64,000 nucleotides of DNA, taken from positions 10,210,501 to 10,274,500 of the forward strand of contig AP031352.1 of assembly GCA_037833965.1 (NCBI GenBank). Reading direction: 5' to 3'. The DNA comes from Marchantia polymorpha subsp. ruderalis (Eukaryota; Streptophyta; Marchantiopsida; Marchantiales; Marchantiaceae). The notes beneath the pieces were generated by a model that worked only from the letters and a program-made list of their open reading frames with translations, ran no database searches and was not told the DNA's origin. The position numbers and the translations under genes were made by a program. Positions 1 through 64,000 of the stretch are shown here, in pieces (within the stretch, counting starts at the first letter, position 1; every line of letters begins with the position of its first letter).

Positions 1-1202
1 TTGGAAAACTGTACCCCGGCAGCATTGTAAATAGCCTTCGGTACATCAAAACAGAGTGAATCCGGAAGATCGCGGGGATTCTCGAGGGATCTTGTAGAAT
101 CTGGGATTTGGGGTGCAGTAGTAAGGTCTGGCACCACCCTCCCTGCGAGCTCCGCAGTTAGGATCTCTACGGCGCAAGGCGCAAAACCCGCCTTCGGAGG
201 TTGCGTCCGCGGCTGTAGGGAAACCCTCGTAATTAGGTAACCCTCGGGCGCCTTGACCAAGTTAGGATCCCGTTGGAAAGAGCTCGACGCGCTGATTCCA
301 ACGAGCCCAAGAACGCTTGGAACGGACGAGGACTTAGGGAGTTATCGCTACTGGAAGAAACGGAGGCGGTCGCCTGCGGCGGAAGGAGTTCGCCACCGGC
401 GCGAATTCCGCCTGCGCGGAAGGGGGATTCAAGTTTTGTCCTATGCGCGGACGAAGGCGTTCGCCTGTGCACAGGCGAAGTAGGGTTAGGGAAGGCGCGA
501 AGTCCGCCTACGCACAGGCGTTCGCCTGTGCACAGGCACTTCGGCGTCGGCGGGAAATCCGCCTTGGGCCCTAGAAATGCGCCTTGTGAGGTAGAAAGTG
601 TACGGTGCCTTCCGCGCCAGCGCAGCGCAGCGTACGTCGGAAGAGCCGCCAGAGTAATCCAATAGGTACGGACCGTGCGGACGGCACGGGTGGATGCGCT
701 CTTGGACGGACGGAGTTGCGGCGGCGGAAGCGCCGACGAAGAGACAAGGAACGGACAGACTGGACGGAGACGGCTGACCACGGTCAACGCCTTCCGCGCC
801 AGCGCAGCGCCGCGGACGGAATTCGCCTGCGCACAGGAGAACGCCTGTGCACAGGAGAATGTTCAAGTTCCGCGCCGGCGGAGAATCCGCCGAGGCCCCT
901 TGCCTGCGCACAGGCAGGAGTTGAATTTTTGTCCGACATGCGGACGCACGCGTCAAGGCAGAAGGAGATTGGCCGAGGGGCGGTACGAACAAGTGTACCG
1001 CGCAAGGCGGAAAACTCGCCTTCGGCGCTACGCCCCCATGTCCGGAGGGTGACACGCTCGCGGAGTTCAAATCCGCCAATTCGAGCGTGAGAGTTTAATC
1101 GACGACGGCGGAGCGTGAAGCCGCGCGTGAGAGCGAAGACCGTTCCAGCGTACAGCCGGCGCGGCCATCAAGTGAGACGTTCTTCACGACCAAGAGACGA
1201 CC

Positions 1203-2738
1203 ATGACCTTCGACCGGGCGGCGGAGAGTGTCCCATTCTTGAATTCGCGATTCCAATCTCTTGTGCGCGCTGCGCGCATCCATCTGCTGGCTGCGGACCA
1301 TTCTCGTCGTCGTCGCACAGGAGATTTCTTGTTGATTGAGGGAGAAGTGAGTGCGCGTGATTTGGAATTAAGAGCGATTAGAGTTTGCCGAGAGAGAAAG
1401 AAACGCGGACAGTGCGGAAGTAGAATGAGCGGGCGAGCGAACCCCAGGAACGCAATGACGAGACCGAGCAGATTGCGGATGGTGCCACTTCGCCTGCCGC
1501 AGAACGGGCTGCGCGCTTTCGAAGAGCGCTTAATAGCAAGAAAGCTCGATTTCTTGCTATGGGGATGGAATTACATCTGCGCGAATATGGTGCGCGAGTG
1601 GCTAGAGCCACAGGGACCACCCTCGCGCGGATTGCGTCCGCATGTTGACCGGTGGACAGTCCAAGATTGGGCGCAGGCGTTGGGAAGATGTGCTGGCATG
1701 CCAGGGCATCTCCTTTTCGACAGCGAGAGCATCAAGGTGACCAAGCAAGAAGAAGCGCAATTTGTGGAGCTGTTCAAGACCGGGAGGTCTACCAAGAATG
1801 GGTACAGGACCCGTGATTACAAAGATCGATTTCGCCGGACTTTGTCCGCGGCGCTGATGCAATTACTGCAGCCGCACCGCGCCTGCTACATCACATTGTG
1901 GCAGGTCTCTTTTGTGGAGTGCGTCATCGAGGGAACTCCAATTCACTGGACGAGCATCCTGCACAGGGTGATGCGACAGCACGCGTTTGAGGAGAAGGGG
2001 GGAACTCTAAACCATCTTTCTCCTTTCCTCATCAATTTTTATCGACAGCGGAATTGTTTGACAGCGGCGGAGCTTGAACATTTTCCGCCATTGTCCATCG
2101 ACCATCCCGGGAAGTATGTGCGGGAGAACGAGGTCGACACTGATGCGGAGGAGTCACCGACTTCTACCCCATCAAGACGGAGGGATGAAGGGAGACACAC
2201 CCCTGCGGCGCGAGTGCCGCGGAAGCGGCGATGGAGGGAAGAGGCCGAAGAGGAGCAGCATCAAGAACTCTCTGCTCCCATTCGACCGCGGCCGCCGTGC
2301 GAGCCATACAGCCGGCCGAAGCAGAAGGCACGCAGACTGGTGTTGCCAGCTGACAGTGCAGACACGGCGACGATTGCGACGGAGATAGGAAGTGCGTCGC
2401 CAGAGAGGCGAGAAGAAGCGCGGACGACCGCACGAGCGACGGGCCACGCTGCAACCTCGTCGGGAGAGAGGCCGCCTGCGGGCCAAGGGCCTCCGGAGTT
2501 ACCACGTGCGATGCGGACAGATGTTCCGTTTGCGCACAGGCGAACCTCCGCGGACGGACGAGCCTCCGTGGATCGGCGAACACAAGTGGACGTGGATCTA
2601 CGCTTACGCGTGGGAAGGAGCAGTCCGCCTGTGCACAGGCGCTCGCCTGTGCACAGGCGCTCGCCTGTGCACAGGTCGCCTGTGCACAGAACACCTCCAC
2701 ACGTTAGTGCGCGGCAGTCGGCCGCGCAGGAGACGTAG
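1203..2738 (+). CDS. U3-encoded protein of family B LTR, copy 1
   Basis: The open stretch of 511 residues is closely similar to the first part of the ORF in copy 2 (3793-6819). It contains the conserved N-terminal domain with the motifs LDFLLWGWN, RTRDYKDR and GGTLNHLSP, followed by an Arg/Pro-rich linker. The palindrome CGCCTGTGCACAGGCG recurs in the linker and is read as PVHRRSPVHR-type repeats. The copy is broken and shorter than its sister. I do not recognise the family, and no function is claimed. Confidence 0.55.
   Translation: MTFDRAAESVPFLNSRFQSLVRAARIHLLAADHSRRRRTGDFLLIEGEVSARDLELRAIRVCRERKKRGQCGSRMSGRANPRNAMTRPSRLRMVPLRLPQNGLRAFEERLIARKLDFLLWGWNYICANMVREWLEPQGPPSRGLRPHVDRWTVQDWAQALGRCAGMPGHLLFDSESIKVTKQEEAQFVELFKTGRSTKNGYRTRDYKDRFRRTLSAALMQLLQPHRACYITLWQVSFVECVIEGTPIHWTSILHRVMRQHAFEEKGGTLNHLSPFLINFYRQRNCLTAAELEHFPPLSIDHPGKYVRENEVDTDAEESPTSTPSRRRDEGRHTPAARVPRKRRWREEAEEEQHQELSAPIRPRPPCEPYSRPKQKARRLVLPADSADTATIATEIGSASPERREEARTTARATGHAATSSGERPPAGQGPPELPRAMRTDVPFAHRRTSADGRASVDRRTQVDVDLRLRVGRSSPPVHRRSPVHRRSPVHRSPVHRTPPHVSARQSAAQET
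2626..2690 (+). repeat. Cluster of GCCTGTGCACAGGC palindromes, copy 1
   Basis: Four closely spaced copies of a perfect or near-perfect palindrome around CCTGTGCACAGG lie inside the U3 ORF. Isolated copies of the same unit occur elsewhere in the LTR, for example near 463-478, 517-535 and 838-862. Confidence 0.85.
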
Positions 2739-2823
2739 TACAGGTTCCGCGGAGTGTAGTGTAGCGTGGTTCCGTGCAGGCGTGTAGCGTAGTGCAGTGT
2801 AGTGCTAGTTAGGATTTAGAAGG

Positions 2824-2852
2824 TATAAAATAGTTCCAGGCGTTTTGCCTGG
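2824..2852 (+). promoter_or_regulatory. LTR TATA box and downstream hairpin, copy 1
   Basis: TATAAAAT at 2824-2831 is followed by an inverted repeat with arms CCAGGC (2836-2841) and GCCTGG (2847-2852) and loop GTTTT. This is the expected core promoter of the element. The hairpin would lie at or just upstream of the transcript start. Confidence 0.6.
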
Positions 2853-3792
2853 GGTTCTTTCCCATCCGAAGTGCAGATCAGGAACCCATTTCCTTTGCGT
2901 GTTTGTGTCCTTGAGTTCTGTCACCGCGCACGAGGAGTTACAACTTAGCGTTCCGCATTTTGTAGCTGAAGGCCTTCGGCCGAATGTTCAGAGCTAGTAC
3001 ATTGGTTAGAGACTTGAGTAGTTCGGATCTGCACCTGCGGGTGACTGCCGATGCTCAGAGCCAGTGACTAGTTAGATACTTGAACAGTTTCGCCCCTACA
3101 CCTTCGAGTGTTTCTTTCTGATTGTACTCCTTGGGATTTTTCCCCTGAATGCCAAAGTGAAGTTTTGCTACTTCGTGTAAGCCTTGGTTGTAAATTCAGG
3201 TTACGCTGCAGCAGGTGCCTTGAGGGTAACCCCTGTAGTATTTCTGGGAATGACAAGTGCCTGAGAATTCAAACTCTTCAATAGACTGTTGTTGTGTTAC
3301 TGGAACGTTTCACAGTGAGTCCTTCAGTGTGGACCTGTGTTCTCTGCGCGTTTTGTGAGTTGAGAGTGTTGTTCACCGCGTATGAGTGACTTCGATCCGA
3401 AGTAGGCAGTCCAAACCGGGTTTCCTACACTAGCAGCAAGCTAGTGGAAGCGTTGTAAAAGCCGGAGTTGGAAGTCACTGCCCGCAGCTTTGCCGAGTGT
3501 ACTCTTGAGAGACTTTCCCCCTGAAATCTTGAAGTAGAGGTCCTAACGGATCTCTGGGTTGTGTTTCTGTAGTTTCAGGTGTGTGTGTGTGTGTTACGCT
3601 GCACTGTGCGACCTCCGAGTGCGCTCCGAGTGGACACTTGCAGTATTTCTGGGAGTGACAGTTGCCTGAGAATTCAAACTCCTCAATAGTCTGTTAAAAC
3701 GTGACACTTTATACCCTGTGTGTTCCTCTGTCCCTGTGGGTTCGACCTTTCTACCACTATATTGCAGTTTTAGCCTTTAGTGGGTTATTACA

Positions 3793-6700
3793 TTGCTGAT
3801 TGAGGGAGAAGTGAGTGCGCGTGATTTGGAATTGAGAGCGATTAGAGTTTGCCGAGAGAGAAAGAAACGCGGACAGTGCGGAAGTAGAATGAGCGGGCGG
3901 GCGAACCCCAGGAACGCAATGACGAGACCGAGCAGATTGCGGATGGTGCCACTTCGCCTGCCGCAGAACGGGCTGCGCGCTTTCGAGGAGCGCTTAATAG
4001 CAAGAAAGCTCGATTTCTTGCTATGGGGATGGAATTACATCTGCGCGAATATGGTGCGCGAGTGGCTAGAGCCACAGGGACCACCCTCGCGCGGATTGCG
4101 TCCGCATGTTGATCGGTGGACAGTCCAAGATTGGGCGCAGGCGTTGGGAAGATGTGCTGGCATGCCAGGACATCTCCTTTTCGACAGTGAGAGCATCAAG
4201 GTGACCAAACAAGAAGAGGCGCAATTTGTGGAGCTATTCAAGACCGGGAGGTCAACCAAGAATGGGTACAGGACCCGTGATTACAAGGATCGATTTCGCC
4301 GGACTTTGTCCGCGGCGCTGATGCAATTACTGCAGCCGCACCGCGCCTGCTACATCACATTGTGGCAGGTCTCTTTTGTGGAGTGCGTCATCGAGGGAAC
4401 TCCAATTCACTGGGCGAGCATCCTGCACAGGGTGATGCGACAGCACGCGTTTGAGGAGAAGGGGGGAACTCTAAACCATCTTTCTCCTTTCCTCATCAAT
4501 TTTTATCGACAGCGGAATTGTTTGACAGCGGCAGAGCTTGAACATTTTCCGCCATTGTCCATCGACCATCCCGGGAAGTATGTGCGGGAGAACGAGGTCG
4601 ATACTGACGCCGAGGAGTCCCCGACTTCTACCCCATCAAGACGGAGGGACGAAGGGAGACACACCCCTGCGGCGCGAGTGCCGCGGAAGCGGCGATGGAG
4701 AGAAGAGTCCGAAGAAGAGCAGCATCAAGAACTCTCTGCTCCCATTCGACCGCGGCCGCTGTGCGAGCCATACAGCCGGCCGAAGCAGAAGGCACGCAGA
4801 ATGGTGTTACCAGCTGACAGTGCTGACACGGCGACGATTGCGACGGAGATAGGAAGTGCGTCGCCAGAGAGGCGAGAGGAAGCGCGGACGACCGCAGGAG
4901 CGACGGGCCACGCTGCAACCTCGTCAGGAGAGAGGCCGCCTACGGGCCAAGGGCCTCCGGAGTTACCACGTGCGATGCGGACAGAGGTTCCGTTTGCGCA
5001 CAGGCGAACCTCCGCGGACGGACGAGCCTCCGCGGACCGGCGAACACAAGTGGACGTGGATCTACGCTTACGCGTGGGAAGGAGCAGTCCGCCTGTGCAC
5101 AGGCGCTCACCTGTGCACAGGTCGCCTGTGCACAGGTCACCTGTGCACAGAACACCCCCGCACGTGCCGCCTGTGCACAGGCAAGAATCACCCCCGTTCC
5201 AACGTAGGAAGGGGAAGGAGCCGGCGGAAGAACCGCCTACGAGACACCGGCCCTCGGGGCCAGACCCTCCGGCGCACCACGCGCCGCAATTCGCGCCTTC
5301 GGCGCCAGGGCCTTCGAGCCGAGGGGATACGAGCAGAGAGCGTGCGGAGGCCGCACCATCGGCGGGAAGTCCGCCGATAGATGCGCCTTCGGCGGTAGGG
5401 CCTATAGGCCAAGGAACATCGGGCGTGCGGCCCCCGGCCATGTCGCCTTCGGCGATAGATGTCCGCGGCGCTACGCCTGCGGCGGACAAGGCGCCGGCAA
5501 ATGCGCCTGCGCACGGGCCGGGCACAGCCCCCACGTACCGATCGAGGGAGCAGCAGACGGAGGAGCGGAGTGACTGTCCGCGGGACGACATCTCGATGCG
5601 CGATGCGCAATCCAACCCCGCGCAGCCACCCTCCGCTCGATCGCCTTCGGCGACGGACGACGGCGACAGAGAGAATGCGGGAGGCAATCAACAAGTAAGC
5701 GACGGGGATGCCGCGCGGGTACATTCGCCTTCCGCCTTAGACATTTTGGCGACGAGCAGCGAGGCTGCAACCGTGCCTTCGCAGGCAGCGCACGTCGAGG
5801 ACGTGCAGCCCCACTCGGGGTTGTCGCCGACGCATTCAATGGCGACTGAAATTCTCCACTCGGATGATGAGGACGGAGGCTCCACGGAAGAAATGTCAGG
5901 AGCAGAAGACACCGAGGAGGAGGAGGAGGAAATTGTTGGAGCGCCGGCGGCGGCGCTCTCTGAGCAGGTGATTCCGTTGCTGCGGTACTTGGATCGCAAG
6001 GTCGATAAATACGCCGACCCACTCCAGCCGGGATCTTACATCGAGTTAGTGCGCAGGAGGACTCGCACTAAAGTCCACACCAGCAAGCTATTAGCTAGAG
6101 TGGACCAGGAGTTGAGGGACTTGAAGGAGAAGCATGAGTGCTTGTGGGGACAGTACAAGCTTAATCAGAAATTCTACAAGCACTCCGAGAAGATGAAGGA
6201 TGAGAAACTGGGCGAGCTCACCAAGGAGCAGGTGAAGGTCAAGGAAGCACTCGATTTTGAGCAGGCCCAGAATCGGATTTTGTCAGAGGAGCTCGTGCGA
6301 CAGACGCGGTTGTTGGAACAATGTCAGCTCGCACGGCAGGCGGATGAAGAATTAATCCGCAGTTTGCAGTCAGAGTGTGGCGAATTGAGAGCGCAACGTG
6401 CCGAAGCCGAATCGCAATTAGTGACGATTGAAGAGGATCGCAGGAAGGAGGCGGATCGCACGAAGGTGGAGACGGCGAGGCGAGTCGCCCACTGTCTCAA
6501 GGGCTACGCCCACTGGGAAGTGAAGGCGCAGGAGAAACTCACACTGCGTGAGTTTGAATTGCGCGCAGCCGGGTTGTTGTCAGGCGACAGTAGGAGTCGG
6601 CGGAAGGTAGCAAAGAAGCTCGAGGCCTTCCTGTCGAAGGCACAGGATACCATGTCCGCCCTCGAGGGGGAGGTGTCCGCGGCGTTGCAGCGGTTGGGAC

Positions 6701-6819
6701 TGCGCAGTCGAGCGGAAGAGTGGCAGGGTAGAGAGTTAGTGCGCGGCAGTCGGCCGCGCAGGAGACGTAGTACAGGTTCCACGGAGTGTAGTGTAGCGTG
6801 GTTCTGTGCAGGCGTGTAG
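3793..6819 (+). CDS. U3-encoded 1008-residue protein of family B (unknown family)
   Basis: This is one uninterrupted reading frame of 1008 residues that fills U3 and stops 36 bases before the TATA box. Three regions can be seen. Residues about 50-260 form a conserved domain with LDFLLWGWN, a WAQ-LGRCAG motif, RTRDYKDR, HWA and GGTLNHLSP, shared with family A. Residues about 270-690 are a Pro/Arg/Ser/Ala-rich linker with palindrome-derived repeats and an acidic patch near its end. Residues about 715-970 are mostly alpha-helical, with heptad-like coiled-coil sequence, and include a conserved PLLRYLDRK block and a conserved HWE--AQE--TLREFELRAA block. There are no zinc knuckles, protease, RT or integrase motifs. 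The true start codon is uncertain because this LTR copy is incomplete. Function is unknown. Confidence 0.65.
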   Translation: MLIEGEVSARDLELRAIRVCRERKKRGQCGSRMSGRANPRNAMTRPSRLRMVPLRLPQNGLRAFEERLIARKLDFLLWGWNYICANMVREWLEPQGPPSRGLRPHVDRWTVQDWAQALGRCAGMPGHLLFDSESIKVTKQEEAQFVELFKTGRSTKNGYRTRDYKDRFRRTLSAALMQLLQPHRACYITLWQVSFVECVIEGTPIHWASILHRVMRQHAFEEKGGTLNHLSPFLINFYRQRNCLTAAELEHFPPLSIDHPGKYVRENEVDTDAEESPTSTPSRRRDEGRHTPAARVPRKRRWREESEEEQHQELSAPIRPRPLCEPYSRPKQKARRMVLPADSADTATIATEIGSASPERREEARTTAGATGHAATSSGERPPTGQGPPELPRAMRTEVPFAHRRTSADGRASADRRTQVDVDLRLRVGRSSPPVHRRSPVHRSPVHRSPVHRTPPHVPPVHRQESPPFQRRKGKEPAEEPPTRHRPSGPDPPAHHAPQFAPSAPGPSSRGDTSRERAEAAPSAGSPPIDAPSAVGPIGQGTSGVRPPAMSPSAIDVRGATPAADKAPANAPAHGPGTAPTYRSREQQTEERSDCPRDDISMRDAQSNPAQPPSARSPSATDDGDRENAGGNQQVSDGDAARVHSPSALDILATSSEAATVPSQAAHVEDVQPHSGLSPTHSMATEILHSDDEDGGSTEEMSGAEDTEEEEEEIVGAPAAALSEQVIPLLRYLDRKVDKYADPLQPGSYIELVRRRTRTKVHTSKLLARVDQELRDLKEKHECLWGQYKLNQKFYKHSEKMKDEKLGELTKEQVKVKEALDFEQAQNRILSEELVRQTRLLEQCQLARQADEELIRSLQSECGELRAQRAEAESQLVTIEEDRRKEADRTKVETARRVAHCLKGYAHWEVKAQEKLTLREFELRAAGLLSGDSRSRRKVAKKLEAFLSKAQDTMSALEGEVSAALQRLGLRSRAEEWQGRELVRGSRPRRRRSTGSTECSVAWFCAGV
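5087..5186 (+). repeat. Cluster of GCCTGTGCACAGGC palindromes, copy 2
   Basis: Five spaced copies of CCTGTGCACAGG-type palindromes lie within the linker of the U3 ORF. The spacing and number differ from copy 1, as expected for an unstable repeat cluster. Confidence 0.85.
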
Positions 6820-6855
6820 CGTAGTGTAGTGTAGTGTTAGTTAGGACTTAGAAGG

Positions 6856-6884
6856 TATAAAATAGTTCCAGGCGTTTTGCCTGG
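6856..6884 (+). promoter_or_regulatory. LTR TATA box and downstream hairpin, copy 2
   Basis: TATAAAAT (6856-6863) is followed by arms CCAGGC and GCCTGG around loop GTTTT (6868-6884), matching copy 1 exactly. Confidence 0.6.
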
Positions 6885-7830
6885 GGTTCTTTCCCATCAG
6901 AAGTGCAGATCAGGAACCCATTTCCTTTGCGTGTTTGTGTCCTTGAGTTCTGTCACCGCGCACGAGGAGTTACAACTTAGCGTTCCGCATTTTGTAGCTG
7001 AAGGCCTTCGGCCGAATGTTCAGAGCTAGTACATTGGTTAGAGACTTGAGTAGTTCGGATCTGCACCTGCGGGTGACTGCCGATGCTCAGAGCCAGTGAC
7101 TAGTTAGATACTTGAACAGTTTCGCCCCTACACCTTCGAGTATTTCTTTCTGATTGTACTCCTTGGGATTTTTCCCCTGAATGCCAAAGTGAAGTTTTGC
7201 TACTTCGTGTAAGCCTTGGTTGTAAATTCAGGTTACGCTGCAGCAGGTGCCTTGAGGGTAACCCCTGTAGTATTTCTGGGAATGACAAGTGCCTGAGAAT
7301 TCAAACTCTTCAATAGACTGTTGTTGTGTTACTGGAATGTTTCACAGTGAGTCCTTCAGTGCGGACCTGTGTTCTCTGCGCGTTTTGTGAGTTGAGAGTG
7401 TTGTTCACCGCGTAGGAGTGACTTCGATCCGAAGTAGGCAGTCCAAACCGGGTTTCCTACACTAGCAGCAAGCTAGTGGAAGTGTTGTAAAAGCCGGAGT
7501 TGGAAGTCACTGCCCGCAGCTTTGCCGAGTGTGCTCGTGAGAGACTTTCCCCCTGAAATCTTGAAGTAGAGGTCCTAACGGATCTCTGGGTTGTGTTTCT
7601 GTAGTTTCAGGTGTGTGTGTATGTGTGTGTGTTACGCTGCACTGTGCGACCTCCGAGTGCGCTCCGAGTGGACACTTGCAGTATTTCTGGGAGTGACAGT
7701 TGCCTGAGAATTCAAACTCCTCAATAGTCTGTTAAAACGTGACACTTTGTACCCTGTGTGTTCCTCTGTCCCTGTGGGTTCGACCTTTCTACCACTATAT
7801 TGCAGTTTTAGCCTTTAGTGGGTTATTACA

Positions 7831-9300
7831 GGTACAGCCTCAGGAGCTGGGCGTGGTTTCTTGAACCCAGGGAAGAGACCCTTGTGTTTTTGCTTATGTT
7901 GGAGCTTCAGCTCCAGCCATTCCCACACAGAGTTTTCCAGGCTGCCCCGAGGTATGACCCGATAACCATCCTGCGAATATACCTACCAGCGTACACACAT
8001 TACACATAGACCGACCATGTTCAGCTATCTTCTGGATACACAATTTGAGTAAAGCAATGAAAAAACAAAAGCAAAAGTTGCAGTTTTTTTCACCCTATTC
8101 TGCTTTAGAATACTGATCGTAGAGCCGACAGAGTATCTACTAGTAAATGAGACCACTAACCTGATGCTCTTCGCAATTGTATCCTCGAGAAAGTACATGA
8201 ATCTCGCAGAAGGTCAACGACGCATGCGCATCCATTTCCAGCATCTCCACGCATTGGCTCACAACAGCCAGAGTAGCAATTAGAGTAGCTAGCCATGATG
8301 ATAAGGGCCGATTGCTCAACCCCATTGTTCTCAGTTGGCTGACGATGCTCGAACTGTCGTTCACTGGATGTTGCTGTTTTGACACAACTGATTTGCAAAA
8401 AGGCGATAATGAAGGTTTGCTGATAAAACTGAGCTGTAGACAACTATAGAACTTGCAAATGTATCTGAGCTTTGGACAACGATAGAACTTGCAAATGTAT
8501 GTTGTATCTTCGAAAAGATACTGATTGATCAACACCTTGCCTCTTTATTGCTATCACCCGAGGCTTCAGACCAACGTCTCCTTCTCTCAACCGCAAATCA
8601 ACTGAATTTGAAATTTGTCCTTAAAAAGAATCGTCAGATATCCTCTTTGAACCGTTTTCAGGGAGTCCAGATCTGGCCCAAGAAGTATACTTTGCGGTTT
8701 GACAGCTACAAGCCGTAAACAAATGTCTTTTTGTCCTCCATGGCGAGTTTGAGATGAATTGGTTCAAAACACAGATGCATTGGAATTATTAATCGTTCTG
8801 AAACAATGATAACATTTCAAATATTTTGAACTAATGAAAATTTGAAAAGGGTTGTTGTTCTTCGAGAGTGAATTCAGCTGCTAGTATTTCTGGATCCAGA
8901 ATCGGTAAGCGGACGAGGTCCTTGTGTGAATTCAGCCAGAGTTTACGTCGGCAAGCACTTCCTGTCCTGCTGAAAAATCCAAGTCAAAGGATAAATACCG
9001 CATATTCGAAGTACGCAACTTATGTTTCTCACCGTTCTCGCCATGCCGTTGCACAACAGATTTGTCGTGACAATGCTTAAATAACGGATTGACATGTTGA
9101 CTCGAGACATTGCCATGACATTCTTCTGCTCGGCTACAGATTCCCAGCTCGAGCTAGCCGGAATATACTTGCAACAACGACAAGTTGCATGCAGTGCCCG
9201 TTGCAAGTTAATGTGTTTCCTTCGTAAGAGTTATTTGTTGCGAAACCGATGTCCCATTTCTCTATCTACCGTTATGACTCGGATGGTCACCTTGCAAATG
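7831..9300. other. Spacer between family B tract and family A element
   Basis: This is about 1.5 kb of moderately AT-rich host-like DNA. The longest reading frame (131 codons, minus strand, 8140-8535) has no motif that I recognise and overlaps a second frame of similar length. I see no gene, RNA or clear repeat here. Confidence 0.5.
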
Positions 9301-9305
9301 CGAAT
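9301..9305. repeat. Target site duplication CGAAT, left
   Basis: CGAAT immediately precedes the LTR terminus TGTAATAACCC at 9306 and recurs at 32495-32499 just after the opposite LTR terminus. This is a 5-bp duplication typical of LTR retrotransposon integration, and it defines the limits of the family A element. Confidence 0.9.
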
Positions 9306-9454
9306 TGTAATAACCCACCAAAGGCTAAAACTGCAGTATGGTGGTAAAAAGATCGAACCCACAGGGACAGAGGCAACACACAGAGTAAAAGTGTCACGTT
9401 TAACAGACTTTTGTAGAGTTTGAATTCTAGGCGACTGTCACTCCCAGAAATACT

Positions 9455-9530
9455 GCAGTGCTCGACTCGGAGGCTCGACTCGGAGGAGGATCTCGACTCG
9501 GAGGATGCTCGGAGGATGCACGGTACAGCG
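9455..9530 (-). repeat. Short tandem repeats in family A U5
   Basis: Several imperfect direct copies of a GGCTCGACTCGGAGG-like unit lie close to the LTR end. The same array is present near 23220-23295 and 27813-27885 in the other family A LTRs, so it belongs to the LTR itself. Confidence 0.7.
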
Positions 9531-10258
9531 TGGTCACTCAACACACACACACACACCTGAAACTGGCAAAAAGCACAACTCGGAGGTCGGTCAGGACCTC
9601 CGCTTCGGATTCAGGAGGAAAGTGTCTCACAAGTTCACTCAGAGGTTCTGCAGGTAGTGCCTCCCACTCCGACTTTTACTGCCCTTCCGCCAGGAACTAG
9701 CGGGGGTACCCGGACTGGACTTCCCACTTCGGAACGAAGCCTCTACATACGCCGTGGACGTCACCCTCGACTATCACACCAAACGCAGGGAGTGCAGACC
9801 CGACTGAGAACTTACTGAAAACACGATCCAGTAACACACACACAACCTGAATTACAAACCAAGGTTTACACGAAGTAATGAAACTTCACATTGGCATTCA
9901 GGGGAAACTTCCCGTAGGAGTACAATCAGGAAATGTCACTCGAAGGAGTAAGGGGGAACTGTTCAAGTATCTAACTCGCAGCCGGCTCTGAGCATCAGAA
10001 ATCACCCGCAGGTGCAGATCCGCACTACTCAAGTCTCTAACCGGGTACTAGCTCTGAACATTCAGCCGAAGGCCTTCAACTACAACATACGGTAACTTCG
10101 CTATGCTGCAGCTTCTCTACGTGGTGCCAGGACCAAAATGCACAAACACGCCAAGAAAGTGAGTTCCTGACCTGCACTTCCGAAACTGGAAGAGTCGCAA
10201 GGCAAAACGCCTTGATCTACTTTATACTCTCAAAGGTCCTAACTAACACTACGCTATC

Positions 10259-13200
10259 CTATCTACCACTCGCAGTATCTGCGCGAAACCAAACTACTCT
10301 ACTGCACTCAGCAGATCCGGTGCTGCGCCTCCTGCGCGCCGGACTGCTCCGCTTACTATCTCTACCTTGCCAGTCTTCCGACCGGCTGCGTAACCCCAGG
10401 CGTCGGAGCGCTGTGGTGACTTCCGACTGTAAGTGCGCCATAGTGTCGCGCGCACCCGACAAGAAGGTTTCTAATTTTCTTGCCACTCGCCGCCGACTCC
10501 GACTGTCACCCTCCGTCAATGCCGCCGCCCGAAGCTCGAACTCCCGGAGTGTAATCCTCTCTTGAGCTGCCACCTCCCAATGGGTGTATCCTTTTAGACA
10601 ACGAGTCACCCGTGCCGCCAACTCTCCTCGCGCCCTGCAGCTGCTCTCCACCTCTGCCAGCTGCATTTCTAATTCCGCACGTTGTGCCCTCAAATCCGAG
10701 CACTCGGATTGCAAGTTGCGCAACAACTCCTCATCCTCCTTGCGGGCTCTTTGACTTTCTTCTAAGGCGCGCGTCTGGCGCGCAAGCTCGGCTGCTAGGA
10801 CTTTGTTCTGTCTCCGCTCCTCCTGCAATTCCGACTCGATCTTTGCCCGTATTAGTTCGGCATCCGCCTGACTTTTCGTCGCCGCATCCTCCTTCTGCTG
10901 CTGCAAGGCTTGGTATAGCTTCTGGGTGACCGCCAGGTGTTGTCGGAGGGCGGTGTTCCTATCCACATATACTTGGCACCTAGAGGCCCACCTTGCCACC
11001 TTGCTCCTCGTCCTTCGCCTGATAGTCTCCACATAAGACTGCGGTTTTAAGGCACTTGCGTATTTGGATGTCTTGCGATCCAGATATCGCAGGAGTGGAA
11101 CTATCTGTTCGCACAGCACCCCTGTTGGCGTTTTCTGCACCGAATCCGCTTCTTGCTCTTCCGAGCTCGTATCATCCTCAGTCTCGAGGATTTCAGTCGC
11201 CACCGAATCCCTTGGCGACTCCCTGGAACTGTGGCGCGCAGCAGCTTCCGCTGCGACTGCTGCTCCACTGCCTGCTAAAATATCCAGGGCAGTGGGAGAT
11301 CCCACTGCTTGAGCCCCTGTTCCGGCTCGATCTTCGGTTTGTGAAGGGGTCGACGCCGCAGTGACTTTTGTCACTCTTGCACCGCCCGCTTCTGCTGCCT
11401 GTCCTTCCGGCGCAATCTGCGCGGAAGGTGTCCTTGCTGAAGGTGCGTCCGCCGAAGGCGTCCGCACACTGGTCGTTGGCCCCATCCGTCTCGCAGTCGG
11501 CGAATCCGGCTGACTCTCTGTTGTCCGACTCGCAGTCGGCCGACCAGCAGTTGTCCGACTGGGAGTCGGATACACCCTGCGCGTCTTGACTCCACTTGGC
11601 CTGCTTGCTGGTGGCGTTCTTCAGGAAGTGCCTTCCGCCGAAGACGACCCTCTGAGGATTGTTGGCTCGTCAGCCAAACTCTCTTCCGCTTCCGGCCTGC
11701 TGTCCGGTTCAACGCGCCGTTCAGTTGGCCTTCCTTCCGCTTGTCGACCTTCAGTCCTCCGACTCGCAGTCGGCCGGCTGTCAGTCCGTCCATCTCCTCC
11801 CGAAGGCCGTGGTGCCTTCTGAGCAGAGGTATCTGCCGTCTTCCCTAGGATCTGCGCGATTATCTCTTCCTGTGTGGGATTCCGCCGGGTCGGAGTACGC
11901 CTGGTCTCCTCAGTAACAGTTGGCATTTTGCGTGCCCTCTGTTTTGGTCGACTGTGAGGCTCGGGGGTGGGCCGACCACGAGTCGGCGCAGCTGGCACTT
12001 CCGGCTGCCTGTCCTCAGGTCTCTCATCCCACTTCCGCTTTCGCGGAATGCGCTCACTTCGACGTTCTTCTGCTGCTCTTGCTGGAGCCGGAGGCGTACT
12101 GGCAGGTTCCTCGTCCGGATCCGTGTCTACTTCGGCCTCCCTTGAATATCTACCTGGATAAGTCCGGGTCAGCTGCAGAAACCGAGTTTTCTCAGCATTC
12201 GTCAAACATCCCATCGCCCGGTAAAACACGATTAAGTAAGGCGATAGATGATTGAGGGTTCCTCCCTTCTCTTCTTGCGCATGTTGGCGCGTCACCTTCC
12301 ACAGGAGCCGTGCCCAATGCACCGGAGCTCCTGACAGCACTAGTGTGGTACCCCACTTTTGGTAATTTTGAGGAAATTAAAACATTTTTGGAAAAAACTG
12401 TACCCTGGCAGCATTGTAAATAGCCTTCGGTACATCAAAACAGAGTGAATCCGGAAGATCGCGGGGATTCTCGAGGGATCTTGTAGAATCTAGGATTTGG
12501 GGTGCAGCAGTAAGGATGGGCACCACCCTCCCTGCGAGCTCTGCAGTTAGGATCCCTGCGCCGCAAGGCGCAAAACCCGCCTTCGGAGGTTGCGTCCGCG
12601 GCGGTAGGTAAATCCTTCATAATTAGGTCAACCCTCGGGCGCCTTGACCAAGTTAGGGTCTCGTTGGAAAGAGCTCGACGCACTGATTCCAACGAGTCCA
12701 AGAACGCTTGGAACGGATGAGGACTTAGGGAGTTATCACTATTGGAAGATACGTAGACGTTCGCCTTCGGCGGAAGGAGTTCGCCACCGGCGGGAATTCC
12801 GCCTACGCGGAAGGGGGAATCAAGTTTTGTCCTATGCGCGGACGAAGGAAGTTCGCCTGTGCACAGGCGAAGTAGGGTTTGGGGAGGCGCGAAGTCCGCC
12901 TACGCACAGGCGTTCGCCTGTGCACAGGCGCTTCGGCGTCGGCGGAAAATCCGCCTTGGGCCCTAGAAATGCGCCTTGTGAGGTAGAAAGTGTACGGCGC
13001 CTTCTGCGCCAGCGCGGCGCCGCGGACGAGCAAGGAGCCGCCAGAGTAATCAAATCCGTACGGACCATGCGGACGGGACGGGTGGATGCGCTCTTGGACG
13101 GACGGAGTGCGGCGGCGGAAGCGCCGACGAAGAGACAAGGAACGGACAGACTGGACGGAGACGGCTGACCACGGTCAACGCCTTCCGCGCCAGCGCGACG

Positions 13201-15672
13201 CCGCGCACGGAATTCGCCTGCGCACAGGCGAGCGCCTGTGCACAGGAGGATGAAGTTCCGCGCCGGCGGAGAATCCGCCGAGGAGTCTGCCTGCGCACAG
13301 GCAAGAGTTGAACTTTTGTCCGACATGCGGACACACGCGTCGAGGCAGAAGGGGATTGGCCGAGGGGCGGTACGAACAAGTGTACCGCGCAAGGCGGAAA
13401 ACTCGCCTTCGGCGCTGCGCTCCCATGTCCGCGGGTTAATACGCTCGCGGAGTTCAAATCCGCCAATTCGAGCGTGAGAGTTTAATCGGCGACGGCGGAG
13501 CGTGAAGCCGCGCGTGAGAGCGGAGACCGTTCCAGCGTAGAGCCGGCGCGGCCATCAAGTGAGACGTCCTCCACGAGCAAGAGCCGACCATGACCTTCGA
13601 CCGGGCGGCGGAGAGCGTCCCATTCTTGAATTCGCGATTCCAATCTCTTGTGCGCGCTGCGCGAGTCCATCTGCTGGCTGCTAAACATTCTCGACGTCGC
13701 CGCACAGGGGATTTCTTGGTGATTGAGGGAGAAGTGAGTGCGCGGGATTTGGAATTGAGGGCGATTAGAGTTTGCCGAGAGAGAAAGGAGCTCGGGCGGT
13801 GCGGAAGTAGAATGAGCGGGCGAGCGAACTCCAGGAACGCAATGACGAGACCGGGCAGATTGCGGATGGTGCCACTTCGCCTACCACAGAACGGGCTGCG
13901 CGCTTTCGAGGAGCGCTTAATAGCAAGAAAGCTCGATTTCTAGCTATGGGGATGGAACTACATCTGTGCGAATATGGTGCGCGAGTGGCTAGAGCCACAG
14001 GGACCACCCTCGCGCGGATTGCGTCCGCATGTTGATCGGTGGACAGTCCAAGATTGGGCGCAGGCATTGGGAAGATGTGCCGGCATGCCAGGGCATCTCC
14101 TTTTCGACAGTGAGAGCATCAAGGTGACCAAGCAGGAAGAGGCGCAATTTGTGGAGCTGTTCAAGACCGGGAGGTCTACCAAGAATGGGTACAGGACCCG
14201 TGATTACAAGGATCGATTTCGCCGGACTTTGTCCGCGGCGCTGATGCAATTACTGCAGCCACACCGCGCCTGCTACATCACATTGTGGCAGGTCTCTTTT
14301 GTGGAGTGCGTCATCGAGGGAACTCCAATTCACTGGGCGAGCATCCTGCACAGGGTGATGCGACAGCACGCTTTTGAGGAGAAGGGGGGAACTCTAAACC
14401 ATCTCTCTCCTTTCCTCATCAATTTTTATCGACAGCGGAATTGTTTGACAGCGGCGGAGCTTGAGCATTTTCCGCCGTTATCCGTCGACCATCCCGGGAA
14501 GTATGTGCGGGAGAATGAGGTCGACACTGATGCAGAGGAGTCACCGACTTCTACCCCATCAAGGCGGAGGGACGAAGGGAGAAACACTCCTGCAGCGCGA
14601 GTGCCGCGGAAGCGGCGATGGAGAGAAGAGTCCGAAGAGGAGCAGCATCAAGAACCCTCTGCTCCCATTCGACCGCGGCCGTTGTACGAGTCATACAGCC
14701 GGCCGAAGCAGAAGGCACGCAGACTGGTGTTACCAGCCAACAGTGCGGACACGGCGACGATTGCGACGGAGAAAGGAAGTGCGTCGCCAGAGAAGCATGA
14801 GGAAGCGCGGACGACCGCAGGAGCAACGGACCACGCTGCAGCCTCGACGGGCGAGAGGCCGCCTACGGGCCAAAGGCCTCCGGAGTTACCACGTGCGTTG
14901 CGGACAGGTGTTCCGTTTGCGCACAGACGAGACTCCGCGGACGGACGAGCCTCCGCGGACAGACGATCACAAGTGGACGTAGATCTACGCTTACGCGTGG
15001 GAAGGAGCAGTCCGCCTGTGCACAGGCGCTCGCGTGTGCACAGGTCGCCTGTGCACAGGTCACCTCCACACGTGCCGCCTGTGCACAGGCAGGAATCACC
15101 CCCGTTCCAACGTAGGAAGGGGAAGGAGCCGGCGGAAGAGCCGCCTACGAGACACCGGCCCTCGGGGCCACACCCTCCGGCGCACCACGCGCCGCAATTT
15201 GCGCTCTCTAGCCAAACTCTACCTGCCAACCATGCATGTAAGCGGTCTTGGTCGGCTGCAATATCTGCAGCAATGCCGTCGCGACATTTCTCCGCAATCG
15301 ATCCTTGTAATCCCGTGTCCGGAAACCGTTCTTGGGATGTCTGGCAACTTTGAAGAGCTCATTGTAAGAGACTTCTTCCTCCTGGGACACCTTCACGCTA
15401 TCGGCCTCGAAGAGGAGATCCCCTTCCTCGCCGGCACACCTGCCCAACACCTGCGCCCAATTGCAAATGTCCCATCTCTCTGGGTGTGGGCGGAATCCGC
15501 GAGAAGGCTTGTGTTTCTCCTGCAGATACTCGCGCACCATCTCCGGACATGTCCAGTTCCACCCCCATAGGAGAAAATCGAGCTTCAGCCTCAGCAGCAC
15601 ATCTTGAAATGCGCGTAGACCGATCTGCGGCACCCTGAGTGGAGACACTCGTAGCTGGGGAACCTTCGACAT
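10259..15672 (-). CDS. U3 ORF of family A 3' LTR, interrupted by family B fragment
   Basis: This is the family A counterpart of the family B U3 protein. The conserved N-terminal part lies at 15672-15208 and the linker, acidic patch and coiled coil at 12343-10259, with the family B fragment inserted between. The N-terminal motifs LDFLLWGWN and RTRDYKDR are shared with family B. This copy is broken, chiefly by the insertion. Confidence 0.6.
12344..15207 (+). mobile_element. Family B LTR fragment nested in family A 3' LTR
   Basis: The fragment begins with TGTGGTACCCCACTTTTGG, giving the true start of a family B LTR, and continues with sequence matching 1-2700 and then 5080-5300 of the family B tract. 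The uninterrupted family A LTR at 30700 shows the empty site, which proves the insertion. CTAG lies at both junctions, but the right junction is not clean, so a full target duplication is unproven. The copy is incomplete, with about two or three breaks. Confidence 0.85.
13590..15206 (+). CDS. U3 ORF remnant of nested family B fragment
   Basis: This stretch is similar to the first half of the 1008-residue family B protein, including LDFLL, RTRDYKDR and GGTLNHLSP, and then the palindrome-bearing linker. It is broken and incomplete. It is useful only as a third copy for comparing conservation of the N-terminal domain. Confidence 0.5.
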
Positions 15673-16999
15673 TGCGTTGCCTGCACACACACAAACGTTC
15701 TCCCTTTCGCTCGCTCTCTCACAATCGCCACTGCGCGTCGGCCACTCAAGCACTGACTGCTCACTCTCTCTGCGCTCGTTCAAGATCGCTACTCACAATT
15801 CTTTCAAGGTCCGCCAAGATCCTTGCGCAACTCGTCTCCGCACTCTCTACTCTCACTGCAGGTCGCTCCGCCCTTGCGCGTAATCTTGGAAACTGGAAAT
15901 CGCAAAGTCAAGAATGAGAGAATGAGACTGGAGCGCAGTCTTTTCTTCTCCGATTTCAAGAACGTCCAACGTTCTTACTGGTTGCAACGTACGCAGCCGG
16001 CTATACGGCTTAACGGTTCGCCCTTTGCATGCGCGAATTCACGTCTCCGCACTGCGCGCATTCGCATGCTTAAACGTTGAATTCTCCCGCCGCCGCCACC
16101 TTCCGGACTCGAGTCCGCTGCAGGGTATATGTCGGCCCTGGCGGGTCGCCGCTGGTGCGTTCATTATCCGTCGGCGCCTTGCTGGAGGCGCACATCCAGC
16201 CGGAGCGAATTACGCCGGCGCGCAGTCGTACCGCCTATTTTTTCCTTTATGCCTCGTCCGTTGCTGCCGGCGTATATCTGTCGGCGCAACTCATGCCAGC
16301 GCATCCGGCCGTCAGCGCCACGTCGGAGGCGTACATCCGACCGGCGCTTTCCTTCCATGAACAGCCGCCAAAGGCGCTTCCGACTCTGAGTTGGTTTCCT
16401 CCTATGAGCGCGTGATTCCGCCGAAGGCGCATCGCCGAGGGCGTACGGGAATCCTTTCCGGCTGTGAACCCTAGCGCGAACGGCGCATGTCCGGCTATGA
16501 GTTTTCCGACGCTCATAACTTCTCCATTCCTGATCCATCTCCGACGCTCTTGGTCTCGTTAGAACGAGCGTCCCGAGCTCTCTCTAATGCAACTTCAACC
16601 AACTGGATCTACCGTGTATCCCGATTGTTATGAAGGTTTCCCCTTTCCGCGCTAGCGGCGCTTCGCCGAAGGCGCACTCATGGTCGGACGCCTTTAGAGG
16701 TCCGGGCCCTTCTCCTGACGTCTTTAGCAAAACCTCCTCCTGAGGTGTCTGCGCCGGAAGCGTAGCTTCCTTATACGCTGGAGGCGCGTGAGTAGAGACA
16801 CCTCAAAAAGGAGCTTTTGCCGAAGGCGTCGAAGACGTTGGCGTTGGTACATCCGACTACATGATTCTTTGTGCCCTCGTGACGATCTCATCAATCCACT
16901 CTATTTAGCATACCCTTCTCTAGCTACAAACACTGCTTTGGTACTAGTTTTCTAAAATTGTTTAAATTCTGCAAAAAAACAAAAAAGTGTGTTCCCACA

Positions 17000-17012
17000 T
17001 GCCCCCCTCCTC
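17000..17012 (-). promoter_or_regulatory. Polypurine tract of family A element
   Basis: On the minus strand GAGGAGGGGGGCA abuts the first base (TG) of the 3' LTR. This is the expected primer for plus-strand DNA synthesis in an LTR element. Confidence 0.8.
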
Positions 17013-17036
17013 AATTGTGAGCGCCCACGCGAACAT

Positions 17037-18576
17037 TTACACGTGGTATTTCTTCAGACGCCATCCGTTCACGCGGGTGCCTAACCATTCTCCCGTCAGT
17101 TCTACGAGTTGGATGGATCCATTTGGAAAAACTTCTATCACCTTGTAAGGTCCCATCCACCTCAAGTGGAGCTTGCCTGGAAATCGAGCATGTCTGCTAT
17201 CGTATAGCAGAGCCAAGTCGCCCTTCTCCAGCAGTACTGGTTTGAGTCTTCGATCGTACTTCTCCTTCCGCCTGAGTTGTAATTGCTTTGTTCGATCTTC
17301 GGCCTCTTGACGTCTTTCCTCCAATGCCATTACCTCTTGCAGTCGATATGCCTGACTTTCCTCCGCGTCCAGCCTTCTCTGATCTAAGGTCCTCTTCGTA
17401 GGTATTTCAAATTCGATGGGTAAGATCGGATGCTGCCCATAAACTAGAAAGTAAGGTGTTTGCCTGGTGGTGACTTTTTCTGCCGTTCTATATGCCCATA
17501 AGGCGGCCGGTAGCTTGGTGTCCCAGTCATGAGCATGGTTGACAGTCACCTTGAGGAGTATCTTACAGAGTAATCCATTGGACTTCTCTGTCAGACCATT
17601 CGCCTTGGGGTTGTATGGAGTAGTCTTCCGATGCTTAATCTGGAAGTGCCGCGTCAAACTCTCTATCACCTGATTCAGAAAGTGCGTTCCCCTGTCACTG
17701 ACTATTTCTAGGGGGCACCCGTAGCGTGTGATGATGGATTCGAATAGGAACCGTGCTATTGCGGCTGCGTCGTCGTGCCTTGTGGCCTCTGCCTCCACCA
17801 TCTTGGTCGCATAGTCTGTTGCTACCAATATGTAGCGCCTGCGCGTGCCTTTAGTGACAGGTTGTATTGGTCCCACGAAGTCGATCCCCCATTTTTCAAA
17901 TGGTGCCAATGGCATGATTGGTGTAAGAGGCCATCTCGTGGTCGGAGTCGGCCTTCCCGTCCTCTGGCAGCTGTCGCATTTGCGAACGTAGTCGTGTACA
18001 TCTTTGAACATCGTCGGCCACCAGTATCCTGCATTCACAATTTTGGTCACTGTATTTCTGGTGGCGTAGTGACCACCAGCGTCTTCTGTGTGCATGGCTT
18101 TGACAACTCGCGGGACTTCGGACTCCTCTAGACATCTGCACAACCTCTCGTCTGCCATTTTCTTGAACAAGACCCCTTGTTGAAGCTGGTAAGGTCCCGC
18201 TTTATGAACGAATACTGTGCGCTGCTCCGCATCCAATCCTTCCGGACATTGGAGTGTGAGTAGAAACCTGTATAAGTCCGCGTACCTGGACTCATGGCTG
18301 GCGGACAACTGAAAAAGTTGTTCGTCGGGAAAATCATCCACTACTTCCTCCTCTATGGGTTCGGTCCGTAGTCGGGAGAGGTAGTCCGCGTTCTCATGGT
18401 GAACGCCTTTCCGTGTCTGTACAGTGTAGGTGAATTCCTGCAGCAGTAGTACCCACCTGGCAATTCGTCCGGACAGATCCGCCTTCTTCACCAGGTGCTG
18501 TAAGGCGTAATGATCTACATGAAACACGAACTCATAGCAGATCAAATAATGTCGGAACTTCTTACAGGAGTACACC
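17037..18576 (-). CDS. Family A pol, 3' part: RNase H end and integrase
   Basis: The end of RNase H (FHVDHYALQHL; HHENADYLSRL) is followed by the integrase zinc finger (His-His-Cys-Cys, ending CDSCQRTG), the catalytic core (GIDFVGPI, TDYATKMVEAEA, SDRGTHFLNQV and a following Glu in PYNPKANGLTEKSNG) and a C-terminal domain ending in LRWMGPYKVIEVFPNGS. No chromodomain is seen before the end. The solo LTR inserted at 18577-23445 separates this part from the RT part. Confidence 0.9.
18572..18576. repeat. Target site duplication ACACC, left
   Basis: ACACC precedes TGTGGTAACACAC at 18577 and is repeated at 23446-23450 right after TTATTACA. This shows that 18577-23445 arrived as one LTR-bounded insertion. 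Confidence 0.9.
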
Positions 18577-18770
18577 TGTGGTAACACACTTTTTGTTTTT
18601 TTTGCAGAATTTAAACAATTTTAGAAAACTAGTACCAAAGCAGTGTTTGTAGCTAGAGAAGGGTACGCTAAATAGAGTGGATTGATGAGATCGTCACGAG
18701 GGCACAAAGAATCACGTAGTCGGATGTACCAACGCCAACGTCTTCGGCGCCTTCGGCAAAAGCTCCTTTT

Positions 18771-18835
18771 TGAGGTGTCTCTATTCACGCGCCTCTAGCG
18801 TATAAGGAAGCTACGCTTCCGGCGCAGACACCTCA
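18771..18835 (+). repeat. Nested inverted repeat in family A LTR leader
   Basis: Outer arms TGAGGTGTCT (18771-18780) and AGACACCTCA (18826-18835) enclose a second hairpin, GGAAGC-TAC-GCTTCC (18806-18820). The same structure is kept in both LTRs of the full element (near 16742-16807 and 32236-32301). It may be a folded element or protein-binding site; its role is unknown. Confidence 0.7.
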
Positions 18836-19930
18836 GGAGGAGGTTTTGCTAAAGACGTCAGGAGAAGGGCCCGGACCTCTAAAGGCATCCGACCATGAGT
18901 GCGCCTTCGGCGAAGCGCCACTAGCGCGGAAAGGGAAAACCTTCATAACAATCGGGATACACGGTAGATCCAGTTGGTTGAAAATGCATTAGAAAGAGCT
19001 CGGGATGCTCGTTCTAACGAGTCCAAGAGCGTCGGAGATGGATCAGGAATGGAGAAGTTATGAGCGTTGGAAAACTCGTAGCCGGACATGCGCCGTTCGC
19101 GCTAGGGTTCACAGCCGGAAAGGATTCCCGTACGCCCTCGGCGATGCGCCTTCGGTGGAATCACGCGCTCATAGGAGGAAACCCACTCAGAGTCGGAAGC
19201 GCCTTTGGCGGCTGTTCATGGAAGGAAAGCGCCGGTCGGATGTACGCCTCCGACGTGGCGCTGACGGCCGGATGCGCTGGCATGAGTTGCGCTGGCGGAT
19301 ATGCGCCGGCAGCAACGGACGAGGCATAAAGGACAAAATAGGCGGTACGACTGCGCGCCGGCGTAATTCGATCCGACTGGATGTGCGCCTCCAGCAAGGC
19401 GCCGACGGATAATGAACGCACCAGCGGCGACACGCCTCCGGAGAAGGGCGGGTTAGGAAAAGACAACAGGGCCGACGTATACCCTGCAGCGGACTCGAGT
19501 CCGGAAGGTGGCGGCGGCGGGAGAATTCAACGTTTAAGCATGCGAATGCGCGCAATGCGGAGACGTGAATTCGCGCATGCAAAGGGCGAACCGTTAAGCC
19601 GTATAGCCGGCTGCGTACGTTGCAACCAGTAAGAACGTTGGACGTTCTTGAAATCGGAGAAGAAAAGACTGCGCTCCAGTCTCATTCTCTCATTCTTGAC
19701 TTTGCAATTTCCAGTTCCAAGATTACGCGCAAGGACGGAGCGACCTGCAGTGAGAGTAGAGAGGGCGGAGACTAGTTGCGCAAGGATCTTGGCGGACCTT
19801 GAAAGAATTGGGAGTAGCGATCTTGAACGAGCGCAGAGAGAGTAAGCAGTCAGTGCTTGAGTGACCGACGCGCAGTGGCGATTGTGAGAGAGAGAGCGAA
19901 AGGGAGAACGTTTGTGTGTGCAGGCAACGC

Positions 19931-22487
19931 AATGTCGAAGGTTCCCCAGCTGCGAGTGTCTCCACTCAGGGTGCCGCAGATCGGTCTACGCGCATTTCAA
20001 GATGTGCTGTTGAGGCTGAAGCTCGATTTTCTCCTCTAGGGGTGGAATTGGACATGTCCGGAGATGGTGCGCGAGTATCTGCAAGAGAGACACAAGCCTT
20101 CTCGCGGATTTCGCCCACACCCAGAGAGATGGGACATTTGCAATTGGGCGCAGGTGTTGGGCAGGTGTGCCGGCGAGGAAGGGGATCTCCTCTTCGAGGC
20201 CGACAGCGTGAAAGTGTCCCAGGAGGAAGAAGTCTCTTACAATGAGCTCTTCAAGGTGGCTAGACATCCCAAGAACGGTTTCCGGACACGGGATTACAAG
20301 GATCGATTGCGGAGAAATGTCGCGACGGCATTGCTGCAGATATTGCAGCCGACCAAGACCGCTTACATGCATGGTTGGCAGGTAGAGTTCGTGGAGCTAG
20401 TGTTGTCAGGAGCTCCGGTGCATTGGGCACGGCTCCTGTGGAAGGTGACGCGCCAACATGCGCAAGAAGAGAGGGGAGGAACGCTCAATCATCTATCGCC
20501 TTACTTAATCGTGTTTTACCGGGCGATGGGATGTTTGACGAATGCTGAGAAAACTCGGTTTCCGCAGCTGACCCGGACTTATCCAGGTAGATATTCGAGG
20601 GAGGCCGAAGTAGACACGGATCCGGACGAGGAACCTGCCAGTACGCCTCCGGCTCCGGCTCCAGCAAGAGCAGCAGAAGAACGTCGAAGTGAGCGCATTC
20701 CGCGAAAGCGGAAGTGGGATGAGAGACCTGAGGACAGGCAGCCGGAAGTACCAGCTGCGCCGACTCGTGGTCGGCCCACCCCCGAGCCTCACAGTCGACC
20801 AAAACAGAGGGCACGCAAAATGCCAACTGTTACTGAGGAGACCAGGCGAACTCCGACCCGGCGGAATCTCACACAGGAAGAGATAATCGCTCAGATCCTA
20901 GGGAAGACGGCAGAAACCTCTGCACAGAAGGCACCACGGCCTTCGGGAGGAGATGGACGGACTGACGGCCGGCCGACTGAGAGTCGGATGACTGAAGGTC
21001 GACAAGCGGAAGGAAGGCCAACTGAACGGCGCGTTGAACCGGACAGCAGGCCGGAAGCAGAAGAGAGTTTGGCTGACGAGCCAACAATCCTCAGAGGGTC
21101 GTCTTCGGCGGAAGGCACTTCTGGAAGAACGCCACCAGCAAGCAGGCCAAGTGGAGTCAAGACGCGCAGGGTGTATCCGACTCCCAGTCGGACAACTGCT
21201 GGTCGGCCGACTGCGAGTCGGACAACAGAGAGTCAGTCGGATTCGCCGACTGCGAGACGGATGGGGCCAACGACGAGTGTGCGGACGCCTTCGGCGGACG
21301 CACCTTCAGCCAGGACACCTTCCGCGCAGATTGCGCCGGAAGGACAGGCAGCAGAAGCGGGCGGATCAAGAGTGACAAAAGTCACTGCGGCGTCGACCCC
21401 TTCACAAACCGAAGATCAAGCCGGAACAGGGGCTCAAGCAGTGGGATCTCCCACTGCCCTGGATATTTTAGCAGGCAGTGGAGCAGCAGCCGCAGCGGAA
21501 GCTACTGCGCGCCACAGTTCCAGGGAGTCGCCAAGGGATTCGGTGGCGACTGAGATCCTCGAGACTGAGGATGAGACGAGCTCGGAAGAGCAAGAAGAGG
21601 ATTCGGTGCAGAAAACGCCAACAGGGGTGCTGTGCGAACAGATAGTTCCACTCCTGCGATATCTGGATCGCAAGACATCCAAATACGCAAGTGCCTTAAA
21701 ACCGCAGTCTTATGTGGAGACAATCAGGCGAAGGACGAGGAGCAAGGTGGCAAGGTGGGCCTCTAGGTGCGGAGTATATGTGGATAGGAACACCGCCCTC
21801 CGACAACACCTGGCGGTCACCCAGAAGCTATACCAAGCCTTGCAGCAGCAGAAGGAGGATGCGGCGACGAAGAGTCAGGCGGAGGCCGAGCTAATACGGG
21901 CAAAGATCGAGTCGGACTTGCAGGAGGAGCGGAGACAGAACACAGTCCTAGCAGCCGAGCTTGCGCGCCAGACGCGCGCCTTAGAAGAAAGTCAAAGAGC
22001 CCGCAAGGAGGATGAGGAGTTGTTGCGCAACTTGCAAACCGAGTGCTCGGATTTGAGGGCACAACGTGCGGAATTAGAAATGCAGCTGGCAGAGGTGGAG
22101 AGCAGCTGCAGGGCACGAGGAGAGTTGGCGGCACGGGTGACTCGTTGTCTAAACGGATACACCCATTGGGAGGTGGCAGCTCAAGAGAGGGTTACACTCC
22201 GGGAGTTCGAGCTTCGGGCGGCGGCCTTGACGGAAGGTGACAGTCGGAGTCGGCGGCGAGTGGCGAGAAAATTAGAAACTTTCTTGTCGGGTGCGCGCGA
22301 CACTATGGCGCACTTGCAGTCGGAAGTCACTGCAGCGCTCCGACGCCTGGGGTTACGCAGCCGGTCGGAAGACTGGCAAGGTAGAGACAGTAAGCGGAGC
22401 AGTCCGGCGCGCAGGAGGCGCAGCACCGGATCTGCTGAGTGCAGTAGAGTAGCTTGGTTTCGCGCAGATGCTGCGAGTGGTAGATAG
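19931..22487 (+). CDS. U3-encoded protein of family A, solo LTR copy
   Basis: This copy encodes about 850 residues and is lightly broken (about one break); 807 codons read open from 20064. It starts with the domain shared with family B (LDFLL, WAQVLGRCAG, RTRDYKDR, HWARLLWKVTRQHA, GGTLNHLSP). A Pro/Thr/Arg-rich linker with CCGACT...AGTCGG palindromes and an acidic stretch follow. The C-terminal half has the PLLRYLDRK block, a long Gln/Glu/Arg-rich coiled coil and the HWEVAAQE-TLREFELRAA block. The ORF stops 33 bases before the TATA box. A CAG preceded by a GT-rich run lies just before the ATG, so a spliced message is possible but unproven. Confidence 0.62.
20760..21221 (+). repeat. Dispersed CCGACT-NNN-AGTCGG palindromes in family A U3 ORF
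   Basis: Units with six-base arms and three-base loops lie at 20973-20987 (loop GAG), 21177-21191 (loop CCC) and 21207-21221 (loop GCG), with a near match at 20760-20774. The arms are kept while the loops vary. They lie in the variable linker, the same place where family B carries its own, unrelated palindrome. Confidence 0.75.
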
Positions 22488-22520
22488 GATAGCGTAGTGC
22501 TAGTTAGGATCTTTTGAGAG

Positions 22521-22549
22521 TATAAAGTAGATCAAGGCGTTTTGCCTTG
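22521..22549 (+). promoter_or_regulatory. Family A LTR TATA box and downstream hairpin
   Basis: TATAAAG (22521-22527) is followed by arms CAAGGC (22533-22538) and GCCTTG (22544-22549) around loop GTTTT. Relative to family B, one base pair of the stem is changed on both sides (C:G to A:T), so the pairing is kept. Confidence 0.65.
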
Positions 22550-23445
22550 GGACTCTTCCAGTTTCGGAAGTGCAGATCAGGAACTCACTTTCTTGGCGTG
22601 TTTGTGCATTTTGGTCCTGGCACCACGTAGAGAAGCTGCAGCATAGCGAAGTTACCGTATGTTGTAGTTGAAGGCCTTCGGCTGAATGTTCAGAGCTCGC
22701 ACCCGGTTAGAGACTTGAGTAGTGCGGATCTGCACCTGCGGGTGATTTCTGATGCTCAGAGCCGGCTGCGAGTTAGAGACTTGAACAGTTCCCCCTTACT
22801 CCTTCGAGTGACATATCCTGATTGTACTCCTACGGGAAGTTTCCCCTGAATGCCAATGTGAAGTTTCATTACTTCGTGTAAACCTTGGTTTGTAATTCAG
22901 GTTGTGTGTGTGTTACTGGATCGTGTTTTCAGTAAGTTCTCAGTCGGGTCTGCACTCCCTGCGTTTTGTGTGATAGTCGAGGGTGACGTCCACGGCGTAC
23001 GTAGAGGCTTCGTTCCGAAGTGAGAAGTCCAGTCCGGGTACCCCCGCTAGTTCCTGGCGGAAGGGCAGTAAAAGCCGGAGTGGGAGGCACTTCCTGCAGA
23101 ACCTCTGAGTGAACTTGCGAGACACTTTCCTCCTGAAATCCGAAGCGGAGGTCCTGACCGACCTCCGAGTTGTGCTTTTTGCCAGTTTCAGGTGTGTGTG
23201 TGTGTGTGTTGAGTGACCAAGCTGTACCGTGCATCCTCCGAGCATCCTCCGAGTTGAGATCCTCCTCCGAGTCGAGCCTCCGAGTCGAGCACTGCAGTAT
23301 TTCTGGGAGTGACAGTCGCCTAGAATTCAAACTCTACCAAAGTCTGTTAAAACGTGACATTTTTACTCTGTGTGTTGCCTCTGTCCCTGTGGGTTCGATC
23401 TTTTTACCACCATACTGCAGTTTTAGCCTTTGGTGGGTTATTACA

Positions 23446-23450
23446 ACACC
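23446..23450. repeat. Target site duplication ACACC, right
   Basis: This is the second copy of the ACACC flank of the solo LTR; see 18572-18576. Confidence 0.9.
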
Positions 23451-24652
23451 ATTCCCAACGCCTCCCTCTCAGTTGTCGTGTACTTCTTCTCTGCTGCTGA
23501 CAACTGACGACTCGCGAAGTAAATCGGGTAGTCTTTCTTGTTGTCGTCCTTCTGACTGAGAACCACTCCGATTGCAAATGCCGACGTGTCTACATAGACA
23601 TGGAAAGGTCTGTTCCAATCCGGACTTCTCAGAACCGGAGCAGTCGTCAGTTTGGCTTTGAGCGTTTCAAAGGCCAGCTGTTGCTTTTCGCCCCACACAT
23701 AGGGTTCCTCCTTCTTAAGCAGCTTCGTCAGATCGGCTGCCAAGATGGCGTACATATTTATGAACCTTCTGTAATAACCTACATGGCCAAGGAAGGCCCT
23801 CAACTCACGCAGATTCGTTGGCGGCTGTAGTTCGAGAATAATCTTCACCTTCTCTACATCCACTGCAATGCCATCGGACGAAACTCGGTGCCCTAGCAGG
23901 ATTCCGCTGGTCATGAAGAAAAAACATTTCTCAGGGTGTAAGGACAAGCTGCTCTCCCTACATCTGTCGAACGTTTGCCGAAGATGGTTAAGGTGCTCCG
24001 ACCTCTTACCGAAGACACAAAAGTCGTCGATGAAAATTTCTAGGAACTTCCTCAGGTGCTCTTGGAAGATGTTTGTCATCATCCGCTGGAACGTCGCTGG
24101 CGCGTTGCACAGACCGAACGGCATCTTGTGATAAGCATAGGTTCCCCAGTCGGTCGTGAAGGTTGTTTTGTCCTTGTCCTGTTCCCTGATGGACACCTGG
24201 TTGTAGCCGGAGAATCCGTCTAGGAAGCTGTAGCATTCATGCCCTGCTACATGGTCCAGAATAGAGTCCGTGAAAGGAAGAGGGTGATGGTCCTTCCTCG
24301 TTGCTGCGTTCAGCTTTCGGAAGTCCTGGCACACCCGGATCTTACCCGTCAGTTTCTTGGGCACAATCACGATAGGCGACACCCACTCGCTACTGAGTAC
24401 CGGGTAGATGATTCCTGCGCTCAGGTACTTATCGATTTCGTCCTTCACCAATAATGAATATTTTGGGTTGAGCCTGTATTGGCGTTGGCGAACCGGAACT
24501 GCCTCGTCCAACAAGTCGATCCTGTGCTCTCCATACCTTGCAGGTATGCCTTTCATGTCTTCAATCTTCCATGCGAAGACATCCTCATACTGGCGAAGAA
24601 ACGCCTGTACCCTGTTCAACTCTTCTCCTTGTACCTGGCTTGACACCTTCAA
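23451..24652 (-). CDS. Family A pol, 5' part: reverse transcriptase and start of RNase H
   Basis: RT motifs appear in order: PVRQRQYRLNP, WVSPIVIVPKK, RVCQDFRKLNAATRKDHHPLP, FLDGFSGYNQV, PFGLCNAPATFQRMM, FIDDFCVF (the YxDD box in its FIDD form), HPEKC and FLGHVGYYRRFI. The RNase H start follows (FHVYVDTSAFAIGVVLSQ, YFASRQLSAAEKKYTTTERE). This is typical Ty3/gypsy pol. The solo LTR insertion separates it from the integrase part at 17037-18576. Confidence 0.93.
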
Positions 24653-24751
24653 GCCTTTACCTGGACTGAGTTGCAGTTCGCAGCAATCACTCGGGTCAAC
24701 AATCCCCTCTGTGTGACTGATCTCGCTTCTGCCCAGTCCGGCTGCTAGTTG

Positions 24752-27580
24752 CTATTCGTCATCCGGATACACCTCGTCTCCTTCCTCCTCAATGGAGCAG
24801 CAAGTGACGTAGCCCACAAATTCCTCCGACGTTTCGGTCTCTGAAGTGCATGATGAGCTGGTCTCCCCTCCGGTTGTGTAACCGGAGGTGGTGGAAGGTG
24901 TTTCGCCCTCATGGGGTACCTTGGTCCACGGTACGGTAATGACAGTCGGAGGGTCCGCAAGGCTACGGAACTGTAATCTCTTCCTACTCCAGTCACACCT
25001 TGCTTTGGCATCGTATAGCCATGGTCTGCCAAGCAGCACATCATAACCTTTCTTCATCAGAGGTTGCAGTATTATGTAGGACAGTTGAAAGTCCACTCCT
25101 CCAATGTTGGTTCTCACATTGCTCAACATTCCTAGTGGCATTCTGCGTGTTTGATCGGCCAGTCGCAATACTCGGGATGTAGGCTCGAAGGTCTGGAACC
25201 CCAAGGAGTTCGCTGTCTCCTCGGTCATGATATTCACGCCCGAGCCGGAGTCCACAGGTACCTTCTGTATGACGCAGCCTCCGATCTCTACTTCGATCTC
25301 TGGAGGTCCCAGGTCTCCTCCTTCCACTCTGTACACAGCCGGAAGTTTCTCTTTTCGGGGTTTGCGTGGTCGGCGCAACGAAAGCATCAGCATCCTCCTG
25401 TACGTCTTATTGTCTTCCAACAACTGGCGGAAGGAAATATTTGCCCTCTGGCTCCCCATGTCTTCCACTATGTCGTAGGAAGTGTTGGAAGTCACAGCCG
25501 GAAGTTTCCCTGTACTCGCGGTCGGAAGTGGTGTAGGGGGCCTAACCGCCTTCCGGTCGTCGGATGTCATTCCGGCGCCCAGTGCTTTCTTGATGAGGTG
25601 ACTCACCTCATCTTTGATGTCCGGAAGGTAATCTCGAGTCCGGGACTCTTCCGAATACCTGTCCGCCTTCTCTGAGCTCTGCTCCGGCTGGGTGTTTCTC
25701 ATAGCCGGAGGTGTACCCGGCCTCCTTCTTTGGCCTTCTCTAACTTCTTTAGACTTCCTCCTCTCTTCTCTACGCTCGAGGCGGCGAGTGTCCTCGTGAC
25801 CTTCTCCCCTCCTCTTCGAACTTCGGGTTTCTACCCGACCGCACATTACTTCTTCCTCTGGCCATACTTCGTTTCCTTCAGCTGGGTCCAGACTCAGTTC
25901 TACCTGGTTGACCTGCACCTCTTCCTTGCCAGGTGTCGATACGAAACGCACTGCTGGCCTAGGGAGTTGTGGCTGATCACATTCGGCTACTGTATGTCCA
26001 GACTTCTTGCAATTACTGCACAACGGTGCATACCCCATTGGCTTCCTCGGGTGGGGACAGCTTGGCGCGTAATGCCCCATGTCTCCGCAGTTGTAGCAAC
26101 CATCGAATTGTGGTCGAGGTCGGTTGTGATTGCCTGGAGGTGCCATGCGTCTTGGTGGGAGTGTACCTGCCATTTCCCTCGGAACATAGCGCGGTATATG
26201 CACCGGTGGGTTCGGAGTTGTAGCTGGAGCTGTCTGTACCGAGTAGGCGGTGTCCTCAACCTGCTCAGCATAATACATAGGTGGCTCAGCATAATACATG
26301 GGGTTCTCCCACTGTGGTGCCCATTCGACCGCATTCACTGGGTAAGATGGCCGCGCGGACATGCACTCCGTGTTGGCATGTCCCACCTGTCCGCACGTAG
26401 TACACCAGAGATTCGCTCGTTGTCTCGCAGGTGATTTACGTCGGTCTTGGCCTCCCACTACATGAACTTTCAGGTCCGCAAAATTCTTCACCAGGTTGTC
26501 TACCTTGGCTGCGATGTCCCCTTGAGTCTTCACTGGGATTCCCTTACCTCGATCCTTCTTCTTGATCGCACTGCGTTTCTTCTTCCGTCTTTCTTCTTCT
26601 GAAGATGACGAGTCCTCTTCCTCTTCCGAGGAAGAACTTGATTCGGAGGAGCTTGATTCTTCTGTCGAGGAAGGCGAGTTCCTTCTCTTCCGACGTCCGC
26701 CTTGCGACTTCTTCTTCGTCGACCGTCGGTCGCGTCTTCGAGTGTCAAGGGTTGACGTCTCAAAGGTCTCCGCGGAAGCTATCACATCTTGGATTGTGTC
26801 AGTCTTGCCTCTCCTACAGAAGGTCTCCATTTCTCTTGAGAGCCCTGTCACATACCAATCCACTGCCTGTTGTACCGAGTATGGTTCTCCCGGGCCTGTC
26901 TTCGGAATTCGATCTAGGAGGTCTTGGAATCTCTCAGTGTAGTCTCGAAGATTCTCCTTCCGCTCGCGTCGAAGATTTCGAAGCCGGGTCAGAACTCGAC
27001 TGTCATATCCGAGTTCGCGGAACCGCCTCAGAAACTTTTCCTTGAGCTGAGCCCAGGTCCGGATGCCAGTGGGGTCGGTGCTCTCATGGTTGTACCAGCT
27101 ACGCGCTCGTCTGCGTAGCAGGCTAGGAAAGATTCGTAGTCTGTCTTCATCACTGGTCTCACGATTGGCGATGGAGACAGACTCGAAGAGCTTTATGTAT
27201 GAATCTGCATCATCGTCGTCGCCCGTTCCCGTGTATCTTGGATACGAATGTTTGGTGGTAGGTTGGGAAAACACCTGGCGGAGATTGGCTTGATGTTCTG
27301 CCATCGGTGATCCTGTCGACGGACTGATCCTAGGTCGGCCAAACTCAGGAAGAGTTCCTGTCGGAGGGATGTCCAATAGGACTGTTAGCTCAATGCTCTC
27401 GGTAGGTGAACTGGAACGCCTTTGTCTTCCAGTAGTCGGTGATGGCGATCTTTCTGCAGAGTCCTCACCGGGAGTCTTCTTTTTAGTTCGCCGTTTTGTT
27501 TCCACGGCTTTTTCTGAATCTCGACGGAGTTTCCGTGTGGCTCTCGCACTCAGGTTTCCCACACTATCGCTCGTCGACAT
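24752..27580 (-). CDS. Family A gag-protease ORF (942 residues)
   Basis: A Retrotrans_gag-type capsid region (about residues 100-270, with SWYN, FLRRFRELGYDS and DYTERFQDLL) is followed by a basic/Ser-Glu-rich stretch (about 285-345). Three CCHC zinc knuckles come next (CTTCGQVGHANTEC, CYNCGDMGHYAPSC, CSNCKKSGHTVAEC). An aspartic protease with VDSGSGVNIM and the late motif VLLGRPWL lies near the C-terminus. Pol begins shortly downstream. The frame is open throughout. Confidence 0.93.
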   Translation of the reverse strand: MSTSDSVGNLSARATRKLRRDSEKAVETKRRTKKKTPGEDSAERSPSPTTGRQRRSSSPTESIELTVLLDIPPTGTLPEFGRPRISPSTGSPMAEHQANLRQVFSQPTTKHSYPRYTGTGDDDDADSYIKLFESVSIANRETSDEDRLRIFPSLLRRRARSWYNHESTDPTGIRTWAQLKEKFLRRFRELGYDSRVLTRLRNLRRERKENLRDYTERFQDLLDRIPKTGPGEPYSVQQAVDWYVTGLSREMETFCRRGKTDTIQDVIASAETFETSTLDTRRRDRRSTKKKSQGGRRKRRNSPSSTEESSSSESSSSSEEEEDSSSSEEERRKKKRSAIKKKDRGKGIPVKTQGDIAAKVDNLVKNFADLKVHVVGGQDRRKSPARQRANLWCTTCGQVGHANTECMSARPSYPVNAVEWAPQWENPMYYAEPPMYYAEQVEDTAYSVQTAPATTPNPPVHIPRYVPREMAGTLPPRRMAPPGNHNRPRPQFDGCYNCGDMGHYAPSCPHPRKPMGYAPLCSNCKKSGHTVAECDQPQLPRPAVRFVSTPGKEEVQVNQVELSLDPAEGNEVWPEEEVMCGRVETRSSKRRGEGHEDTRRLERREERRKSKEVREGQRRRPGTPPAMRNTQPEQSSEKADRYSEESRTRDYLPDIKDEVSHLIKKALGAGMTSDDRKAVRPPTPLPTASTGKLPAVTSNTSYDIVEDMGSQRANISFRQLLEDNKTYRRMLMLSLRRPRKPRKEKLPAVYRVEGGDLGPPEIEVEIGGCVIQKVPVDSGSGVNIMTEETANSLGFQTFEPTSRVLRLADQTRRMPLGMLSNVRTNIGGVDFQLSYIILQPLMKKGYDVLLGRPWLYDAKARCDWSRKRLQFRSLADPPTVITVPWTKVPHEGETPSTTSGYTTGGETSSSCTSETETSEEFVGYVTCCSIEEEGDEVYPDDE

Positions 27581-27623
27581 TCACCGAGCATTGCTGCTCA
27601 AGTATTCTGGTGTTGACGCACTG

Positions 27624-27641
27624 TCCCCGGCAGCGGCGCCA
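27624..27641 (-). promoter_or_regulatory. Primer binding site, tRNA-Asp type
   Basis: On the minus strand TGGCGCCGCTGCCGGGGA lies 22 bases inside the 5' LTR end. It is complementary, with one mismatch, to the 3' end of plant tRNA-Asp(GTC) as I recall it. Athila/Tat elements commonly use this primer. Confidence 0.8.
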
Positions 27642-27663
27642 AAAAGAAGTTGTCGGCTCCTTA

Positions 27664-30600
27664 TGTAATAACCCACCAAAGGCTAAAACTGCAGTATGGT
27701 GGTAAAAAGATCGAACCCACAGGGACAGAGGCAACACACAGAGTAAAAGTGTCACGTTTAACAGACTTTTGTAGAGTTTGAATTCTAGGCGACTGTCACT
27801 CCCAGAAATACTGCAGTGCTCGACTCGGAGGCTCGACTCGGAGGAGGATCTCAACTCGGAGGATGCTCGGAGGATGCACGGTACAGCGTGGTCACTCAAC
27901 ACACACACACACACCTGAAACTGGCAAAAAGCACAACTCGGAGGTCGGTCAGGACCTCCGCTTCGGATTTCAGGAGGAAAGTGTCTCACAAGTTCACTCA
28001 GAGGTTCTGCAGGTAGTGCCTCCCACTCCGGCTTTTACTGCCCTTCCGCCAGGAACTAGCGGGGGTACCCGGACTGGACTTCCCACTTCGGAACGAAGCC
28101 TCTACATACGCCGTGGACGTCACCCTCGACTATCACACCAAACGCAGGGAGTGCAGACCCGACTGAGAACTTACTGAAAACACGATCCAGTAACACACAC
28201 ACAACCTGAATTACAAACCAAGGTTTACACGAAGTAATGAAACTTCACATTGGCATTCAGGGGAAACTTCCCGTAGGAGTACAATCAGGAAATGTCACTC
28301 GAAGGAGTAAGGGGGAACTGTTCAAGTATCTAACTCGCAGCCGGCTCTGAGCATCAGAAATCACCCGCAGGTGCAGATCCGCACTACTCAAGTCTCTAAC
28401 CGGGTACTAGCTCTGAACATTCAGCCGAAGGCCTTCAACTACAACATACGGTAACTTCGCTATGCTGCAGCTTCTCTACGTGGTGCCAGGACCAAAATGC
28501 ACAAACACGCCAAGAAAGTGAGTTCCTGACCTGCACTTCCGAAACTGGAAGAGTCGCAAGGCAAAACGCCTTGATCTACTTTATACTCTCAAAGGTCCTA
28601 ACTAACACTACGCTATCCTATCTACCACTCGCAGTATCTGCGCGAAACCAAACTACTCTACTGCACTCAGCAGATCCGGTGCTGCGCCTCCTGCGCGCCG
28701 GACTGCTCCGCTTACTATCTCTACCTTGCCAGTCTTCCGACCGGCTGCGTAACCCCAGGCGTCGGAGCGCTGTGGTGACTTCCGACTGTAAGTGCGCCAT
28801 AGTGTCGCGCGCACCCGACAAGAAGGTTTCTAATTTTCTTGCCACTCGCCGCCGACTCCGACTGTCACCCTCCGTCAATGCCGCCGCCCGAAGCTCGAAC
28901 TCCCGGAGTGTAATCCTCTCTTGAGCTGCCACCTCCCAATGGGTGTATCCTTTTAGACAACGAGTCACCCGTGCCGCCAACTCTCCTCGCGCCCTGCAGC
29001 TGCTCTCCACCTCTGCCAGCTGCATTTCTAATTCCGCACGTTGTGCCCTCAAATCCGAGCACTCGGATTGCAAGTTGCGCAACAACTCCTCATCCTCCTT
29101 GCGGGCTCTTTGACTTTCTTCTAAGGCGCGCGTCTGGCGCGCAAGCTCGGCTGCTAGGACTTTGTTCTGTCTCCGCTCCTCCTGCAATTCCGACTCGATC
29201 TTTGCCCGTATTAGTTCGGCATCCGCCTGACTTTTCGTCGCCGCATCCTCCTTCTGCTGCTGCAAGGCTTGGTATAGCTTCTGGGTGACCGCCAGGTGTT
29301 GTCGGAGGGCGGTGTTCCTATCCACATATACTTGGCACCTAGAGGCCCACCTTGCCACCTTGCTCCTCGTCCTTCGCCTGATAGTCTCCACATAAGACTG
29401 CGGTTTTAAGGCACTTGCGTATTTGGATGTCTTGCGATCCAGATATCGCAGGAGTGGAACTATCTGTTCGCACAGCACCCCTGTTGGCGTTTTTTGCACC
29501 GAATCCGCTTCTTGCTCTTCCGAGCTCGTATCATCCTCAGTCTCGAGGATTTCAGTCGCCACCGAATCCCTTGGCGACTCCCTGGAACTGTGGCGCGCAG
29601 CAGCTTCCGCTGCGACTGCTGCTCCACTGCCTGCTAAAATATCCAGGGCAGTGGGAGATCCCACTGCTTGAGCCCCTGTTCCGGCTCGATCTTCGGTTTG
29701 TGAAGGGGTCGACGCCGCAGTGACTTTTGTCACTCTTGCACCGCCCGCTTCTGCTGCCTGTCCTTCCGGCGCAATCTGCGCGGAAGGTGTCCTTGCTGAA
29801 GGTGCGTCCGCCGAAGGCGTCCGCACACTGGTCGTTGGCCCCATCCGTCTCGCAGTCGGCGAATCCGGCTGACTCTCTGTTGTCCGACTCGCAGTCGGCC
29901 GACCAGTTGTTGTCCGACTGGGAGTCGGATACACCCTGCGCGTCTTGACTCCACTTGGCCTGCTTGCTGGTGGCGTTCTTCAGGAAGTGCCTTCCGCCGA
30001 AGACGACCCTCTGAGGATTGTTGGCTCGTCAGCCAAACTCTCTTCCGCTTCCGGCCTGCTGTCCGGTTCAACGCGCCGTTCAGTTGGCCTTCCTTCCGCT
30101 TGTCGACCTTCAGTCATCCGACTCGCAGTCGGCCGGCTGTCAGTCCGTCCATCTCCTCCCGAAGGCCGTGGTGCCTTCTGAGCAGAGGTATCTGCCGTCT
30201 TCCCTAGGATCTGCGCGATTATCTCTTCCTGTGTGGGATTCCGCCGGGTCGGAGTACGCCTGGTCTCCTCAGTAACAGTTGGCATTTTGCGTGCCCTCTG
30301 TTTTGGTCGACTGTGAGGCTCGGGGGTGGGCCGACCACGAGTCGGCGCAGCTGGCACTTCCGGCTGCCTGTCCTCAGGTCTCTCATCCCACTTCCGCTTT
30401 CGCGGAATGCGCTCACTTCGACGTTCTTCTGCTGCTCTTGCTGGAGCCGGAGGCGTACTGGCAGGTTCCTCGTCCGGATCCGTGTCTACTTCGGCCTCCC
30501 TTGAATATCTACCTGGATAAGTCCGGGTCAGCTGCGGAAACCGAGTTTTCTCAGCATTCGTCAAACATCCCATCGCCCGGTAAAACACGATTAAGTAAGG

Positions 30601-32494
30601 CGATAGATGATTGAGGGTTCCTCCCTTCTCTTCTTGCGCATGTTGGCGCGTCACCTTCCACAGGAGCCGTGCCCAATGCACCGGAGCTCCTGACAGCACT
30701 AGCTCCACAAACTCTACCTGCCAACCATGCATGTAAGCGGTCTTGGTCAGCTGCAATATCTGCAGCAATGCCGTCGCGACATTTCTCCGCAATCGATCCT
30801 TGTAATCCCGTGTCCGGAAACCGTTCTTGGGATGTCTGGCAACTTTGAAGAGCTCATTGTAAGAGACTTCTTCCTCCTGGGACACCTTCACGCTATCGGC
30901 CTCGAAGAGGAGATCCCCTTCCTCGCCGGCACACCTGCCCAACACCTGCGCCCAATTGCAAATGTCCCATCTCTCTGGGTGTGGGCGGAATCCGCGAGAA
31001 GGCTTGTGTTTCTCCTGCAGATACTCGCGCACCATCTCCGGACATGTCCAGTTCCACCCCCATAGGAGAAAATCGAGCTTCAGCCTCAGCAGCACATCTT
31101 GAAATGCGCGTAGACCGATCTGCGGCACCCTGAGTGGAGACACTCGTAGCTGGGGAACCTTCGACATTGCGTTGCCTGCACACACACAAACGTTCTCCCT
31201 TTCGCTCGCTCTCTCACAATCGCCACTGCGCGTCGGCCACTCAAGCACTGACTGCTCACTCTCTCTGCGCTCGTTCAAGATCGCTACTCACAATTCTTTC
31301 AAGGTCCGCCAAGATCCTTGCGCAACTCGTCTCCGCACTCTCTACTCTCACTGCAGGTCGCTCCGCCCTTGCGCGTAATCTTGGAAACTGGAAATCGCAA
31401 AGTCAAGAATGAGAGAATGAGACTGGAGCGCAGTCTTTTCTTCTCCGATTTCAAGAACGTCCAACGTTCTTACTGGTTGCAACGTACGCAGCCGGCTATA
31501 CGGCTTAACGGTTCGCCCTTTGCATGCGCGAATTCACGTCTCCGCACTGCGCGCATTCGCATGCTTAAACGTTGAATTCTCCCGCCGCCGCCACCTTCCG
31601 GACTCGAGTCCGCTGCAGGGTATACGTCGGCCCTGGCGGGTCGCCGCTGGTGCGTTCATTATCCGTCGGCGCCTTGCTGGAGGCGCACATCCAGCCGGAG
31701 CGAATTACGCCGGCGCGCAGTCGTACCGCCTATTTTGTCCTTTATGCCTCGTCCGTTGCTGCCGGCGTATATCTGTCGGCGCAACTCATGCCAGCGCATC
31801 CGGCCGTCAGCGCCACATCGGAGGCGTACATCCGACCGGCGCTTTCCTTCCATGAACAGCCGCCAAAGGCGCTTCCGACTCTGAGTTGGTTTCCTCCTAT
31901 GAGCGCGTGATTCCGCCGAAGGCGCATCGCCGAGGGCGTACGGGAATCCTTTCCGGTTGTGAACCCTAGCGCGAACGGCGCATGTCCGGCTACGAGTTTT
32001 CCGACGCTCATAACTTCTCCATTCCTGATCCATCTCCGACGCTCTTGGACTCGTTAGAACGAGCGTCCCGAGTTCTCTCTAATGCAACTTCAACCAACTG
32101 GATCTACCGTGTATCCCGATTGTTATGAAGGTTTCCCCTTTCCGCGCTAGCGGCGCTTCGCCGAAGGCGCACTCATGGTCGGACGCCTTTAGAGGTCCGG
32201 GCCCTTCTCCTGACGTCTTTAGCAAAACCTCCTCCTGAGGTGTCTGCGCCGGAAGCGTAGCTTCCTTATACGCTGGAGGCGCGTGAGTAGAGACACCTCA
32301 AAAAGGAGCTTTTGCCGAAGGCGTCGAAGACGTTGGCGTTGGTACATCCGACTACATGATTCTTTGTGCCCTCGTGACGATCTCATCAATCCACTCTATT
32401 TAGCGTACCCTTCTCTAGCTACAAACACTGCTTTGGTACTAGTTTTCTAAAATTGTTTAAATTCTGCAAAAAAACAAAAAAGTGTGTTACCACA
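27664..32494 (-). repeat. 5' LTR of family A element (4831 bp)
   Basis: This is an uninterrupted LTR that reads, on the minus strand, from TGTGGTAACACAC (ending at 32494) to GGGTTATTACA (at 27664). It holds a U3 ORF, a TATA box (28579-28585 in reverse complement), the same downstream hairpin, and U5. It serves as the empty-site reference that reveals the family B insertion in the 3' LTR. Confidence 0.93.
28618..31167 (-). CDS. U3-encoded protein of family A, 5' LTR copy
   Basis: The architecture is the same as the copy at 19931-22487: shared N-terminal domain, palindrome-bearing linker, acidic patch and coiled coil. The likely start is the MSKVPQL methionine at 31167, and an in-frame upstream ATG exists at 31278. 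It is on the same strand as gag and pol and lies upstream of gag. It is lightly broken, with about one break. Confidence 0.6.
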
Positions 32495-32499
32495 CGAAT
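32495..32499. repeat. Target site duplication CGAAT, right
   Basis: This is the second copy of the CGAAT flank; see 9301-9305. Confidence 0.9.
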
Positions 32500-32989
32500 A
32501 CAAACCTGTCAACGCGCATCATTAAATATCTGAATATTTAATTCGATATTTGATACAAACTGATAATATAATAAGAAAAAATATTTAACCCAATTCCATG
32601 GTGGCGACACCATGAGTCCGCCAGCGACTGCAATTGTGCTGCATTCACAGATGCGGGTGGGGGGAAGTGGAAAGAGGTGATGGATATCAGCTCGATGAGT
32701 TAGACGTCGCTGACTGTAACCAACTTTCTCTATCATTCTTCCCGATAAATTTATTCTGTAGGAGGACGAGGAGTGCATGCCAACGTTTACTCTGACTGAA
32801 TCCAGAGAAGGAGCTCGTCGGCCTACCAATATTCGAACCAACCGAATACACTGCAGCTGACTTCACTTTGGAAGTACAGTCTAATTTCCTGTAAGTAGAC
32901 CTTGGTGGAGAATAATCCTTACTGTAGAATATTGAACACCGTTACTGGTAGCGCACAAGCAATCTTCCGTTGTGGACAAACTGCTGCTT

Positions 32990-33097
32990 CCGAACTGCTG
33001 CCACTTTGTGGCAGCAGTTCGGACTGCTGCCACAAAGTCCACAATTGTCAAAGCTAAAGGGTGGAGATAGAGCTGTTGTGGACTTTGTGGCAGCAGT
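32990..33097. repeat. Double fold-back repeat beside NRPA2 fragment
   Basis: The first inverted repeat is perfect, with 15-base arms at 32990-33004 and 33008-33022 and a 3-base loop. The second, directly following, has perfect 21-base arms at 33023-33043 and 33077-33097 around a 33-base spacer. The right arm of the second is part of the NRPA2-like exon, so the inverted copies look like local duplications of that exon. Confidence 0.9.
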
Positions 33098-33755
33098 CGG
33101 AACAGGACCCAAGGAGCCGATGCAGAAGGTAAAATATACGCCCGGATCTGAATATTATTTCAATGAGTAAATTGTACCTGTGTTCTCCACCTTTTATTGT
33201 TGGAGAAATTTGGTGTACTTATTTTCTGTCTTTGTAATTGGTATGGACCTTCACAGGTAAGCATTCGGATGCCATCCGGTCGTAACCCTGTTATTGGAGA
33301 CAAGTTCAGTATTCGGCATGGACAGAAGGGTGTGCTCTCACAGCATATTGACATGCCATTTTCAGCTGTTACTGGAATGCGACATGGTCTCATTATCAAT
33401 CCCCACGCCTTTCTATTCCGTATGACGATGCTCTTGTAATCAATGGCTGCGAAGGTAACTCCTGAAACGAAGTTATAGTGCTATTCGATGATCAATCATC
33501 TGACGTTTTAGGTAGGAACAATGCGGTGCGTTTTGTTTATAAGAAACAGGATACGTCAGGTTTACGAGCGGCTCAACTTTTCTCAGGTTGGCGTTTTAAA
33601 GGGAAGATTATAAATGCTACTCCATTTCAAAAGTGCGTTGCCCACTCGAAGAGCAGCCATAAAAACAAGGATGAGTCTCTTGTCGACAAGTATGGAAAGC
33701 AGTTGAAGGAATACGGTTTCAATTACCATGGCACAGAAGTCATTAAATTGCATCT
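33048..33755 (+). pseudogene. Decayed fragment of RNA polymerase I second-largest subunit (NRPA2-like)
   Basis: Three exon-like pieces keep the order of the RPA2/RPB2-type subunit. Piece 1 (33048-33128) reads KGGDRAVVDFVAAVG. Piece 2 (33257-33454) reads RNPVIGDKF, RHGQKGV, IDMPFSAVTGM, LIINPHAF and SMAAK. Piece 3 (33587-33755) reads NATPF and YGFNYHGTEV. GT-AG intron boundaries remain at 33129/33256 and 33455/33586, so this is not a processed copy. Family members read LWPDIDMPF and LLESMAAK; here the LWPD is missing and the Glu codon is a stop (33437-33439). The join to piece 3 is also out of phase. No upstream or downstream exons are seen. The original enzyme transcribes rDNA in the nucleolus. 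Confidence 0.85.
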
Positions 33756-33759
33756 AACT

Positions 33760-34610
33760 TACATCGTCACATATCATTGAAATTCTTTAACACCTTGCAA
33801 AAATTTAACCGGAATCTGCTCCAGGCTAAACATCTTTGGATCTAAGACTCAATTCCACCCTACAGATCCTAAAGCACAAAAAAGTTCATGGCCACGGAAA
33901 TTTGCAACAGAGAGCTCGGACCTTCGTTGGTATGATGAAAGAAGTAGTCGACATGGGAAGCAGGAAACTGCAGAACGGAGAGCTTGAATGAACCGACTTC
34001 AGAGCTTAGTAAGTTTGACGGAATTGTGGACCAACCTTTTTGCCATGATGCCAACCCTGTGCAGAAGAATGAAAGCATCTAAAGATCACCACAGGACCTG
34101 GTGATGGAGGGAATATTAGACATCATACGTAACGGGAATATTTTCATATTACACTCATCGGTTAATCGGTTCCTGCAGGCACGGCATCTGATCTCATCGA
34201 GGGGCGAAAAAGCGCAACACACTGCAGTTTAATTCTCATCGAGGCGCTTCTCACAGAAAAAAAGAGCCTTTGATAAACAATCGCCTCATTCGCCTTCGAT
34301 GGTCGATATGACACCACTCTGTCAGGAGGATATTTCCAATTCAGGAGATAATTAATTTACAAGACTGCTGCCAAAATCTTCCTATGAACTCCTCTCGATC
34401 GCTCATAAACTAATGGTTTCCCTATACAAAAAAGAGTCACCCTCGGCCGTCGCTCTACAGTTGGTAACAGAAAATGCCACTGTCTGTCGACAATGGACAT
34501 CATGAAATTCCTGATTTCATTGCTGAGCCTGGGGTGCTACAACTATCGAGCTCGGAACATCGCGAGGCAGTTTCTGAAGTTCAGATTCCAGCTTCACAGG
34601 CAGGAGGAGG
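33760..34610. other. Spacer
   Basis: This is AT-leaning DNA between the NRPA2 fragment and the stop of the minus-strand membrane-protein gene. I see no gene or repeat. Part of it is presumably the 3' UTR of that gene. Confidence 0.5.
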
Positions 34611-34615
34611 AGGCT

Positions 34616-36565
34616 TCATGATGAACTGCGGTCGCTCTCGGCTGCATGAGCCTCAGAGTCTGCGTCGCCTACCGCCCGAGGTTTTTCTTCTTCATTTGGA
34701 TTGGGAGGTTCGGATTCAGAATCGCGGTCAGGAGATTTAGAAATGCGTTCCGCAGCCGGAGGGTCCGAGCCATGCCGATCGTCGTCAGGAGCATGAGAAT
34801 TCTCAGCCGAGGCCGAATCCAGCCCGCCGCTGTGCACCATGAGCGTGAGCTGCGCGGGGAAGAAAGGCTCGAGGAGCCCGTAGCTCACCATGGCGTTGAA
34901 GGCGACGAGGAAGAGCCACTTGGCGACGAGAATGGCGAACGAGCGAACGACGAGATTCTGAAGGGGCCCGATCAAGGATGTGAGCGTCCCCAGGTCCCCC
35001 CCGCCGCCGTTGTCCATGCGGCAGAACCTGAAGGCGAAGCAGAAGAGCTCGCGGGCGAGGGCCGGCTGCACCACGAACCGGTCCACCGAGTGGACAACCT
35101 GCGATCGCCGGTCAGTCCACCAGGCCGAGTGCTCGCGGAAAGTCGAGCTCCGAAGGCCGACCCACTCGCCCACGTTGTAAATCAGCCCGTCCAGCACGTG
35201 CCGGTATACCTTGCGCCACGAGAGGAAGACCAGCAGTCCCCCGCCGACGGAGAAGATCAAGCACTTGACCACGTACTGCACGCCCACCCCGCCCAGCTGG
35301 TCCCGAGCCTGCTGCCGAACCAGCCAGAACACGCCCAGGAACTGCGCCAGCAGCTCCAGAATGTCCCGGACCGTGAACACCACGTCGTCCAGGTCACCGC
35401 ACAGGCTTACGTGGTACCAGGACACTGCGCCCCCGAAGAGTAGAGTAAACGTCAGGGCGGAGTCGCTCTCGTCGCGTGCCGCGACGAGAGCCCACAAGGC
35501 CAGCACGAAGCACGAGGCTACGGCCCGAGCCGCGAAGTCGTAGAGGACCGCGAGGCGCTCGGTGTCGACGATCCACCGGACCTGAGGAGCGGACCCGAGC
35601 CAGCGAGGCCTGGGGCTCTCGAGCCACTTGTGGGCGTGGATCCGGATGTCGAGCTTCAGGAGCTCGATCTTCTCGGGGATGCACCACGAGCAGAACATGT
35701 ACATGCCGAGGCGGATGCCCAGGCGCTTGAAGTCGAAGACGAGGCTCGGGAGGCTGAAGCTGTTCTTCGAGAAGGTGTTGAGGCCGAAGAGCAGCAGCTC
35801 CCGAGCCACGGTGGGCATGCCGACGAGGCGCATGCTGGCGCTCCCGAGCTCCAGGTACGGGTCGGTCCGGCGGTCCGGAGAGTACTGGAACCCCGCGGAC
35901 CCGACCCCGATCCACTCCCCGACCCGGTCGAAGGCCCGCGTCAGGCCCACGTAGATGATTCTCCAGGCCAGCAGGAGGACGAACCCGCCGCCCACCGAGA
36001 GCAGCAGAAACTGGCCCAGGCCCAGCTCGCCGCGAAAGATGTCGCGGCCGGCGGCGAACTTGCTCACGACCCAGAGCCCCAGGAACTTCCCGGCGAGCTC
36101 CGGCACGCCGGCGACGATGGGGTGCTCGGCCTGCGGGTCGGCCCCGTAGACGCCGATCCACCAGTTCAGGCCGCCGCCGAACAGGCTCGTGAAGGCGGCG
36201 AGGCTCTTGAGCAGGTCGCCGGCCACGGTGCTCCAGGGGACGCAGCAGTCCTGGCAGTCGTCGGACGAGCTGCCCGACTGCTGCTGCACGAAGCGCACCC
36301 AGATCGCCACGAGGAATGTGAGCCCGGTGATTCGAGCCAGAATGTCGTATGTCACCGCCAGCGCCGTGGTGCTGATCTTCCATCGCACTCGCGGCGTGAT
36401 GTAGGCCGCGTTCCAGCGCGGTCGAGGCTGCTCGATCCACCGCTGCGTGTACAGCACATCGTCCCACCACGCCCTCGCCGTGCTCTCGATCCTCACATCT
36501 CTGTTCGTCGCCTGGAACTGGTTCCTCATCATGCTCGCGTTCCAATCCATCGCGGCTCGGCTCAA
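34616..36565 (-). CDS. Polytopic membrane protein with internal duplication (unknown family)
   Basis: This is an intronless ORF of 649 residues, much richer in G+C than its surroundings. Two halves are clearly homologous. WIEQPRPRW/WLESPRPRW, VRWKISTTALAVTYDILAR/VRWIVDTERLAVLYDFAAR, LSVGGG...LAWRIIYVGL/FSVGGG...LSWRKVYRHVL, VGEWIGV/VGEWVGL and VARELLLF/LARELFCF recur in order, at about residues 40-270 and 310-510. Each half has several hydrophobic segments, so the protein should span a membrane many times. The last ~65 residues are a hydrophilic, Asp/Glu/Ser/Pro-rich tail. The start at 36565 is the first Met; Met6, Met12 or Met13 are alternatives. I do not recognise the family, and transport or scaffold roles would be guesses. 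Confidence 0.75.
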   Translation of the reverse strand: MSRAAMDWNASMMRNQFQATNRDVRIESTARAWWDDVLYTQRWIEQPRPRWNAAYITPRVRWKISTTALAVTYDILARITGLTFLVAIWVRFVQQQSGSSSDDCQDCCVPWSTVAGDLLKSLAAFTSLFGGGLNWWIGVYGADPQAEHPIVAGVPELAGKFLGLWVVSKFAAGRDIFRGELGLGQFLLLSVGGGFVLLLAWRIIYVGLTRAFDRVGEWIGVGSAGFQYSPDRRTDPYLELGSASMRLVGMPTVARELLLFGLNTFSKNSFSLPSLVFDFKRLGIRLGMYMFCSWCIPEKIELLKLDIRIHAHKWLESPRPRWLGSAPQVRWIVDTERLAVLYDFAARAVASCFVLALWALVAARDESDSALTFTLLFGGAVSWYHVSLCGDLDDVVFTVRDILELLAQFLGVFWLVRQQARDQLGGVGVQYVVKCLIFSVGGGLLVFLSWRKVYRHVLDGLIYNVGEWVGLRSSTFREHSAWWTDRRSQVVHSVDRFVVQPALARELFCFAFRFCRMDNGGGGDLGTLTSLIGPLQNLVVRSFAILVAKWLFLVAFNAMVSYGLLEPFFPAQLTLMVHSGGLDSASAENSHAPDDDRHGSDPPAAERISKSPDRDSESEPPNPNEEEKPRAVGDADSEAHAAESDRSSS

Positions 36566-36569
36566 TAAT

Positions 36570-39500
36570 CAATGCCACACACAATCGATCGATCGAGCAA
36601 GCAAGCAAACAAATATGCACACGAACAACCAGAATTGCAGGCTTGCAGGCTTGCTGATCGACGATCGATTGGACGAATGAGGAGAGACAATTTTACGAGG
36701 GTGGTGTCCAAATTATCTCCACCTTCACCTTCACCTCTGCCTCCTCCGCCCAAATGATCATGGTCGGAAGCTGAAGCTCCACATAGATGGGCTCACATTG
36801 CTAAGTCGAAGAAGAAGCCCATCCATGTAGAACGAGAGCGTGGGTATGAAAGTGGAAGCAACGTCGGGCATGTTCTTCTTTCAGCATCTTCATGCTTCGA
36901 GCGGATGATGATCGATCAGTCGCTGCTGAAACCATCGTTCTCACCTGCGGCATATTACTATGTCCAGGAGCAGCACCTGTGTTCGTTTGCCCTCAGCTTC
37001 TTCTCGACGCAACACTAATGTCGCCCACTTCAGATTTCGGAAGCGACTGTACTGATTATGAGGAACGCCTAATCTCTTCGTGGTGCCTGTGTCTATGTAA
37101 TAGACTCTCTATCTAACTGTCTACACCAGATCTAGATCTATGGGATTTGACGAGAGCACAGCTCCTTGGTTTTGAGCGAGGTGAGTGAGCACAGTTCGAA
37201 GGTGGAATTGAACAAGCAAAGCGCTGGGACAGCGTGCAATCCAAGCATGAGTTCAACACGTAGGATAGAGTGCAGGATCGATGATTCATGACACCGTTTT
37301 CTCAGAATAATGCGTTCGATGGAATTTATCATACCGTATTTAGCTCCTCACATGAGTGCAAGGATGGACAGTGCAAGAGAAGTAGGGAATGCGTGTGTCG
37401 CGAGTCATAGATCTTGCACTCTCGATCCACGATCTCTGCAGGTGCAGCACAACCTGCAGCAGTTTACGTCCAGATTCTGCATCTGTGCTCCGTGCGCGGC
37501 TGCTTTCGGTGGGGTCAACTCACATGCATATGAACTTGCAGTTAGTCCTTTGCTGACTAGCTCTGCCTCCCTCTGTCTCGGGCTCCCCTCAGCTCAGAGA
37601 CGGGTTACAACCCTTGCAGCTGTGGATCAACATCTCCTTTCCATCTCCAGGTCTTTTGGCTTTGTTCACGTTGACTTAAGGGGCGACGTTCACAGATGCG
37701 TTTCTCTGCTATAGATCGTTTCTGCTTAGACGTCTGGCGGTATTGGCCTCAGAACGTGGACGAGCATTGTTACTCTCCATGACCTGGATGACAACTGTCA
37801 CATCTGCTTACGGGTCTGTAAAGACCAACTGAATCTTCCGAGGCTTAGGAAGAAAGTCACCTTCCTTCCATCATGACGATCATCACTTCTAGAGGGAAGA
37901 CGTACTTCTTCAAAGTACAGGGAATTTACTGTCTATTTCCCAAAGACGATGACCTCACTGATTTGGTGTACCACGTATCTCGGCGTGAGTAGTAGAGGAA
38001 GGTGGCTGATGAATGGCCATGGACACAGCAGGCGCCGAGCAAAGTGGGAAAGAGACGAGGCGGCAGCTGGGGCATATGAGGCAGTAGAGGAGATCGTGTT
38101 TCTCCGGGATCTGGATGTGATCCAGGAGTGCTTGGTAAGCGATGATGTGTGGTTGCGGAGAGGAGAATTGACTTCTGATTCGCCAGTGTTACTGCTCTGG
38201 ATTCTCAGGATTCAGAGTTTTTCTTGTTCACAAATGGGGACTTGTTAAAAGCTTCTTGGATCCAGTGCTCTCGGAGGTCAACTCATGTGTCGGATCAATG
38301 GGAGAGCTGACTGAGCACGTCAACCAAGTTCATTGCCGGTCGTTCATTGATTTGTTTCTGCTGCTTGTCTAGCTCGCAGTCATCAAAAAAGGTATAAGCA
38401 CTCACGATGCCGTGGTGCATATTGACCTCCATCAACAGTGACATCCTTACTGTATGATTGAGGGTGTGGGCAATATCGTAAGCACGGGCTCCAACATGCA
38501 TGTAAGTCACACACACGAAAGTTACTTCTCACTCCTTGCCTAAAATGGTGTTTCGTATCTAGATTTCCTCATAAAATTGGAGGTTTCCGAACTCCAAACT
38601 GTCAAAGCTTCGAGTATATAACACACCTTGCTAGCTCAAAGCTCGAAAACCTCGGGCTTGCATCATTTCATGTTTACTTATGTCAAGATGGTTATCTATT
38701 CACACTTCGGGTGCTTAGACACCATCATATCCAAGCAGCAAAATCATAGTACTTGATTCCCGACCTATACATCGAAGTTGCATATCTTTTGGCTTTTTTT
38801 GCTGTTCTGATGAACAAAACGAATTCATAACCCCCAAATCCTAAAATATGAATTGAATTCGTAATCCGCTTTCTGCCAACTGCTGGGTCGTCTGATGGGC
38901 ATCTGGAGAGTATACTGAAATCTGATATGGTCAGTGATAGTTCATCACTTCACTCGATGGGTTGAATGAGGCCTTTCCAACTTTTACTGTAATGCATCGT
39001 CAAGTCCATCGGTGGAAAACCTGGTTCAGTTCCTCGGCTTCTCAGGTAGGATCTACCTGTACTTCAGAAATCCGAGATCATCAAGTGGATCTTACCTGAG
39101 AGTACAACTCTGTTCTAGTTTCCCATGAAAACTTCAAATGGTCGGCAATGAATACACTGTCGTCTATTCACCACAACATGCCTTCAAGTTCGGAGGATCC
39201 ATCCTCGCTCCGAACCACACGAGAGCATTAAGCAAGTAGTGTTCCAGATGTAATGAGAAGATCCCAATGATAAGTGGACCTGTGGACTTTTGCTTAGGAG
39301 AGAACATCACAAAGTTTCAATCGCAACTTCTACACAATAACTAACACAATTCACCATCCTTGTATTAAGTACTACATGAGGGGATGGACCCATACTAGAG
39401 AGGTCCTTAAATACTAACGAGTAAGCTTAGGGTTTAGGAAATTTCCCAAGAAACATCCCAATCCACTGTTTCGCAGATGTGACACACAAAACCCAGCTAT

Positions 39501-39680
39501 GCCACTAAGACGTATAATCTTCAACTATCCGATTCACAACACACACCCACATTTATAGCAAAGTCCTACTCAAAATTTTCCTAATCTAACACGTTTACAT
39601 AGTTTTTTTCAACTTGTCATGATTAACCCGATCTAGGCAATTTGTTACATCTAGATTGTGTAAAGAGTGAATACCATTTG
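36570..39680. other. Intergenic region
   Basis: There are no convincing genes here. A stretch at 37990-38140 has somewhat coding-like sequence ending at a GTAAGC donor-like site, but no family match and no supported partner exon. The rest is AT-leaning spacer with short random frames. Confidence 0.4.
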
Positions 39681-39689
39681 TCCCAAAGA

Positions 39690-40030
39690 TTTTTTTATTT
39701 CATAATGTCCAAACCACTTGGGTAGTATTTTTGTAAACTCTACAAAAATGCCTTGAATCGTATATCATCACCAAATCTCTGGTTTTGAACACCAAATCTC
39801 CAGTTTTGTGCACCCGCTTTTTTACCTTCGCATCCCACGCTTTCTTCATTTTTGCTTGAGCATCTTCAATAGCTTGCCTTGTTTGCAATTGTACCTCGTC
39901 CAATTCGTTAAATTGAAGTAATCACCGTTGTTGAGACTCATCCAGATACAACCTTGCTTTAAGAGCATTGGGAAGTTCATGAGTGAGTTTTTGCTTTGAG
40001 CATATTCATTTTTGTTCCAATTTGATTTCA
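39690..40030 (-). mobile_element. Ty3/gypsy integrase C-terminal remnant
   Basis: The minus-strand translation has the pattern found just after the integrase core in plant gypsy elements (LDEVQLQTRQAIEDAQ, KKAWDAKVKKRV, GDLV, IYDSRH). It is a small, worn piece with several breaks and no LTRs that I can find, so it is old compared with family A. Confidence 0.7.
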
Positions 40031-40039
40031 TAAGAATAT

Positions 40040-41140
40040 TGACATCCTTAGATGAAAAGAAAATAATTATTTGATCATGGAGAGATGATAATTAGTGCTG
40101 AGATTATTTACTTTGAGTAATTACATCAAATTAAAGCAGTTTGTATAGGAATATTATCTTAAAGTCACTACAAAGAAAGTATTATCTAATCTAAGATGTG
40201 AACAATTTGTGGGTAGATATATGGTATGTGCTTATGTTCTAGCTTCATTTAAAACCTCTACACCATAGATAAAAACTATATTGATTATAGAGCTTGGTTA
40301 TCTTTAGAATTAGTAATATATAGTAAATGTAATTTCTATCATAAAACATCATTATTATGCGTAAATCAAGCTTCATATACATCTATCAATATGTTATTCA
40401 AGCTTGAGCATTTATGAAAATTAGTTGAGTTGATGCTTGACAACTAAATGATGCAATTTAAACTTTTAAAACTTTGATTTATAAACCATGCATTTGGATT
40501 AAATGTGGAGTCATATAAGTGCTGAATTTTTTGAAAGATTTCAAAATTTGTATGATTGAATATGACTAAATCCTAATGCTAACTAAATTATCATCTTGCT
40601 AATACAGATATGTTTTAAAATTGAAGGGGAGAATAAAAAATTTTGTCTTCGAATAAAGTCATGTGAAAACAAGAATATCTGGATATTATGATTATCCATG
40701 ACTTAGTTAGAAAGGAAAATTATAATTTCTTCTCAAAATTTTTCTAGATATGATGGAGATGTAGACTTACTTCCATAACATCTTCATGTTTGAACCAAGA
40801 GGGGTTCTCAAAATAGGTTCTCATGTCAAGATTTAAAATTATGTTTGATGCTTAACATAGTAGAATGTTGTCTTGTGCTATCGATTGATTAAAAATTTCA
40901 ATTTGCAATGTTTATGTTGGTAGTTAAACTTAATTTTTACAAGCGTGAGCCTACCTCTCATATAGTGAGTGTGATCTTGGTTTAGAGTATGAAACAAAGA
41001 ATTTATTCCATTGTATCCAGGGTTAACCTCCGTAGGTTTACATATCTAAAATAATAGGGTTAAAAGATATGATAATGTATACAAACAGAATGTTTTACCT
41101 CTGACACATTCTTTCAATGGCTGGCTGCATCCACTGCAGC
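40040..41140. other. AT-rich spacer
   Basis: This is strongly AT-rich DNA with no ORF above about 60 codons that looks real. It may be the rest of an old element, but no structure supports that. Confidence 0.4.
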
Positions 41141-42068
41141 AGCCACCATCGTCACTCAATATTGAACACAAGGGGTCACTGTCACGGAGGTGTCCATGAG
41201 CTCTCATTCGAACATTCACATCTTCGAAGATCGAAGATAATCCGAGTCCACAGATGAGGAACCGCGCGGATTGGACTGAATCCCGACGAGTCGAGATGAA
41301 GTAAATTCCGAATCAGAAAGAGTTGCAAACGAACAAACGGCACCAGATTAATGTCGTACATGCTTATGATTCTGGAAGTGGTTCTACGAATCAAAGAACA
41401 GAGGAAAATCAGCGACACATGATAAGCTAAATTCGCGAGCTGAAGAAGGCTTATTATGCAGATTTCATACGCTACATCTCTGAGATTCCGGTGGGTTTTG
41501 CAGCCTAACGCATTGCGTCTCTTGACTTTCGATCGACTGCTTCTGGAAGATTTCATCGTGATGTTCGTATCCGTATCCCTTGCTGCTCAATTTATGAAGA
41601 TGGTCGATAGCAATATACGATCCCGACATGAATACAGAAGACCCCAAGAACGCACAGATCCATCTTCAGTCTGTGAATGCCGTTCATAGATCGATCGAAG
41701 AAAATTGCCACGAAGTGAAAGTGATGATTGTGGTAGAGCAGTGCAAGGGCGGATTACAAGAGCTCACCAGCAGCCTCGGCAATGCATTGAGTTGTGGCAG
41801 CTGGAATTCGCCCATGGATTGATACCTAGGCGTAATTTGTGATCGATCGACACAATTAGCCGAAGGGTAGAGCTCGTTTCGCTCTTCTTACATTTCCCAG
41901 AAGGGCCCTAGCCACAGGATGGATTTTGGAGTATCCAAATAAACTGAGGATCAATCTCCACATGTTTTCAATTTACGCAATTGGAAGCCAGTACCTTCAA
42001 AACTTAGACAGACAAGCCCAAACATTTCGAAGCATAGCACATGGAGACCGTCGACTTCCGATGTACTC

Positions 42069-43091
42069 ATGTCCAAGCGATCGGGCTCGTATGTCATCGA
42101 AGTTTTCGAATTTACTGGTGGAACTAATCGAGTGAAATCTGAGCAGCCTCAGGAGAGGCGACTCAGTCAGTCGTGGGAGATGACCAGAATTGAAGAGCAT
42201 CAAGAATCCGGACCAGGAAGATCAGCTTCAGTGGGCTCGACGCGAGCGAGCTCACCGGGAGAGCAGGGCACCATAGATACTCCGAGCACTTACGATTCAG
42301 ATGGACAGGTGGAGGAAGATCGACCTCCGCCGCCAGCCTACATCACATTACCAGTGTCACCTTTGAAGAGGCGCCTCGTGATTCTGGACATGAATGGTCT
42401 TCTGTGCCACATCAACCACAACAAGTGGTTCCGAACCAACAATGTGGTGCCGCACGGGAAGCTGGGAGCTCACAAGTCGTGGGTCGCGAGGCCGCACTTG
42501 TGCGAGTTTCTCAGGGAGGTGACGCAGGTCGTGGACCTGGCCATTTGGACGAGCAGGACAGAGTCCAATCTGGCCCGACTTCTGCAGCAGATGTCGGCCT
42601 ACTTACCTGAAAACTTCAGCGAGACGATATGGCAGCTTTTGGATCAATCATACTGCTATCCCCTGCCTCAAGCCGACGCCAATTATCCTCTGTGGCTCAA
42701 GCCTCTGAACATCATCGAGGAGATGAGTGACCACAAGGTGGCCAACTGCTTGCTCGTCGATGACTCGCCGCTCAAAAACGCAATGAACCATCCCCATAAC
42801 GCCATCCATCCGCCCACTTTCTCTCCCTTGAAACAAGACGACGATTACCTCTCGACTTATCTCTTGCCGTTCTTGAAAAAATTCGCCCGATCCCCTCAAC
42901 CTGTGACACATTTCGTGCGATCCAACTGGCCAGAATCCTCCGACGTTTTCCGACTTCTTGCAAACTATTGGGGCAAAAACCTTCCCAGTATACTCTTCTC
43001 TCAAGTCAGGGATCAGGCTGAAGTAGAAAAGCTGCGACAGCAAGTTCTTGCTGAAGGAGACATGGCTGCAGCAGCAGCAGCCGAGCTTTAG
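42069..43091 (+). CDS. FCP1/NIF-domain (HAD superfamily) protein, plant DxN type
   Basis: This single-exon ORF of 340 residues has a disordered N-terminus (1-100; Ser/Glu/Pro-rich) followed by an FCP1-homology domain (about 103-285). Motif I is LDMNGLLCH (about 105-113), motif II IWTSR (about 160), a Lys in WLKPLNIIEE, and motif IV LLVDDSPLKN (about 230). Members act as phosphatases of the RNA polymerase II C-terminal domain and other targets through DxDx(T/V). Here the second Asp is Asn, as I recall for a group of plant homologues that read LDLNG. The first Asp may still be phosphorylated, but turnover could be weak. A poly-Ala tail follows a short helix. An alternative start is Met38 (42180). 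Confidence 0.85.
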   Translation: MSKRSGSYVIEVFEFTGGTNRVKSEQPQERRLSQSWEMTRIEEHQESGPGRSASVGSTRASSPGEQGTIDTPSTYDSDGQVEEDRPPPPAYITLPVSPLKRRLVILDMNGLLCHINHNKWFRTNNVVPHGKLGAHKSWVARPHLCEFLREVTQVVDLAIWTSRTESNLARLLQQMSAYLPENFSETIWQLLDQSYCYPLPQADANYPLWLKPLNIIEEMSDHKVANCLLVDDSPLKNAMNHPHNAIHPPTFSPLKQDDDYLSTYLLPFLKKFARSPQPVTHFVRSNWPESSDVFRLLANYWGKNLPSILFSQVRDQAEVEKLRQQVLAEGDMAAAAAAEL

Positions 43092-43099
43092 TCCCATAT

Positions 43100-45305
43100 T
43101 TTCACGATAAATTGGGCTGGATTGTGGTGCATGACAGAATTAGCAGATCAGTTCCTCTTTGCTGAGGAAATGTAAGGAGAAGAGTGCTCAATGAGCTCCA
43201 CTTGTGAGTTGAAACTCACTCGAAATCCTAGCCAACATGTATATAGGAACTTCTGGATGTGAGGAATAAATGCCTACATCAGAGTTCATTTCCAGACGTG
43301 CTCTTGGATGCTATGAACAATTTTCACGAAAACTCTGTAGCCGTCTGTTCTAAATTTCTGAAGTGCTTTCCTCGTTCCGAGCTTCCTGCTCGCGTCTCCT
43401 CCTGAAATTCGCTTTGAATGTTCAAAAGTGCAGAGTTTGTTTCTACCCTACCGCACTCATATAACATTCTCTTTTCAGAATTCTGCCAGCTTCGATTTAT
43501 CCTGACGGTTATGTCTCGGAGTCAAATCTTCTCGCACATGCGACCCGCCTGACGTCTAGAGTGCGCTTTGCCACCGCTGGAAGGATCAGAGCGTGCATCT
43601 TCATACTATACCTTCTTGCAAGTTTCATGTTTATCCTTGATATTCTGATTCATACGTGCACTGTGACTTGTATGACTGACTAACTCATGCCTCCATGGTG
43701 CTCATCCTGGTGCTGCGAGCAAGTCAAGCGTGTCCAGAAAAAGGTTCACAATCTCTCTGTCTAACGTGAACTTGATAGGTTATCCGTAGCCCGTCATAAT
43801 GACAAGGATTTTGCACAGGAGTATTGTGGGTGTCCATGCTCGTCCGCGAGTTTGTAAAAGGTGATAATCACATCATACTCGCTCGAGTGATCTGTTGGGA
43901 TACCTACCGACAAGGTCACCAGATGGAAAATTTCTGTAAGAAAGCTCTGGTTCCTGAATTTTTGTTCCTGGTGTATCGTTAATACTTCTTGGACCTTCTG
44001 ATTGACAACTCGTGGAGTCCAAGTCCTCGCGATTCAGGTTGAGCCCAGTCGTGTTGGTCCTCCGCAGAGATTCATCGAATTCACTACACTTGGCTGCTAT
44101 TGTCACCTGAGCTCTGCAGTCCTGCGGGGTTCAGCTCAGCTGCAGACTCAGATCGAAACAAGCAGCGACAATGTTTTCATGAGAGAGAAGATGCCGATCC
44201 TGTACACATCGACAATGTTACATCGATGGCGCTGCGAGACGCGACAAAGCTGCGCACGTTTGTTCTGACCGTAGCGGCTCAGAAAGAACCCGCTCGCCAA
44301 ATCCAATAGTTGTGTCCCAGCTCTTGATCCAAGAGCTGTACTTTGAGAATCTCTTTGGGAGGAAGTTTATCACTCACTAACAAGAATTGCCTCTCAGTTA
44401 CAGAAACATTTGAGAGGCTTCGATTGAACTGATCAAATCGATGAAGTGATTTCAGCACAACGAGCAGCAACTCACTAAGGCTCCAAGCCATCAAGCTGAG
44501 TCCATATTGTGAGATAAGCAATATTCATTAGAGGAAATCCACCATATCTACCAACTTGAACAGTTCTGATTCTGAGGACTCTCTCATCGATTCCGAAGAT
44601 ACCTTCGGTGAGGCCCACAAATTGATTGGCGTGTGGACTGACGTCTAGCTTTTGCTCACACACGGGGAATCATGCCCGTGCCTAGGTTGGGAATTATAAA
44701 ACTCTGCACTAGTGTAATAGTCAGTACCTTTTAGTGCAGATTCGAACAGTTGGCCAGTCGATGCTCTCCGGACTAGTCACATCACAGTCCATGTCCCTCA
44801 TCAAATTTGACCAAACGGATGTGATGACATTTGTACGAGACCGCGTGTGCGCAAGTCAAGCGCCAATTGAATAATTTCTTTTCAACAACTCAGTCTTCGG
44901 GTTTCTCGTCACCTCTTGCCCCTTGCTGGCAAGACTTATCCGAAGAAATATTGACCTGGGTACACTTGAGTACACATCTTCACCAGATGTGGTGTGCTCA
45001 CTGGCGACGTCGGTCCGCTGCAGTGACCAACATCGGGAAAATAAATGTCCACTTTTCCGGAATCGATTGTGGATAATCGGGCAAGCCAAAAATAAGCGTA
45101 GAAAATACCTTTGCGCGAATGGCATAATTGATCCATACTTTATCTGGAGCAGGAATCGTGGAGGCATCATGGAATCACGAATCATCGACTGAACTGGTCT
45201 ATAAGTTGGCATTCTCGAACTCGAGAGCTTCAGGAATTGCAGTTGTGAGGACTTAATCACTGACTGAACTTCAGAGAGGTGGAAGGCTGAAGAAGTTCGA
45301 CAGGT
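43100..45305. other. Intergenic region
   Basis: This is the spacer between two plus-strand genes. Two overlapping minus-strand frames (44279-44521 and 44475-44663) look mildly protein-like, but I recognise neither and see no gene structure that joins them. The stretch before 45311 should hold the promoter of the EG45 gene, but no clear TATA box at the right distance stands out. Confidence 0.4.
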
Positions 45306-45310
45306 TTTAC

Positions 45311-46580
45311 ATGGAGTTCGAGAGAGCTGGAACCATGACCGTCTTCGTGCTTGCATCTATCTTTCTGACGGGTGCGATGTACGCAACTCCTGCAGCTGCG
45401 GGAGAAGGGCCGGCATTCGACAGTGGCCTGCAGTTGACTGACCCCGGAAAACTTGGTCTTGTCAGCCAAGCATCGTACTATACTGCACCATACGTCCGTA
45501 AGTAATTTACTCTCTGACCCTTGATGATTTTTACTGTCTACCAGCCTTCAACATTGTCGTCCACATGCTGCTCGCAGATGTTCGTGAGCTAGCAAGAAGA
45601 AGAAATCTCATTCCCGATCTTTAAACAGATTCCTTGATTTAAGATGACGCTCGGTAAGTCTGATGTTAAAGTTTCTACAGAATACAGGGTTCATATCAGT
45701 AACATGGTCAACAACTACTCGAGGAATGTGACTTATAGAAGATTGTGATCTTTATACAGCTTCGAGTGTACAAACACTCCTCCGCTTGCCCTGTGTACAT
45801 GCTACCCATGGATTGGTACCACACATTCTAATCAGAGTACCGATGGAAATTAAAACGTATCTACATTCGTTGGCTCCTTCATAAGTAGGCCTGGAATGAT
45901 AGGACTGCCAAGTCCCACTGATGCACAATCGAAGCCTATAACTGAATGAATGATTGATGATGGAATGACTGCACTACGAGCAGCGATATCTAATCGAAGA
46001 AATGGTGCTCGAATCGTCCTTCGATGAGTAGAATCGTGAGCTTGAGTCGTTATCCCGCCGGTTGCAATTTGTTCTGAAGTGACTATCTTTGCGTGCGGAG
46101 TGCTGCCAGTGGAGCCATGAAGACGATTAATTTTTCTGAGTTTCGGCTTGTATGATTATGATCTGAACAGCGAGTGCGTGCTACGGGTTCGACACAAGCC
46201 AGTTCCCTGCGGGCAACATAATGGCAGCGGGCGGTGACGGAGCTCCCAACATCTGGAACGGCGGCGCCAACTGCGGCAGGTACTTTGGAATCGACTGCAA
46301 CGGAGCCGGATGCTGGCAGGGTTCCCACCACATCGACGTCAAAATCGTCGATCGGTGCCCGAACGGCTGCTCGGGAGGACGAGCGTTCGACCTGACGTAC
46401 GAGGCCTTCGGAGCCATCGCCAACCACGACCAGGGTGTCATCACAGTCTTCTACGGCCAGAACCCCAACCCGCTGTCCGACGCTCAGTACTCATTCAACT
46501 TCTCCGGACTCGAGCTCCCTGCAGAATTCCAGATGTTTCAGCGATCCGGTGTCGTCCTCACCCAAGACGGGATCGCATAA
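45311..46580 (+). CDS. EG45-like / plant natriuretic peptide-like secreted protein
   Basis: There are two exons, 45311-45497 and 46171-46580, split by a 673-base intron (GTAAGT...ACAG). The join completes the Pro of YYTAPYVPSACYGF, exactly the sequence expected in EG45 proteins. The 198-residue product has an N-terminal signal peptide (about 9-30) and a double-psi beta-barrel domain. Six Cys follow the SAC motif (SAC, ANC, IDC, AGC, RCP, NGC), together with HIDVKIVDRCP and FDLTYEAFGAIA. Family members are apoplastic, related to expansin domain 1 but without the C-terminal cellulose-binding domain. Some act as water/ion-balance signals. About 40 residues beyond the usual end (after ITVFYGQ) are unusual. 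Met9 (45335) is an alternative start. Confidence 0.9.
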
Positions 46581-46589
46581 GCGCCTCGT

Positions 46590-49160
46590 CTTCGAATGGC
46601 GAATGTCTTCCCCTGGCTCCATGGTCTGGGTCTCCTGAGGAACACTGAGTCCTCGATCCTGACAGTAATACGACGCAATGTCTGCCCTCGACTCGTTGGC
46701 GTCGTCTGTCTACTCCAAGAAAACACATGATCATAATAATGATAAACAAGGGAGACCGAGAGAGAGAAGCTTGTGTTTGAGTCTGTAATCAGCTTTCTGG
46801 TGCTGAAGGGGCTACTGAACTATCCTTTCGTCGAAGAAAACATCCATCCGCGTGGCAGTAAGGGCAACGCGCCCTCATGATTTGTTGTAACTTTGTGATG
46901 CTATATTGTTAGACCCTGGATACGGATGTCGTTTCATCTGAAGGGGTCTTCCCATCCATTTTGATGTTTACTTGGGCTTCCTTTGATTGTGCATTTTTGG
47001 GGGGTTGTTTTAGGACCAATCTTTCAAGTAACCAGAGAAAATAAAGCCCAAATCCAGTTCTCAAGCATCCAAGTGTCCATTTACTACGGCATCTGTTGTC
47101 ATTACATCTGAATGTATTTCTCTTTCTACTTTATGATTGAAACCGTAATGTTGAGTTTCGGGCTACATCGCAAGTTGTTAACAAGCTTGCGAAGGCCATG
47201 ATTTGTAATATGTACTCAGTTTCCATCAATGTGGAATCTGAGTACATATAGCAAATCACTTGACACTATCATTGATGGAAACTGAGTTAATATAGGAGTT
47301 ATTGATAATCAGTGAGTATCAGTATTAAATATATAAATAAATTCATAATAAAAGGATGTTAGCATTTTTTTAATTAATGAAATTGGATCTTAAAACATTT
47401 TCTACTTATTTGGAAGATATTGACTGATAGTAACTGAATGTTCACACATTTCATGATTCAATTGATTTTTCGTCAAGAGTCTTCCTTTCAAAACAAAATG
47501 GAAATCACAATTATAAACATTTCCGTCTAAGGTAAATTAGAATCACTTCTTTTGAATTCAACGTAAATAATGTGAGAAATCATCTACAATGATGTGTGAT
47601 TGTACATCGATCTCGAAGCATCTTTTCATATCAGCTTCTTCCAAATCCTTACTTCGCATGCTGAGCTTCCATACGTATGTATTAAGTTCACTTCCACATC
47701 ATATTTTGTGTCCTTCACTGTTATTTTCTTGATTACTGTCGAGGCGGACATATATGGTCCAACATCTACAATTCTACCCTTCGCTAGGAACGATAGAATT
47801 ATGATCTTCGTTAAGGGCTCAGCTAATACTCATGGATTTTGAACTCACTTGACTCAGATGAACTTTTGGAATTCGGACTTCAACCTTAACGGAATGATTG
47901 TTTCAATTAGACCAAAGCAGATCACGGTCAAAAGCCAAGGTACACTTGCTTCAAACATCCACTAAGTGAGGTTTTAGTGAGTGTACTCAACATTGAAAAA
48001 TATGGTTTTTGTATCTCAAGTGATATATGTCCCAACTACTTCGATCACAAGGTCTCTCTACTCAGTACCACCCATGGTTTTTGTGGATGAGTGTAGGTAA
48101 ATAACGATCATATTCAGCTCCCGGTCTAAAGATATGGTACCTTTCTAAAATTTCTCAACTTTTGTAAAAAAGCGATGATGCTTCGATCTCTACACAAATG
48201 GGACTACTCAGACCTCTCCACAAAGGGAAGTCGCGGGGTGGTTCCCGGTCTTTCTGTCCTGGGATCGAGAAGGAAGATTATCACAAGAAAAAAGAAAGCA
48301 ATAAAGCTTGCGTCTCGATACGTTTACTTCCCACTGCTTTTGAACAATGACTTACGAAAAGTATGATCAAGATCCAATGGCACGACTTTTTCAATTCTTA
48401 AGCTCTTTGTGTCAGCAACAATAACTGTCATCACTTCATACATGTGGAAAGGTCGGCAGATTACATAGGCTCAAAACAATAAGTGGGGTGTAACATCGAG
48501 TCAACACGAAACCCATGTTGCTTCCTCGCTGTCATCTCCATCTTCAACCCTGCCACATCTCCTTTCTTCAGTGTGTGACTACTCGTTGCTTACTCCTCCA
48601 TTGTTGGAGTTATCGCCGCAGCTGTAGTACAGATTTTAGCACAAACTCCTGCATTGAAGTAGGACATCTTCAAGTCATAGGTATAAGATCTTGAACATCA
48701 TAAATGTGAGTAGAGTTCAAAATTGCTACATAAACGTATCGTTGACTGGACCAAAAGCTGAAATCCCTCACGTCCAAACCTATGTTTCGAGTCCAGGCAG
48801 AGACACTGACATCCTTCAATATTCAGAGTCAAAGATACCTACAAGTACATTTACCACGAGAAAGAATTGTGCATTTGATGGCACAGACGGGGAAAACCTC
48901 ATCTCGTTGCTACTGTTTCTGAACACAAGGAGAATTGATTGCAGTAAGTTAAGAATTTTCACGTCCAAAACTTAGCATCGTATACGAAACTCAGATTGCT
49001 TAGAGTATGTTCTCTACGGTATCTGAAAGGTATTGGTCACAGGCAATCTTGTTCCTTCCAACCTTTGCAAGCGGGGTTTAAAAAAACGGTATTAAAAAGG
49101 ACGAAACATGACCTTCATGTTCTTGGATAAAAAGCATACCTTGAAGAAAGTGTAAAACCA
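46590..49160. other. Intergenic region
   Basis: This is the 3' flank of the EG45 gene followed by AT-rich spacer. A nested inverted repeat lies at 47169-47286. I see no supported gene. Confidence 0.45.
47210..47286. repeat. Overlapping inverted repeats
   Basis: Perfect 17-base arms CTCAGTTTCCATCAATG (47215-47231) and its complement (47270-47286) enclose a 38-base spacer. A 10-base pair, ATGTACTCAG (47210-47219) and CTGAGTACAT (47238-47247), overlaps the left arm, so two mutually exclusive hairpins are possible. It could be the core of a small MITE; no target duplication was identified. Confidence 0.75.
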
Positions 49161-49164
49161 TATG

Positions 49165-52100
49165 TTACTCAACAAGTTTCACATGGCCGTTGATCACCTC
49201 AAAGTTAATATCTACTTCGTCCTTTTGCCCAATCAGATCTGGAGCGAAGCGTCTGAGAGACTGTTCAAGCTTATCTTCAAAGGGTACATATCGTGACCAC
49301 AAAAGTCTTTTCATCTCGTTCCACCGGGTCTCGCAGGTTATCCCGTCCCTGCCCGACGAACGAACCACACAGTAAATACCAATTGAGAAAAAGGCAAGTA
49401 TCGTGTGATAGCAGTGAAAGTTGAGATATTCACTACACCCCTTTCATATCCACAAGTTGCTCGCAGTAATGAAACAAATGAGATCTTTGAGCGTCGGACC
49501 GCTGCAATCCAATTTCGGCTTCTAAAATCTTGTAATTACACTCGATCGAAGGTCGAAAAGAGCAAGTTTGGTTTCTACCTGTCGTCCAAGAGTCGATCCC
49601 AGTCTACTGCCTCCTCCGAGGATGCACCATGTTCCATTAAGCTGGCCATATCAATCAAGTGCAAATATCAGTATTTGACGAATTTCCTGATTTGATAACT
49701 TCGACCCCTGTGGTTTAAGGCCTGGTAAGTAAGAGTGAAACTGTGTGCAAACAGCTGGAGAGAGATGCATGATAGTCCAGGTATTAAAAGAAGCGGCAGT
49801 ACAAAGATATTTACAGGCGACATTCTGATGATTCATGGTTTCATGAGACTACTGCAACGAGCTTGAGGACCTGTGCAAATTATAAACAGGAGACTGAAGC
49901 AAGGAGTACTGCACAACAGCAACTCTAAACTACTGGCAACTCCTCCAAATAGTGCAAAATAAACTCACACCTTTGCAGCAATCGGCGGTCATCGCCATTT
50001 GCCCAGCGTCCCTCCGTTATCAAAGGAGAGGCTAGCCTGTGGTACCTGAAACATTGTGCTTGTGATATTAAACACTGAGCAGTACGACAGCTCTCGTGTA
50101 TAAAAATACGTGTGCCTCCAGACAGCTGCCAGAACCTCAATTGTCTTTGAGGAAGTATTGATACTCGGTTCACCATGGAACAAATCCGTGTGCTGAAGTC
50201 AATCTTACAACTGAGCAATGTAACGTCTGTACAACTACCGGAAGCGTAATCGCCTCAAATTTCATCATCCATAGTGCGTTCTAGCGCACAAAAGTTTTGT
50301 CCAACTGCCCCATGGGGGGCATGCAGATGTGACATTTCTGGTGAGATTGTGAGTATCACCAGAGAATCACAAGTAGATGAGACCACCCAATACTGTCAAG
50401 CCAGTGGCCAGCCTCTTCTTCCATATATAGATGGGTCTCATGTTCAGATAGAGAGAAACACAATCCTGCTTGGTATTCTGTAACTCACGCAGATAATAAA
50501 TTCCTATAACCTGAAAACCTTTTTCTTCACCTCAAAACCCAAAAATGGATAGAAGCCTTGAATCAATACACGTACCATTCATGTGCGCAAGAAGCCGACG
50601 TGCGCAGCAATTTCTCAGAGATTATCTCCCAGTTGATATCATCACGAATCTGTAACATTGTTAGTCAGTCCAAGTAGGAGAATATTTGCTCCTTCGAAAC
50701 CGTGCGTGTATGATGGCAAGTGTAGAAATAAGTTCTCATCACTTACTATTCGACGATCGTTCTCCTTCCGCCCAACATGATCTTTTATCCTCAAACTCCA
50801 ACGAACGTAGGCGCTAAGTAGATTATACTCACTCTCAGTCCACCTTCCTACATATAAACGCAGAAAATAGAAATTTGTTATCAGTATCTCATCAAACGTT
50901 GAACCATAATGTGAAGGATTCCACAAAATCACTGCCAGAGCTAACAAAAAGTAACTACATTTACAAAGCGTTTTCCTTACCTCTTTTCGTTTCAATTCTC
51001 ATGTGTCGCCATTTATCTTTCATCAGTTGTCCAGACCGTTCGGAATATTGTGCGGCTGTTTTCCAGTTATTACCGTATTTCAATCTAAGCCTGTGCAAGC
51101 AAGAGACGGACATGAGAAGAGAAGGGGGTGATCAATGTGAAACTCAAAATAGAAAAATGGATACGACCAAGGGTTAGGATAGAGATTAAAGAAAACAAGT
51201 TGTTAACACAACAGGGTGTGAATCCTACTCTCTGAGCTGCTGGAGTTCCTCTTGCGACCATTTTCCCCGTTTATGTCCAGCCAGCAGCCGCTCACCCCTC
51301 GTATAGATAAGCTTGACAGAGCGATCAGGTAAACATCTTGCTGCACACAATCCAGTTGTGATGGCTCGTAATATATTATTCATACAAGGACTTCAACCGT
51401 GAAAATCCAAAAGGCCTCAGTAGCAGGCTGAGGGGAAAAAATATGACGGCAAATACATCAGGCTATTCCATCACAATCCGGGAAGTCCGCAGAAATGGAG
51501 ACTCTAGTCTGAATTGCATATCTTGCACTCACCAATATCTAACCATGCGCCTCGAACTTCCGGATGCTTCATGGTAGAGAACAGCATCTTCACTCCATCT
51601 TTCTCATCCAGATTTTTCATCTGAGGACCAATGTAACAGAAGAGGTGACTTTCAGAACAACTCTCAAAGATAGTGGTGTAGAGGAGACAAAACAGACTTG
51701 ATAACAGAACACATAAAATAAAATTGCTGGACATAAAAAAAGAACAAGAATGTCTTCGAAAAGGGACCCCAGGGACCCCGCAAACTTCTCTGATAGTGTG
51801 GGCGAGTACATATTCAGGCGTACAGGCCAAAGGGATGCAACAAGATCAACAATTTTCGTCTACATTTGTATTGACTCCAGATGAAATATGAGGAACCCCG
51901 TAAAAGTGGTACCAAAGTAAGTTGCTGATGGTTGCTGAATCTAAATTAAGCAGAACGTTATCCAGATAATGACTTAACCTGACTGACCACAAAGAACTGG
52001 ACCTTTCATCGGGGCAGTTAGAAATTAAAGTATCGAATGAGTACGCTGAACCACAATGAAAAGCCTAATCGTCTCCAAACAATTTAAAGAAGAGAAACAA

Positions 52101-53575
52101 AAATCAACAGGGACCAACCCGCAGATTCAGGATATCTCATAACGTGACAATGGTCCAGGTAAACAATTGGATGAGTTAAAACACATCTATATCCGAGGAG
52201 TGCAATCCACACAATCAATAGTACCCCACAGACAACGAGACGCTGTCCGTGCTGAAAACCTCAATCCATAAGCTCCGTGATATTTTACACCTAATGAAGG
52301 TTCAAGAATTCCCAGAGAATACTCTTCAGGTGTTTCGGCATTGAGCTTCTTGCTCGCAAACTCACAGCCATAAGACATTGATTAACATCCAGTATCAAGA
52401 CCAGTGGTAGTAATTTCTGAATAAGAAGGTCTGGAGATGTATGCTTTGACTGTGCGTGCAAATTATTATCTTCAAAGTTTCAGTCTTCAAGAGCTGGATG
52501 TGCCGACTAAATGTAGAAAATGTGAGAGAAAATGGTCGAATCTAGGCAGAGTTTCTGCTTCGCTGAAAACCGAAATCAGATCTGAAGATAACCTTCACTC
52601 TTCGCAAGGGTGAAGGGATAGACTAAACCGTGGAGCAAGAGTAGCGTGAAAAAAAAAATTCAGACAAAGGTAGCTGCAGTCAAAGTAAGGATTGTCGCTT
52701 ACCCTAAGCCAGGCAAAACAAGCTCTTTTAATCCTCTCATCCTCCTCTTCAGAGAAAAATCCGTTCTTAAGATCCGTACGTTTCTGGTCTCTTTTCCAAC
52801 CTCGGTTCTGAAAAAGGCTTGCAGGGAATTGTTTCATGTATTCATCGTCAAATAGTATATTCTTCTCCCTTCGTTCATCTTCCTCGGAGCCACTCTCGAC
52901 ACGCGCCAAAGACAACTTCTCCTCGTTACCTTCTTCATCTTCCTCCGAGACCATCACATCTGCCTCCTCTTGCTTCCTCTCCTCAATTTCCGGAATTTGA
53001 AACCTGACTTTCTTCCCTGTTTTGACTTTCTTCCTTGTTTTGACGACTGGTACTCGAAAATCATGATGGTCTACGAGGTCAGCAGAAACGGCCTCAAGCT
53101 TAGCTCCGCCCCCGTCAGCAGCATTGGTGAGCGAGTTCTTTCCCTGTTCTTCGAACTCTCTGTCCCTGCTTCTCTTTTTCTTTTTCTTCATCAAGGAAGA
53201 CGATTCGGACCCATTTTCCACCAGGTCGTCAGAAACGGCCTCGAGCTTCACTCCGCCTCCGTCAGCAGCACTGGAGAGCGAGTCCTTTTCCTGCTCATTT
53301 TCTCTGTCCCTGCGTCTCTTTTTGCTTTTCTTCTTCAATGAAATCGATTCCAACCCATCGTTATTAATTTCGTCATGAACGGCCTCGGCTACATCTCTAA
53401 CCTCAGAAGTACCATCGACGTTTTGCTCACTAACGGCTTGCACTTCTCTAATCCCATTCAAGTCAGCCAAGCAGCTTTCTCTGCCTCTCTCTGTCTGCGT
53501 CTCTACATTGCCGTCTAGACCAGAACTTTCAAGCTCCTTGACTTCGTGCTTCTTCTTCTTGCTGTGCTTCCCCAT
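49165..53575 (-). CDS. REB1/TTF1-like Myb protein (putative RNA polymerase I termination factor)
   Basis: Nine exons keep a clean frame (minus strand): 53575-52703, 51620-51533, 51340-51229, 51090-50981, 50847-50747, 50649-50576, 50045-49971, 49641-49579 and 49348-49165. All introns are GT-AG, and the CDS is 1680 bases (559 residues). Residues 1-265 are Lys-rich and acidic, with KKKK clusters and a tandem ~48-residue duplication (about 76-168), fitting a nucleolar protein. Then come about four Myb/SANT repeats: EEEDERIKRACFAWLR to RGAWLDIARCLPDRS; GKWSQEELQQL to WRHMR; GRWTESEYNLL to CAHEWYHRL; and GRWANGDDRRLL to ETRWNEMKRLL. Yeast Reb1 and mammalian TTF1 bind rDNA terminators with such repeats; the closest plant protein I recall is Arabidopsis At5g41020. 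Binding target here is inferred. Confidence 0.88.
53072..53350 (-). repeat. In-frame tandem duplication in REB1-like exon 1
   Basis: Two adjacent coding units of about 48 and 45 codons share ES-SL-KK, RDRE, SAADGGG/NAADGGG and KLEAVS-DLV. The similarity is visible in the DNA too, so the duplication is fairly recent. Confidence 0.8.
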
Positions 53576-53579
53576 GAGA

Positions 53580-55740
53580 GCGAATTATGAAACAGCAATC
53601 GCTCGAGGTAAAATTCTGTCACCAGCAACAGCCCCACCTTCCACTCGCAAGCTGCATAGTTACAACACTCCTCACCTTCCTTCCTACTGTTCTATCCTTG
53701 CATTCACGTAGCGCCCCACTGTCTACATCAATTCATCTCTGATTCTAAGCCCAATGATGCCCTTCCTCCTTCGTCGATCTGTCAATTGGTTGAAATTGTG
53801 TCGCAAACGGTGTCATCACGAATACAGTGTAGAGCGGAGAAGGCACAGCCAAAATCACCCCTATGTCACCTTGTGACTAGAGTTCCAGTGCCTATAAAGC
53901 TCCACCTATTTATGGCGGGAGCAGAATCCCGCGAGGTTCTCGAATCACCTTCGTCATGCCCGCTACAGACAACTGGAGTGCACCGACCGACCGGCGGTCA
54001 TCGCCTTCGTCGTCTAGTTACGTCGGCAGACCGACCAACCTTCCAGGCAAGAGCAGGGTTAGAGGGACCGAATGCCAGCCACCCAACTTGACCCGAGTTC
54101 GGATCCTCGGAAGCAGCAATTAAACAAAGACACAAAGAGTTGACCAACTTGACCCGAGTTCAGACCTTCAGCAGAGCCAATTAATCACTACGTGACGGAA
54201 ATAGCTCCGATTTCTGGTGCTGCTTTGATCAAGCCCAGGTCACTGCTGCCACATCTCCGCTGTCTGTTCTGCGGCGCTAAAACACAGCGCTGAACGGGAC
54301 GCGACGCTGTTGTTTCTTTTGCGCAGATCAAGTCTAGGGTTAGGGCTTTTTTTCGGACTTAAGGTCCTTTATGACTCCTCCTGGCCGATTTTGAAGTCGC
54401 CCCGAATGTAGTGATCGGGACTCTCACACCCTTTCATTCATTGGACAATTTAAGCTCCGCGATGAATATACGAGAACAGTAGACGCAAAATTGGGGTCAC
54501 AAAATTATCGACATACATGAAAACGTTTCGATCGAAGTAATCAGATTAATTTAGAGACTTGGTTCTGTGTTTTACTTGGCCTTCGAAGCTACATTGAATC
54601 TAAGAACAAGTATCATTGTACGATACGCACATAAGGTTTTGCACACCTGAAGGGTTCGGAGAGATTCAAAAACCCATCCAAGGAACACTATAAATCTGAG
54701 TCGTGTAGTTTCCGCAGTCAGAAGATGGTGAAACTAAGAGGAAGAGTGGCGCATTTGATTTGTACGAAACCCTTCTTTTAACAATCAATCGACTCTTTCG
54801 CCGCACAATTCACTATTTTCAATTGTTGTAGTCTCACTCTATTGGGTCAAATTCTGCTTCTTCGGGCTCTGAGGATCAATGAAATTTTCCACAGTACTTA
54901 CTCATGACTCGGAATTAGAAACGCTCACGTTTGAGTACCAGTATGTATAGTCACAAACTAAGAGGGGTATTAGTCCTATACTCACAGAAGAACAATGATG
55001 AGATGTGTCTCTCCAAATGCATATCCCAAAATTGCTTATTACCTCGAGAAAAATCAGACCTTCCTTCAGACCTGAAGGTCAAATCACTTCTTTATTAGCC
55101 CGCTAGACAAAGGACCATCACATCGCTTTCTTCCAAGTTCATTCCGACGAAACTTAGCAGCAGTAATATCGAATGTACAAGATGAGTTTTTATCAAAATC
55201 AAATGTCCAAATCATCAAACAGGCCCAGAAATAATGCTCAAGCGAGATATAGATGCTCAGAATTTCATATGACAAAGGCATATCTACACCACGTGTAACT
55301 TTGGAAACAAACTGCTAACCCAATTTAAAGCAGGGTGAAGCAGTGTACCCAAAGAAAGGGTAGTATTGACCATTCATTTGCTCATTGCTGCTATCTTACA
55401 ATGAAGCTCTTCAGCACCTTCTCAACAGCCGTGTAAAAATTCAAAGTCACTCATATGGCACATCTGCCTGCCTGAGCTAGACAGGTGACAACCTCTTATC
55501 TAAAGTAAAAAAGGCACCCTCCTCTTATGAAGCTCTCAACCATTCTGGTATAGACTTCGTAGCGTGTAGGGTTTGCCACATTCGGTGGAGGCACCTGGAA
55601 GGATTGCTAATCTACCTAGCCAAAAAATCAGGAGTAGAACCCAGAAGGTATCCAGGTACCACGATCATGAGCGATTCCAGTTTTAGATTCAAACTTGAGG
55701 GCCTAAAAGACCCGCGCAGGGGCAGCAACAGGGGCAGCTA
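53580..55740. other. Intergenic region between two minus-strand genes
   Basis: This holds the upstream region of the REB1-like gene and the 3' flank of the carrier gene. Near 54027-54180 the phrase ACCAACTTGACCCGAGTTC-like occurs twice within about 90 bases. I see no other gene or repeat. Confidence 0.45.
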
Positions 55741-55805
55741 CTGAAAGATGTTCATGTCCTGTAAGATGTCTCATATATCTTCCACAGGAAGCGACGACCA
55801 AAATC

Positions 55806-58800
55806 TTAATCTGATATCCGTATTTCCACTCCAAGAAGATCCCTCATCACCTCGTATGTCACAAACGCAAGGGCTATGGATGGAACAACCTGCACAAAAT
55901 CAAGATCACATCTCAGCATCTTTCAAATAATCATCGTCTATATAGAACTGGTCACTCATGGCTGATATGCTACAGATGATTATGCTGCCACAATTCACAT
56001 GGCTCATCTCATATACAAAGGATGTGGTGGGCCATGACCCTGTGCTTTCGGCCAGACAGAAACTAAAATTACTAGGCGAGAAACATTACCTTCACGGAAT
56101 TAGGTAGAAGACCCTTGTAGAGAGCCAAAAACCCTTCATTCCTGACCGTTTGTCTAAATGCATCAATCATTCCAGTATATTGTGCAGGAGCTTTCACTTT
56201 CCCATCAGCTGTGATGACCGGAGAAGCATCCTTCCATCCGACCATCTGCATCCTTCGGCGCACGACATCCAAAGGATATGCTACAGTCTGACCAACGGTT
56301 CCGGCTGCAGCTCCACATAAGAGCTTTGTAACTACTCCCAGCTCTGACTCCTGTGCTGTTTCGAATTGGGGATCTTTAACAATCCAATCCTTTAATGTCT
56401 CGTAAACAGCAAAGTTGAGTCCAACATACGGAACCTGTACACATGGTACGAATCACATCAGAGTCTATAGACGACACAACAAGAATGGTGCAAATTTAAC
56501 AGAAACACCGTCTCCACTTTAAAATAATTACCAATCTACACAGATAACAATTAAATCCAGACTATCCAGTATCTACAACGAGACAACCATAAGAAGATTT
56601 GAATGATTTAAACACATGTATTTTAGTTTGATTTCTAATCTTGTCCTTCAAAACGACTGAAGGTTTGATAACATACCACTCCTATTACAGATGGCAACCA
56701 TCCTTTGTACACTGCTCTTGGCCCCTCTTCTTTGATAATCGTCTTGAAAGCATGTACCATCCCTTTGTAACGATAGGGGGAGTCCGCTGTCTGGAAAACA
56801 GTTACAACTAGCCTGAGCATTTGCATTACAATCCACGAAAGTTGTACCCAATGAAAGTAGAGAAGCAAACATGTCACTTCAGGTGATTCGATTCATCTTA
56901 CTAGTCGATGGTCAGATTGTCCAACCTCAGAAACTTACCTGGACAGTCAACCTTCCACGAACCATGTCCATGGGATACGTTGCTGACATTGCGATGATTC
57001 CGGCGCAAGCTCCAGCGCCAAGTCGAAGCAGTGGTGAAAGTTCGGCATCCTCTGCAAGTCGCATTTTACTTAAATTAGCCAACAAGCTATGTTCACCGTG
57101 GATATCTTAACCTTGACATTCTACCTAGTACACCTTGATAATTCTTAAGGTATTGCCTACGCGCATCAAAATCTAGAATGCTCTGAACTACAAATATGAG
57201 AGATAGGCTAACCTTGGCCAGTTTGCTGACGATAAAACCACAAGAGTGACCTGTGCCAAATAAACAGCACACACCCAGGTCAATTGAAAAACAGTGGTGG
57301 GACTCCTCTCTCTCTCATAAACACACACACACACACACATGTGGACACAGATGAACAATAAACGATGTCTTTGCAAATTACGTACTTTGAAGCCTGTTCG
57401 TAGCTGTAGAACTTCACTGCAGAATTAGGTATAATTCGAGCACAGTTGGTACCGTTGCCTTTGAAAAACCCAGCTAAACCCTCGGTAGCCCATATCGATC
57501 TCAAACCCTGGACCATTCCGCTGTACTTTGGATTGTATGCATTTTGAACCTGTTTAGGACAAAGTAAGTTAGGGAGATATAGGACTAAGTGCTTGCTCGT
57601 AAGGGCAGTGATGACCTCAATTGCTTTAGCAGTGTTTAGTAACGACCAGACCGCACAAAGACACTGAAGCAATTCCCTTTTGCATCCGGAGAGCAAAAAA
57701 AGGTGGAACTATGAAGCCCTATGACAAGGCTTTGATAGTTGAAAATAGACCCGGAGAAGTGTTAACTCAAATGAGAAATAAAAATCGTCTTGTCTCAGAC
57801 AACAAAGAGGCAAAGCACCTGAAGAAGGATTTTCAGGCGCTCCAGCGGGGCAACAGCAGATCGGGACCTGAAAAAAAAAAAACGAAATTAAAAAAAAAAC
57901 ATGATACGTCTGTCCAATCTAATTGAAGAAAGCTCCAGCAAAGCAAAGCTATCCATCCGTGAGCCTGTAAAGGTCCTGAGAGATATTAAGTTGATCTTAC
58001 AAAAACGTGCACCTCATTTTTCAGGTCTACACAGTGCAAGAAGCAAGATAAGCATATCAGCCATGTACTTCTCAGTGCATTCTGGCCGACATCGTTGAAA
58101 TGTGATCGAGACAACGATGCCTAGACAGATCGATGCTTTCAACAGCTCGATTAGTCCTGTTAACGGCTTCACACCTCTGATAGACAGCGTGTTGGCCTAG
58201 ATCTGTGTCTTTAAAACAAGTGGGGATCCACCGCAACCTTCAAGCTCTGAAGCAACAATGACTTTACGAGCAAAACTGTTCGACGATCGGCAATAGGAAC
58301 TGTACTCAGCGGTCCGAAAAAACTGGCGAATTAGGGTTTAAGGTAATGCGGGAAAAACGCTCTGTATCGGATCTAAGGGATAATAGCAACCAGTGACAGT
58401 GGAGATGTGTAGAGAGATAGGTTTCTATTGCTTCGGCCACAAGGGAATGGAGGAAGAAGGCGACGTCAAAGCACTAAAAAGTGGGAACTAAGAATCAGCG
58501 CTAATTAATCCATCCCACGGGAAGCATCGTGGATGATCGTTGCAGACAAAAGGCCGAGTTCTAGAACTCACACGCCTCCAGCAACGCCTCCAGCGAGCAA
58601 CGACTTGCATATTGTCAGGACGCTGTTCGACGGTGCTTTCACATCCTTCGTGGCCAGCTTCGCTTCCTCGGCTAGAGACTTCAACGCGGATGAAGCGGAT
58701 TCATTGCCATCCACGTAAAGGGGCGTCGTCTGGCAGTATGCAGTATTGGTCCCCTGTCCCATCACCTCGTCTGAGGGCTTCGGATCCGCGAGTTTCTGCA

Positions 58801-58813
58801 TGGTCGACGACAA
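55806..58813 (-). CDS. ADNT1: Mitochondrial adenine nucleotide carrier, ADNT1-like
   Basis: Eight exons keep frame (minus strand): 58813-58572, 57867-57819, 57549-57386, 57250-57213, 57051-56939, 56790-56677, 56434-56090 and 55889-55806. The CDS is 1149 bases (382 residues). Three mitochondrial-carrier signatures are present: PLERLK (about residue 90), PMDMVR (about 195) and PLDVVRRRM (about 290). LLAGGVAGGV, GAGACAGIIAMSATYP and CGAAAGTVGQTVAYP mark the odd-numbered helices, and the end VEIRISD matches Arabidopsis ADNT1 (At4g01100) as I recall it. ADNT1 sits in the inner mitochondrial membrane and exchanges AMP for ATP/ADP. The hydrophilic N-terminus (1-70) is about 30 residues longer than in Arabidopsis, and Met5 is an alternative start. 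An AC microsatellite (about 57322-57340) lies in the intron after exon 3. Confidence 0.94.
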
Positions 58814-58819
58814 ATCAGT

Positions 58820-59780
58820 CCGCGCACATCGGTTTTAATGCAAGGACAATAGGTACAATTCACACACCAGGAAAAATAAAAACGTTTCCCTGCACACGAG
58901 GGACAAAGAAGGTGGCAATTGAAAGCTGTTTATCCTTTTTTCAGTCAGCAATTTTTGCCGGAACACCAAATAAAGGACTGAGGAGTTGGTGGTCAGCCTA
59001 ACAAGCCCACTTGTGATCAAGAGCCGAGGCTTCTGAATGGTGGATATATGCAACATTTTGGGGGTAAAACTGAAGTCAAAGCAACTCCAGTGGCATGAAG
59101 CGTAGTTTCTTATTGCGCTGTTCATATGCTGGAATAGAGGCAATTTGCATGTTTCCTCGCGATCTAAAAGGTTCGACCTAAGTAACCAGGCTGCAGTGCT
59201 CGCTCTGCATCTATGTAAGGCCTACACCCTCTGTTACAGTTCAAAAAAACTTTTAAAAAAAACAACAGTGTTCTAGGTCGGGGGAACACTACAGACCATC
59301 ATAGCCCTGTGAAGATGATTCATGCGAGTGGGAGTCACTATCGAGATTTGTGAGACCCATAACTCAATCCACACTCTTCAGACGTTCAGTAGAAAAGAAA
59401 GGAGAAAAGCACGTCTTATTCTTTCTCATGTCAATTATAGCAGAGAAACTCCAACAATCTACTAAGCCTCTCAACATTCCAGAGTGCAACCAGCGAAAGT
59501 GCAACCTCTGTCGTCATATTTTTCTCTCCACTAGAGTGCCCAGCCCTCCCATCCGCTTCACCACTCCATAGCTCTGACAGGTCTCAATGATGGTGGTACC
59601 TCTGTCACAATCCCTTCCGACGCGCTCGTCCAATCGGCAGAATGTCAAACAGGAAATCGATTGGATTTCAAACTACCGGAGACCTCGCATAAATACCGTC
59701 TTACTACACAACATTTCCTTCCGGAGAAAAAAATACACCTCCAAGTGCTGCTAGGCTCTTCCACCACAACAATTTTCAAT
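58820..59780. other. Upstream flank of the ADNT1-like gene
   Basis: This is mixed-composition spacer that should include the promoter and 5' leader of the minus-strand carrier gene. I see no clear ORF or repeat. Confidence 0.4.
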
Positions 59781-60900
59781 TTTTCCACGTCAATTCACCA
59801 AATCGCAAGATCGCCTCCGTCCGGCTCTTACCGACTCGACCAGCTCCTTCTCTCGCACTATCTCTCTCTCTATCTCTCTCGCTCTCGCTCTCGCACTCCC
59901 TTCCTCCCTCCCTCCCCTTACAAAGGTGCAAGGGAAACGGGATCGTTCCGAAGGAAGCACAAAGCAGTCGGACCGAAGAAGAAAAGGACTCCACACAGGC
60001 GTACGGGAGGGATTTAAGGCCACCGTTATGGCATCCCCAGGCGAGCGACAGAGGCAGGCTCTCGACGAGGGAAGGAAAGGCAAAACCCCTGACGCTGCTG
60101 CTCCTCCTCCTCTGTAGACACTCTGGGCTCCCCTCCCTCCTTCCCTCCTTCCTTCCCCTTGCTCCCTCTTCTTCGGCTCGACTACCGTAGGCAGGCACGC
60201 AGGCGAGGCAAGCAGCAGGCAGCGCGAGCACCAGGGCACCTTCCACCAGACCACCACCACCCCCTCCTCTCCTCCTCCTCCTCCTCTTCCTCTTCCTTCT
60301 TCTTCTTCCCCTCGACCTCGGCCCCCTCTCCTCTCTTGAGCATAAGCAGCAGCAGCAGCAGCAGCTGCGCTCCCTTGCGGCGTGCCATCGAGGCCATAGC
60401 CGCCACGACTCGCCGGGCCCGGGTCACTCGAGAAACTTTTGATTCGCGACGCCAGATGCGAATCTTTTCGCCGGGGCCTGCCCGGCGCGTAGACCCGCGC
60501 CATTTGTCTCCTGCCCCGTCCTCCTTCTCGCCCTTTGTCGCCTGCCCGAGCAGCATTTCCCCCTCCCTGCCCGCTCCACACCCTCTGCAGCCGGTCGCCC
60601 GGTCGCCCGCCCGCCCTTCCCCGGCCGCGACAGAACACAAACCTTTCGACCGCGGGTTGCCGGTGAGTTTCAGCCGTTCGATCCCAGCGAATCCACGCCT
60701 CCGTGAGCCCCCGCTGCCCTCGAGACTCTCCCATCGCATTCTGCTGCTCAACCGAAGATCCGACCCCGGGGACTGCGGACTAACACAAGCTCGCTGGTGC
60801 TTCACTTACCCCTCCTTGTCATCGTGTTTTCGGCCTAAATTTGCAGTCAGTGGTTCGACATGACGTCTGTGAAAGGCATATTTGGCCAAATCATTCTCTG
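59780..60900 (+). promoter_or_regulatory. GC- and pyrimidine-rich region, candidate promoter or 5' leader
   Basis: This block contains CT runs (about 59858-59905), TCC/TTC runs (about 60265-60310) and an AGC run (about 60343-60365), with a sharp rise in C content on the plus strand. Long frames on both strands are low-complexity and most likely chance. Such CT-rich blocks are common in plant core promoters and 5' leaders, so it may start a plus-strand transcript whose coding exons lie beyond the window. That is inference only. Confidence 0.35.
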
Positions 60901-61179
60901 ACAACCGAGTGATCGAGAGAGTGCGAGCTGCCCTCGACTTCCAGTCAGTCTTCCTTCCTTCCGCTGCGGATGTGCGAGTGGGTACTGAAGCCCCATTGTA
61001 TTCGGCGGCCCGTGAGCGCAGCTAGACGAGAGAGATCGTAGGTCGGACGGCCCGTATGCAGATGGAGGCCGTTAAAGATGTCGGTGTAACGATGGCAATT
61101 CCATCGACCGTGGGCCGAGAGACCGACCGTGGTGCTGGCCCCTTCGAAGTCGGGGCTTTGCCCAACTTTGCCCTCTAAA

Positions 61180-64000
61180 TATGTCCCCGACATCGCTATA
61201 CTTCAGCATCGTCTGGCTTGCCACTCGAATATATCTACCTGATGCCCCGGATCCCAATATGTTCACAGATGCTACAATTATGCTTCTGTTGGGCGCACCA
61301 AGGAGTATAGCAAACTGCTATATGATGGACATGGTGCCAGTCCATAGTTCCAAAATTTTATTTTGTTTTACGAAAAAGTTTTCAGAAGAATCTTTATCAA
61401 ATATCGATGTATATATTCTTCTAGAAGGTACCTTTTTTAATACAGTAATATGTAGTTTTAAATTCTAGTGTAGTGTTGGATGAATAGTGTTCCATAATAG
61501 ATGAATTGTAGAATAAAAGCATAACTCAAACATGACCTTGCCGAGAATGAAATGTATGAATGAAGAAAATGATTGTTCATCAGATATGAATGAAGAAAAG
61601 ATTGTTCATCAGATATGAGGTTTTTCTTTATCAACATATCAAGCATGTGCATTACAATAATATTGATTCATGATGTGTTTTCTATCATCATTTTGATGTT
61701 TCTGGTTTGTGTCACATGAAGCAAATGTATTTTAATATTTTGAAAATTAGTCATAAAAAAATAGAATGGTTAGTGGTAATATTTTCAATGTATACTATGA
61801 TATGAATGGAAAATTGGCGTAATAAAATTTTGAAACAATAATTTCAAACAAATAATTTTTTTTGCAATTTAAAATATTCACGATATCTCTAATTTTTTCT
61901 ATTTTTTTAATATTTTTTTAAATCCATATCATGAATTCATATGTTGTATATCAACATATAGTTTTGTCATAATATACAATAACTATACATTAACACAATA
62001 TATCATAAAATTCTTATCAACAAAATTTCACACTGTCATTTTTGTTGTAGTTTATGACATCAAAGTTTGGTGTTAAATTTTTTTATATTAAATAAATTCA
62101 AAAATAATCATCAATCTTAACTTTCTATCATAACACATTTTTAATTTCAAATTTGGAGATTTATCATGACTACACCAAATTTGATCTTCATATCTCAAAT
62201 CTAATCTAGGTAAGTACAAATCAGACATATATGGAGACTAGTTTGATAGTGATAAATGAAATGTAAATGGTATAAGAACATGTATAGTATGACAAACCTT
62301 GCATAGTCTATATTTTGTAATTATTTTGCATATGCACATCATGTTTTAACTTGAATTGAGTTTATTTTATCCATACTAAAAATAATGAAATCAGTAAAAG
62401 TAATTTTTTGGACGCAATTTAAATTTCAAATTGAAATAAGATGAGATATATTAATATATCTATAATTTTTCAACTCCAAAACATTCATTAAATGTAATTA
62501 TTTTTTCTAATAATATAAATTTTCAGATAAAAAATTGAATTAAAATACTGGTATTGATATTATCACAAATTTGATTTTTTTACATATTGATATAATATAA
62601 AAAATACCCCAAAAGTATTAACCATGATTCTTTGAACATCTATGTTGTAATTTAATACTAGTATAAGTTTAAGATGAGTTCTTATTTTAATCGATTTGTT
62701 CCAATATAGCTCTAGATTTACATTTATACATAATGTGTTGCACACATACTTACTACAACTAATCTTCATATATTCATTACTTAAAACATTGGTATTGCAC
62801 AAATCAATCATTACATACATTATCAAAATTCATACTCTGAATTCATGTATACAAGATGTTTTTTATTGACCACATGAGAATGGATTGATTTTAAATTGCC
62901 ACAATTAATTTTAACATCATCCAGAAATAAAATTTTGGATTGAGTAATACTGATCAATCTAAACAACGTATACGATGAGAATCACAATATGAAATGCAAT
63001 TACAAAAAAAATGACATGAAATTACAAAAATCATATCAAATTTTTACAGTTAGATAATCATAATTGAATATAAATATCAAGAAGTAATTTGAAATCTTTC
63101 ATTTAAATGAAATTCATCAAGAATTATAAAATTTAAACCAGACTCTAGTATGAATAATTAAGCTTTGAAAAAGGTAATGAAAAAGGTTTTTGAAAAAAAA
63201 TTAAGCCTAGAAAATTTCAGATCCATTTTATAATCTGAATTTTATTCATTATATATATACATCTATGCATGATACAAAACATGCATGTGTCTTTTTGATA
63301 TACATCATGCAATATGCAATAGAAAGATTTAAGACAATTAATTTACTAAATATTGGTTCGTTGATTCTTATCATTTATATAAGTCTTTCTACCCTACCTT
63401 TCAGTACATAATACAACGACAAACTCAAAATTGTAATGAGACATTTATGTTCTTGATTTGCAAAAAATATGAACTAGATTGTAGGTTTTCTGAAAAGAGA
63501 ATCATCCGATTAATCTCTAGATTTTCAATACAACTTGTACTCAATTATTGTTGACAAAAAAGAAATTCTGAGTAACATCTTCTATTGGTCATGCCGGTGA
63601 AATATTCTGTAGACCAAATCTCTCATCTAAATTGTTCATGCGTAACCCCATGCAACTTGTTCTTGTAGTAACTTGTAGTGGTAGCCATTGAAGAGTAATG
63701 AAAATAGAAAAATACATTCAAGCAGGTTCACATGTGATTGAACCATGATGATTAGTTCTAGAATGTCGACTTCCGTATTGAAATGTGAAAATAAATTGTA
63801 TACAAAGTAATATTTCGAAGGAAACCGAAGAAGGGTGGATGTGGGATAATTGACCAGTTGTTGCGAACGCCTGCGATTCCTGCAGTGGTCACTTGGAGGC
63901 ATCGAAAGGGAAATGTGAAAGATATTGTGATTATATAATTCAATTCATTATCTTGGGAGCAACCGAGAAATCGAAGGGAAAAAAATAATTCTAAAGCTGG
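61180..64000. other. Strongly AT-rich region without visible genes
   Basis: About 2.8 kb of very AT-rich DNA with many A and T runs. The longest frames are under 100 codons and look random. No LTR, tRNA or coding motif was seen. It may be a long intron, old repeat debris or a matrix-attachment-like spacer. Confidence 0.5.

Follow-up and report, generated by a model that had tools for sequence, protein, structure and literature searches.

Organization of the locus

The window, i.e., the whole 64,000-nucleotide stretch of Marchantia polymorpha subsp. ruderalis DNA that was analysed, carries at positions 18577..23445 (plus strand) an exact solo LTR, nested within pol of a minus-strand element that belongs to the same family, hereafter family A. 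This LTR measures 4,869 bp, starts with TGTGGTAAC and ends with TTACA (termini TG...CA), and is bordered by a 5-bp target-site duplication, ACACC, on its left (18572..18576) and right (23446..23450). In the window self-alignment, it was 96.7% identical to the LTR of the minus-strand element. These limits agree with the family A LTR of about 4.8 kb, with a long U3 frame, described in an earlier sequence-only reading of this DNA. The interval had been cited there as the example; it is indeed an LTR with a U3 frame, but a solo one, whose frame has a single break close to the N-terminus.

On the plus strand, the solo LTR is composed of a U3 leader (18577..19931), a U3 gene (19932..22487), a TATA-like box, presumed to be the LTR promoter (22521..22527), and a presumed R-U5 region of inferred extent (22528..23445). 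The gene begins at an ATG common to families A and B (19932); read from this codon, the frame has a single break, an in-frame stop at residue 36, and is open from 20064 to 22487 (807 aa). Identity between the A and B leaders was 49.5%, a slight excess over the 44% obtained with one shuffled B sequence. The TATA-like box, recognized by its sequence and by an arrangement common to families A, B, and C, lies 33 bases after the stop codon and is followed on its 3' side by a hairpin (CAAGGC...GCCTTG, 22533-22549). From TATA to the LTR end, the three families were 76-86% identical.

The surrounding element was characterized, from its 5' end and on the minus strand, by a 5' LTR (27664..32494), whose U3 frame has one in-frame stop, at residue 396; a primer-binding site (PBS), TGGCGCCGCTGCCGGGGA, located 22 nt inward of this LTR (27624..27641); and a gag-protease frame with Pfam matches to Retrotrans_gag, zinc knuckles, and an aspartyl protease (24752..27580). 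The Pfam-assigned RT-RNase H part of pol (23441..24652) is split by the solo LTR from the remaining RNase H and the integrase (17037..18587). A polypurine tract (PPT), GAGGAGGGGGGCA, lies between the integrase and the 3' LTR (17000..17012), and GGGGGGCA was also found 5' of 3' LTRs elsewhere in the genome. Self-alignment placed the 3' LTR in two parts (15213..16999 and 9305..12343), split by a plus-strand fragment of a family B LTR (12344..15212). The U3 frame had been placed on the gag-pol strand, which holds for this element's own LTRs and not for the solo copy relative to its neighbours.

Assignment to the Ty3/Gypsy type is based on the PBS, the PPT, gag, and the order protease-RT-RNase H-integrase, as read in the window element with its split pol, and on paired LTRs, TG...CA ends, and a target-site duplication in a complete element and in solo copies. 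The PBS fits the TGGCGCCG.TGCCGGGGA type, which we take to be that of the OTA group (Ogre/Tat/Athila). No second RNase H was detected in three gag-pol frames at E values up to 10, in an interrupted pol and with the limited sensitivity of Pfam; an additional RNase H domain is given as a Tat clade trait in the accessible text of PMC6317226.

Families B and C

Two further plus-strand LTRs belong to family B. The first begins left of the window and has a deletion in its U3 gene (1..3792), while the second is represented by its right part (3793..7830), in which the U3 gene is open from an ATG at 3919 to a stop at 6819. A 1008-residue frame had been cited for family B at 3793-6819. Position 3793 is in fact a junction, the end of another B LTR, and the TTG found there is not the gene start; the ATG at 3919, which is the one shared with family A, gives 966 aa. 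Family B may use an upstream ATG, located at 1203 in the neighbouring copy. An AG 6-8 nt upstream of the ATG in A, B, and C could correspond to a splice acceptor, but its pyrimidine tract is weak.

The layout, with the U3 frame followed by TATA, was common to the three families, as the sequence-only reading had stated for A and B: the TATA of the long B copy (6856) lies 36 bases after the stop codon, and 21 bases separate these features in family C. The linker had also been described as built from palindromes. This description was borne out in family B, where palindromes occur both in the linker, which is coding, and in the U3 leader, which is not; all 25 matches in the window (0.11 expected) were inside B copies, and none was found in the window's family A copies.

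Coding constraint on the U3 frame

We weighed the possibility that the U3 frame is open by chance, in LTR DNA rich in GC, or that it is a functionless non-coding piece acquired by capture. The frame region is 58-62% GC, further long frames are present in the window, and no known domain was found in the protein, all of which would fit this explanation. However, the longest stop-free run reached 815 codons in A and 1008 in B, versus maxima of 382 and 361, respectively, so that the observed length was attained in none of the 300 dinucleotide shuffles of either family. Moreover, differences between the family A copies of the window were distributed as 13, 12, and 41 over the first, second, and third codon positions (p = 1.6e-6); this third-position excess was absent from the LTR DNA flanking the frame in the same copies, and no codon-position bias was found in the U3 leader in the window-copy comparison. 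Third-position bias was significant in A and B, with p values between 1.9e-4 and 1.1e-7 over four comparisons, of which not all were independent.

A synonymous/non-synonymous test between A and B, set beforehand, gave a pS of 0.77 and a pN of 0.31 for the end regions in the true frame, with synonymous change saturated, and dN/dS of 0.34 to 1.86 in the five other frames. In the N region, 58% amino-acid identity was retained between the families despite near-saturated synonymous sites. The proposed selection on the protein was thus upheld. The shuffles and codon-position tests rule out a chance frame, and we regard the chance-or-capture explanation as a whole as having almost negligible probability. 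Judged from these substitution patterns, the U3 frame is protein-coding and under constraint.

Features of the predicted U3 protein

The U3 protein is about 850-970 aa long and, as had been noticed in the initial reading up to the coiled coil, has the same order of parts in A and B: a conserved domain, a linker, an acidic patch, a coiled coil, and a basic tail. An NLS-like motif, PRKR[RK], and the tail motif RRRRST were present in A, B, and C. AlphaFold2 modelled the C part as one 144-residue helix, with a pLDDT of 90 or more in 109 of 305 residues; the model of the N-terminal domain was poor (pLDDT 41), too low for a fold search. With the coiled-coil model, the fold search returned 31 viral matches with E values of 10 or below, and in none of them was E as low as 0.001.

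The protein had been described as large and without known family, and no convincing match was obtained in Pfam, NCBIfam, or PDB sequences, hits below the cut-offs being taken as chance or coiled-coil matches. Neither Transposase_28 nor Transposase_32, a Retand-type trait, was matched in the U3 protein in Pfam, and Pfam gave no superantigen family at E values of 1 or below. A search of the genome with PF20167 gave no match, and the control was likewise silent. Derivation from gag was considered and rejected, BLASTP having given no significant match between the U3 protein and the gag frame of the element (best E value 0.65).

The U3 protein probably acts in trans for the element as a nuclear factor that forms a coiled coil; since the N-terminal model was poor and no domain was matched, the nuclear and trans-acting role rests on short motifs. 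Alternatively, it could be a structural or env-like particle protein made with gag rather than a nuclear regulator. A long coiled coil is compatible with a structural role, and plant elements have extra and env-like frames on either side of gag-pol within their internal region, according to the accessible text of PMC11963269. We nevertheless consider this alternative unlikely, given the absence of significant gag similarity and the conservation of the NLS-like motifs.

Copies across the genome

The sequence is not limited to the copies of the window, an outcome that the sequence-only reading had named as refuting: many further copies, in three families, were found in the genome. Two actin primers pointed to Marchantia polymorpha or a very near relative as the source of this genome. 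Exact matches to the LTR end numbered 5,767, versus 1,217 exact matches to the PBS extended by one T to a 19-mer. The family A sample consisted of 50 of 56 rows ranked by protein score, including the window's own copy (L009); of the six rows left out, four were tandem-array neighbours of fetched rows, one was in the repeated part of C1, and one was omitted for neither reason. An unbroken frame of 851-853 codons was found in 39 of the 50 fetched copies (38 of 851 aa and one of 853), and dN/dS was 0.29 among the 38 of equal length; since copies were ranked by protein similarity, intactness is inflated and this dN/dS lowered. Among the matches listed, counted by eye, 43 of 47 family B places had no stop in the matched stretch, while 116 of 150 family C places had stops within the matched 208-aa stretch. 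A complete element was identified at C4:21498667-21514196, where one LTR (L011) is followed by the PBS and the PPT by the other (L012). Both outer ends are TCCTC; aligned with each other, the two LTRs show 2 substitutions and 2 gap columns.

Solo LTRs with a perfect 5-bp duplication accounted for 22 of the 50 fetched LTRs, 16 of them with the full frame. Together with the excess of LTR ends over PBS sites, this could indicate that the LTR spreads by itself, solo LTRs arising as non-autonomous insertions mobilized in trans and not by recombination. However, LTR-LTR recombination yields an identical arrangement, the solo-to-complete ratio is reported to be correlated with the length of the LTR (PMC7251063, in its accessible text, citing Du et al. 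2012), and a solo LTR, having neither PBS nor PPT, has no obvious route through reverse transcription. Independent spread of the LTR is therefore very unlikely in our view. We give equally little credence to the host having adopted the protein, with selection serving the host. Many intact copies persist, solo LTRs included, as adoption would allow; against it stand constraint in parallel families and the decay of the more diverged family C, as selection on active source elements would predict.

Discussion

In mouse mammary tumour virus (MMTV), the whole of the accessory gene sag lies in U3, ahead of the LTR promoter, and both LTRs carry it. The suggested parallel with sag stands as regards placement, the liverwort gene also lying whole inside U3 before the LTR promoter, here recognized by its TATA motif only. 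In contrast to sag, it belongs to a plant Ty3-type element, shows no superantigen match in Pfam, and encodes a coiled-coil protein of about 850-970 aa. The bel genes of foamy viruses and nef of lentiviruses are accessory genes that extend into U3 and are partly in the LTR, whereas the liverwort gene is wholly within U3.

Among plant elements, the accessible texts of PMC7264820 and PMC11963269 describe additional frames in Grande, RIRE2, and Retand that are antisense and located between pol and the 3' LTR, that of Retand carrying transposase_28; a nuclear function is suggested there for some plant additional frames. As in these Ty3-type elements, the liverwort gene adjoins pol, but it is in sense orientation, inside U3, and transposase_28 was not found. 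The rice elements Retrosat2, RIRE3, and RIRE8 likewise combine LTRs measuring about 3 kb or longer with an extra gene without assigned function; unlike the liverwort gene, this ORF0 precedes gag-pol, and the accessible text of PMC3485330 does not describe it as belonging to the LTR. Our literature search, with most subscription papers beyond reach, yielded no description of a plant gene wholly inside an LTR.

We consider it reasonably probable that this is a Ty3-type retrotransposon with a whole accessory gene in U3, hence in both LTRs, whose product is probably a nuclear, trans-acting coiled-coil factor. Placement in U3 (with a promoter identified by its TATA motif), coding constraint, and presence in three families and in complete and solo copies are directly supported. 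Two observations count against the proposal: a stop interrupts both window A frames that were tested, in the solo copy and in the 5' LTR, and most of the listed family C places have stops as well. We infer the transcript structure, the nuclear role, and the history of the gene as follows. Since the gene lies between the left end of the LTR and the promoter, only its 3' LTR copy is downstream of the element's promoter, and this copy would form the last cistron of a genomic RNA of the order R-U5-PBS-gag-pol-PPT-U3 gene-R. Reverse transcription would copy it into both LTRs, and LTR-LTR recombination would leave a solo LTR retaining one copy. As the PPT is directly 3' of the integrase, all sequence downstream of pol is LTR; in the simplest history, a gene that once followed pol and preceded the 3' LTR, the position seen in related plant elements, would have moved inside U3. 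In trans, the protein might act in transcription, anti-silencing, or nuclear steps of integration.

A more speculative and doubtful extension is that the protein is a trans-acting activator or anti-silencing factor of its own LTR families, which solo LTRs would keep supplying because the gene sits in the LTR, thus forming a genome-wide regulatory network. If so, LTRs dispersed by the thousands and a minority of complete elements would constitute one network, and loss of gag-pol by recombination would leave a copy that still contributes.

LTRs are usually regarded as non-coding control DNA. Here, the LTRs of very abundant elements of a model liverwort contain a constrained gene of about 850-970 codons, which persists in solo LTRs; each insertion brings two copies of the U3 gene, and stripped-down remnants can keep one. 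The proposed element would extend to plants a gene placement for which MMTV is the best-known case, its U3 gene would offer a reason for the giant size of the LTRs, and the system would permit a direct test of whether solo LTRs stay protein-producing.

The solo LTR and its host element

A complete LTR of 4,869 bp was found at 18577-23445, with TGTGG as its first bases, TTACA as its last, and ACACC flanking it on each side. This solo LTR, in plus orientation, interrupts the pol of a minus-strand element, both belonging to family A, one of three related LTR families (A, B and C) with a long protein frame in U3. This element was characterized, all on the minus strand, by a 5' LTR (32494-27664), a primer-binding site (PBS; 27641-27624), gag-protease (27580-24752), RT-RNase H (24652-23441), part of an integrase (18587-17037), a polypurine tract (PPT; 17012-17000) and a 3' LTR whose two parts (16999-15213 and 12343-9305) are split by a family B fragment. 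Its own two LTRs exhibited 17 mismatches over 4,826 aligned columns. Further left, positions 1-7830 contain a family B LTR as well as the right-hand portion of a second one.

Elsewhere in the window, a frame at 42069-43091 with an NLI-interacting-factor-like phosphatase domain is probably a host gene, and a GC-rich stretch (34616-36620), with long frames that overlap on both strands, matched neither the fetched LTR loci nor Pfam.

Coding character of the U3 frame

Stop-free runs reached 815 codons in A and 1,008 in B, versus maxima of 382 and 361, respectively, in 300 dinucleotide shuffles each. The window copies provide the cleanest coding test, because they were picked without regard to protein score. 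Between the solo LTR and the 5' LTR, in-frame differences at codon positions 1, 2 and 3 numbered 13/12/41. For the family B copies, they were 5/2/26 (B2-B1), 15/10/42 (B2-B3) and 20/14/40 (B1-B3), three comparisons that are not independent, as they have copies in common. The corresponding flank values were 14/11/10 (A leader), 6/4/6 (A R-U5) and 36/32/28 (B1-B3 leader). Gaps within the frame measured 6, 3, 3, 15 and 3 bp, plus one of 19 bp in B1-B3, where the second sequence had been taken longer; flank gaps were mostly 1-2 bp long, the two exceptions measuring 3 and 31 bp.

The synonymous versus non-synonymous comparison proposed in the sequence-only reading pointed the same way: over 487 codons of the A and B end regions, pS (0.77) exceeded pN (0.31), and we give no exact ratio because synonymous change is saturated. 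The N region had a dN/dS of 0.15 at a dS of 2.5. The remaining five frames ranged from 0.34 to 1.86, the minimum being in reverse frame 2, which shares its third codon positions with the true frame.

Organization of the protein

From N to C terminus, a conserved N domain (about 235 residues) is followed by a linker rich in Pro, Ser and Arg, then by an acidic patch, a long coiled coil and a conserved C-terminal part containing RRRRST. The order from conserved domain to coiled coil was the same in A and B, as originally described, and the greater likeness at the ends was borne out by amino-acid identities of 58% (N) and 54% (C) versus 42% (linker). The U3 leaders of A and B were 49.5% identical, compared with 44% for a single shuffled partner; from TATA to the LTR end, A, B and C were 76-86% alike. 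After the N domain, all three families have PRKRRW/PRKRKW, which resembles a nuclear localisation signal. AlphaFold2 modelled the C part with a single 144-residue helix (pLDDT of 90 or more at 109 of 305 residues); the N model was unusable (pLDDT 41). Searches of Pfam, NCBIfam and PDB sequences gave no convincing domain match.

Palindromic sites resembling GCCTGTGCACAGGC occurred 25 times in the window versus 0.11 expected, all 25 in family B copies (463-5518 and 12855-15090), in the coding linker and the non-coding leader. In the linker, all 10 neighbour spacings were multiples of three, versus 5 of 10 in the leader, although the B copies are related and these are not independent events. The palindrome CGCCTGTGCACAGGCG had 5,032 genomic occurrences. 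Part of the B linker thus consists of sequence that multiplies outside the gene too. The sequence-only reading gave both families a palindrome-built linker; in the window, A copies contained no such site.

Abundance and intactness in the genome

Each of the two published Marchantia polymorpha actin primers (PMC4370483) had a single match in the genome searched, and together they enclosed 108 bp, the size published for the amplicon; we take the genome to be that of M. polymorpha or of a species very near to it. In this genome (241.5 Mb, 9 contigs), 56 places were scored with the A protein from 13,376 first-look candidates, and 50 of these were used, with their LTRs. Twenty-two of the 50 LTRs were solo with a perfect 5-bp duplication and one was solo-like (4 of 5 duplication bases); eight were 5' LTRs with a PBS, six were 3' LTRs with a PPT, one had internal sequence attached at each side, and 12 remained unassigned. 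The copies were ranked by protein score, which biases the following values towards conservation: 39 of the 50 had a full frame (at least 845 aa), among them 16 of the 22 solos (10 others were broken and one had no recognisable start), and among 38 full frames of equal length dN/dS was 0.29 when pooled, or 0.20 (N), 0.44 (linker) and 0.23 (C) by region.

For family B, counting by eye, the matched stretch was stop-free in 43 of the 47 places listed, and ten same-strand pairs lay 11.1-11.25 kb apart, the spacing expected for two LTRs of one element. Family C, found in a fetched locus (L059 5975-8635, minus strand), has the same gene layout but is more diverged and mostly broken: the 149 listed matches besides the query were 78-93% identical, and a count by eye gave stops within the matched stretch in 116 of the 150 listed hits.

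Exact matches numbered 5,767 for the 20-base LTR end, 1,217 for the 19-base PBS and 459 for the 31-base family A LTR-PBS junction. By (5,767 - 2 x 1,217)/1,217, each PBS is accompanied by about 2.7 LTR ends in excess of its own two, a crude value given that some copies are truncated or mutated and that elements from other families share this PBS.

U5 matches recurred at 3,080 and 3,088 bp at C5:13295215-13305252 and C7:21528769-21535742 (C numbers with coordinates denote contigs), which suggests tandem arrays of a shortened unit. Other tandem arrays had a 10.66-kb period, roughly the combined length of an LTR and the internal region (C7:486795-510529, C6:10774136-10806418 and C6:9761851-9783974). 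On the 5.6-Mb contig C1, equal-scoring matches at 2408133, 2814502 and 3157024, as well as further triplets, spaced by about 406 and 342 kb, point to a large triplicated segment.

Placement of the gene and proposed function

The frame lies ahead of the LTR's TATA box, in agreement with the first description, with 33 bases from stop codon to TATA in A (TATAAAG), 36 in B (TATAAAA) and 21 in C. If this TATA drives the element, the gene lies in U3, and of its two copies only that in the 3' LTR comes after the promoter. A complete element at C4:21498667-21514196 has a PBS after one LTR, a PPT before the other and TCCTC at both outer ends; its LTRs differ by 2 substitutions. Between the end of the integrase frame and the 3' LTR of the window element lie 37 bases, too few to hold a further gene outside the LTR. 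An extra gene that once followed pol may have ended up within U3, a history that this spacing would fit.

The element's PBS resembles the Ogre/Tat/Athila type; a second RNase H was not found in its gag-pol frames. The placement of the U3 gene is like that of MMTV sag. Our search of the literature on LTR-encoded proteins found no plant case, although one may exist in print; in the literature consulted, plant elements are described with additional frames in the internal region, outside the LTR (PMC11963269, PMC7264820).

Overall, the best reading is that of a U3 accessory gene of a Ty3-type element, kept in solo LTRs. The gene would be the last cistron of the genomic RNA, expressed by splicing or internal initiation; reverse transcription would duplicate it, and solo LTRs would retain a copy. 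Its product probably acts in the nucleus.
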